Of a stretch of 47,032 bases of DNA, positions 1 to 47,032 are shown piece by piece. The notes under the pieces are model-generated. The model was given only the letters and a program-made list of their open reading frames with translations. It was not told where the DNA came from and ran no database searches. The translations under genes and the position numbers were made by a program. Each line of letters starts with the position of its first letter. Position 1 is the first letter of the stretch. The stretch spans positions 1 to 47,032 of the forward strand of contig NZ_JAAHHG010000032.1 of assembly GCF_010692555.1 (NCBI RefSeq), read 5' to 3'. The DNA is from Okeania sp. SIO3B5 (lineage in GTDB: Bacteria; Cyanobacteriota; Cyanobacteriia; Cyanobacteriales; Microcoleaceae).

Positions 1-1133
1 CAGCAAAAACATAGCAGCATTTTTCACAACGACAACACCAAGGTTTTTGGATATTACAAGAATTTGTGGCGTAAGGTAGTTGGTCTCCTAATTTAAAAAC
101 TAAGTCAAATATTTTCACATCGTGAATGGCTTTGATTAAACTGGTATAATTAATATTAGTAAACATTCTCGCCATTTGTTTTTCTGTTTTTTCACTAGCT
201 TCTAAGCTTTTTTCCCATTGATGTGTGATTGCTTCTCCTGAGTATTTATCAATTAAATTATGAGCATCAGCACTTTTTTCGTGACCAACTAGCAGAATAG
301 GAATTTTATGAATTGCCTGAATAGGTGCCAGAATAAAAGGTAAGACGATACATTCTCCACTAGGAATAGTCCTAAAAGGTTTTTTGTACTCAAAATATCC
401 TTGGGTGCGAGCAACTATGTTAGAAGACTCAACCCTTTGTTTAAGCCAAGGGTAATAAGAGTCCTCAAAGTAGATATAATGCTGTTTCCTATAGTTTAAA
501 TGTTGGCTAGCTTGAGTAAAAAGTTCTTTTTGTTCTTCAATATTGCCATAGGAATTATATAAGCAAGTTAGAATATCGTAATTCATTCCAGCTTTTTGTA
601 AAATTAGACTACATAGTAAGCTATCTTTAACCTGAACCTGAACCTATAATTGTATCTACAGTCTTTTCTTCAGTTTTTAATTTGAAAAGAGGATAGGTAA
701 TATCTTGACCAAGTACTGATGTGTTAACTTTTATTTCTGGACCTTGGTATACAATTTTCCCAACTTGATAGCGATTTTCACTCCAGCATTTGAGGATCAT
801 CGTTTCCAAGAAATTGAGTAATTCTTGGTCAATGAATTGGCTATATTTGCTGAAGTCAATTTTTTGGGGAAGTACACTAGAAAAGCGTAGGCTAAATAAT
901 ACGGCAATAACTACAGCAAAACATTTTACCCGAGCAGGAGAGGCTAAATTTGTATCTTCTAAACTGATTGAGTCATACTTGATAGAACAATCAATTTTTT
1001 CTCCATCTAGGAGATAGCGAAACCATATTTCATTTGATTTAACTAAAACATTTTCTAGGTAAACTTCCTCAACCAGAAAGTCTTCAAATTCTTCGCAGTT
1101 GAAATGATTTTTTGTTTCTAACATTTCTAACAT
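1..1133 (-). pseudogene. MurL-like PP-loop protein, second copy, frameshifted and cut by window edge
   Basis: This is a close tandem paralogue of the gene at 2163-3686. The start at 1133 gives 168 residues that end in the ATP-binding loop as GSGSG-stop. The intact copy has one base fewer here: near position 630 this copy reads tttaacc on the plus strand where the other reads tttacc. The extra base turns the loop lysine codon into TAA. Beyond the stop, the shifted frame remains open and similar to the intact copy down to position 1, including the cysteine cluster. The lesion is therefore recent, or a sequencing error. Position 1 corresponds to 2562 of the other copy, so the last 130 or so residues lie outside the window. 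It follows the oxygenase at 1182-2108 by 48 bp. Confidence 0.85.
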
Positions 1134-1181
1134 TTGGTTATGGTTCTTATTTTATACAAACCTTAAATGAATCTTTAAACT

Positions 1182-2108
1182 TTAAGTTAATTCTTTTGCT
1201 CGACCTGCCCCTTCATGGGTTTCCCAAATTGATCGGTAATCTGTTAGCATTACGTCCATGGTGCTAATTTTTTCATCTGTGCCAAAAGGTTCAATAATTG
1301 AATCAATATTCGGATACAAAAATAGAGGAATTGATATGCGACTTACGGGAAGATTGTGAACAACTTCATGGGGTGTGCTGACAAATTTACCTTTCGTCCA
1401 CATTTGCAATATATCACCTAAATTAATGACAAAAGCATCCTCTAGACATGGAACGCTGATCCAACGACTATCGGTTTTCACCCGCAATGATTCCCCAGGA
1501 AGGTTTTCTTGAATCAATATGGTAAACATTCCACTGTCAGTGTGCTTCCCAGCTTTTCCTGTTTCTGGGGGATAATAAGCAGCACGATGAATTAAAATCG
1601 GATCGGTAAAGAAGCGATCGAACCATCTTGCTTCTAGTCCCAATGCTAAAGCAATTCCCTTTAATAAAGGTGGAACCACTTTCGTCATAATCTCGTTTTG
1701 CAACCGATAATTACAAGAAGCAAAACCAGGTGCAACGGTGTCATCTGGAAAAATAGTCTTTCCTGTAAAAGGTTTCTCAGAATGAGGACGTTCTAAACCA
1801 AAGTTAAAAGATTCTTTCGGGTCAAAACCAGCTGTTCCATTAACAGCTTCACCGTATAGGGGAATGTAACCCCGAGAAGTTTTAGGAGAGACAGTCTGAA
1901 TATCCTGTCGATACTCCTTTTTAATGGCCTCGGGTAGTTTAAAAAATTGCCTAGAAGCAGCGATCGTTTCTTCTATGACTTCTTTGGCAATACCATAATC
2001 ATTCAAATAGAAAAAACCGCTATCGTCGCAAGCAAGATACAATCGCTCGATTTCCTGCGCATCTTCTTGTGCTAACTTTTTGAGGGAAATAATTGGCAAA
2101 TTTTCCAT
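1182..2108 (-). CDS. Isopenicillin N synthase-like Fe(II)/2-oxoglutarate oxygenase (copy 1)
   Basis: The 308-residue protein has the DIOX_N plus 2OG-Fe(II) oxygenase layout of the IPNS/flavonol synthase family. The iron ligands are H189 and D191 (KHTDSG) and H247 (STPHEVVHN). The arginine of the RxS pair that binds 2-oxoglutarate is R257 with S259. Such enzymes hydroxylate, desaturate or cyclise small molecules or amino acids in the cytosol; the substrate cannot be read from sequence. It sits 54 bp downstream of the MurL-like gene and 48 bp upstream of that gene's broken copy, so it is probably in the same transcript. A paralogue of the same length and clearly similar sequence is at 8916-9842. 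Confidence 0.9.
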   Translation of the reverse strand: MENLPIISLKKLAQEDAQEIERLYLACDDSGFFYLNDYGIAKEVIEETIAASRQFFKLPEAIKKEYRQDIQTVSPKTSRGYIPLYGEAVNGTAGFDPKESFNFGLERPHSEKPFTGKTIFPDDTVAPGFASCNYRLQNEIMTKVVPPLLKGIALALGLEARWFDRFFTDPILIHRAAYYPPETGKAGKHTDSGMFTILIQENLPGESLRVKTDSRWISVPCLEDAFVINLGDILQMWTKGKFVSTPHEVVHNLPVSRISIPLFLYPNIDSIIEPFGTDEKISTMDVMLTDYRSIWETHEGAGRAKELT

Positions 2109-2162
2109 ATTGCTCCTGAGATTTTTGTTGTTAATTAAAATAGTTGTTTGTCAGGACTAGAA

Positions 2163-3686
2163 TTATTGCTGGGAAGAGTTCCTTAGAACTGGACTAATTT
2201 TTTGCCACAACCATTCTGGCATAGTATGATGATTTTCATACACTTGACCGAATTGATTCTGAATTTGCTGAAAATAATTTTCTACAGACTTACCACTATT
2301 TTGCAACGGTGTCAAAATTTCCTGTTCAAACAGAGCGATACAGCTGACGCCACGCTCCGCGATCGCCTGATTTCTCACACCTTGTTGATAAACCTTGTAA
2401 AAATAAAGTTGAGTTTCCTCAGGCATTCCTACACATTCCCAAGGAATATAACCTTTTAATCCTAGTAATTCTGACCATATATATAAATTTTCTTCCATGG
2501 CGAAGAGGTCTTTACCAAAAGCTTTAATTACCTTTTCTCTATCTCCATAAGCGCAAAAACCAGCAAAAACATAGCAGCATTTTTCACAACGACAACACCA
2601 AGGTTTTTGGATATTACAAGAATTTGTGGCGTAAGGTAGTTGGTCTCCTAATTTAAAAACTAAGTCAAATATTTTCACATCGTGAATAGGTTTGATTAAA
2701 CTAGCATGATGAATATTATTAAACATTCTTGCCATCTGGTCTTCTATTTTTTCATTAGCTTCTAAGCTTTTTACCCATTGATGTGCGACTGTTTCTCCTG
2801 AATATTTATCGATTAAATTAGGAGCATCAGCACTTTTTTCGTTACCAACTAGCAGCAGAGTAATTTTATGAATTGCCTGAATGGGTGCTAGAAGAAAAGG
2901 AAGGATGATATTTTCTCCAGCAATATTATGAAAAGGTTTTTTGTACTCAAAATACTCTTGGGTGCGAGCGACTATGTTATAACGATCGAACCTTTGTTGA
3001 AGCCAAGGATAATAAGAGTCCTGGAAGTAGATATAATGTTGCTTTCTATAGTTTAAATGTTCGCTGGTTTGAGTAAAAAGTTCTTTTTGTTCTTCAATAT
3101 TGCCATAGGAATTATATAAGCAAGTTAAAATATCGTAATTAACTCCAGCTTTTTGTAATATTAGACTGCATAGCAAACTATCTTTACCTGAACCTGAACC
3201 TATAATTACATCTACAGTATTTTGTTCGGTTTTTAACTCGAAAATAGGATAGGTAACATCTTGACCAAGTAATGATTCGTTAACTTTTATTTCTGGACTT
3301 TGGTACACAAGTTTACCTACTTGATACCGATTTTCACTCCAGCATTTGGGTATCGTAGTTTGCAAGAAATTCAGTAATTCTCGATCGATGAATTGGCTGT
3401 ATTTGCTGAAATCAAATTTTTGGGGAAGTACACTAGAAAAGCGTAGGCTAAATAATACGGCAATAACTACAGCAAAACATTTTACCCCAGCAGGAGAGGC
3501 TAAATTTGTATCTTCTAAACTGATTGAGTCATACTTGACAGAACAATCAATTTCTTCTCCATCTAAGAGATAGCGAAACCATATTTCATTGACTTTAACT
3601 AAAACATTTTCTAGGTAAACTTCCTCAATTAGAAAGTCTTCAAATTCTTGACAGTTGAAATGATTTTTTGTTTCTAAAATTTGCAT
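2163..3686 (-). CDS. MurL-like PP-loop ATP-pyrophosphatase (putative amino acid/peptide epimerase)
   Basis: The protein has 507 residues. An N-terminal domain (about 1-155) precedes a PP-loop ATP-pyrophosphatase domain with the loop GSGSGKDS at 163-170. GNEKSAD follows at 281-287. A cysteine cluster (C357, C364, C365, C367, C370, C371) resembles the metal-binding knot of QueC-type PP-loop enzymes, and ECVG is at 417-420. The order loop, NEKSA, HQW.KSLE, SCN, CxxCxKC, FG.dLf, ECVG matches what I recall of MurL, which activates the carboxylate of UDP-MurNAc-L-Ala-L-Glu as an adenylate and epimerises the glutamate. MurL itself is a cell-wall enzyme; here the neighbours are oxygenase, MDR reductase and methyltransferase genes, so a secondary-metabolism substrate is inferred. 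The alternative is a general PP-loop amide- or thio-forming enzyme. Confidence 0.75.
   Translation of the reverse strand: MQILETKNHFNCQEFEDFLIEEVYLENVLVKVNEIWFRYLLDGEEIDCSVKYDSISLEDTNLASPAGVKCFAVVIAVLFSLRFSSVLPQKFDFSKYSQFIDRELLNFLQTTIPKCWSENRYQVGKLVYQSPEIKVNESLLGQDVTYPIFELKTEQNTVDVIIGSGSGKDSLLCSLILQKAGVNYDILTCLYNSYGNIEEQKELFTQTSEHLNYRKQHYIYFQDSYYPWLQQRFDRYNIVARTQEYFEYKKPFHNIAGENIILPFLLAPIQAIHKITLLLVGNEKSADAPNLIDKYSGETVAHQWVKSLEANEKIEDQMARMFNNIHHASLIKPIHDVKIFDLVFKLGDQLPYATNSCNIQKPWCCRCEKCCYVFAGFCAYGDREKVIKAFGKDLFAMEENLYIWSELLGLKGYIPWECVGMPEETQLYFYKVYQQGVRNQAIAERGVSCIALFEQEILTPLQNSGKSVENYFQQIQNQFGQVYENHHTMPEWLWQKISPVLRNSSQQ
2343..2366 (-). repeat. Possible small dispersed repeat inside the MurL-like gene
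   Basis: A GC-rich stretch in an AT-rich gene reads gcgatcgcggagcgtggc on the coding strand and encodes AIAERGVS. It contains a HIP1 core and the cgga-g-cgt pattern seen in other short GC-rich repeats of this window. It is probably an in-frame insertion near the C-terminus. The broken paralogue cannot be compared because the window ends before this point. Confidence 0.35.
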
Positions 3687-3725
3687 TTTTTCCTGATTTT
3701 TATTTACTTAATATGTGAGTAGTTA

Positions 3726-4787
3726 TTATGGTGTAATTACAACTTTACCAAAGAAGCTTTTGCTTTGAAAAAATTTCTGAGCTTCCTTAATTTCATTCAG
3801 GGGAAAAACTTTAGCTACTTGCGGTTTCAAGAGACCTTTTTCAATATACTGAAGCAAGTTTTGAAACACTTGAGGTTCAAAGCGAGTTGCTCCGATCATT
3901 TCTGTATCTTTGTAAATCAAATCTCGCAAGTCTAGCTCAACTATGGGAGAAGCGATCGCTCCTGCTGTCACATACCGCCCCCCAATACTCAGCGCTTTGA
4001 AAATTATCTCAAAATATTCTCCACCTACCACATCCACGGAAACAGTAATTTCATGCTGCGCCAAATTTGATGCTAATTCATCGTTGCGAGGATAAATATA
4101 ATCAGCACCTAATTCCTTAACTAAATGTTCTTTATTTTTGCCGACAATTGCAATAACTGTTGCTCCTCTTATTTTAGCTAACTGAACAGCGGAACTCCCC
4201 ACACCACCAGAAGCTCCCATAATTACAACAGTGTCTTGATAGCTAACTCTTCCTTTTGTTAAGAGATTTTCTGCCGTAGAATAAGAACAAGGTACAGTAG
4301 CTAGCTCAACATCTGACAGGGATGAATTAATCGGATAAACATTGGTGGCAGGAATAGCAACATATTCGGCAAAACCTCCATTCAATTCACTGCCCACATA
4401 TTGATATTTTTCCCGATTTTCTAACCTGATCCACGGATCAACAATTACCCTTTGATTGAGAAATTTAGGTTCCACATCCGCGCCTATTTCTACAACTTCA
4501 CCGACAATATCTGCACCTTGAATTCTGGGAAATTTTATCCCAGTCTGAGACCAACCTGTAGATTTTTCCTCATCATTTTTCTTAGTATCTTGGAGAATTT
4601 CTTGAAACCCTTCATCTGCTGCATACCATCCAGTACGGGTATTTATGTCTGTATTATTAACAGAACAAGCACCCACTTTAATTAAGACTTCTCCCTGCTG
4701 AGGAATAGGTTTTGCTACTTGGGTATATTCTAATTTTTCCAGTCCTCCATACCCAGTTAGCAGAACAGCATTCATTAATTGTGTCAT
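3726..4787 (-). CDS. MDR-family (zinc-type alcohol dehydrogenase/quinone oxidoreductase-like) oxidoreductase
   Basis: The 353-residue protein is a medium-chain dehydrogenase/reductase. It has a GroES-like N-terminal domain and a Rossmann NAD(P)H site around residue 192 (MGASGGVGSSAVQLAK). It has GADIVGEVVEIG where zinc alcohol dehydrogenases carry a GHE-type motif, so it probably lacks the catalytic zinc and belongs with quinone oxidoreductase/enoyl reductase-like members. It could reduce or oxidise a C=C or carbonyl intermediate. The start lies 10 bp after the stop of the methyltransferase remnant (4798), and the MurL-like gene begins 39 bp downstream, so it looks like the middle of an operon. 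Confidence 0.85.
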   Translation of the reverse strand: MTQLMNAVLLTGYGGLEKLEYTQVAKPIPQQGEVLIKVGACSVNNTDINTRTGWYAADEGFQEILQDTKKNDEEKSTGWSQTGIKFPRIQGADIVGEVVEIGADVEPKFLNQRVIVDPWIRLENREKYQYVGSELNGGFAEYVAIPATNVYPINSSLSDVELATVPCSYSTAENLLTKGRVSYQDTVVIMGASGGVGSSAVQLAKIRGATVIAIVGKNKEHLVKELGADYIYPRNDELASNLAQHEITVSVDVVGGEYFEIIFKALSIGGRYVTAGAIASPIVELDLRDLIYKDTEMIGATRFEPQVFQNLLQYIEKGLLKPQVAKVFPLNEIKEAQKFFQSKSFFGKVVITP

Positions 4788-5071
4788 AGTTGCTCTATTA
4801 TTTGTAGCTTACCAAAAATTTGCCATCAATAATCTGATATCCTTGCTTAAATCCAGCATCAGTCAGCGCTTGAGTTGTCTGTCGTCCATCAAAAAAATAA
4901 AAACGGCAAAATTGTTCGCCGAGAATTTCTCCATTAGCTTGAGAAAACACATACCACTTATCAAGATAATTTCCCTCTTTCTTGATTTTCTGCTCATAAA
5001 AAATCTCTTCTTTGATTTCCTTTTTATAGTTGGTATGACCTCCCTGAATTCCTAATGCTAATAATCCACCG

Positions 5072-5200
5072 TTCTTAGAAACCTACGATAATCTATAAAA
5101 ATCTATGATTATCTGTTCCATTCCTGCTTCTACCTGGCAACGTCGGCGTTATCCAGTCCACAGGCTGACACGGACGAACTGCCCGCCATAGCTAAATTTA
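5072..5200 (-). ncRNA. Probable omega-RNA scaffold/right end of the tnpB element
   Basis: TnpB guide RNAs are made from the 3' end of tnpB plus the element's right end, with the guide just outside the end. This segment, the last tnpB codons and about 58 bp beyond, is kept in the miniature copy at 10009-10092. That suggests the sequence itself matters. It is placed by position and conservation between two copies only; no structure was computed. Confidence 0.35.
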
Positions 5201-6285
5201 ACGCTGCATTTCCTACGGAATGCTTCGCAAACAAGTCTCGATCGCAACTGAAATTGCAGTGTTCACAATTGAATACACGCTCCGATAAAGACAGAGACTG
5301 TTTCACCTGACCACAGTGAGAGCAAGTCTTAGAGCTAGGAAACCATCTATTAACAACGATTAACTCAGAACCGTATAACTCACACTTGTACTCTAACTGT
5401 CTTCTGAATTCATAAAAACCCATCTCGCCAACAGCCTTAGCTAGCTTATGGTTAGCCATCATGCCTGATACATTTAAATCTTCTATTACTATCTGGCTGT
5501 GGTTTTTAGCCAAGTAAGTAGTTAGCTTGTGCAATGTATCTTTTCTGATGTTAGCTATCCTTTTGTGTAACTGAGCTATCTTAAGTTGAGCCTTTTTCCA
5601 GTTCTTAGAGAATTTAGTTTTATGTCTGTTGAGGTATTGCAACCGAGAGAGTTTAGCTTCTAACTTTCTTAAAGATTTAGCACCAACAAAAACTTCACCA
5701 GTAGATAACGTAGCTAGAGATTTTATACCTAAGTCTACACCAACTACATCTACTGATTTATCACTAATTTGGGGTATCCTTTCCATTTTGAAACTAATAA
5801 ACCATCTATCAGCTTTTCTGCTAATAGTTACAGATTTAGGAGTTACATTACCTGGCAAAATTTCATAAGTTTTAATCCATCCAATTCGAGGTAGTTTTAT
5901 CTGATTAAAACCTACCGATATTGAGCCATCTAGAGTAAAACTATCATCCCTACCTTTTTTCTTGAATTTAGGTTGACCAGACACTCTGTTAAAGCAGCGC
6001 TTCCAAGCTTCTGATAAATACCTTAAAGCATATTGAGGTGCTGTTTTAGATACTTCATAATACCAATAGTTTTTAGGTTTGACCATTGCTACTAATAGTT
6101 TATGCAAATCAATAGCAGTAGGAAATTTCAGCTTACTCTCAGGATTATTGGAATTGTGCTATACGGATGTTTCTAGTTAGCCATAACCCCCAATTCCAGG
6201 CGTGACGAGCTACACCAGAGTGTTTAGCCAGTAATGTTTTTTGTTGGTTATTCGGATGTAGTTCAGTATGATATCCAAGTAGCAT
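5130..6285 (-). pseudogene. tnpB: TnpB (IS605 OrfB, RNA-guided nuclease), frameshifted
   Basis: The RuvC-like catalytic sites are visible: D in GVDLGIKSL, E in IVIEDLNVSG, and DRD near the C-terminus, with a zinc-finger pair CSHCG and CEHC. The longest open frame starts at 6107 but lacks the normal N-terminus. That N-terminus is present upstream in another frame: ATG at 6285 encodes MLLGYHTELHPNNQQK and runs 46 codons to TAA at 6145-6147. The frame resumes as NNPESKLKFPTAIDLHK. A frameshift near 6147-6165 therefore separates about 45 residues from the rest. A 21-bp insertion also sits between DRD and the conserved NAA. Both lesions make activity unlikely. Confidence 0.85.
5211..5231. repeat. 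21-bp dispersed repeat inserted in tnpB
   Basis: The 21 bases (tcctacggaatgcttcgcaa plus one a) encode the extra seven residues FAKHSVG between DRDL and NAALNLA of TnpB. Nearly the same 21 bases occur at 27721-27741 in unrelated DNA. Removing them restores the usual DRDxNAAxNL motif. This fits the very small mobile repeats of 21-27 bp described in cyanobacteria. Confidence 0.75.
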
Positions 6286-6870
6286 AAACAGATAATCCCA
6301 GATTTTTATAGATAATACCAGATTTTAGCCAACAGTTACAAACCCTCGTCTAACTGACTGTGTAACTTTGCTAGCAACTGCTTATTTTTCTCTGGATCGC
6401 TTATGTGACTACAAATTCTATATTCTCCATTTTCTTCCACTACACAAATAACGCCTCCAGTTGAAACTATAGCTTCAAACTTTTCCTTACTTTCAAATTT
6501 TATAATATCTTCACAAATCAACCTAACATCTGAATTCCCTAATCTCTCCTTAGCAATTTCCAACATTCGGGGAGAAAAATCAACGCCAACAATGTTATAG
6601 TTTGCCAAAGAAAGCATTTTTTCAGTAAGTAATCCAGTTCCTATACCAATATCTAAAACTTTTCTTCTAGTGCCAAGTAAGTTGTACAAGATATTGCTAA
6701 GGGAATCATAGTTAAAGTATCCACTTGTCAATAGATTGTCATAATAATTTACTATCTCAACGTACTCGTTAATCATTTATTTTTATAGTAGGGAGTAGGG
6801 AGTAGGGAGAGTAGGGAATAGGGAAGATTTTTTTAGAAAAAAAACACGGAAAATGATTTTTTGAGTTATT

Positions 6871-6996
6871 ATAGCGCTGTGCGCAGGCAACAGGCAACAG
6901 GCAACAGGCAACAGGGGGAATAAAAAGCTTATCATATAACACTTTCAGCTATTGGACACCTCCAGCAATTTGTAAATATGCCAGCGCTCATTGCTA
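6871..6996. repeat. MITE-like element, ATAGC...GCGC family, copy 1
   Basis: The left end ATAGCGCTGTGCGCAGG and the inverted right end ATAGCAATGAGCGCTGG agree at 13 of 17 positions. The inside contains a CAGGCAA heptamer run. A second copy is at 10228-10374. Confidence 0.65.
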
Positions 6997-7008
6997 TACA
7001 CTCTAGTT

Positions 7009-7220
7009 TATAGAACCCCTAAGCGTATCTTTTAGCTCTCTCCACCAAATGAGGGAGTAGGGAGTAGGGAGTAGGGGGGAAATAATTGATGACACGCTCT
7101 ACAATAAAAGAGCATGATTTTTGATGATTGGAAATATCTTTCTCCGAAAAGATATATGCTTAAGTTAAGTATAAAGAGCGTACACCTAAATTTTTAGAGA
7201 TGCCACTCAGGGGTTCTATA
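7009..7220. repeat. MITE-like element with perfect 12-bp inverted ends TATAGAACCCCT
   Basis: TATAGAACCCCT at 7009-7020 is matched by its reverse complement AGGGGTTCTATA at 7209-7220. A GTAGGGA heptamer run lies inside (7051-7078). It has no coding capacity. Confidence 0.6.
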
Positions 7221-7255
7221 GGAAATAAAGGGCAAGTTTATTTTCTGGAGATGTC

Positions 7256-7600
<345 letters not shown>

Positions 7601-7794
7601 TAGACATAGCTGTAAAAATCAAAAATAAAATCAATTCTTATACATAAATTATCAATTATTTCTTTCTGTTGCCTGTTGCCTGTTGCCTGTTGCCTCTTTT
7701 CTGGAGATGTCTAATCAAAAATCTCAAATCACTCGTTATTGTACAACGCCATTTTTATAATATCTATCGCGATACATAAATAATGCGCAACAGC

Positions 7795-8532
7795 TTATTC
7801 AATACGCAACCGATATTCATAAAGTTTTTGGTAATAAGGTAAACAATACTCGTATGCTTGTTTTAAGTGAGCGTTATCTTCTATCTTCGCATAATTTTTT
7901 GGCTTTGGTTCATGGAAATAGGAACTTGAGAGTGCATAAGTATGCCATCCACCCTCCCATTCTTTGATTTGAGTTTGAGACTCAGCTTTCCATTCTAAAG
8001 CTTCTTTAATGAACGGTATGTCTACAGCTTTGCAATAAGCCTTAATAGTTGCTTCTGGCTTTTTTACTAAATCGTCCGAATCAATTAAGGTTGGTACTTT
8101 TCCACCGATTTCCTTAACCTGATGAAATAGCTGATAAACTCCTTCATATCCAGCTTCTTTTAAAGTAAAATCAGGTCTCAACTCAAAAAGTGATGGGAGC
8201 ATTTTGATTGGATTTCTAATCAGAAAAGTATTCTCAAAATTAGATAAAAACTCTTGGTTAGCTATATGCATGACATAGTAGCTCATGTCTTTAATAAAAA
8301 CTGGTTGCTTTTCAGTTTCTTGCTTTAACTTTTCCAAAATAGAGCTGAAATTATATTCAGAGCTTGGCTCTATGTCTGGATAACGAGTAGTATTACAACG
8401 TTCTTTACTGTAGTAATAAGATAGCCCAAAAGGTTCGTCATGTACCTCAAAATCTCCCCGTTCCTGCATCATGCACTCAAATGCAGTGGAAGTAGCTCGT
8501 GGCGTTGTCCACAATGCTAATATTTTTTCCAT
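7795..8532 (-). CDS. Sulfotransferase-like family protein
   Basis: The 245-residue protein opens with ALWTTPRATSTAFE, the position and pattern of the 5'-phosphosulfate-binding loop. It has FLIRNPIKMLPSLFEL in the middle, which fits the 3'-phosphate-binding RxP...S segment of PAPS-dependent sulfotransferases. Members of this small family are often annotated only as sulfotransferase-like and many lack proven activity. It is co-directional with the oxygenase upstream (8916-9842) and the methyltransferase remnant downstream, but repeat-filled gaps of 384 and 1018 bp mean its own transcript is possible. Confidence 0.75.
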   Translation of the reverse strand: MEKILALWTTPRATSTAFECMMQERGDFEVHDEPFGLSYYYSKERCNTTRYPDIEPSSEYNFSSILEKLKQETEKQPVFIKDMSYYVMHIANQEFLSNFENTFLIRNPIKMLPSLFELRPDFTLKEAGYEGVYQLFHQVKEIGGKVPTLIDSDDLVKKPEATIKAYCKAVDIPFIKEALEWKAESQTQIKEWEGGWHTYALSSSYFHEPKPKNYAKIEDNAHLKQAYEYCLPYYQKLYEYRLRIE

Positions 8533-8915
8533 TTTTTATAATCCAGTTTAAGCAATTTGATCGCAATTCTCTAATCTGTGAGGTACAGGTATTGGCTCCC
8601 TTTTTTAAGAGGGAGCATAGGGGGTAGCTATACCTCGTTTAACAGAGAAAGGCTACATCTATAAAGATGGGAATCGCATTTTGACATTTTTCCGTGGTAT
8701 TTCAAGTTGCGATTCATGACTTTTTTTGAAAATACAAAAAGCCTTTCTTTTTCTAAACAAATTCGTCAGCATTCAGCTCTTATAAGGGAATTTTAATATA
8801 CAATGTTTCAGCCAGCTAGAGAGCGTAAAATTTAATTCTCACTCAATTAGTAAAGCTTTTATTTAGAACTAAAAAGAAGCAATAGCTGAAGTGCTGAATG
8901 CTGACGGCTGAATGC
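8533..8915. other. Intergenic region with a repeat element, no gene
   Basis: There is no credible coding frame. The right part is the repeat at 8765-8918. The left part holds an inverted pair around 8600 (gctccctttttt and agagggagc) that could be a hairpin between the two genes. Confidence 0.5.
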
Positions 8916-8918
8916 TTA
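8765..8918. repeat. Dispersed repeat with GTCAGCATTCAGC inverted ends, short copy
   Basis: gtcagcattcagc at 8765-8777 pairs with gctgaatgctgac near 8893-8905. The segment around caattagtaaagctttta and the word aagcaatagctga match the longer copy at 27711-27977. Its right edge overlaps the stop codon of the oxygenase gene at 8916. Confidence 0.6.
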
Positions 8919-9842
8919 TACTAATTCTTTGGCTCTACCTGCCCCTTCGTAGGTTTCCCAAATTCCCACAAAATTCTTGATCATTACTTCCTGAGAAATA
9001 ATTTTTTCTTCAGTGCCAAAGGGTTGGATTACTGTATCAATATTCGGATAAACAAACAATGGTATGGAAATCCGAGTTGTATCAGGATTATTATGAATTA
9101 CTTCATGGGCAGTGCTGACAAATAACCCATTTGTCCATGTTTGTAACAGATCCCCTAAATTAATTACAAACGCATCTTCTTGACAGGCAGCATCTATCCA
9201 TTCTTCTTTAGCATAAACTCTTAAAGAAGGTTGAGGAAAGTATTCTTGGATTAAGACTGTGAAAATTCCGTTATCGGTATGTTTTCCTGCTTTCCCTACC
9301 CCTGCTGGATAATAAATGGCACGATGAATTAATACTGGATCGGTAAAAAAGCGATCGAACCAATTTGCTTCTAATCCTAAAGCTAACGCTAATCCTTTTA
9401 ATAATTTAGGAACCACATTTGTCATTATTTCATTTTGTAACTGAAAATGAGAACTAGCAAAACCTGGGGCTACACTATCGTCGGGAATAACATTGGGACC
9501 GGTGAACGGTTTATCAGACAGAGGTTTCTCTATACCTAAATCGAAAAATTCTTTTAAATCTCCTTGTACTCCATCCAAAAATTCTCCATACAAAGGAGAG
9601 TAACCCCTACAAGTTTTGGGATAAACTTTTTGGAGTTCTTGACGGTAGTTTAATTTAACATCTTCAGGTAGTTTAAAAAAATTCCGAGATGCCTCAATAG
9701 TTTGATTGATTATTTCTGGGGAAACTCCATGTTCTTTAAGATAGAAAAAACCATGTTCGTAGCAAACATCGTACAATTTTTTAATTTCTTGAGGGCTAGC
9801 TTTTTCTAATTCTGATAAGGAGATAATTGGCAGACTTTTCAT
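8916..9842 (-). CDS. Isopenicillin N synthase-like Fe(II)/2-oxoglutarate oxygenase (copy 2)
   Basis: The 308-residue protein has the same length and architecture as the one at 1182-2108. The iron ligands are H188 and D190 (KHTDNG) and H246 (STAHEVIHN), and the co-substrate pair is R257/S259. Both share GRAKEL at the end and GYxPLYGE, KPFTG and DRFFTDP blocks, so they arose by duplication. Differences cluster around residues 85-110 and 200-220, where substrate-contacting loops often lie in this family, so they may act on different substrates or steps. The TAA stop falls on the edge of a dispersed repeat. Confidence 0.9.
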   Translation of the reverse strand: MKSLPIISLSELEKASPQEIKKLYDVCYEHGFFYLKEHGVSPEIINQTIEASRNFFKLPEDVKLNYRQELQKVYPKTCRGYSPLYGEFLDGVQGDLKEFFDLGIEKPLSDKPFTGPNVIPDDSVAPGFASSHFQLQNEIMTNVVPKLLKGLALALGLEANWFDRFFTDPVLIHRAIYYPAGVGKAGKHTDNGIFTVLIQEYFPQPSLRVYAKEEWIDAACQEDAFVINLGDLLQTWTNGLFVSTAHEVIHNNPDTTRISIPLFVYPNIDTVIQPFGTEEKIISQEVMIKNFVGIWETYEGAGRAKELV

Positions 9843-10008
9843 AGTATCAATTTTATTTACCTATACAGTTCAATTTACCATCTAAATTTCCGCAATAAAG
9901 ATCATAGAGTTAGCTAATCTTTGCTTTCTTCTATTGCTAGAAAATAGTTAAAGTTTTGGTAAAACCTAGGGAGTTGATTCTATCAGGTTTTCTCTTTGAC
10001 TTTTTTGC

Positions 10009-10187
10009 CGTCCTTAGAAACCTACGATAATCTATATAAATCTATGATTATCTGTTCTATTCTTGCTTCTACCTGGCAACGTCGGCGCCTGTCCAGTCCA
10101 CAAGCTGAAACGGTCGTTCGCGTTAGCGTTGCGGAGCAATCGCAGCTAAGAATTATAGATTATACCAGATTATGGGCAACAGTTACT
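10009..10187 (-). mobile_element. Miniature IS605-type derivative (both ends, no tnpB body)
   Basis: Positions 10009-10092 match 5072-5155 of the full element with few changes, covering the last tnpB codons and the right end. Positions 10150-10187 match the far end at 6305-6340. Between them lies a GC-rich short repeat (about 10113-10143, gttcgcgttagcgttgcgga). It looks like an internal-deletion product that could be moved by a related TnpA supplied elsewhere. Confidence 0.7.
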
Positions 10188-10227
10188 AGCCCTATAGCGA
10201 AATAACAAGGGCTATCTTAAAAAGACT

Positions 10228-10374
10228 ATAGCGCTGCGCGCAGGCAACAGGCAACAGGCAACAGGCAACCCACCCCTAACCCCTCCCAGGAGGGGAATAA
10301 ATTGCCGATAATATAAGACTTTTAGCTATTAGACAGTTCCTGTAATTTTTAAATATGCCAGCGCACATTGCTAT
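10228..10374. repeat. MITE-like element, ATAGC...GCGC family, copy 2
   Basis: It starts ATAGCGCTGCGCGCAGGCAACAGG and ends GCCAGCGCACATTGCTAT, like copy 1 at 6871-6996, with the same CAGGCAA heptamers. It has an extra GC-rich hairpin (cccctcccaggagggg) near 10275-10292. Confidence 0.65.
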
Positions 10375-10584
10375 CAGACTAATTCAAAAACAGTACCCGA
10401 GCGACACTTTTAATATCCTGTTCCTAGAGAAAAGCAGGAGTAGTGCTGCATAACTTTTCGGGGTAGAAAAATTATCAGAATCAACATCCTAGGTAACACT
10501 AGCTATACGCGATCGCTAAAGCTGTATATATGGTTAGCTTTTTTCTTGGCTAGTTTTCATTCTTCACTTACAGCAGCTTGTGGA

Positions 10585-11265
10585 TTAACAAACTGCAAAT
10601 GCCCAATAGTGCGCCCCTTCTTCGGCAATATATGGACCATCCTTAACATGGTTGACCAATTTGACTTTACCTTCTTGTTGGTAGCGGTTGCAAATCTCTT
10701 GGAAATTAGTGCTATCGTAATAGCTCTTGCGGGTACTTACTACCACCCAACCACCTGGTTTGGTAATTCGGATTAGTTCTGATAAAGCAGTTGGTGGCAC
10801 ATGACCTAAAGTGAACACGCCACAACAAATTGTCGCATCATATTGGTTGTCCTCATAAGCTTCATTTTGTTTGGTGAGGTCAATTCCACTTTCCAGAAAA
10901 TTATAAGCACCTGTCGAACGAGCTTGTTCTACCATTCCTTCAGACAAATCAGCTCCATCTACACCATGATAACCTTTTTGCTTGAGGACAGTACCCACTA
11001 AACCTGTACCGCACCCTGCATCTAGAATTTTGATCTGACGATCGCTCGAGTCTACTGTTTTTAAGCCATTATTGCTTTTCAGTGTTGTCAATAAGTTGAC
11101 AATATATTCTGGTCCTATATACTGTTCATTGGACACATCGCTGTTATATGCGACCGCCCATTTGTCGTAGTATGTTTGGATCTTTTCAGCATCACCAGAC
11201 AGAGTATGAGCTTCTTTTATTGCGTCAAAACTCTCGTTTTCTTTACTCTTTACTGCTTGATTCAT
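10585..11265 (-). CDS. Class I SAM-dependent methyltransferase
   Basis: The 226-residue protein has motif I ILDAGCGTGLVGTVL, the acidic motif II segment VDGADLSEGMVEQA, motif III-like YDATICCGVFTLGHV and the post-motif helix ITKPGG. The CG(V)FTLGHVPP segment is typical of METTL27/WBSCR27-like methyltransferases, whose substrates are mostly unknown. The start at 11265 is followed by a polar leader of about 35 residues before the fold. It is the most upstream of the tailoring-type genes on this strand, separated from the oxygenase by 742 bp of repeats. Confidence 0.85.
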   Translation of the reverse strand: MNQAVKSKENESFDAIKEAHTLSGDAEKIQTYYDKWAVAYNSDVSNEQYIGPEYIVNLLTTLKSNNGLKTVDSSDRQIKILDAGCGTGLVGTVLKQKGYHGVDGADLSEGMVEQARSTGAYNFLESGIDLTKQNEAYEDNQYDATICCGVFTLGHVPPTALSELIRITKPGGWVVVSTRKSYYDSTNFQEICNRYQQEGKVKLVNHVKDGPYIAEEGAHYWAFAVC

Positions 11266-12411
11266 TGTTTTTATTCCTGACTACACTACTTTTGTATAAT
11301 TTACTGTTTTCATGTTAAGTTTCTAGTTTGTGTTGTACTAAGAACCCATAACTAGATAATGTTTGAGGTGTTTTCGAGCTTGTGCTAAATTAAACTCTCC
11401 CTCAACATTTTTAACGCTTTACTTGGCCTAATAAACTCACTCAAACCTAGCCAAAACTGATTTTTTGGGAGACTAGCTTTGGTCTTTTTTTGAAGAGTAC
11501 TAAGATACTTTTTTTACCGAATTATTAATTATTAATTATTAATAATTAAATAATTCGCGCCTTGAAGCCTCCCCTTTTAAGGGGAAAAAGCGGTCGTTAG
11601 CGGAGCTTCCCGTAGGGTGGGATGGCGTTTTGCTCCGCAACATATAAAGCGGAGCGGCTCTGTCAAGAGCGGGTCTCCTCGCCATATCCATGAGACCAAG
11701 AGAAAAGAAATAATATCTCCTGATATTCAATTCAGTAACGGTTAAAACCCGAGGTAATTATCAATTATCCATTATCCATTATCCATTAATGAAACCCCCT
11801 AGTTGCTTTCTACATGAGGCAGAAATAGTTTAACTAGCTAGTCATCAATTCTGAGGATTCAGCTATCAACTAAAATCACTCGCGCTCAATATCCTCACTA
11901 TATTTTCCTCCATTAGTGAGTGGTACTGGTGGTAGCGACAGGGATGTAATATCTACGATTTCGTTCTACTAAACTTACCCAAACTATCCCAAAATTACCC
12001 AAAATAATATCTTGAACTTTGGCAGATCAGTTCATGCGCGTGCTGACGCAATGCTCCGCAAACACCGAAGAACGCTGACCGCAGTCTGTAACTCATCTTC
12101 TCCAAAGGCTTCAAATCCCTTGGAAATCAAGCTACTTACGCACAGAGTTTTCTAGTTACCTAGCTTTACTTGCTGAATGCTATCTTGTTATTCCATATCT
12201 TAATTGTATTGAGTACTCAATACTTTGCTGAGGAGATAGCATAAGGCAAGCAGGTTGTCAACAGAGAACTTTTTCATCACTAATTTTCCCTATTTAATAT
12301 GACAAAGGGCTTCGTCTCGATCATTTTTTGGTGATTTCAAGTATTACATTAGTTTAGATTAATTTTCGCCTTCTATTATATGTGTACAGATAATATATGT
12401 ATAGCAGGATA
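11266..12411. other. Gene-free region with AT-rich and heptamer repeats
   Basis: It holds an ATTAATT-type run (11520-11550) next to the word accgaatta, GC-rich short repeats at 11590-11690, TATCCAT heptamers (11759-11791) and another short repeat (12045-12090, tgacgcaatgctccgcaaac). A 63-codon frame across the repeats has no coding features. Confidence 0.5.
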
Positions 12412-12579
12412 TCATACTTTCTCGATTACGGTTTTTACGCCTGCCGCAGTCGCTGCTTCTGTTGTTTTTTGATCTCTTTCATTTACTCTATTCCACTCGC
12501 TTTTGTCCAGTAATTGAAATATGATTGGACAGCCCATTGTCCCTGTGCCAATGAATGAAACGTTAATTTGATTTTCCAT
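12412..12579 (-). pseudogene. Fragment of an NAD(P)-binding 3-hydroxyisobutyrate dehydrogenase-like protein
   Basis: From the ATG at 12579 (with AGGA eight bases upstream) it encodes 55 residues beginning MENQINVSFIGTGTMGCPI, the dinucleotide-binding GxGxMG turn of the beta-hydroxyacid dehydrogenase family. NRVNERDQKTTEAATAAG follows, matching the usual NRt..K...aaaaGa stretch. It then stops, about 230 residues short of a full enzyme. No continuation is visible downstream before enolase. It is a relic, possibly of a lost member of the tailoring block. Confidence 0.6.
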
Positions 12580-12774
12580 CAAAAATATTCCTGATTGACG
12601 ATATAACAGGTTTAACAGTTTCAAGTTTAGTTGAGAAAATCACTATAGTCAACAGTCAACTTTTGGCTTAATTGCTAATAAATGGGAAGAAACTCTGGTA
12701 TTGCGCCATTTGAGTTTCTATCCCTCATAGTTTTCCTATTGTTGCTTAGTTTTTTATGGTATTAAACCACTAAC

Positions 12775-14407
<1,633 letters not shown>

Positions 14408-14863
14408 TTAGGCAGATTTGGGATTAAAGCTAATTGCCGATGACCAACTTTGAAAATCTGGTGCTACACGAATTAATTTTTTATGAATTTCGTCTGTCAC
14501 CCACAATACCAATGGAAAGTGAAAGTTTTGGAATTTATTTCTGAGTAGGTTAGCTGCTATTAATAATCTATCTAGAGTATTAACTGATTCTAAACTCTTG
14601 ACCATCAAAGCTTTTGGAGAAATAGGGCCTAAATTTTGGTTGATACTAGAGTAAAGGGTATCAGTAGAGTAGTCTAATGCTAACTCTTGGTATTCTACAG
14701 GGTATTCTTGTTTAAGTTTTTCGAGAATCTGTTCTCTTAATTCTGGAGAATTACAACGGACTAGAATTAGGGAAAAATCACCCTCAGACATAGTTAAAGC
14801 CCTCGCTAATTTTCTGAGCGATCGCTCATCATATTCAATTTTACTTTTGCTGATGTTAGACAT
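14408..14863 (-). CDS. Stand-alone N-terminal domain of cyanobacterial TPR/STAND-type proteins
   Basis: The 151-residue protein has the pattern LARALTMSEGDFSLILVRCN...LREQIL and later FPLVLWVTDEIHKKLIRVAPDFQSW. I know this pattern from the N-terminus of large cyanobacterial proteins that continue into NTPase, TPR or WD40 parts, where the second segment reads like W.....l...aPDF.sW. Here it ends after this domain with a normal stop, so it is a truncated member or a single-domain partner. Function is unknown. Confidence 0.55.
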   Translation of the reverse strand: MSNISKSKIEYDERSLRKLARALTMSEGDFSLILVRCNSPELREQILEKLKQEYPVEYQELALDYSTDTLYSSINQNLGPISPKALMVKSLESVNTLDRLLIAANLLRNKFQNFHFPLVLWVTDEIHKKLIRVAPDFQSWSSAISFNPKSA

Positions 14864-15850
14864 TTTGAGTCTGTCCTCAATTTTATATTTAGATGATCGG
14901 CGATCTAAAGTTATTTGATTATTTATATATAACAGTAATTGTATTGTAAGAATATTGATTTGTATCTATGAGTGTTAGTGAGAATTATGGCGTAAATTTT
15001 GTTCTGTATCACTAGGTCATAGTGACTCAGCTCAAGGCCAACAACAACCTTTGTAACATTTAATTTTAAAATTAGTTGTATTTATTGATTTATTGTCAAT
15101 AAATATAACCTAAATAATACATTTAATTATAAGTAATATTACTTATTTTTCAAGTGAATACAAAATCATGAGTTATAGTTGAATATTAATGATGAGTTAA
15201 TTCTCCAAAATATACTGTTTTTTACTATACAAAAAAAAATTAATTGTTTTATCTAGACTATCTCTATTTGTATAAACAACTAGAAAAATTCATATGATAG
15301 CTTTACTGAAAATCAAGAAAAATAAATGTATTTTTAGCTTTTTTTGATTAAAAATTATCCAATTTACCTGAGATTATATATTTTTTATAGGAATATAATA
15401 AAGAGAATATTTGTTGGTTTAGCTAGGTAAAAATTGTCAAATATAGTAAAGATTAGATTGATAGTTTAAAAACTACTTTTTGATCGTTAGATTTGATATC
15501 AGGAAGATTTAAGCGCTCTTTAATTCAAAGTGTAGAAACTTAATACCAAATGAATATAAAGTTGCATAGAATAATATCTTAATCAGAGTTAACTGTAGAT
15601 CGAAACAGACAAGTTAATAAATTTAATCATTTTGTGGAGTATCACATCAAATTGGTATAACACCTAATAGGTAACACCTAACTCTGTAGGATTTACGCAA
15701 ATTTACTTTTAATATCAAATTCGGTTAAACAGTTATATATTGCTTATAGCAGTTTTCATTAACTAGGGTTTGCTGAATTTGTAGGGAGTAGGGAGTAGTT
15801 AGGAGGTAGAAGAAATGGGAATTACAGAGTCAGTGGCCAAAACAATAGTC

Positions 15851-15943
15851 ATATCATGTCCGGTTGAATAATTAGACAATGGTTGTCCGAAGGCAGGAGG
15901 CAGGAGGCAGGAGGCAGAAGGTTTTCTCAAGAGTGTCACCTTT
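15851..15943 (-). repeat. ATATCATGTCCGG MITE, truncated inverted copy
   Basis: This is the reverse complement of the 16841 copy from its right end through the GGCAGGA heptamers to gtcacctt, after which similarity stops. The second terminal repeat is missing. Confidence 0.7.
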
Positions 15944-16185
15944 GGTAGAAGTAAGAAAGAAGGAAGAAGGGATAAATATTGAAAAAAAGGGAAAAATGAT
16001 ATAAATAACTATCTAAAATGAGCTGAATTAGCTATTTTTAAGCATATCCGATCAAGGTCTACCTTTTTGTAGCATTCTTTTTTCAAATTGGTATTAGACC
16101 GAAAACAGGCGCACTTTTTTCGACAAAAAAAAGCTGAAACCAATATCAGTCAATGCGCGCGATATTTTTTCAGCCAACCCTAGTT

Positions 16186-16315
16186 ATATCATGTCCGGTA
16201 GCATCGGAGCGTGTATAAAATTAAGGTGACACTCTTGAGAAAACCTTCTGCTTCCAGCATAGCTGCCTTCTGCCTTCCTTCCACCAAAGTCTAATTATTC
16301 AACCGGACATGATAT
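16186..16315 (+). repeat. ATATCATGTCCGG MITE, copy 2
   Basis: The intact terminal inverted repeats are ATATCATGTCCGG/CCGGACATGATAT. It is nearly identical to 16841-16969 except in the heptamer stretch, which is degenerate here (ctgcttccagcatagctgcc). Confidence 0.85.
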
Positions 16316-16386
16316 TATGTCTATCTTTTTTCCCTTTTTTTCAATATTTACCCCTTCTTCCTTCTTCCCTCTTCCTTCTTTCGTAC

Positions 16387-16406
16387 GGACGTTGCATGCA
16401 ACGTCC
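16387..16406. repeat. Perfect 20-bp palindrome GGACGTTGCATGCAACGTCC
   Basis: It is self-complementary over its full length and lies in non-coding DNA. It probably belongs to a dispersed palindromic repeat family. Confidence 0.7.
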
Positions 16407-16507
16407 CTACCATCTGTAACAAACATTTATCACGCTTGGTATAAGTGGAATGCTCAAAAAGCGGTGCGATCCCGCGACGATGTCAGCTCGCTTGCGGAAC
16501 GCGCACC

Positions 16508-16840
16508 AAGACATCACAAATTAGCAAGTGCTATTGCTGCCATACAGATTTTATGAATTTAAGCGTCAGCTTAGATACAAGTGTGAATGGTACGGCAGTG
16601 AATTAGTTATAACTTCGAGATTTTATCCAACTTCTCAAATATGTTCAAACTGTGAGCATCAACAGAAAATGCCGTTAAACTTGAGAACTTACAGCGCTTT
16701 TCATTTGAGTAGACCACAAAATTATTTTTGGCGCTTAGAGTAGGGAGTAGGGAGTAGGGAGTAGGGAGTAGAAAAATGCTTTTGGGTTGCCCATACTAAC
16801 TGTAGTCTATCCATGTGAAAAGCGCTATATGAGTGTAGTG
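16508..16840 (+). pseudogene. TnpB remnant interrupted by a MITE
   Basis: Translation in two frames gives HHKLASAIA, a frameshift, then FYEFKRQLRYKCEWYGSEL, the CSNC zinc-finger half and PLNLRTY, matching the C-terminal third of TnpB. The frame is broken by the MITE at 16692-16827 and resumes as ECS at 16831-16839, giving LRTYECS when the MITE and one TA are removed. Immediately after, another MITE begins. The next expected TnpB segment is found on the opposite strand at 16970-17023. Confidence 0.8.
16692..16827. repeat. MITE with AGCGCTTTTCA ends, TA target duplication, inside the TnpB remnant
   Basis: The ends CAGCGCTTTTCA and TGAAAAGCGCTA are inverted, extended imperfectly by gagtagac/gtctatcc. 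TA flanks both sides (16690-16691 and 16828-16829). Inside is a GTAGGGA run (16738-16771). Removal with one TA restores the host frame. Confidence 0.85.
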
Positions 16841-16969
16841 ATATCATGTCCGGTAGCATCGGAGCGTGTATAAAATTAAGGTGACACTCTTGAGAAAACC
16901 TTCTGCCTCCTGCCTCCTGCCTCCTGCCTTCCTTCCGCCAAAGTCTAACTATTCAACCGGACATGATAT
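16841..16969 (+). repeat. ATATCATGTCCGG MITE, copy 3
   Basis: The 129-bp element is nearly identical to 16186-16315, with perfect 13-bp ends and three to four CCTGCCT heptamers. It separates the plus-strand TnpB remnant from its inverted C-terminal piece. Confidence 0.85.
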
Positions 16970-17023
16970 GAATGCGGTTTTCATGTTGACAGCAGCGTTA
17001 AAATCTCTGTCAGCTTGAAAACC
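16970..17023 (-). pseudogene. Inverted C-terminal piece of TnpB
   Basis: The minus strand encodes GFQADRDFNAAVNMKTAF, the last catalytic motif (DRDxNAAxN) of TnpB. This is exactly the part expected after ECSD of the plus-strand remnant, only the intervening Cys missing, but in the opposite orientation. Confidence 0.75.
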
Positions 17024-17077
17024 CTACTACCTACAACCTTCTTCAAATCGACTTGCGACCAATAATTGAAATTATTT

Positions 17078-18325
17078 CTAAGCTTTAAATACAATTGCAG
17101 GATCGATACGAGTTACTTTTTGAATAGCAAAGAAAGCTGAACCGACACACATAAAAACAGTTACACCTAATACTCCAAGTGCAGACAAAGGTGTAATCAA
17201 AATAATAATTCCTTTGCTTGCCACCCAACCACTCAACCCTAAACACACCAACATCCCAGGGAGATAACCTAAAACTGCCATCCAAATTGCCTGCTCCACA
17301 ATTACTGCATACAATTCCTTATCAGATGCACCCATTGCCTTGAGAGTACCAAATTCTTTCAGGTGATCGGACACAGATGAATACAAAATTTGTGCAACCA
17401 CTACTATGCCTACAATTATACCCACTACTGCACCCATTCCCAAAACTAAACCAATATTTGTTCGTGCCAACCAAAAAAATCTGGTTTTTTGAGATAATTC
17501 ATTTTTAGTGTAAGCATTGGTATCTGGCATCGCCTCTTCTATTCTTTGTTTTAATACTTGTAAATCTTCACCTGGTTTAGCTTTGACTAATATATAGGCG
17601 ATCGGATCTGCTACTTCTAATTCTTTTGGTGCTGGTGTTTCTTCCAACTTTTGAGTGAGGTCTTTTTGTTCTACTACTTTTGTACATTGAAAATTTCCTG
17701 CTCCTACAAGTTTGCACTTAAATTCGGCGTTAATACCTGCATTAATATATGTATTCGCGTTTTCTAGGGATGTAAATAATAAGGTACTTGATACAATTGA
17801 CTGGGTACCTTTTGTCACTGCGACTAATTTTGCTGGTAGGGAACCTGCCTTCGCTGTTGTTCCTACTCCTTCTGCAAGCATACTGGATAATCTACTTTGG
17901 TCGGCCATCACTGCGAATGGTTGTTTCAGGTCGCTGACTTTACCCTCAATGACATTTCCTGGGTTGAACAGTTGTCCATCTTGGTTAAATCCCACCACCA
18001 TTAATGGACTCATTTCTCCATTCTGAGGCCGCCATCTGACTGATCCTAAAATTAAAGCTTCTGCTTGCTGGACACCTTCTATAGTTTTAGCTTGATTCAA
18101 TTGACCGTAAATTAGGGGGTCTGTCAGCTCGAAGTTGACCATTTCATTAGAGGCGATCCAAATATCTGCATTGGATTTATCTATTAGTAAGGTTGTGGAA
18201 CGAGCAAACCCATTTAATATGCCTGTTTGAATTGTCACTAAGCTGACTGCAAATAATATTCCTGCTTGGGCTACGATAAACCGAGGAATATCTTCTAATA
18301 AATTTTTGCGAGCTATGGAAGCCAT
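17078..18325 (-). CDS. FtsX/DevC-type ABC transporter permease
   Basis: The 415-residue inner-membrane protein has one N-terminal membrane segment (about 14-36), a large extracytoplasmic domain (about 40-285), and three C-terminal segments (around 290-320, 340-365 and 375-405). This is the FtsX/MacB permease layout. The start MASIARKNLLEDIPRFIVAQAGI is DevC-like. DevC works with DevB (membrane fusion) and DevA (ATPase) to export glycolipids or other compounds, but neither partner is adjacent. The downstream side is TnpB/MITE debris, so a partner gene may have been lost, or partners lie elsewhere. Confidence 0.8.
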   Translation of the reverse strand: MASIARKNLLEDIPRFIVAQAGILFAVSLVTIQTGILNGFARSTTLLIDKSNADIWIASNEMVNFELTDPLIYGQLNQAKTIEGVQQAEALILGSVRWRPQNGEMSPLMVVGFNQDGQLFNPGNVIEGKVSDLKQPFAVMADQSRLSSMLAEGVGTTAKAGSLPAKLVAVTKGTQSIVSSTLLFTSLENANTYINAGINAEFKCKLVGAGNFQCTKVVEQKDLTQKLEETPAPKELEVADPIAYILVKAKPGEDLQVLKQRIEEAMPDTNAYTKNELSQKTRFFWLARTNIGLVLGMGAVVGIIVGIVVVAQILYSSVSDHLKEFGTLKAMGASDKELYAVIVEQAIWMAVLGYLPGMLVCLGLSGWVASKGIIILITPLSALGVLGVTVFMCVGSAFFAIQKVTRIDPAIVFKA

Positions 18326-18818
18326 TTTGTTTTAGCCAAAAGTCCTAATAGATAGGTTTACCAACAATATAACAATATCAATTTGCGCTACGCGCTAGGG
18401 AATAGGGAATAGGGAACAGGGAATAGCAAACTTTCAACAATTAATAATTAACAATTACCTCTCCTTGAAAAGAAGAGGATTGACTCAAAAGACAATTTTT
18501 TCTTGTTTCTCCTTTAAAGGAGAGGCTTTAAACCTTAATTATTCGGTAAGTAGGAAATCAAAAATAAAATCTTTCTCTTTCGTCGTTGGATTTACAGCGT
18601 ATTTCATATTATTCAGGTACACAAGTCTAACACTTCACCATTCATAATTTTTACAACTAATAACTAATAACTGATAACTGAAAAGGGAGAGGGTTGAAGC
18701 TCAAGGAAAAAAAGAAATTTTTTCCCCTTGAAAGAGGAGGGTCTTAACCTGAATTATTTAATTATTAATTATTAATTATTAATTATTAATTATTAATTAT
18801 TCGGTAATATCTTATAGT
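18326..18818. other. Intergenic region rich in short repeats
   Basis: It holds a GGGAATA run (18402-18426), two tcctt/aagga inverted motifs (18468-18530 and 18715-18740) that could form hairpins, and an ATTAATT heptamer array (18755-18799) ending in attcggtaa. The end words, in inverted order, also occur at 11513-11550. No gene is seen. Confidence 0.5.
18755..18799. repeat. ATTAATT heptamer tandem array
   Basis: At least five consecutive 7-bp units are followed by attcggtaa. The same unit with the mirrored flank (ttaccgaatta) lies at about 11513-11550. Confidence 0.7.
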
Positions 18819-19847
18819 CTACTCCTTGTCCTCTTGTGCATTTGTTTCTTGCTTTTTCACTTCTCTTTTTTTTGCTAATTCTGCTTGATGTAGCTCTCTA
18901 TCTTTAATTGTTAGTAATTCTGGTATAGTAACAAACTCATAACCTTGTTTTTTCAAGCCAGCAATAATATTGGGCAGAGCTTCAACAACGTGACCTCTTG
19001 GGCCACCTCCATCATGTAGTAAGACAATTCCGCCATTACTGGCTTTATTCAAAACTTTTTTCGTAATTTTTTGGGCCGATCTATAATACCAGTCTACAGA
19101 ATCAGCAGACCATAAGACTACAGTGTGTTTCCGTTCTTTGGCGTAGTCGGCTAAACCATTAACGAGGACACCTCCAGGAGGACGAAATAGGTTAGTAGTC
19201 CTACCTGTTATTTTATATATCAGGTCTGCTGTACGTCCAATTTCGCTTTTGATCCGGTCTGGACTCATTTTACTACTTTTAGAAGGGTGGTTCCATGTGT
19301 GGTTAGCAATAACGTGACCTTCTTCTACAATTTTTTTGCCTATTTCTTGACGTACATTTAAATGTTGGCCGACTACGAAAAAAGTTGCTCGAATATTATG
19401 TTTTTTGAGAATATCTAATATTTGTTCTGTAGTATTGTTCCACGGGCCGTCGTCAAAGGTTAAGGATATTACTTTTTGTTTGCTATTGAGAGTAACATTT
19501 TTAACTGTTTGACTTTGGAATCTTTTGGGGACACTAAAATTAAAGGTTTTTAATTCTAATTCCCTCAGTTCTTGCTTAGTATTATTAATTTTTTTAGCAA
19601 CAACAGAACTAATTTTAATTACTTCTAATGGAGTTTCTTTGTTATTTGTTGATTGATTTATTTGCTTTGTATTTGTACTTGTTGCTGTTTTTACTGTAGT
19701 TGCTTTTGTTGTTGTTTGTTGATTTGTCCAGATTTCCATGGGCAATAACATCCCGATTAAGAAACTTCCACTAGCAGCTATCAGTGTTGCTAAAGATTTT
19801 CCTTGTCTGGATAGTGAACCTAAGTTTGTCATATTTTTCCTACACAC
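18819..19847 (-). CDS. Polysaccharide deacetylase (NodB-type), membrane-anchored or secreted
   Basis: The 342-residue protein has an N-terminal hydrophobic segment (about 20-36) indicating export or anchoring, then a Ser/Thr-rich linker. The NodB domain begins near residue 126: TFDDGPWN (catalytic and metal-binding Asp), HTWNHPSKSS (metal-binding His pair), RPPGG and LLHDGGG. Such CE4 enzymes remove acetyl groups from peptidoglycan or polysaccharide N-acetylglucosamine. The C-terminal tail is Lys/Glu-rich. It appears to be monocistronic. Confidence 0.9.
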   Translation of the reverse strand: MCRKNMTNLGSLSRQGKSLATLIAASGSFLIGMLLPMEIWTNQQTTTKATTVKTATSTNTKQINQSTNNKETPLEVIKISSVVAKKINNTKQELRELELKTFNFSVPKRFQSQTVKNVTLNSKQKVISLTFDDGPWNNTTEQILDILKKHNIRATFFVVGQHLNVRQEIGKKIVEEGHVIANHTWNHPSKSSKMSPDRIKSEIGRTADLIYKITGRTTNLFRPPGGVLVNGLADYAKERKHTVVLWSADSVDWYYRSAQKITKKVLNKASNGGIVLLHDGGGPRGHVVEALPNIIAGLKKQGYEFVTIPELLTIKDRELHQAELAKKREVKKQETNAQEDKE

Positions 19848-20024
19848 CTTTATAGTTATAGTTGCTTGAAATTATTCAGTGATTTTTTCAAAGTTTTTCT
19901 ATTTTTTAGGTAATTTAACTATTGTTTTAACTCTGGAATAATCACTATTATTCAAAATATTTTTATTTAGATTGATAAAATACTTAATTCTCCTCCTGAG
20001 TTTCATGTAACTAATCTTAATCTA

Positions 20025-21593
20025 CTAAGTACTTTCCGGATTTTTTTGTGTGTAAAGATCTACAATTTTCTGAGTAACTTCAGCTATGCTTAAACCATCG
20101 GTGCTAATTTCTATAGCATCTGGAGCTTTTCGTAAGGGAGAAATTTTCCGGTTAGCATCTTTTTGGTCTCGTTGAATAATATCTTTTTTTACCTGTTCTA
20201 AGCTGATATTAGTTTGACCTTTTTGTTCTAACTCTAGCAGTCGTCGTCGCGATCGCTCTTCGGCAGAAGCTGTTAAAAAAATCTTTAGTTCAGCATTGGG
20301 AAATACATGGGTTCCAATATCTCGTCCTTCTGCTACTATTCCTCCTTTAGTTCCAAATTTTTGTTGTTGCTCTACCATAAAATACCTGACAGTTGCCTGA
20401 GCTGCAATAGCTGAAACATTATTTGTAACTTCTCTGCTCCGAATTGTTTCTGTAACATCCTGGCCATTAATCAGGACATGGTTATGTTCAGGGCCATTGA
20501 AGCTAATCTGACATTGACTTACTAATTCTGCTACTTGAGGTTCATCTTCTACTGGGATATTAGCTTGTAAAACCATCCATGTTACGGCTCGATACATTGC
20601 CCCGGTGTCTAAGTACAAAAGTCCTAATTTTTGTGCTACTAATTTGGTTACTGTTGATTTGCCAGCTCCAGCGGGGCCATCAATGGCAATTATTGGTTTA
20701 CGGTTTCTCAAAAGTATATTATCTATTAAACGGCAAGATCCAATATGAGCAGCGATCGCTAATAAACCTATATCTTGAATATTTTCTAAAGGTTGTAAAC
20801 TTTCTGGATCTACTATTTCTACATACTCTAGTTTTATAAATGGTAAAGTTGCTAATTGTTCCTGCACAGCATTTTTAATTTTTTCGACAATATTTGCTGC
20901 ATTTCGATTTTCTAAAAATACTTTTCTACCATGACAAAGAGAACTATATAATATGGCAGCTTGCTGTTTTTGTTCGACAGTTAAATATTGATTGCGAGAA
21001 CTAATAGCTAATCCTGAAGCTTCACGAACTATTGGACAAGAAATAATATTAACTGACAAACTGAGGTCTTTTACCAACCTTTGAATAATTGCTAATTGTT
21101 GAGCATCTTTTTGCCCAAAATAAGCATTATTTGGCTGAACTAAACTCAATAATTTAGTTACAATAGTAGCAATTCCCTGAAAAAAATCAGGTCTAGAAAG
21201 ACTACACATAATTGATGTCATGCTAGATGGGGGAATAACTGTAGTTGTCTGATTTTGAGCGTTAGTAGACAACTCATTTTCCATGCCCATCGTTTCAGGA
21301 CTGGGAGCAAAAATAATATCTACTCCTTCTTGTTCGCATAGTTTTTTATCTGTTTCTAACTGCCGAGGATATTGTTGGAAATCTTCAGTAGGAGAAAACT
21401 GTAAAGGATTAACAAAAATAGTTACAACAGTAATTTTATTCTCTTCTCTAGCACGTTTAATTAAGCTTAAATGTCCTTCGTGTAAAGCTCCCATTGTTGG
21501 TACTAAACCAACAGTATGTGGAGATTTTTGTAGATCATTTTTCAATAAATTTAAGTAGCATTGCAAAGCTGCAATAGTGGTAAATAGACGCAT
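20025..21593 (-). CDS. panC/cmk: Bifunctional pantothenate synthetase/cytidylate kinase
   Basis: The 522-residue fusion is characteristic of cyanobacteria. The PanC half (1-about 285) condenses pantoate and beta-alanine with ATP on the way to coenzyme A and carries VPTMGALHEGHLSL with its HxGH-type motif, FVNPLQF and GQKDAQQL. The Cmk half (about 298-515) phosphorylates CMP/dCMP and starts with the P-loop IDGPAGAGKST followed by YLDTGAMYRAVT and later GRDIGTHVFPNA. It stands alone. Confidence 0.96.
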   Translation of the reverse strand: MRLFTTIAALQCYLNLLKNDLQKSPHTVGLVPTMGALHEGHLSLIKRAREENKITVVTIFVNPLQFSPTEDFQQYPRQLETDKKLCEQEGVDIIFAPSPETMGMENELSTNAQNQTTTVIPPSSMTSIMCSLSRPDFFQGIATIVTKLLSLVQPNNAYFGQKDAQQLAIIQRLVKDLSLSVNIISCPIVREASGLAISSRNQYLTVEQKQQAAILYSSLCHGRKVFLENRNAANIVEKIKNAVQEQLATLPFIKLEYVEIVDPESLQPLENIQDIGLLAIAAHIGSCRLIDNILLRNRKPIIAIDGPAGAGKSTVTKLVAQKLGLLYLDTGAMYRAVTWMVLQANIPVEDEPQVAELVSQCQISFNGPEHNHVLINGQDVTETIRSREVTNNVSAIAAQATVRYFMVEQQQKFGTKGGIVAEGRDIGTHVFPNAELKIFLTASAEERSRRRLLELEQKGQTNISLEQVKKDIIQRDQKDANRKISPLRKAPDAIEISTDGLSIAEVTQKIVDLYTQKNPEST

Positions 21594-21686
21594 TTTTTAA
21601 TAAGTATAATATTGATAATTGGCAATTGATAATAGGAACAGAAAGATTAAGTAGTAGCGTGACATACCTAAAATTTTGCAATAGTA

Positions 21687-21741
21687 GGGGCGGGTTCCAC
21701 GTTAAATTAATAAGTCTTAACCAATTAGATTAACCCGCCCC
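21687..21741. repeat. Inverted repeat GGGGCGGGTT...AACCCGCCCC
   Basis: There are perfect 10-bp arms with a 35-bp spacer, about 95 bp upstream of the panC/cmk start. It could be a dispersed repeat end or a hairpin. Confidence 0.6.
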
Positions 21742-22288
21742 CACCCCAATAATCTAATGCTCTTTTAAATAAGTAAGGAAATTTATTTTTAGACCGACTG
21801 CTCAAACATAAGCATATTTTATTTCTTATTCCCTATTCCCTATTTCCTAATGACAAATGTTAAATTAATTTTGCACAGGTACTTACTTAACCAACAGAAA
21901 AAAGGAGGGAAAAGATAGACTTTTCCCCCTAGCTATTTCTATCAAAAATGGAGCGAGTGAAGACTCCCGGTATAATCTCCGATTTACCGGGATATGAATC
22001 GCGACCAAACAGACAATAAGCACTCCATTGAGATAGACTTATGATGCAATAGAAACATGACAATACTGAGGTCTCACTGCGACCTTTGCAGATCGTAGAG
22101 TAAATTGACAATCGTTGGCGTACTGTCGGAGACTGGCAAAAGTCTAGATAAGTGCCACTCAAGCATTAAACCGCGCCGATGTGAGGTTTGGCAATCTCCC
22201 ATTATAATCTTTGATTTAACGGAAGAGGATACCAATAGAGTCACTACTCATGTAGTCATGTAGAGTGAAAAATTAAATAAATAAATTA

Positions 22289-22375
22289 GGACTTACGCAG
22301 AAACTCTACTTATGGCTAGGGCGAATGCCATTCGCCCCTACAGATGGTGCTTCAAAGGTCAATTTGCGTAAGTCC
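22289..22375. repeat. MITE with GGACTTACGCA ends
   Basis: GGACTTACGCA at 22289 is matched by TGCGTAAGTCC ending at 22375. A hairpin GGGCGAAT/ATTCGCCC lies in the middle (22319-22337). It is an 87-bp non-coding element. Confidence 0.8.
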
Positions 22376-22433
22376 AGTAAATGCCAAAATTAGTTAAACT
22401 AAGCCAGTTTGTTACCAAACCGACTCGTCTTCA

Positions 22434-22469
22434 GAACCGGACGTGAGACTTTCACCTCCAAATCGGCTC
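22434..22469 (-). ncRNA. Group II intron domain V
   Basis: The minus strand starts GAGCCGATTTGGAGG, has a GAAA-type loop (GTGAAAGT) and ends CACGTCCGGTTC. The arms GAGCCG/CGGTTC pair, and the AGC catalytic triad is present near the start. This is the most conserved part of group II introns. Confidence 0.9.
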
Positions 22470-22542
22470 CTCTCTTAAACGTCCCTTGTCATGGGTACAC
22501 CCCTAACTTAAAATCAACATATCGTCAACCCATAAATAACCT

Positions 22543-24344
22543 TCAGGTAAGTCCTGTAACTTTGGCGCATGAATATGTCTTTTTATCTAAGGCAGTTTTA
22601 GTATCGTGGCAATGTCGGTGCAACAATTGTTTATTCTTATATGTGTTGTCACCACCCTTAGACCTTGGTATTATATGGTCAACTTCCAGTAGGTCAGTCG
22701 GTCTAAAGGTTAGTCCACAAAATGCGCATTTATTATTTTGCCGTTTTAACAGCGTTGTAACTTCTTTCCTTACGCCCGGATATTTACCAATTCTATTACT
22801 CCAATAAGTCCAGTCGCCGTCATAAGGGGATTTATTACCTTTAACTTTTATGTGCCTTATGATAGGTACATCAGAGTGTAGGTTTAGTATATATTTGCCG
22901 TCATTAAGTACCCAATCTCGGATTTCTTTGCAGCAAGGATAATACTTTTCTTTCACCCATTGAGCTGACTTATTTGGATGCCTTCTACTTGACCATCTCC
23001 ATAATCTTTTCCATAAGAGATTGTCTAAGTTATAGAATATCTCTTTACTGACTGTTGCTGAGTAGTAGTTAGCCCATCCTCTGATTATCGGATTTAACTT
23101 AGCTATTAAAGCTTTAGCAGGAGCGGTTTTGTGAGAATCACATATACCCGCCAATTTCCGATAATGAGTTTTTATACTTTTAGATGATGGCTTAATCAGC
23201 GTTTTATACCCCCGTTTGGTTGACTTTATCTTCCATTGCCTGATTGTGAATCCCAGAAAGTCAAATCCGGGTTTATTTCCCTCGTACTCTTCCAAGGTGT
23301 GGGCAATTTTGGTTTTTTCTGGTTTTAGTTCTAATCCTACCTGGCTTAACCATTCCTGTATTACGGTTTTTGCTTTTAACACTACTTTGATGTCTTCATG
23401 TAGGATAACAAAGTCGAGACTCATAGCGTACTAAGCTGAGGCTATTACGTTTTTCCTTTTTATTCTTTTTGCTCCCAGATGGGTGCTTGAGTTCAAGTTT
23501 TTCTGCAAACTTTTTAAGTCTTTCCTCCATACCGTGCAGGGAGATGTTTGCGCTTTTGGGGACTTATTACCCCTCCCTGTGGTGTACCTTCCACAGATTT
23601 TAGGAATTGATTATTATCGAACACTCCAGACTTTAACCATTGTTTGATTAATCGTCTGTAAGGAGATTGTCCTATCTTTCCTAAGAGTGCATCGTGGTTA
23701 ATTCGGTCAAAACATTTGGATATGTCAGCATCTAACACATATTTTGGTTTTTTATTGATGCTGCTAAAGATGGCCTCTATGGCATCATGTGTTGACCACC
23801 GGAAAAGACCATAGCTATTAGGCTCAATACGTGCCTCCCACTCTGGTTCCATACCCAACTTAACCAAAGCTTGTAACGCTCTGTCGTACATCGTAGGGAT
23901 GCCTAATGGACGTTTTTCATTTTTACCTGGTTTTGGTATATAGACCCTGCGGGTGGGACTTGCTTTGATGTGGCGTGATGAAAGTAGGTCCACCAAGTTT
24001 AGTCGCTGCATAGGAGGTAGGTTTTTGATGCCATCTATCCCCGCAGTTTTCTTACCTTGGTTATCCTGTGTCACGCGTCTGACAGCCAGCAACCTTGCGT
24101 AATAACTTTTTAAAAGAAGTTTTTGGTATCTGCGCATCTTGCGGAGTTCGCCACGGCTGGATGCAATGTATATCAATTTTTGTAATCGAAACACAGATTT
24201 CTCTACCTTCTTCCAATTAATATCCTTCCATTTAAAGTTAGGATTGATTGAAACTTGTGAGGGTATATCCTCTGTATCCCATGCTACGCTTAAAAATGGC
24301 TTAGGGTTTCCTAATCTTCTTTTTAGTGTCTGAGCTTTATTCAT
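22543..24344 (-). pseudogene. ltrA: Group II intron reverse transcriptase-maturase-HNH endonuclease, frameshifted
   Basis: The first part (24344-23514) holds the N-terminal region and RT blocks with RVYIPKPGKNEKRPLGIPT, VLDADISKCFDRI and GTPQGGVISP. An extra base just after ISP (near 23553) shifts the frame; the shifted frame continues as ANISLHGMEERLKKF and on to NSLSLVRY. A second lesion near 23425-23435 replaces the first Asp of the catalytic YADD: TAT is followed by seven bases before GAC TTT, where six are expected. The remaining frame (from about 23424) has DFVILHED, the maturase domain X with GWANYYS, and a C-terminal HNH domain (CAFCGL, VDHIIPRSKGG, HRHCHD). It is dead as a reverse transcriptase. 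Confidence 0.88.
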
Positions 24345-24920
24345 TACTATTCATTGCCTTACATTACGTCTAACAGTGGATAAGTCTGCAAATAAAGCTT
24401 TTTACCCAATCCTACTCTCCCTTTGACCTGCAACCGTTGTGCAAATTGACTTTGAATAGCGCACCTTCGTTCTCGACCTATATTCTTAGGTGTCAAAGAG
24501 AGGTTTCTTCGTTCCCTTATACCTTTAATTACGACTGATTTAGTGGGGCAAATTCTCCCGGAGGGTGCGATATGATTGTTGATGATTCCAGATCTATAGA
24601 ATCACCCATAGACCCTCTGACTTACGTCCTACATTCTATAGCTGCCTTGAGAATGGATTTCACTAACGAGAGTTTAATTGCCTTCCTGTTCGTCCACTTG
24701 TCAGTCTCTGTTAGGAGTCTCACTTATTTGGTAGTTAAAGCTTTAACCCCATTTAGACCAGCTTCACAGATTGATGTTCATTCGCTACCGTGTGGTCTAC
24801 ACTGTCAACCCAACAACAGGGCGGATGGAATTTCACCACCAAGGTAATAAGAGTTATTCACAAGTCGAGGTTATCCTCATGTGTTGACTTGGAACGGCCA
24901 TTTATATCTAGTTTCCTAGT

Positions 24921-25976
24921 TTAGTGACCAACGAGTCGCACAGATCCACGAGAATCAATAACCTCAACTTTCACAGGAGCAACTCCACTATGAACCATAC
25001 CTAAAATACGAGCCGCCGCAGCGGATAAATCAATAACTCTGCCTCGAATAAATGGGCCACGATCGTTAATTCTGACAACGACTGAACTACCATTATTGAG
25101 ATTGGTTACTCGTACCTTTGTCCCAAAAGGCAAAGTTTTATGGGCTGCTGTCATGGCATATTGATTGTAACGTTCGCCACTGGCACTTAAGTTACCATGA
25201 AATCCAGGGCCGTACCAAGAAGCCCAACCTTGATATTGGAAAGTAATAGGTCCAACAGCTATTTTTTGTGGTTCTGGCTGTGGTTTTGGTTTTGGTTTGC
25301 CCGTTATTTCTTTTAAAGGAGGAGCGTTATTAACTTGTCGTCTTAGACGGTTAGTTGCTTGTAGAGTATCTGTTGCTAAATCGTTAGTAGTATCTGGCAG
25401 AATAGTCTGCTCATCTATTTCTACTAATTTTTGGTCATTGACCAGAATCATGTAGCTTTCAGTATCTGTGTCCCACTTAGCTGTAATATCCAGATTAGGG
25501 TTTTCCTGCATTAGCTGATTTAGTTGAGAGGCAACTATTGATGCTCGCCACACAGGATCTTTTTGTTGGTTTGAATTAGAAGATTGAATAGTAGCTACTT
25601 TCACCGAAGAGTCTGAGTTAGACTCTGGACTAATATTATTTACCTTCTTACTCTGAGAGTCAAGAAAAGTCAGAACTGGAATATTACGAACATAGAGAGT
25701 TGCAGCTTGACGACCAGTTAGTTCATGGGCAAAAATTTCAGTAACAGTATCTTCTCCCTGTTGTCTGTTTAACTGGTATTCTCCAACTTTCAGCACGTCT
25801 GCCTGTCTATTGGCAAGAGTTTTCTGTAAGTTATCATTTGTTTCTAAGCTTTTATCTGTTGGTTCGTTTTTTTTATAAAAGTTGTCTTCTTGAAGAGTAT
25901 CTGCATAAGAGTAACCTACACCTACACTAGAAAATATCAAGAAAGTAGTCAGAAAAGTCCAAATTTTGTACTTCAT
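24921..25976 (-). CDS. rlpA: RlpA-family septal ring/double-psi beta-barrel lipoprotein-like protein
   Basis: The 351-residue protein has a signal-peptide-like N-terminus (hydrophobic residues about 5-24, ending YSYA). A long, low-complexity middle region ends with a Pro/Lys-rich [12 protein letters not shown] segment. The C-terminal RlpA double-psi barrel (about 250-345) has [37 protein letters not shown] and [10 protein letters not shown]. RlpA proteins act on denuded peptidoglycan at the septum; activity in cyanobacteria is not established. A group II intron begins directly after its stop codon. Confidence 0.9.
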
Positions 25977-26705
25977 AAACCTATTTTTTTTAAGCTCTTT
26001 TTTTTAAGAAGCACCCATTGAGTTGAACTTATCTGGGCATAGTCCAGCTAAGACTATTCCAGATAACCCAAACTCTTCGATGTTTAAGTATTATTAAGAG
26101 ACTGGAATAGAGTATCACAAACTTTTAAGATTGGGAATCAAATTAGAAAAAAAATTTGGTTAATTTCATCGTAAAAATTTAGGGATGTGGGAAACTAGTG
26201 CAGGATGGCAGAAATAACTAACCAGTTACAAAATCCTAAAAGCCTTACCAATCAATACTTTTGACTTTTGACTTTTGAATGCATGACTTCCGCGTAGCGG
26301 CACTAGGCCGTTTTAACCCCTGGATGAAAACTAACTGACAGGTTTTAACCAGTCGTCTAAATATTGCCTTTCATAATTATTTTCGCTATACTTATACTAT
26401 ATGGCGATAATAGTTGAAATGTATCTGACCCAAAAGAACAAAATCAGGAACTTGTCCGCGGCTATGCCATTAAGGGTTAAATTTGACGTGGATTTATCCC
26501 GGCAAATTTATTCTGCTTAAGAATCCGCGTGGATTTATCCTGCGGAGTGTCAAAGAGACAATACAGATGGTAAACTTCTAAAGGCTAGACATCCTGACAA
26601 AAATAGGGATTTATGAAATTGCCTTTGCCAGATCGAGAATCTTTCAGAAATTGGTTTCTTAATCTTTATGTTGTCTAGCGCACAATCAAAGTTTTGGCCT
26701 AAGAC
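25977..26705. other. Divergent intergenic region between rlpA and purM
   Basis: It should hold both promoters. Visible features are TTGACTT heptamers (26262-26278), a GC-rich short repeat (26285-26310, cttccgcgtagcggc), and a direct repeat of cgtggatttatcc about 40 bp apart (around 26490 and 26530) ahead of purM. No gene is seen. Confidence 0.45.
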
Positions 26706-27704
26706 ATGATGGATTATAAACAAGCTGGTGTTGATGTTGAAGCGGGTCGTGAATTTGTAGATAATATCCGCAATATGGTTATTAGTACCCACCGACCAGA
26801 GGTTTTAGGAGCATTAGGTGGGTTTAGCGGTTTATTTGCTTTGCCAAGTGGTTATACAGAACCTGTTTTGGTTTCTGGTACTGATGGTGTGGGCACAAAA
26901 TTAAAACTAGCAAATATTCTTAATTGTCATCATACTGTTGGTATTGATTTGGTTGCTATGTGTGTCAATGATGTGTTGACATCGGGGGCGGAACCTCTAT
27001 TTTTTTTGGATTATTTAGCAACTGGAAAATTGGATCAGCAACAGTTAACTGAAGTGGTTTCTGGTATTGCTGAAGGATGTCGTTTAGCGGGGTGTGCTTT
27101 AATTGGAGGAGAGACTGCTGAAATGCCTGGTTTTTATCCACCTGGTGAGTACGATCTGGCTGGTTTTTCTGTGGGAATTGTAGAAAAAAGTTTAATTTTG
27201 GATGGGTCTCAGGTAAAAGTAGGTGATGTGGCAATTGGATTAGAAAGTAGTGGAATTCATAGTAATGGTTTTAGTTTGGTTAGAAAAATTATTGATGAAT
27301 GCAATATTTCTCTACAAGATAGCCCAGATTTTTTGGAGCAAAAAAGTTTAGGAGAAGCGTTATTAACTCCAACAAAAATTTATGTCAAGCCAATTTTAGC
27401 AGCGCAAAAATCTGGTTTAGAAATTCATGGTATGGCTCATATTACTGGGGGTGGTTTACCAGAAAATTTACCTCGTTGTTTGCCAAAGGGAATGTATATT
27501 GATATAGATAAAAGTAGTTGGGATATTCCTCCTATTTTTAGGTGGATTTCCGAAGTTGGAAATGTTGAAGAAGAAGCAATGTTTAATACTTTTAATATGG
27601 GGATTGGTTTTGTGGTTTTAGTGTCACAGAGTCAGGCAGAAATAACGATTAATTGGTTTGCTTCTCAGGGAATAAAAGGTTATTTTATTGGTGAAGTTAG
27701 TTAG
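26706..27704 (+). CDS. purM: Phosphoribosylformylglycinamidine cyclo-ligase (AIR synthetase)
   Basis: The 332-residue, full-length protein carries out the fifth step of de novo purine synthesis, closing the imidazole ring with ATP. Characteristic segments are [12 protein letters not shown] at the start, [67 protein letters not shown] and FNMGIGFV. Two Met codons begin the frame; the second (26709) fits the usual MDYKxAGVD start. Confidence 0.95.
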
Positions 27705-27710
27705 TTTTTG

Positions 27711-27977
27711 AGTAAGCATTTCCTGCGGAATGCTGCGCAAACAGCTATTAGCTGTCAGCTAGCCTCCTGCGGAGGAACTGCGGACTTCAGCAACAAGACT
27801 CTCTCTTATGGGACAGTGTTTAAATTAACAACTGACTTTAAGGACAAGAAAGCTAACTTTTGTAGTAAGACAATTAATAAAGCTTTTATCTTATAACTAA
27901 AAGCAATAGCTGATGGCTGATAACGCAGTTCCTCCCATAGGAGGCTGGCTGACGGCTGACGGCTGACGGCTGAATGC
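27711..27977. repeat. Dispersed repeat with GTAAGCATT ends, expanded copy
   Basis: It shares caattaataaagcttttat and actaaaagcaatagctga with the copy at 8765-8918, but carries extra GC-rich short inserts (27721-27741, about 27760-27785 and about 27925-27945) and a GCTGACG heptamer run (27947-27975). The left gtaagcatt pairs with aatgcttac at the right. Confidence 0.6.
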
Positions 27978-28310
27978 TTACGTTTTTGATCATGGGTTTA
28001 GCAAAAAAATAGGGAGGGATTTATTGATGAGAGAGTAGGCGTTTTGCTAGCGCACAACTACGTTAACGGCTGTCGCTGATATGTTTGCGCAGCATGACCT
28101 AGGAAAACGCGGAGCGTTGCGTCAGTAGTATTGCCAAAGTAATTTATTCAATTATCAATCTTTATTTATTGTCCTCACACCTATAATTTTAAATTACCTA
28201 AATCACCGAAATATATTTAAGTTTTTTATGAAAAAAAGATAAAAATCAGCAAGCAATTAGTATTATATTTGCATCATATAAATTGATGCAAAGAGTTGAT
28301 TTTGTTATTG

Positions 28311-28464
28311 ATATCATGTCCGCTGGTATCGTTTGTGTAAACCCAAGGGTGAATATCTGCAGGAAATTTAAGTTTTTTTTTATTGCTCTTAAGTATTCCT
28401 TCCTGTTCCCTGTTCCCTGTTCCCTACCTTTGCTATACAATACTGATGCTACCAGACATGATAT
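28311..28464. repeat. ATATCATGTCCG MITE, copy 4
   Basis: The ends are ATATCATGTCCG and CAGACATGATAT (one mismatch). The core has TTCCCTG heptamers (28400-28425) where other copies have different heptamers. Confidence 0.75.
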
Positions 28465-28891
28465 GAACTATAAATCCAAACCTAATTAAAATGAGACTTT
28501 AATATTGCGACCGCAATATTTCATCTTAGATTTGCTAAATTTACGATGGTTAATGATGATTTATTTGAATAAAAATTTCCTTGATTTGAAACCTAAGTAA
28601 ATAAGTATGAAATGAAAAACTGGTTAGCGATAATTGTTGCATACAATATCTGATATCCAGCAATTTTTCCCAAATTATTAAATAGTTTTCACTATCTAGT
28701 TAATTAAATATTAATCATTATAATAATTTCATGGCCAATACTTAGTTTAAAAGTGTAATTTATCTATGATTTTATCTCTAAAAAATTGTATTTTTAAGAA
28801 ATTGAGGTATTTAAAATTCTGAGTGTTTTTAAGATGAATTCCGAGTAATTTTCTAGGATTTAATTAAAAGTAAATCTAAAGTTAAATGAAA

Positions 28892-29125
28892 TATAGCAAT
28901 CCGCGCAGAGGTTGCGGGTAATCAAAAACGTAGATAAAAAAACTGAAACTCCCGCCTGTTTCCTGTTCCCTCTCTTGGTCAGCATTCCCTCTCTTGGTCG
29001 GCATTCCCTTGCGACTGGCGTCGTCGCGGAGTCCGACCGCTTGCGCCTGACGGCGACGCGGGGTCTGACCGCTGTTCCCTAAAAGCGGTAAGATTTTTAT
29101 ACACAAATAAAATAGGATTGCTATA
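28892..29125. repeat. TATAGCAATCC-ended element
   Basis: TATAGCAATCC at 28892-28902 is inverted as GGATTGCTATA at 29115-29125. Inside are two copies of cctctcttggtc plus gcattc (28969-29008) and GC-rich short repeats (about 29010-29075). Confidence 0.65.
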
Positions 29126-29170
29126 GTAAAGTACACAATTAATTAATAATTTATTTTTCTAGTTTAAAAG

Positions 29171-30946
29171 ATGATAAAGAAGAAGTATATTCCTACCCCT
29201 ATAATTGAGAAAAAAGACCGAAAAACAGTCAAAATTGTGGATAAACTAGAAACTCGTCGGTTATCAACCCCCTACATTATTTGGCGATTCATAGTTTATT
29301 TTTTAGGAATACAATACCGCAAGTTTACTGGTAAGTCAGATGTGCAAAAAACAGCCACTCAATTACGAGAAATCTTTGAACAGTTTGGTGGTTTTTGGGT
29401 AAAAGCAGGTCAGCTATTAGCATTGCGAAGCGACTTATTTCCAGATGAAGTATGTGATGAACTACTCAAGTTACAGTATGAAGCTATTGGATTTCCTTTT
29501 GATATAGCACAGTCAACTATTGAATCAGAATTAGGCAAGCCAATAGATCAGATATTTGCAGCCTTTGATGAACAACCTTTGGCTGCTGCATCTATTGGTC
29601 AAATTCATAGAGCAGTTTTGCGGAAGAAGAAAAAACTAATTCCTGTGGTTGTTAAGGTTCAACGCCCTGGTTTAGCAGAGTCTTTTAAGCGAGATTTGGA
29701 TGTGATTAAGCTTTTTGTCAATGTGTTGATCACCTTGAATATTGGTAGTTATTTACGTTTAGATGAAGCTATTGCAGAACTGGAGAAAACTTTTAGAGAA
29801 GAGTTAGACTTCCGCTATGAAGCAACAAATGCTCGTAGGATGAAAAAAACGTTAAAAGAGCACAAGATATATGCTCCGAAAATTTACGATAAATATTCTA
29901 AACGTCGAGTTTTGGTAATGGAATTTATCGATGGTGTATTAATGGCGGATTATATTAAGACCTATCAACGCGATCGCGCTAAAGCTAGAAGATGGGAGGA
30001 CGAAAACGATGTAGACCCCAAAAAGGTAGGTGAAGGCTTATACTTATCATTGTTGCGACAAATCTTTGAAGATAATCTCTATCATGGTGACCTACATCCG
30101 GGTAACATTATTTTGCTGCGTAAGAACAAGTTTGTATTGATTGACTTAGGAAGCACGGGTTCTCTAGACAAAGAATCAAGAGATACCTATATGAAGTATA
30201 ATAATGCCTTGGGAGAAGGGGATTTTGCCAAAGCTGCTGACTACACTATACGATTTGGTGTAGATGTACCGAAGGCTAATATTCCCAGAGTACGGGTAGA
30301 AATGGCACGGGCAGTAGTGAATTGGGCAGCTCAGTCAGGGCTTAAGGGCTTATCATACAAAGAAAAATCCTTGGGTGGAGCTACCGCTGAGCTTTCTCAA
30401 GTTCTAATTAACTATGGTATCCCCACTAACTGGTCATTTCTGAAAGTTAGTCGGTCTCTTTTAACATTAGATGGTTCGCTTCAGTATTTGTTACCAGAGT
30501 TCGATTATTTCAAGATTAGTAAAAAGTATAATAAAGAATCGGGGCGCCGTGCTTTAACTCAAAGTCTACGCCCTGAGAGTATTATGGCATCAATGAATAA
30601 GTTATCAGAAACTGTTGCTGAGTATAACGATCTGATTCTGCCTCAAGTCCGACAGCGAACTATACCTTTTGAGTTAACAGTTAACAAGTTTGCTTTATCG
30701 TTGGCAGTGATTTTGCGTACTTTGTCATCTGTATTGCTGATAGGTGGGTTTGGAACACTGTATGTATTCCTCTATCAGCAATATTTTGGGGTTATTCAAC
30801 CTATTAATGTTGAAGTTGTTGATGAAGTTGTGAGACAGTTGCCATATATACCATATTTAGAGTGGGTAGGGATATTAATTGGTGGGGGATTGACTTTCAG
30901 AATTTTATTAGCTTGTGCAAATATTTTAGAGCGTAAGGAGTTTTGA
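29171..30946 (+). CDS. ABC1/UbiB/AarF-family protein kinase-like protein
   Basis: The 591-residue protein has the KxGQ motif in FWVKAGQLLALRSDLFP, the Ala-rich loop AAASIGQIH, the lysine in VVVKVQRPG, HGDLHPGN as catalytic loop and IDLGSTG in place of DFG. These are all family hallmarks. Two hydrophobic segments at the C-terminus (about 515-540 and 565-588) anchor it in a membrane. Family members act in quinone or prenyl-lipid metabolism and stress responses; the exact role here is unknown. It converges on the NRPS operon, with 66 bp between stop codons. Confidence 0.92.
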   Translation: MIKKKYIPTPIIEKKDRKTVKIVDKLETRRLSTPYIIWRFIVYFLGIQYRKFTGKSDVQKTATQLREIFEQFGGFWVKAGQLLALRSDLFPDEVCDELLKLQYEAIGFPFDIAQSTIESELGKPIDQIFAAFDEQPLAAASIGQIHRAVLRKKKKLIPVVVKVQRPGLAESFKRDLDVIKLFVNVLITLNIGSYLRLDEAIAELEKTFREELDFRYEATNARRMKKTLKEHKIYAPKIYDKYSKRRVLVMEFIDGVLMADYIKTYQRDRAKARRWEDENDVDPKKVGEGLYLSLLRQIFEDNLYHGDLHPGNIILLRKNKFVLIDLGSTGSLDKESRDTYMKYNNALGEGDFAKAADYTIRFGVDVPKANIPRVRVEMARAVVNWAAQSGLKGLSYKEKSLGGATAELSQVLINYGIPTNWSFLKVSRSLLTLDGSLQYLLPEFDYFKISKKYNKESGRRALTQSLRPESIMASMNKLSETVAEYNDLILPQVRQRTIPFELTVNKFALSLAVILRTLSSVLLIGGFGTLYVFLYQQYFGVIQPINVEVVDEVVRQLPYIPYLEWVGILIGGGLTFRILLACANILERKEF

Positions 30947-31012
30947 AACAAACCCGGTTTCTGCGCTTTTTTATAGGGAAACCCAAAAAAAACTATCTAA
31001 CTTGCGCGTAGA

Positions 31013-34000
31013 TTAGCATCTGCTGTTATCATTGGTAGGTGGTATATGCACATGGGAATCCCTCAATCGCTTTTCAGCAATTTTACGCTCCGTCTCATTG
31101 TCAGTTACTGGGAAATGCGCTAACGCTACTTCGTCTACTTTTCCTTGGTGAGTCAAAGGTAAACTTGATACAGGAACATAAGCTCCTGGCATCATGTATG
31201 GAGGTAACTGTTGTTGAATTTGGGAGTCTAATTTTTCGGGATTCCAGACTCCGGCCACCACAACATAAGCTACTAGGAATGTTTGATGAGCTAATACATA
31301 AGCTTCTTCTACTCCGGCAACTGATAACAGAGCAGTTTCTATGTCTGCTAGTTCTATTCGCTTTCCTTGAATCCATGTATGCCGTTGTTTTGTTCCGACT
31401 ATTTCTAGATAACCTTTGTTGTGATAACGACCTATGTCTCCTGTTTGAAATAGTTTACCTAATTGTGGGTGTTCTATAAATTTCTGTGATGTCTGTTGCT
31501 GTTGATGCAGATAACCTCTGGCTAAACTGGAACCTCCAATATAGATTTCTCCTGGTACTCCAGTGGGAACAGGGTCTTGGTGTTGGTCTAGTACATAAAC
31601 TGATAACCGACCAGGGTTGCCTAGGGGTACATTTTCTCTCTTGGGTTCTTCTACCCATTCCCAGTGGGTAACTTCTCCTCCTGCTTCTGGGAGACTGTAG
31701 AAATTATGTAATGAAACTGGGTAAGTTTCGACAAATTTGTTGGCTATTTCTGTTGATAGGGTTTCTCCACTGCTAAGGAGCGATCGCCAACTCTTCAAAG
31801 ATTCTGCCTGGTTAGTTGTATTTAACCAGGTGGGTAGTTCTGACGGATACAGGTGAAGTATGGTAACTTTGTGCTTGCCGATTAATTGCTGTAATTTTGT
31901 TGGCTCGTTATTTGCAGCTATAACGACAGTACCACCACTGATTAGAGGTAAACCTATTTCTAGAAGAGCTACATCTTGAGTCAGAGATGTTTTATGTAGT
32001 AGAATATCTTGATTAGTTATTTTCAGTGTTTCTTGTAGCCATTGTAAACGTTGAGCTACAGCTTGATGTTCGACTAGCGAGCAGGATGCTCGCGCTGGGG
32101 TTTGATTGAGGATATAGGCAAGGTTGGTGGCTGTTGTTCCTGTATTTGGGTTGTCTGTATTGTGTTTAGCTATTGATTCCCACTCCGTGTCTAGACACAG
32201 AATTTGAGCATTGGAGTCAGGAATTTCTGATTTGAGGTCGTTTAGGGTTAATATTACCGAAATTGACTGTAAATCCTGTGATTTGTCCGTTGGATCTATT
32301 GCTACATAAGCTCCTCCTGCTTTGAGTATTGCTAATAAACCAACGACTCTTTCTACAGTAGGGTCAATATATATGCCTATTGGTGTTTCTGTGCTTATGC
32401 CTAAACCTAATAGATGGTGGGCAAGTTGGTTAGCTTTGTAGTTGAGTTGGGCGTAGGTTAATTGTTGGTCCTCAAATATTAAAGCTACTGCATTTGGGTT
32501 CTTTTGAACAACATTCTCAAATAATTGATGGATACATTTGTCTGTTGGATAATCTATTTTGCTGTTATTCCATTCCTGCAGAATTTTTTGTTTTTCTGCT
32601 GCTGTAATTAGGGGAAGTTTCGAGATTTTTTCTTGGGGGTTGGCTACTATTGCTTCTAGTAAAGTTAGGAAATGTTCCATCAACCTAGCAATGGTTGCTC
32701 CGTCAAATATGTCTGTGTTGTAACAAACATAAGCTTCGTGTTCTGGTCCTGATGGTGCTTTCCAGAGATATATTTCTAAATCCATTCTACTAGCAATGTC
32801 TGGATAATCTGCAACCCTAGGAGTCACTCTTAATCCTGGTAAATCCCAAGAGTTCAGTGATTTTATATTTAGAAAGTCAAAGTACACTCGCATTAGACGA
32901 TTTTCCTTAACTTCCGTACCTGGAATAAGTTCCTCTAATAGCTGTGGAAATTGTAAATTCTGATGTTTATAGGCATCTTCAGTTGTTTGTTTGACTTGAG
33001 TTAACAATTCGGTAAAGCTAGAGTCATCTGAGAACTGAGAACGAATTGGAAGCATGCTTGCAAACATACCAATTAATGGTTCGATTTCGACTCGGTTGCG
33101 GTTAGCAGTTATTGCACCTACTATTAAGTCAGACTCTCCACTATAACGATACAATAAGACAAAAGTTGCACTCAGCATAGTCGTAAATAATGTTGTACCT
33201 AACTCTTGACCAAGTTGCTCAAGTTTCTGTATTAAGTTCTGATTGAGTTCCAATGTTTCAAATCTTCCCTCGCGACTTTGCACTTCTGGAGGTCGGCGGT
33301 CTGTTAGTAGGGGTAATATTGAGGAAGTTCCTGCTAGTTTGTGTCTCCAGTAGCTTAGATGTTCTTCTAATACCTCTGCTGTTTGTTGTCGTTGCCAGTG
33401 GGAGTAGTCGGCATATTGAATGGGTAGTTCTGGTAATGGGGATGGGTTTCCTTGAATGTAGGCTTCATACAATTTATATAGTTCTGAGATTAGTATGTTT
33501 ATAGACCAACCGTCATATATTATGTGGTCTATGACCAATATTACTACATGAGTTTCTGGGCTAAGTCGTACGAGGGTGACAGACAGCGGGGGGCTTGCTA
33601 GGTCAAAGTGTTTTTGGGCTTCAGTTCTGACTAGCTGTTCAAGTTTGGTTATCTGTTCTGCTGATGATGGTAATTCTATTACCGACAGATTAATTTTGGC
33701 GACGGTCGAAATTACTTGTATGGGTTTTCCGTCTATAGAGGGGAAACTGGTCCGTAGACTTTCGTGTCGTCGGATGATTTCGTTGAGGCTTTGCTCTAAG
33801 ACTGCTTTATTTAGAAAACCATCCACGGTAAAACTAAACATACCGTTTAACGGACGCCAGCCCAAAATAATTTCTTGAGGGTAAGAAAGGGGAATTTCCT
33901 GTTCCCTAGAAACCCTTGGAATAACTTGACTTTCCTTTGGTTCCAACTCTTGTTCAACTAAAACTTCTGCTAGTTGAGCGATAGTAGGATTTTGAAATAG

Positions 34001-37000
34001 CTTACTTATAGAGAACTCTACTGGCAATCTTTGTTGCACCCGAGACACAACCTGAGTGGCATTCATAGAATGGCCACCTAAATCAAAGAAGTTATCGTGT
34101 ATACCTATCTGTTCTATACCCAACACTTCTCTCCAAATCTCTGCTAATGCCTTCTGTGTCTCCGTCTCAGGAGCTACATACTCCGTTGACACACTACTGA
34201 GATTATCCGGTACAGGTAATGCCTTCCGGTCTACTTTTCCACTTGGAGTCAGAGGCAGTTGCGACAACACTACAAAACCGCTCGGTATCATATACTCCGG
34301 AAACTGCTCTTTCAGATACTGTTTCAATTTCTTGATTTGTTCTGCCTCTGATATCTCTTGGTTTGAGCTAGCTAGAGTTTGGGTTTCTAACACTATATAC
34401 GCCACTAAACGTTTATTACCTAGGTTGTCTTCGGTGGCTAATACTACTGTTTCTTTAACTATATTATGTTGAGTTAGGGTCGCTTCTATTTCCCCCGTTT
34501 CTACCCGGTATCCTCTGATTTTTACTTGGTTGTCTATCCGCCCTAAAAACTCTATGTTGCCATCAGCTAGATAACGACATAAGTCTCCTGTTCTATATAA
34601 TTTTGTGACTTTTGAGTTATCAAAAGTATGAGGGATGAATTTCTCAGTTGTTAATTCTCGCCGGTTCAGATAACCATTTGCCAGACCGACTCCACCAATG
34701 TAAAGTTCTCCTGGAACCCCTACTGGCAATGGTTGTTGCTCACCACTGAGAACATAAAGTTGAGTATTGGCAATCGGACGACCTATCGGGGGGAGTTTCG
34801 GCCAGTTATCCGCATCTCCTTCTAATGTGTAAGCAGAAACTACATGGCTTTCTGATGGTCCATATTGGTTTTGCAGTCTACATTCAGGCAGTCGCTTCAT
34901 CATCTCCACCAGGTCTGCTGTCACCTGCAATTGTTCCCCTGCTGTTACTATTTCTCGCAATGGTGGCAGATTTTGGCATTGAGATGCCACTAAGGCCAAC
35001 TGTTGTAAAGCTACAAAGGGTAAAAATAGTCGCTCTACCTGATTGTGAGTTAAGAATTCCATCAATCCTAACGGATCACGCCTCAGTTCTGAAGACACTA
35101 ATACCAGAATCCCTCCTGAACAAAAAGTGGAGAATATTTCTTGGAAGGATACGTCAAAGCTAATAGGAGCAAATTGCAGAGTTTTTGCTCCTTGACCAAC
35201 TATTGTTTCCTGCTGTTGCCAAAGGATTAGATTCACCAGAGAACCTTGGCTCATAGCCACTCCTTTTGGCTTACCTGTGGAACCAGACGTATAAATAACA
35301 TAGCCCAAGTTCGATGGTTTGACTTCACTAATTAAATTGCCTTGAGAACAGTCTGACCATAGGTTGTCGTTACTATCTAAACACACTATCTGAGCTTCAT
35401 ATTCTGATAATAACGTTACTAATGATTGCTGAGTTAGCAATATGGATACTTGGGAATCAGAAATCATATAAGCCAAACGTTCTGATGGATAATTGGGGTC
35501 TAGTGGCACATAAGCTCCTCCAGCTTTGAGTATGGCTAATATACCTACTACCATTTCTACTGAACGCTCTACACATATACCCACTAGGGTATCTGGAACT
35601 ACTCCCAACTTTTGCAAGTAATGTGCTAGTTGATTAGCTTTGCTATTTAATTCCGAATAGGTCAGCTTTTGTTGTTCAAATACTACTGCTGCTGCATCTG
35701 GGGTTTTCTCTACCTGCTCTTCAAATAATTGACGGATACACTTGTTATTTGGGTAATCTGTTTTCGTATTGTTCCATTCCACCAGTATTTGGTCTCGCTC
35801 TGCCTCTTTCATTAATGGCAGCTTGCTCACAGGTTGCTCGGTCGTCTCTACTGCTGCTGATAGTAAGTTTTCATAATGTGACACCATGCGACTAATTGTT
35901 TCGGCTGAGAACAAGTCTCGGTTATAGGCACAGAATCCTTTGATTTCCTCTCCTACTGGCCACAGATGTAACTCTAAGTCAAACCTCACTGTCATCTCAG
36001 CTCCTCCCCCTTCATACCAACCTACTTCCAAGTTGGGTAAGCTAAAGGATGGTTTTAATACTTCCTCCTGCTGAACGGCAAACATTACCTGAAACAAGGG
36101 GCTTTGCGATAAAGAACGTTCTGGTTGCAACTCTTCTACCAATTTCTCAAAGGGTATGTCTTGATTACCATAAGCTTCTAGAGCTGTTTGTTTAACTCGA
36201 TTTAATACCTCTGTGAAACTAGGGTCTCCTCCTAGGTCTGTGTACATGACTAGGGAGTTGACAAAGAAACCGATCAACCCCTCTATTTCTCGGCGGTTGC
36301 GGTTAGCTATAGGTGAACCTACTGCTATACTTTCTTGACCACTGTAACGAGACATTAAGACTTTGAAGGCTGCTAACAGGGTCATAAATAGGGTAGTTCC
36401 CTGCTTTTGACTCAGTTGTTTAACTTTTGAGGTCAGCTCTGCTGGTATGTTTATGGGTATACCTGCTCCATTAAAAGTTTGAACTGGAGGTCGGGGATGG
36501 TCTGTGGGTAGTTGTATTTGAGGTAAGTCTTGGAGCTTTTGCCTCCAGTAACTTAGTTGACTTTCTAGGGTTTCACCTTGTAAATAGTTCCTTTGCCACA
36601 CTGCAAAGTCCGCATATTGTATGGGCAACTCTGGTATTGGGGATGGTTGGTCTTGCACTATGGCAGTGTAAATAACTGAAAGTTCCTTGGGTAATACTGT
36701 AAGTGACCAGCCATCGCTTGCTATGTGATGTAATATGATTTGCAGTATGTGTTCTGCTTTTCCTAGTTTAAACAACTGAGCCCGTATGGGGGGGTCTACT
36801 TCTAGATTGAATGAAAGTTCATTTTCTTGTTGGAGTAGTTGTTGCAGTTTGGTGGTTTGCTCAGATGGTGTTAACTCACTTAGGTCTTGTATAGGTAGTT
36901 CTAATTCAAAGGGGGATTGAATTATTTGTACTGGTGTGTCGTTGATTTCACTGAAAGTTGTTCTCAGAGTTTCATGGCGAGCAATGATTTGGTTGAGACT

Positions 37001-37354
37001 TTTTTCTAGGGCTAAATAGTCGAGTTTTCCTACTAGCTCTAGGGTTAATGGCATATTGTAGGCATTCCTACTCAAAGCCATTTTTTCAATAAACCATAGC
37101 CTTTGTTGCGCAAAGGATAATGGCGGAGGATTGCCATTTCGCTCAATAGGATTAATTAAGTCTTCCTTGAATTCTCTCTTTAAATTAGCTTGTTGCAAAA
37201 AAGTAATAATTTCCTGCTTACGATCGCTTAATTTAGTTCGTAGCTCTGATGTCAAAACTCCTTCTGGAGCATTACAGCGCAAGCGTTGACCTTCAAGCCA
37301 TAATTTGATATCTTGATTAGCCAGATCGTCTAAAAATTTTTCTAATGTTTTCAT
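31013..37354 (-). CDS. NRPS C-A-PCP-C-A*, last gene of the operon
   Basis: The protein has 2113 residues. Order: TubC-type N-terminal docking domain (1-55), condensation domain (about 75-500, HHIASDG at 209-215), adenylation domain (about 520-1030; nucleotide-binding loop TSGSTGKPKG near 686), carrier protein (FFDLGGHS near 1091), second condensation domain (about 1140-1580, DHIIYDG near 1278, catalytic His kept), and a second adenylation-like domain (about 1620-2090). The pocket of the first A domain reads DVQLVAQVVK by hand, closest to proline codes. The second A domain has lost TSGSTG (reads AYILNQTPARASC), NxYGPTE (reads FYSLPEAG) and the usual GRxDxQ segment, though GKVD remains. No carrier protein or release domain follows. 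The ATG overlaps the upstream stop (ATGA). Confidence 0.93.
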   Translation of the reverse strand: MKTLEKFLDDLANQDIKLWLEGQRLRCNAPEGVLTSELRTKLSDRKQEIITFLQQANLKREFKEDLINPIERNGNPPPLSFAQQRLWFIEKMALSRNAYNMPLTLELVGKLDYLALEKSLNQIIARHETLRTTFSEINDTPVQIIQSPFELELPIQDLSELTPSEQTTKLQQLLQQENELSFNLEVDPPIRAQLFKLGKAEHILQIILHHIASDGWSLTVLPKELSVIYTAIVQDQPSPIPELPIQYADFAVWQRNYLQGETLESQLSYWRQKLQDLPQIQLPTDHPRPPVQTFNGAGIPINIPAELTSKVKQLSQKQGTTLFMTLLAAFKVLMSRYSGQESIAVGSPIANRNRREIEGLIGFFVNSLVMYTDLGGDPSFTEVLNRVKQTALEAYGNQDIPFEKLVEELQPERSLSQSPLFQVMFAVQQEEVLKPSFSLPNLEVGWYEGGGAEMTVRFDLELHLWPVGEEIKGFCAYNRDLFSAETISRMVSHYENLLSAAVETTEQPVSKLPLMKEAERDQILVEWNNTKTDYPNNKCIRQLFEEQVEKTPDAAAVVFEQQKLTYSELNSKANQLAHYLQKLGVVPDTLVGICVERSVEMVVGILAILKAGGAYVPLDPNYPSERLAYMISDSQVSILLTQQSLVTLLSEYEAQIVCLDSNDNLWSDCSQGNLISEVKPSNLGYVIYTSGSTGKPKGVAMSQGSLVNLILWQQQETIVGQGAKTLQFAPISFDVSFQEIFSTFCSGGILVLVSSELRRDPLGLMEFLTHNQVERLFLPFVALQQLALVASQCQNLPPLREIVTAGEQLQVTADLVEMMKRLPECRLQNQYGPSESHVVSAYTLEGDADNWPKLPPIGRPIANTQLYVLSGEQQPLPVGVPGELYIGGVGLANGYLNRRELTTEKFIPHTFDNSKVTKLYRTGDLCRYLADGNIEFLGRIDNQVKIRGYRVETGEIEATLTQHNIVKETVVLATEDNLGNKRLVAYIVLETQTLASSNQEISEAEQIKKLKQYLKEQFPEYMIPSGFVVLSQLPLTPSGKVDRKALPVPDNLSSVSTEYVAPETETQKALAEIWREVLGIEQIGIHDNFFDLGGHSMNATQVVSRVQQRLPVEFSISKLFQNPTIAQLAEVLVEQELEPKESQVIPRVSREQEIPLSYPQEIILGWRPLNGMFSFTVDGFLNKAVLEQSLNEIIRRHESLRTSFPSIDGKPIQVISTVAKINLSVIELPSSAEQITKLEQLVRTEAQKHFDLASPPLSVTLVRLSPETHVVILVIDHIIYDGWSINILISELYKLYEAYIQGNPSPLPELPIQYADYSHWQRQQTAEVLEEHLSYWRHKLAGTSSILPLLTDRRPPEVQSREGRFETLELNQNLIQKLEQLGQELGTTLFTTMLSATFVLLYRYSGESDLIVGAITANRNRVEIEPLIGMFASMLPIRSQFSDDSSFTELLTQVKQTTEDAYKHQNLQFPQLLEELIPGTEVKENRLMRVYFDFLNIKSLNSWDLPGLRVTPRVADYPDIASRMDLEIYLWKAPSGPEHEAYVCYNTDIFDGATIARLMEHFLTLLEAIVANPQEKISKLPLITAAEKQKILQEWNNSKIDYPTDKCIHQLFENVVQKNPNAVALIFEDQQLTYAQLNYKANQLAHHLLGLGISTETPIGIYIDPTVERVVGLLAILKAGGAYVAIDPTDKSQDLQSISVILTLNDLKSEIPDSNAQILCLDTEWESIAKHNTDNPNTGTTATNLAYILNQTPARASCSLVEHQAVAQRLQWLQETLKITNQDILLHKTSLTQDVALLEIGLPLISGGTVVIAANNEPTKLQQLIGKHKVTILHLYPSELPTWLNTTNQAESLKSWRSLLSSGETLSTEIANKFVETYPVSLHNFYSLPEAGGEVTHWEWVEEPKRENVPLGNPGRLSVYVLDQHQDPVPTGVPGEIYIGGSSLARGYLHQQQQTSQKFIEHPQLGKLFQTGDIGRYHNKGYLEIVGTKQRHTWIQGKRIELADIETALLSVAGVEEAYVLAHQTFLVAYVVVAGVWNPEKLDSQIQQQLPPYMMPGAYVPVSSLPLTHQGKVDEVALAHFPVTDNETERKIAEKRLRDSHVHIPPTNDNSRC
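32077..32093. repeat. 17-bp palindromic repeat inside the degenerate A domain
   Basis: GCGAGCA-GGA-TGCTCGC has perfect 7-bp arms in frame at the position of the nucleotide-binding loop, encoding part of PARASCS. Its GC content differs from the surrounding gene, and it looks like a small mobile palindrome. Confidence 0.65.
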
Positions 37355-40300
37355 AGCTCTATTTCCTCCCGTTTTTCTGGATTATTAGAGGTTGTTTGTA
37401 GTCGTTGTGCTAGAGATACGTTAATATTACTAGTATTTTCAAGGTAAGTACTTAATTGTTCTATAGTTGAATATTCAAATATACTTGTTATAGGTAACTC
37501 AATATTAAAAGTCTCCCGAACTCTAGACACAACCTGAGTTGCCATCAAAGAATGACCACCTAAATCAAAGAAGTTATCATGTATTCCCACCTTTTCTATT
37601 CCCAACACTTCTTCCCAAATCTCTGCTAAGTTCTTCTGTATCTCCGTCTCAGGAGCTACATACTCCGTTAACACACTACTAGCCATATCTGGGACAGGCA
37701 AAGCCTTACGGTCTACTTTACCGTTAGGAGTCAGAGGCAGTTGCGACAACACCATTAACCCTGATGGCACCATATACTCTGGCAACCTCGACTCCAGATA
37801 CTCTCTCACCTGCGGTATCAATTCCTTTCTCAACTGGGAACTCAACGGATTATTCCCATAATTATTCCATTTACCTCCTATCACCGATTTTTGAGTCAGG
37901 GGTGTTAACACGATTCCCTCTTTTGCTAACTCACTCCGCACAAATACCGCATCCATCAATTCCGGACTTCCCTGAGCTGACCAACACAACTCTAAGCTAT
38001 ACCCCAAAGATGGACTTAGTTCATATAACCTCTCTGGATCGATACCCTTGTTTTCGTTTGACTCTAACTTCTGCCTCAACTGCTGTACATTCAGTTTTGA
38101 TTCTAGCTGTGATAGCAACTCTACCAATTCTACATCATTAGCTACTCTGGTATTTACTAAACCACTAAAGCAAATTGATTCTGGCTCTTGCTCTCGCAGA
38201 TAAGTTTCTATCTCTTGAACACTCAAAGCCTCTCCACTTTCTACAGTCGGTGTTATTACTGTTCCTGGTTTGGCCTCTATATGCAACAGTACGCTATACC
38301 TATATTTACTCAGTTCATTGTGTTCTGTTCCCCTCTGCAAACGTATTTGTACATGAGTTATTTCTGGATGTTTTTCCTTGAGAGCTACAAACAACTCTGG
38401 TGACACTAACAACTCCGTCTCGGTCTCCATTTTTCTGTCTATTTTGGCCTTGAGTTGTTCTAGCGATAGTGATGGAGTTCCTTGATACAGTTGCACCGAA
38501 GAGTGAAATGCTTTCATTAATGGAAAACTGCGGATATCCCCTAGGAAAATCGTTCCTCCTGGTTTGACTACCCTGATACTATTTTCTATGACTGACAACA
38601 AATACTCCACACTAGGGAAATACTGGACTATAGAACTCAGAAGTACCACATCGAAACTATTAGGAGCTATATCAGCCATGTCTTCGGCTCGTTTCTGTGC
38701 TAAGGATACATGACTATATTTGTCTGGTTGCTCTTCTATTTGTTTTTTAATATATTCTAATGATACCTTGGATATATCTGTACCATAATATTTTTCTGTC
38801 TGCGGTGCGATTTGAAATAGCAGCATTCCTGTGCCACAACCTATTTCCCACACACTCTCTGGTTTGGCCGCTAATACTTGAGTTACTATATCCCCTGCCC
38901 AGACGCGCATTTGCTCTACTGGTATCGGCTGGTTATCGTAGTTGCTTATCCATCCTCTGGTGTTGAATAGTGGGTCACTTACTTCACTTAGTTGGTCATA
39001 TATTTGTTGGTTAAATATATCTTGCCAACTATCTACTTGGGTTTCTGACAGTTCGGGGTTGGAACTGGTTGTGCTTTCGGTTTCTGGTACTATGTATGCT
39101 ACTAAACGTTTATCTCCTGGGTTGTCTTCTCTTGCTAATACTACCGTTTCTTTAACTTGAGGGTATGAATTGAGGACTGCTTCTATTTCTCCTGTTTCTA
39201 TTCGGTATCCTCGCACTTTTACCTGATGGTCTATCCGCCCGATAAATTCTATATTGCCATCATCTAGATAACGGCATAAGTCTCCTGTTTTGTATAATTT
39301 GGCTTTTTTTGATTCCTCAAAGGGATTAGGAATAAATTTATCCGCTGTCAGTTCGGGGCGGTTGTGGTAGCCTATTGCTAAACCATCTCCTCCTATATGA
39401 AGTTCTCCAGGCACTCCTATGGGCACTGGTTGATTCTTTGAGTCCAGGATGTATGCCTGGGTGTTGGATATTGGCTTGCCTATGGGCAGATTTGTTGCTC
39501 CTTGTGCTACTTTAGTCACGTTGTACCATGAAGAGAATGTAGTGTTTTCTGTTGGTCCATACACATGAAGTAATCTTTCTGGTGCCCCTTTCTCTAGTAC
39601 CTGTTTCACTGATTTCGGGTCTACTGCCTCTCCTCCAAATAACAAATGTTTCAAGGTACTGAATGCTTCTGGTACTGAGTAGGCCAACTGATTAAATAAA
39701 GCTGTTGTCAAAAACAGTGTAGTGATTTTTTCAAGTTTGATATAGTTGACAAACTCTTGAGGTGAAAGGAGTAGAGATTTGGTAATTACTACTACCACAC
39801 CTCCGTGTAATAAAGCTCCCCAAATTTCAAATGTGGCTGCATCAAAAGAGGTATTGGAAACTTGAGCTACTCGGTCTGTTGCTTCCAGTTGCACATAGTT
39901 AGTGTTGCTAACAAGCCGAACTACTCCTTGATGAGGAATAGTTACCCCCTTTGGTTGACCCGTGGAACCTGAAGTATAGATAACGTAAGCTAACTGATTA
40001 GCTGTTACCTGATTTTCAGGCGTTTGCTGACTCTGTTGATTAATAATTTCGGAATCTGTATCCAAACAAATTACTGATGCTTTTGTGTCCGATAGATGAT
40101 GTTGCCATTTTTCTTGAGTCAAGATGATGGATAGTTGTGCATCTTCTACCATGTAATTGAGACGCTCAGTTGGATAATTAGGGTCTAATGGCACATAAGC
40201 TCCTCCGGCTTTGAGTATGGAGAGTATACCTATTACCATCTCCACTGAGCGCTCTACACATATTCCCACTAGCATTTCTGGAGCTACTCCCAAGCTTTGC

Positions 40301-42033
40301 AAGTGGTGGGCTAGTTGATTAGCTTTGCTATTTAATTGGGAATAGGTCAGCTTTTGCTCTTCAAATACTACTGCTACTGCATCTGGGTTTTTCTCTACCT
40401 GCTCCTCAAATAACTGATGGATACATTTATTTTTGGGATAATCTGTTTTGGTATTGTTCCACTCCACCAGTATTTGGTCTAGCTCTGCCTCTTTCATTAA
40501 TGGCAATTGGCTAATAGGCAGTTCTGGAGTCTGTAGCGCTGCTGATAGTAAGTTTTCATAATGTGACAGCATCCTGCTAATAGTTTCGGCTTCAAACAAG
40601 TCTCGGTTATAGGCACAGAATCCTTTGATTTCCTCTCCTACTGGCCACAGATGTAACTCTAAGTCCATCCGCACTGTCATCTCAGCTCCTCCCCCTTCAT
40701 ACCAACCTACTTCCAAGTTGGGTAAGCTAAAGGATGGTTTTAATGCTTCCTCCTGCTGAACGGCAAACATTACCTGAAATAAGGGGTTTTGCGATAGTGC
40801 CCGTTCTGGTTGCAACTCTTCTACCAATTTCTCAAAGGGTATGTCTTGATGACCATAAGCTTCTAGAGCTGTTTGTTTAACTCGGTTTAATACTTCTGTG
40901 AAACTAGGGTTCCCTCCCAGGTCTGTGTACATGACTAGGGAGTTGACAAAGAAACCTATTAACCCTTCTATTTCTCGGCGGTTGCGGTTGGCTATGGGTG
41001 AACCTACTGCTATACTTTCTTGACCACTGTAACGAGACAGTAATACCTTAAATACTGCTAACAGGGTCATAAATAGGGTCGTTCCCTGCTTTTGGGTGAG
41101 TTGTTTAACTTTTGATGTTAGTGCTGCTGGTATATTTATGGGTATACCTGCTCCATTAAAAGTTTGAACTGGGGGTCGAGGATGGTCTGTGGGTAGTTGT
41201 AGTTGAGGTAAGTCTTGGAGCTTTTGCTTCCAGTAACTTAGTTGGGTTTCGAGGGTTTCACCTTGTAAGTAGTTCTTTTGCCAAACTGCAAAGTCTGCAT
41301 ATTGTATGGGTAGTGAGGGTAATGGGGATGGTTTCTCTTCCAGTGTGGCAGTATAAATAGCCGAGAGTTCTTTGGGTAATACTGTCAGTGACCAGCCATC
41401 GCTTGCTATGTGATGTAATGTGATTTGCAGTATGTGTTCTGTTGTTCCTAGTTGAAACAACTGAGCCCGTATGGGGAGGTCTACTTCTAGATTAAATGTT
41501 TGTTCATTTTCTTTTTGGAGTAGTTGTTGCAGTTTGCTGGTTTGCTCAGATGCTGTTAACTCACTTAGGTCAATTATGGGTACTTTTAGTTCAAAGGGGG
41601 GTTGAATTCTTTGTACTGGTGTACCGTTAATTTCACTGAAGGTGGTTCTCAGAGCTTCATGACGAGCAATGATTTCGTTGAGACTGTTTTGTAGGGCTAC
41701 ATAGTCCAATTTACCTACTAGACGTAGGATTAATGGCATATTGTAGGCATTGCTACTCAAGCCCATTGTTTCTATAAACCATAGCCTTTGTTGTGCAAAG
41801 GACAATGGGATGACTTGCTCCCTAGAAACTGATTGAATGGAACTAGCTACAGATTTCTGAGTTATTTGTACTTCTCGAAGAAACTCTAAAATTTCTGTCT
41901 TGCGCTCCACTAGATTCTGTTTTAGCTCTGCTGTCATTGCTCCCTTGGGAGCATAACATTCGAGTTGCTCTTGCTCTATCCAAAGTTTAACACCCAGATT
42001 TTGCAGGTAAGAAATAAAATCAACTGTTTTCAT
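37351..42033 (-). CDS. NRPS C-A-nMT-PCP
   Basis: The protein has 1560 residues. A TubC-type docking domain (1-55) is followed by condensation (about 65-495, HHIASDG), then adenylation (about 515-1480, YTSGSTGQPKG near 688). The adenylation domain is interrupted by an N-methyltransferase between core motifs A8 and A10 (about 1020-1330, motif I WEIGCGTGMLLF near 1063). A10 is PNGKVDRKAL near 1438, and the carrier protein is FFDLGGHS near 1491. The tail ends REEIEL, an acidic C-terminal peptide of the kind TubC-type docking domains recognise. The hand-read pocket DAFLLGVTFK suggests an aliphatic residue (Ile/Val/Leu), N-methylated. Both ends overlap neighbours by ATGA, so translation is probably coupled. 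Confidence 0.93.
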   Translation of the reverse strand: MKTVDFISYLQNLGVKLWIEQEQLECYAPKGAMTAELKQNLVERKTEILEFLREVQITQKSVASSIQSVSREQVIPLSFAQQRLWFIETMGLSSNAYNMPLILRLVGKLDYVALQNSLNEIIARHEALRTTFSEINGTPVQRIQPPFELKVPIIDLSELTASEQTSKLQQLLQKENEQTFNLEVDLPIRAQLFQLGTTEHILQITLHHIASDGWSLTVLPKELSAIYTATLEEKPSPLPSLPIQYADFAVWQKNYLQGETLETQLSYWKQKLQDLPQLQLPTDHPRPPVQTFNGAGIPINIPAALTSKVKQLTQKQGTTLFMTLLAVFKVLLSRYSGQESIAVGSPIANRNRREIEGLIGFFVNSLVMYTDLGGNPSFTEVLNRVKQTALEAYGHQDIPFEKLVEELQPERALSQNPLFQVMFAVQQEEALKPSFSLPNLEVGWYEGGGAEMTVRMDLELHLWPVGEEIKGFCAYNRDLFEAETISRMLSHYENLLSAALQTPELPISQLPLMKEAELDQILVEWNNTKTDYPKNKCIHQLFEEQVEKNPDAVAVVFEEQKLTYSQLNSKANQLAHHLQSLGVAPEMLVGICVERSVEMVIGILSILKAGGAYVPLDPNYPTERLNYMVEDAQLSIILTQEKWQHHLSDTKASVICLDTDSEIINQQSQQTPENQVTANQLAYVIYTSGSTGQPKGVTIPHQGVVRLVSNTNYVQLEATDRVAQVSNTSFDAATFEIWGALLHGGVVVVITKSLLLSPQEFVNYIKLEKITTLFLTTALFNQLAYSVPEAFSTLKHLLFGGEAVDPKSVKQVLEKGAPERLLHVYGPTENTTFSSWYNVTKVAQGATNLPIGKPISNTQAYILDSKNQPVPIGVPGELHIGGDGLAIGYHNRPELTADKFIPNPFEESKKAKLYKTGDLCRYLDDGNIEFIGRIDHQVKVRGYRIETGEIEAVLNSYPQVKETVVLAREDNPGDKRLVAYIVPETESTTSSNPELSETQVDSWQDIFNQQIYDQLSEVSDPLFNTRGWISNYDNQPIPVEQMRVWAGDIVTQVLAAKPESVWEIGCGTGMLLFQIAPQTEKYYGTDISKVSLEYIKKQIEEQPDKYSHVSLAQKRAEDMADIAPNSFDVVLLSSIVQYFPSVEYLLSVIENSIRVVKPGGTIFLGDIRSFPLMKAFHSSVQLYQGTPSLSLEQLKAKIDRKMETETELLVSPELFVALKEKHPEITHVQIRLQRGTEHNELSKYRYSVLLHIEAKPGTVITPTVESGEALSVQEIETYLREQEPESICFSGLVNTRVANDVELVELLSQLESKLNVQQLRQKLESNENKGIDPERLYELSPSLGYSLELCWSAQGSPELMDAVFVRSELAKEGIVLTPLTQKSVIGGKWNNYGNNPLSSQLRKELIPQVREYLESRLPEYMVPSGLMVLSQLPLTPNGKVDRKALPVPDMASSVLTEYVAPETEIQKNLAEIWEEVLGIEKVGIHDNFFDLGGHSLMATQVVSRVRETFNIELPITSIFEYSTIEQLSTYLENTSNINVSLAQRLQTTSNNPEKREEIEL

Positions 42034-45000
42034 AACACAAACCTCTCATATTCTTCTGTTTCTGAAATTAACGTAGTCTTATCTTGGGGTAGCTGACGCA
42101 CCACTTCAATATGTTTAGCTATGCCAGCAATAGTTGGTGACTCAAATAAACCCTGTAAAGTCAGTTCATTGCCAAAACCCTGTCTTACCCGAGACACAAC
42201 CTGAGTTGCCCTCAAAGAATGACCACCCAAATCAAAGAAGTTATCGTGTATACCTATCTGTTCTATACCCAACACTTCGGCCCAAATCTCTGCTAATATC
42301 TTCTGTGTTTCTGTCTCTGGAGCCACATACTCCGTTAACACACTACTTGCCATATCCGGCACAGGCAAAGCCTTACGATCTACCTTACCGTTAGGAGTCA
42401 GAGGCAGTTGCGACAACACCATCAACCCTGATGGCACCATATACTCTGGCAACCTCGACTCCAGATACTCTCTTAGCTGCGGTATCAGTTCCTTTCTCAA
42501 CTGGGAAATCAACGGATTATTCCCATAATTATTCCAGTTACCTCCTACCACCGATTTTTGAGTCAGGGGTGTTAACACTATTCCCTCTGCTGCTAACTCA
42601 CTGCGTACAAATACCGCATCCATCAATTCCGGACTTCCCTGAGCTGACCAACACAATTCTAAGCTATACCCACAAGAAGCACTTAGTTCATATAACCTCT
42701 CTGGTTCAATGCTCTTGCTTTCCTTTGACTTGAAAAACTGCCTCAACTGCTGCACATTCTGTTTGGATTCTGGCTGTGATAGCAACTCTACCAACTCTAC
42801 ATCATTAGCCACTCTGCTATTTACTAAACCACTAAAGCAAACTGATTCTGGCTCTTGTTCTCGCAGATAAGTTTCTATCTCTTGAACACCCAGAGCTGCT
42901 CCACTTTCTACCGTCGGTGTTATTACTTTTCCTGGTTTCGCTTCTATATGCAACAGTACGTTATACCTATATGTATTCAGTTCATTGTTTTCTTTTCCCC
43001 TCTGTAAACGTATTTGTACATGACTTATTTCTGGATATTTTTCTTTGAGACCTACAAACAACTCTGGTGACACTAACAACTCGGTCTCCTGCTCCATTTT
43101 TCTGTCTATCTTTGACTTGAGTTGTTGTCCTGACAGTGATGGGGTTGCTTGATACAGTTGTACCGAACTATGAAATGCTTTCATTAAGGAGAAATTGCGG
43201 ATATCCCCTAGGAAAATCATTCCCCCTGGTTTCACTACCCTGATACTTTCTTCTATTACTTGCAATAGATATTCCATACTCGGGAAATACTGCACGATGG
43301 AACTTAGTAGCACGACATCGAAAGTGTTAGGAGCCACATCAGCCATGTCTTCGGCTCGTTTCTGTGCTAAGGATACATGACTATATTTGTCTGGTTCGGG
43401 TTCTATTTGTTTTTTGATGTATTCTAATGAGACGTTAGAAATATCTGTGCCATAATAGTTTTGTGTCTGGGGTGCAATTTGAAACAGCAGCATTCCTGTG
43501 CCACAACCTATTTCCCACACACTCTTTGGTTTAGCCGCTAATACTTGAGTTACTACATCTCCTGCCCAGAGCCGCATTTGCTTTTCTGGTATGGGTTGGT
43601 TGTCGTAACTGCTGCGCCAACCTGAGATGTTGAATAAGGGGTCAGTAATTTCTCTGTCCTCATTCTCTATTTGTTCATTGAATACTTCTTGCCAATTACT
43701 GAGTTGATCATTTGAGAGTTCTTGGTTCAAATTAGTCGCAGTTTCAGTTTCAGCTACTAGGTATCCTACTAAACGTTTATCTCCTGGCTGATCCTCTCTG
43801 GCAATTACAACAGCTTGTTGGACTTTGGGATGTTCATTTAAAATTCCTTGAATTTCTCCGGTTTCTATGCGGTAGCCTCGGATTTTTACTTGATGGTCTA
43901 TTCTACCGATAAATTCTATGTTGCCATCAGATAAATAACGTACCAAGTCTCCAGTTTTATATAATTTTTTCTCCTGCCAAAATATGAATTTTTCAGCGGT
44001 TAATTCTGCTTGTTTTAAGTAACTTCGTGCTAGTCCTTCTCCTGCTATGTGTAGCTCTCCTGCTACTCCTATGGGTACAGGTTGTTGATGAGCGTTAAAA
44101 ATATATACCTGGGTGTTCGCTATTGGCCTACCTATGGTTGGTGACTTGGTTCCTCCTTTTTCCATTAAGCCATATGTTGAGTAGGTTGTGTCTTCACTAG
44201 GACCATAAAGGTTGTATACTGCTTTAATTGTTTGTTGCTCATACAGTTGTTGAACCAGTTGATTATCTAGGGGCTCTCCTGCCAGATTCACTGTTGTTAC
44301 TCCAGTGGGAATAGTTTGGTTTCTAACTAATTCTCTGGCTGCTGATGGTACTGTGTTGATTAGGCTTACTTCTCCTGCTGCTGGTAATTCGGGTAGATGT
44401 AAAGCATTTTCAGCTAATATGACTTTTCCTCCCCAACTTAAGGGGACAAACAACTCAAATACTGATAGATCAAAGCAGATAGAAGTGGAAGCTAATACTC
44501 CTGATAATTCCTCTTGGGTATACACTTCTCGTGCCCAATACAATAGGGACACTGGACTGCGGTGTTCAATTGCTACTCCTTTAGGTCGGCCTGTAGAACC
44601 AGAGGTATACAATACATAAGCTAGGTTCTGGGGATTAACATTACTGACTACATTAGCTTGTATTTCTACCGTATTAGCTTGGTTTATATCTATTATAGGT
44701 GTTTGAGTTTCTGGTAAGTGAAACTGGGAGTTGGAGTCACTTAATACCAGGTGTAACTCCCCATCTTCTAATATCTGAGCTAGACGTGAAGTTGGATAAT
44801 TAGGGTCTAATGGCACATAAGCTCCTCCGGCTTTGAGTATGGCTAATAACCCTACTACCATCTCTACTGAGCGCTCTACACATATTCCCACTAGCATTTC
44901 TGGTTTGACTCCCAAGCTTTGCAAGTGGTGGGCTAATTGATTAGCTTTGCTATTTAATTGGCAATAGGTCAGCTTTTGCTCTTCAAATACTACTGCTACT

Positions 45001-47032
45001 GAATCTGGGTTTTTCTCTACCTGCTCCTCAAATAACTCATGGATACATTTATCTTTGGGATAATCTGTTTTGGTATTGTTCCACTCCACCAGTATTTGAT
45101 CTAGCTCTGACTCTGTCATTAATGGCAACTGGCTCACAGGTCGTTCTGGAGTCTCTACTGCTGCTGATAGTAACTTTTCATAATGTGACAGCATCCGACT
45201 AATTGTTTCGGCTTCAAACAAGTCTCGGTTATAGCCACAGAATCCTTTGATTTCCTCTCCTACTGGCCACAGATGTAACTCTAAGTCAAACCTCACTGTC
45301 ATCTCAGCTCCTGCCCCTTCATACCAACCTACTTCCAAGTTGGGTAAGCTAAAGGATGGTTTTAATACTTCCTCCTGCTGCACAGCCAACATTACCTGAA
45401 ACAAGGGGTTTTGCGATAGTACCCGCTCTGGCTGCAACTCTTCTACCAATTTCTCAAAAGGTATGTCTTGGTTTCCATAAGCTTCTACAGCTGTTTGTTT
45501 AACCCTGTTTAATACCTCTGTGAAACTAGGGTCTCCTCCTAGGTCTGTGTACATGACTAGGGAGTTGACAAAGAAACCTATCAACCCTTCTATTTCACTC
45601 CGGTTGCGGTTGGCGATCGGTGAACCTACTGCTATATTCTCTTGACCACTGTAACGAGACAGTAATACCTTAAATACTGCTAACAGGGTCATAAATAGGG
45701 TAGTTCCCTGCTTTTGGGTGAGTTGTTTAACTTTTGATGTTAGTGTTGCTGGTATGTTTATGGGTATACCTGCTCCATTAAAAGTTTCTACTGCGGGTCG
45801 GGGATGGTCTGTGGGTAGTTGTAGTTGAGGTAAGTCAAGGAGCTTTTGCTTCCAGTAACTTAGTTGACTTTCAAGGGTTTCACCTTGTAAGTAGTTCTTT
45901 TGCCACACTGCAAAGTCCGCATATTGTATTGGTAGTGAGGGTAATGGGGATGGTTTCTCTTCCAGTGTGGCAGTGTAAATAGCTGAAAGTTCTTGAGGTA
46001 ATACTGTCAGTGACCAGCCATCGGAAGCTATGTGATGTAATGTGATTTGCAGTATGTGTTCTGTTGTTCCTAGTTGAAACAACTGAGCCCGTATGGGGGG
46101 GTCTACTTCCAGATTGAATGAAAGTTCATTTTCTTGTTGGAGTAGTTGTTGTAGTTTGCTGGTTTGCTCGGGTGGTGTTAACCCACTGAGGTCAATTATG
46201 GGTACTTTTAGTTCAAAGGGGGGTTGAATTATTTGTACTGGTGTGCCGTTGATTTCACTGATAGTGGTTCTCAGGGTTTCATGGCGAGCAATGATTTCGT
46301 TGAGACTTTTTTCTAGGGCTACATAGTCCAATTTACCTACTAGATTTAGTGTCAATGGCATATTGTAGGCGTTGCTACTCAAGGCCAGTTTTTCTAGAAA
46401 CCATAGCCTTTGTTGTGCATATGATAACGGGGGAGGATTTTCATTTTCCTCCCTTGGTTGAATGGCTACGGTCTCTACTGACTGGCTTTGAGCTAAATAT
46501 ACCTCTATTTCCTGAGCCAGACTCACTAGCTGGGAATTCTCAAATAGCTTTGTGAGGGGGAACTCTATATTGAGGACTTGTCGCACCCGAGACACCACCT
46601 TCGTTGCCATCAAAGAATGACCACCCAAATCAAAGAAGTTATCATGTATTCCCACCTTTTCTATTCCCAACACTTCAGCCCAAATCTCTGCTAAGACCTT
46701 CTGTGCCTGAGTCTCTGGAGCTACATACTCCGTTAACACACTACTGGCCACATCTGGGACAGGCAACGCCTTACGGTCTACTTTACCGTTAGGAGTCAGA
46801 GGCAGTTGCGACAACACCATTAACCCTGATGGCACCATATACTCTGGCAACCTCGACTCCAGATACTCTCTCACCTGCGGTATCAGTTCCTTTCTCAACT
46901 GAGAACTCAACGGATTATTCCCATAATTCTCCCAGTTACCTGCCACCACCGATTTTTGAGTTAGGGGTGTTAACACGATTCCCTCTTTTGCTAACTCACT
47001 GCGCACAAATACCCCATCCATCAATTTCGGAC
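42030..47032 (-). CDS. NRPS (A)-nMT-PCP-C-A-nMT-PCP, 5' end outside the window
   Basis: The frame is open to the window edge; the Met at 47024 is internal, since the preceding codons (PKL) still match the homologous SPELMD in the other modules. Visible are the last part of a methyltransferase-interrupted A domain (A10 near 46790), carrier protein (46613-46640), condensation (HHIASDG near 46025), adenylation (YTSGSTGRPKG near 44585) with embedded N-methyltransferase (motif I near 43515), A10 near 42385 and carrier protein (near 42235). The tail ends EEYERFVL, a likely docking peptide for the next protein. The pocket reads DLFNNALTYK, which I recall as an alanine code in cyanobacterial synthetases, so N-methyl-Ala is predicted. 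Confidence 0.93.
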   Translation of the reverse strand, partial: PKLMDGVFVRSELAKEGIVLTPLTQKSVVAGNWENYGNNPLSSQLRKELIPQVREYLESRLPEYMVPSGLMVLSQLPLTPNGKVDRKALPVPDVASSVLTEYVAPETQAQKVLAEIWAEVLGIEKVGIHDNFFDLGGHSLMATKVVSRVRQVLNIEFPLTKLFENSQLVSLAQEIEVYLAQSQSVETVAIQPREENENPPPLSYAQQRLWFLEKLALSSNAYNMPLTLNLVGKLDYVALEKSLNEIIARHETLRTTISEINGTPVQIIQPPFELKVPIIDLSGLTPPEQTSKLQQLLQQENELSFNLEVDPPIRAQLFQLGTTEHILQITLHHIASDGWSLTVLPQELSAIYTATLEEKPSPLPSLPIQYADFAVWQKNYLQGETLESQLSYWKQKLLDLPQLQLPTDHPRPAVETFNGAGIPINIPATLTSKVKQLTQKQGTTLFMTLLAVFKVLLSRYSGQENIAVGSPIANRNRSEIEGLIGFFVNSLVMYTDLGGDPSFTEVLNRVKQTAVEAYGNQDIPFEKLVEELQPERVLSQNPLFQVMLAVQQEEVLKPSFSLPNLEVGWYEGAGAEMTVRFDLELHLWPVGEEIKGFCGYNRDLFEAETISRMLSHYEKLLSAAVETPERPVSQLPLMTESELDQILVEWNNTKTDYPKDKCIHELFEEQVEKNPDSVAVVFEEQKLTYCQLNSKANQLAHHLQSLGVKPEMLVGICVERSVEMVVGLLAILKAGGAYVPLDPNYPTSRLAQILEDGELHLVLSDSNSQFHLPETQTPIIDINQANTVEIQANVVSNVNPQNLAYVLYTSGSTGRPKGVAIEHRSPVSLLYWAREVYTQEELSGVLASTSICFDLSVFELFVPLSWGGKVILAENALHLPELPAAGEVSLINTVPSAARELVRNQTIPTGVTTVNLAGEPLDNQLVQQLYEQQTIKAVYNLYGPSEDTTYSTYGLMEKGGTKSPTIGRPIANTQVYIFNAHQQPVPIGVAGELHIAGEGLARSYLKQAELTAEKFIFWQEKKLYKTGDLVRYLSDGNIEFIGRIDHQVKIRGYRIETGEIQGILNEHPKVQQAVVIAREDQPGDKRLVGYLVAETETATNLNQELSNDQLSNWQEVFNEQIENEDREITDPLFNISGWRSSYDNQPIPEKQMRLWAGDVVTQVLAAKPKSVWEIGCGTGMLLFQIAPQTQNYYGTDISNVSLEYIKKQIEPEPDKYSHVSLAQKRAEDMADVAPNTFDVVLLSSIVQYFPSMEYLLQVIEESIRVVKPGGMIFLGDIRNFSLMKAFHSSVQLYQATPSLSGQQLKSKIDRKMEQETELLVSPELFVGLKEKYPEISHVQIRLQRGKENNELNTYRYNVLLHIEAKPGKVITPTVESGAALGVQEIETYLREQEPESVCFSGLVNSRVANDVELVELLSQPESKQNVQQLRQFFKSKESKSIEPERLYELSASCGYSLELCWSAQGSPELMDAVFVRSELAAEGIVLTPLTQKSVVGGNWNNYGNNPLISQLRKELIPQLREYLESRLPEYMVPSGLMVLSQLPLTPNGKVDRKALPVPDMASSVLTEYVAPETETQKILAEIWAEVLGIEQIGIHDNFFDLGGHSLRATQVVSRVRQGFGNELTLQGLFESPTIAGIAKHIEVVRQLPQDKTTLISETEEYERFVL

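Follow-up and report, generated by a model that had tools for sequence, protein, structure and literature searches.

What does a MurL-like PP-loop enzyme do in a cyanobacterium when its gene lies beside genes for an Fe(II)/2-oxoglutarate (2OG) oxygenase, a reductase, and a methyltransferase? In two reports (PMC5808125, PMC8788868), MurL is described as using one ATP, forming AMP, and inverting L to D, with an adenylate as the proposed intermediate. This chemistry is unusual, and its mechanism is unsettled. The stretch of DNA that was analyzed (the window) comprises 47,032 nt of Okeania sp. SIO3B5 (GCF_010692555.1, NZ_JAAHHG010000032.1, positions 1-47,032, forward strand). It contains the following features.

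1-586 and 627-1133, minus strand: PP-loop copy 1 (MurL-like), with a frameshift inside the P-loop and truncated at the contig edge
1182-2108, minus strand: Fe(II)/2OG oxygenase, DIOX_N and 2OG-FeII_Oxy (Pfam), intact
2163-3686, minus strand: PP-loop copy 2 (MurL-like), 507 amino acids, NCBIfam MurL match, intact
3726-4787, minus strand: MDR reductase, quinone-reductase-like (Pfam/NCBIfam), intact
4798-5067, minus strand: methyltransferase MT1, C-terminal part, severed by the TnpB element
5068-6335, minus strand: TnpB element, ends approximate and placed from the MT1 flanks; TnpB ORF at 5130-6107
about 6336-6776, minus strand: methyltransferase MT1, N-terminal part (Pfam; identity to the G250 gene), gene piece at 6345-6776
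7795-8532, minus strand: Sulfotransfer_5 protein of the same island (Pfam)
8916-9842, minus strand: second Fe/2OG oxygenase (Pfam), 64% identical to the first
10585-11265, minus strand: methyltransferase MT2 (Pfam), a member of the conserved operon described below

Gene order and integrity of the island

The original prediction described an operon of five co-directional genes separated by 10, 39, 54, and 48 bp, and these genes and gaps were confirmed exactly (48, 54, 39, and 10 bp when read from PP-loop copy 1 to MT1). The gene order is real, but copy 1 is frameshifted and cut at the contig edge and MT1 is interrupted, which leaves three intact genes, and the unit that is conserved elsewhere is a different one, MT2-MDR-HIBADH-MLE-oxygenase. 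The two PP-loop copies are 84-86% identical, with the match spread over two frames. Positions 42719-43119 of contig C335 match copy 2 at 96%, and the last 127 codons of copy 1 are probably those with which this contig ends. A TnpB element (267.8 bits to NF040570, guided_TnpB, cut-off 100) interrupts MT1, and the parts of MT1 on its two sides share 81% and 88% identity with an uninterrupted gene in genome G250; the C-terminal part of MT1 is 88% identical to residues 185-273 of that gene, and the N-terminal part is 89% identical to it over 144 amino acids.

The island extends past the five genes on both sides: one side carries the sulfotransferase-like gene, the second oxygenase, and MT2 (7795-11265), the other about 13 ORFs located on C335. 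The intact genes form the middle part of this island, which lies between eno and a psbB-like gene and appears to continue on C335. Most of the island's gene types are found together again in other genomes, so that their grouping goes beyond chance. The island also carries many duplications and one TnpB insertion. Spread by phages or plasmids was considered and rejected, as the searches gave one weak phage-record match, three weak plasmid matches, and zero relatives in viral contigs. One C335 protein that had been considered PhyH-like was left unnamed because neither it nor its G282 relative had a Pfam match.

Sequence and predicted fold of the PP-loop protein

The MurL-like blocks that had been noted earlier (NEKSA, SCN, CxxCxKC, and ECVG) are all present in the PP-loop protein, in which we found SGSGKDS, NEKSA, SCN, WCCRCEKC, and ECVG; the PP-loop and the SCN, WCxxCxKC, and EC(V/I)G motifs are common to MurL, with 17 invariant columns among 24 sequences. 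When profiles were searched, copy 2 matched the NCBIfam MurL model at 71.3 bits (5.5e-20), and the QueC models of Pfam and NCBIfam gave no match at E<=1. The curated cut-off of the MurL model is 700 bits, a Xanthomonadales cut-off, and five gammaproteobacterial relatives likewise fall under it, at 379-550 bits. Alignment with hhalign joined the protein to MurL relatives over 412 columns, near full length (probability 99.7%, E 1.2e-25), versus 0.3% for QueC of the same genome, and QueC identity was ruled out by these two sequence comparisons. A search of PDB sequences gave no match. In a tree of 42 rows, clade A, which holds the window's protein, was supported at 100/100, and clades A, B, and C were separated from the MurL side at 97/99, with a long-branch warning attached to this tree. 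The dN/dS of copy 2 was 0.24 against its G093 orthologue.

From sequence, the protein is a predicted ATP pyrophosphatase of the MurL superfamily that forms its own clade and is neither MurL itself nor QueC. The original assignment thus stood insofar as the protein groups with MurL, but it is not a MurL orthologue.

An AlphaFold2 model of moderate quality (pLDDT 63) gave structural matches to QatC (Z 9.9 over 289 residues) and QueC (Z 9.6 and 9.3), with a best Foldseek E of only 3e-3; in this model, the fold resembles QueC-type PP-loop enzymes. The next structural matches were argininosuccinate synthase and the nitrile synthetase ArtA.

The oxygenase belongs to a conserved cyanobacterial operon

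Pfam and the HxD...H and RxS motifs identify the predicted product of 1182-2108 as an Fe(II)/2OG oxygenase. Its ligands, H189-x-D191 and H247, are complete, as had been claimed, and together with R257-x-S259 they are invariant in 24 aligned rows. The description of this protein as IPNS-like is a loose label: in a PDB search, the nearest solved structures were other members of the superfamily, with an ethylene/succinate-forming-type 2OG enzyme first (2e-40) and IPNS behind at 3e-12. Among 388 genomes of the order, 27 have an oxygenase match, or 26 after the one 37% match (G324) was excluded; a 30% match in G1040 was not counted. Relatives with 47% identity are found on rhizobial plasmids. No pathway was recognized around these relatives in three regions, one of which (Mesorhizobium amorphae) has an MT2-like gene beside the oxygenase relative.

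The oxygenase and the MDR reductase are members of a conserved cyanobacterial operon that contains MT2, MDR, a HIBADH-like gene, an enolase-superfamily enzyme (MLE), extras, and the oxygenase. This operon is apparently undescribed so far, in agreement with the prediction of an undescribed gene set. An MT2 homologue is present in 17 of 20 oxygenase regions, and Sulfotransfer_5 relatives are present in 7 of the 20. The window MDR is 62-78% identical to operon MDRs and 70-74% identical to MDRs that adjoin clade C PP-loop genes. PDB searches with the HIBADH-like protein, MT2, and MDR returned family-level names only.

Association of the PP-loop gene with the operon

Across the same 388 genomes, the oxygenase was found in 10 of the 11 that have the PP-loop gene versus 16 of 377 others (Fisher 3e-12); when counted by genus, it was found in 5/5 with the PP-loop gene versus 6/144 without it. 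The PP-loop gene is a remnant or fragment in 5 of the 11 genomes. Because the oxygenase orthologue was absent from all five clade A genomes outside the sampled order and from G153, a clade A PP-loop genome, the PP-loop enzyme does not need the operon. A search for the pair of MurL-like and oxygenase genes elsewhere found it again in G250 and G305, but only as decayed remnants: an intact PP-loop gene adjoining the oxygenase was seen in the window only, among the loci seen, and none of the 20 regions around oxygenase orthologues contained a PP-loop gene. The two genes are separate in G057, G093, G110, G084, and Moorena bouillonii. The PP-loop gene is accessory to the conserved operon.

Neighborhoods of clades A, B, and C

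The sister clades, which share only about 24-31% identity with clade A, were represented by 38 regions that were the stronger rows of the PP-loop search. Final counts were 27 for clade B, from which L174 was left out (no long PP-loop ORF) and to which L187 was re-filed from clade C (82% vs 28% identity), and 10 for clade C, including L177, which matches B and C equally well, at 37%. Control regions (n=20) were taken from round coordinates on large contigs. With gene lists picked after the loci had been seen, and a methyltransferase list drawn from those same loci, a listed methyltransferase lay within 6 kb of 7/10 clade A genes versus 1/20 control regions, and a betaine-list gene occurred in 3/10 clade A loci, which is not clearly above 3/20 controls. 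The betaine link therefore rests mainly on clades B and C.

In clade B, EgtD is present in 10/27 loci and an EgtB/OvoA-type gene in 10/27, with betaine-type (ProV/Opu-type) transporters nearby; examples include EgtD, EgtC, OvoA, ProV, and ProX models above their cut-offs. Clade C loci contain an orthologue of the window MDR (8/10) and a butyrobetaine-dioxygenase-like gene (7/10). One MT2 type joins an Egt/MurL-like locus (L165) with two oxygenase operons (L129 and L137) at 57-60% identity. Locus L059 has SbnA and SbnB above cut-offs beside the PP-loop gene. N-methylated diaminopropionate was not retained as a candidate product, since SbnA and SbnB at this locus were too little to claim it, and no support was found for glutamate betaine, another product considered. 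The clade neighborhoods suggest a new, testable role for the MurL-like enzyme family. A literature search of listings and abstract openings, covering few subscription journals and no bioRxiv preprints, found no paper that connects MurL-like proteins to betaines, to ergothioneine, or to the operon.

Proposed function and alternatives

Based on the observed homology, clade, motifs, operon conservation, order-level co-occurrence, and neighborhoods, our best reading, to which we assign a probability of roughly 45%, is that the PP-loop protein is a carboxylate-adenylating enzyme for an N-methylated amino-acid metabolite and perhaps an epimerase; the adenylation, the substrate class, the later reaction, and the order of steps are what we infer. 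ATP would be bound in the SGSGKDS loop, and the enzyme would adenylate a small metabolite at its carboxylate. This metabolite would carry a methylated, and so blocked, alpha-nitrogen, as in a betaine or an N-methyl amino acid. Most likely, alpha-carbon proton exchange and adenylate hydrolysis would then follow, as proposed for MurL. The metabolite would be made or tailored by the conserved operon, in which MT2 may methylate, the Fe/2OG oxygenase may hydroxylate, the HIBADH-like protein may oxidize a beta-hydroxy acid, the enolase-superfamily enzyme may carry out alpha-proton chemistry, and MDR may reduce an ene or carbonyl, with optional sulfation and export. The order originally put forward (adenylation, inversion, oxidation, reduction, methylation) is guesswork, and the enolase-superfamily enzyme could be an alternative source of the alpha-carbon chemistry.

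The same adenylating step could instead belong to a ligase or amidase that hands the carboxylate to ammonia or an amine, as in QueC-type or asparagine-synthetase-type enzymes. The ranking of QatC and QueC, then argininosuccinate synthase and ArtA, among matches to the modeled fold is consistent with this, as is an asparagine-synthase gene that adjoins one clade C PP-loop gene (L178), but the QueC models and hhalign point away from it, and we consider it plausible though unlikely. That the protein is MurL proper and supplies peptidoglycan synthesis with D-Glu is highly improbable and already contradicted: in spite of the near-full-length homology and shared motifs, its score is 71 bits versus 700, it lies in a separate clade, and Mur ligases are absent among the neighbors tested. 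In addition, the genome has two MurI genes above the cut-off, so the PP-loop protein is not needed for peptidoglycan.

It is also conceivable, but in our judgment quite unlikely, that the enzyme is unrelated to the operon and owes its place in a mobile, duplicated island to chance. The separation of the two genes in the genomes named above, the 0/20 and 0/5 counts, and the island's duplications and TnpB insertion are what chance placement would explain, whereas co-occurrence in 10/11 genomes within the order, the repeated if decayed adjacency in G250 and G305, and the same kind of MDR beside clade C genes argue against it.

If a carboxylate-adenylating role is true of these three cyanobacterial sister clades, two of which lie beside methylated-amino-acid genes, a new substrate class would be added to those of ATP-driven stereoinversion, or at a minimum to those of carboxylate activation, and this would help assign a function to a conserved operon whose oxygenase is present in 26/388 sampled genomes. 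A broader and rather doubtful proposal is that MurL-like PP-loop enzymes outside peptidoglycan are widespread cyanobacterial ATP-driven epimerases for amino acids with a permethylated nitrogen (betaines, e.g. hercynine and ergothioneine), on which pyridoxal-phosphate racemases cannot act; the window enzyme would be one branch, serving the product of the undescribed operon.

Comparison with known systems

The PP-loop protein resembles MurL in its SG-G-KDS, NE(K/R)SA, SCN, WCxxCxKC, and EC(V/I)G motifs and in a profile match over 412 columns, but it is longer, reaches a tenth of the cut-off score, and belongs to a clade of its own, in a host that has MurI and with no Mur ligase among the neighbors tested. 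With QueC, QatC, and Cap9 it shares the modeled fold of the ATP domain and a cluster of cysteines close to the C-terminus, which we take to have a zinc role, but it has extra parts and no match to their sequence models. On C335, the enolase-superfamily gene is like cis-3-hydroxy-L-proline dehydratase (373 bits to NF043002, under the cut-off of 500) and keeps lysines 165 and 265 and D193, E218, and D241 in 13 rows. A C335 gene of the TauD family is like the gamma-butyrobetaine and trimethylaminoethylphosphonate dioxygenases, at 199 and 210 bits, although under the cut-offs of 414.75 and 400. None of the island genes tested matched an Egt family, OvoA and ProVWX genes were likewise not found in the island, and the genome's only EgtD match lies on contig C342; in many cyanobacteria, ergothioneine/ovothiol and betaine-uptake neighborhoods (EgtB, EgtC, EgtD, OvoA, and ProVWX) house the clade B genes.

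Relationship of the PP-loop protein to MurL

The original prediction likened the intact PP-loop protein (copy 2, 507 residues) to MurL, and profile comparison supported a grouping by sequence with MurL and not with QueC: five MurL relatives matched at 99.7% (E 1.2e-25, 412 columns) and the QueC of the same genome at 0.3%. The protein had no match in Pfam, and MurL was its sole match in NCBIfam, scoring 71.3 bits where the cut-off is 700. An AlphaFold2 model (pLDDT 63, pTM 0.63) resembled QatC (Z 9.9) and QueC (Z 9.6 and 9.3), although the best Foldseek E value was only 3e-3. In a 42-row tree, the window protein fell in a clade (clade A, support 100/100) set apart from the MurL rows (93/95) and from two cyanobacterial sister clades, B (94/95) and C (4 rows, 100/99); the split of A, B, and C from the MurL side was supported at 97/99, with a long-branch warning. 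Because this genome contains two MurI genes that score above the cut-off, the PP-loop protein is not required for D-Glu.

Gene content and extent of the island

The five genes of the original prediction are:

1-6776, minus strand: PP-loop copy 1, Fe/2OG oxygenase, PP-loop copy 2, MDR (quinone-reductase-like) reductase, methyltransferase MT1

The predicted intergenic gaps were recovered exactly. Copy 1 has a frameshift within its P-loop and MT1 is in two parts owing to an inserted TnpB element, which leaves three intact genes among the five. The two pieces of copy 1 share 84% and 86% identity with copy 2, and the flanks of MT1 match the unbroken gene in G250, a genome of the same genus, at 88% and 81% identity. 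Copy 2 looks to be under constraint, since its dN/dS against the orthologue in genome G093 is 0.24; values for comparison were 0.20 (a Moorena pair), 0.12 (a Calothrix pair), and 0.35-0.38 (copy 2 versus the broken copy 1). The PP-loop gene contains a short repeat insertion that keeps the reading frame (2332-2367; 8 residues, ERGVSCIA region) and is missing in the 5 other aligned clade A genes; similar stretches of ∼32-50 bp occur at 11 further places in the genome. Upstream of MT1 (6787-7695) are short tandem arrays of the 7-bp units AGTAGGG, CAGGCAA, AGGGAGT, CTCCTGA, and CTGTTGC.

The window is an entire contig (C246), and we infer that contig C335 of the same genome adjoins it. At the end of C335 are 127 codons consistent with the terminal part of copy 1, and ∼10 bp are missing between the contigs; the repeat insertion described above is present in this C335 end of copy 1 as well. 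This adjacency is supported by G250 and G323 (same genus), because both join eno (99%) and a psbB-like PSII-family gene (98%) on one contig via MT2, the oxygenase, MT1, and MT232. The island genes on C335 are:

C335, first part: HIBADH-like dehydrogenase, 2 CmcI-like proteins, methyltransferase MT232, butyrobetaine-dioxygenase-like TauD protein
C335, further: 295-aa protein (no match in Pfam), 2 enolase-superfamily genes, Sulfotransfer_5 gene
C335, last: SMR-type transporter gene and a second similar-looking one, SDR gene, then the PSII gene

In the rest of the window, eno and other genes separate the island from large NRPS genes (31013-47030), of which the one tested (37351-42033) encodes condensation, adenylation, methyltransferase, and carrier domains. 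The group II intron reverse transcriptase/maturase at 22543-24344 is probably broken, since its domains are spread over two ORFs (RVT_N and RVT_1; GIIM and HNH).

Conserved operon around the oxygenase

The oxygenase had matches in 27 of the 388 genomes sampled from the order (E≤1e-40; 26 without one 37% match). The 20 regions fetched, from 19 genomes, include several that end at contig ends. They contained homologues of methyltransferase MT2 (17/20), HIBADH (14/20, one at just 33% identity), an enolase-superfamily gene, MLE (14/20, one a fragment and one in two pieces), MDR (10/20, one a fragment), and a sulfotransferase-like gene (7/20). The usual order is MT2-MDR-HIBADH-MLE-(EamA-like, sulfotransferase-like)-oxygenase, as in G076, G057, and Moorena bouillonii (G160). 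The operon is followed by genes for an ABC ATPase and an OpuAC-type permease/binding protein in G282 and includes an MscS channel gene in G285. Catalytic residues are conserved, namely the HxD, H, and RxS motifs in 24 aligned oxygenase rows and Lys165, Asp193, Glu218, Asp241, and Lys265 in 13 enolase-superfamily rows. A Mesorhizobium amorphae plasmid (L146:1467-9930) carries MT2-like (42%) and oxygenase (47%) genes inside 8.5 kb.

Distribution of clade A and co-occurrence with the oxygenase

Clade A has a patchy distribution. The order sample of 388 genomes contains it in 11 (6 full genes, 5 remnants or fragments), the overlapping phylum sample of 386 in 2 (G000, plus G153 with a remnant), and a sample of 369 from the class to which a gammaproteobacterial MAG belongs in 1, this MAG itself; a genome collection gave 6 loci, with M. 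bouillonii recurring as one. Within the order sample, the oxygenase was present in 10 of 11 clade A genomes versus 16 of 377 others (Fisher 3e-12) and, by genus, in 5/5 versus 6/144 (8e-7), both without phylogeny correction. By contrast, no oxygenase orthologue was found in 5 clade A genomes outside the sample (one 30% match uncounted) or in G153. An intact PP-loop gene adjoining the oxygenase was observed only in the window, with decayed ones in G250 and G305, and none of the 20 oxygenase regions contained a PP-loop gene.

Neighbors of clade A, B, and C genes

An MT2-like methyltransferase is near the clade A gene in M. bouillonii, G057, and a Parabeggiatoa MAG (the last with a Pfam score slightly below cut-off). 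Two Calothrix MAGs have methyltransferase MT417 there, in one case followed by ABC ATPase and OpuAC-type genes, a pair also present at locus L062. The gammaproteobacterial MAG (L059:417-6117) has SbnA and SbnB, both above cut-offs, and two methyltransferases beside its clade A gene; SbnA and SbnB act in 2,3-diaminopropionate synthesis. Two methyltransferases, an aminotransferase, and a TauD protein are neighbors in G084, and no methyltransferase was found near the clade A genes of G093 and G110. A listed methyltransferase lay within 6 kb of 7/10 clade A loci versus 1/20 control regions, the list being taken from these very loci.

We counted 27 clade B loci (L187 re-filed here) and 10 clade C loci. 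Clade B proteins are mostly 451-452 aa and share 24-29% identity with the window protein. Their gene neighbors within 6 kb are EgtD (10/27), EgtB/OvoA-type (10/27), EgtC (3/27), ProV/OpuBA-type (7/27), and Opu-type permease/binding proteins (6/27 and 4/27), as well as a DUF427 gene (21/27, median distance 23 bp; e.g. L150:8572-10848). Examples above cut-off (in parentheses) were EgtD at 403.6 bits (290.9), EgtC at 332.1 (218.65), the OvoA N-terminal domain at 577.7 (400), ProV at 415.7 (326.6), and ProX at 446.6 (215); one EgtB was slightly below (322 versus 360). A further link is the MT2 type beside clade B and Egt genes at L165, which is 57-60% identical to MT2 of two oxygenase operons. Eight clade B loci have a radical-SAM gene.

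At clade C loci, an MDR 70-74% identical to that of the window (8/10) and a butyrobetaine-dioxygenase-like gene (7/10) were found. Loci such as L183:4907-12433 combine MDR, MurL-like, and dioxygenase genes with NADAR-domain and isochorismatase-type genes and a sarcosine/dimethylglycine-methyltransferase-like gene (331 bits versus a cut-off of 550); some have NadC- or NadB-looking ORFs nearby.

Any betaine-list gene was near 29/47 PP-loop genes versus 3/20 control regions (Fisher 4e-4), the list being chosen after the loci were seen. By clade, the counts were 3/10 (A), 18/27 (B), and 8/10 (C); clade A alone is not clearly enriched.

Proposed role of the MurL-like enzymes

A blocked nitrogen is common to peptidyl and permethylated amino acids and would bar PLP racemases. 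This feature and the chemistry of MurL lead us to guess that MurL-like enzymes encoded next to genes for methylated amino acids may activate the carboxylates of amino acids with a blocked nitrogen. Adenylation by the PP-loop enzyme is likely and methylated amino acids are a plausible substrate class, and an epimerization step is a lead; the enzyme may instead form an amide. MurL itself consumes ATP, releases AMP, and inverts the configuration of a peptide's terminal glutamate, a reaction proposed to involve an adenylate (PMC8788868, PMC5808125).
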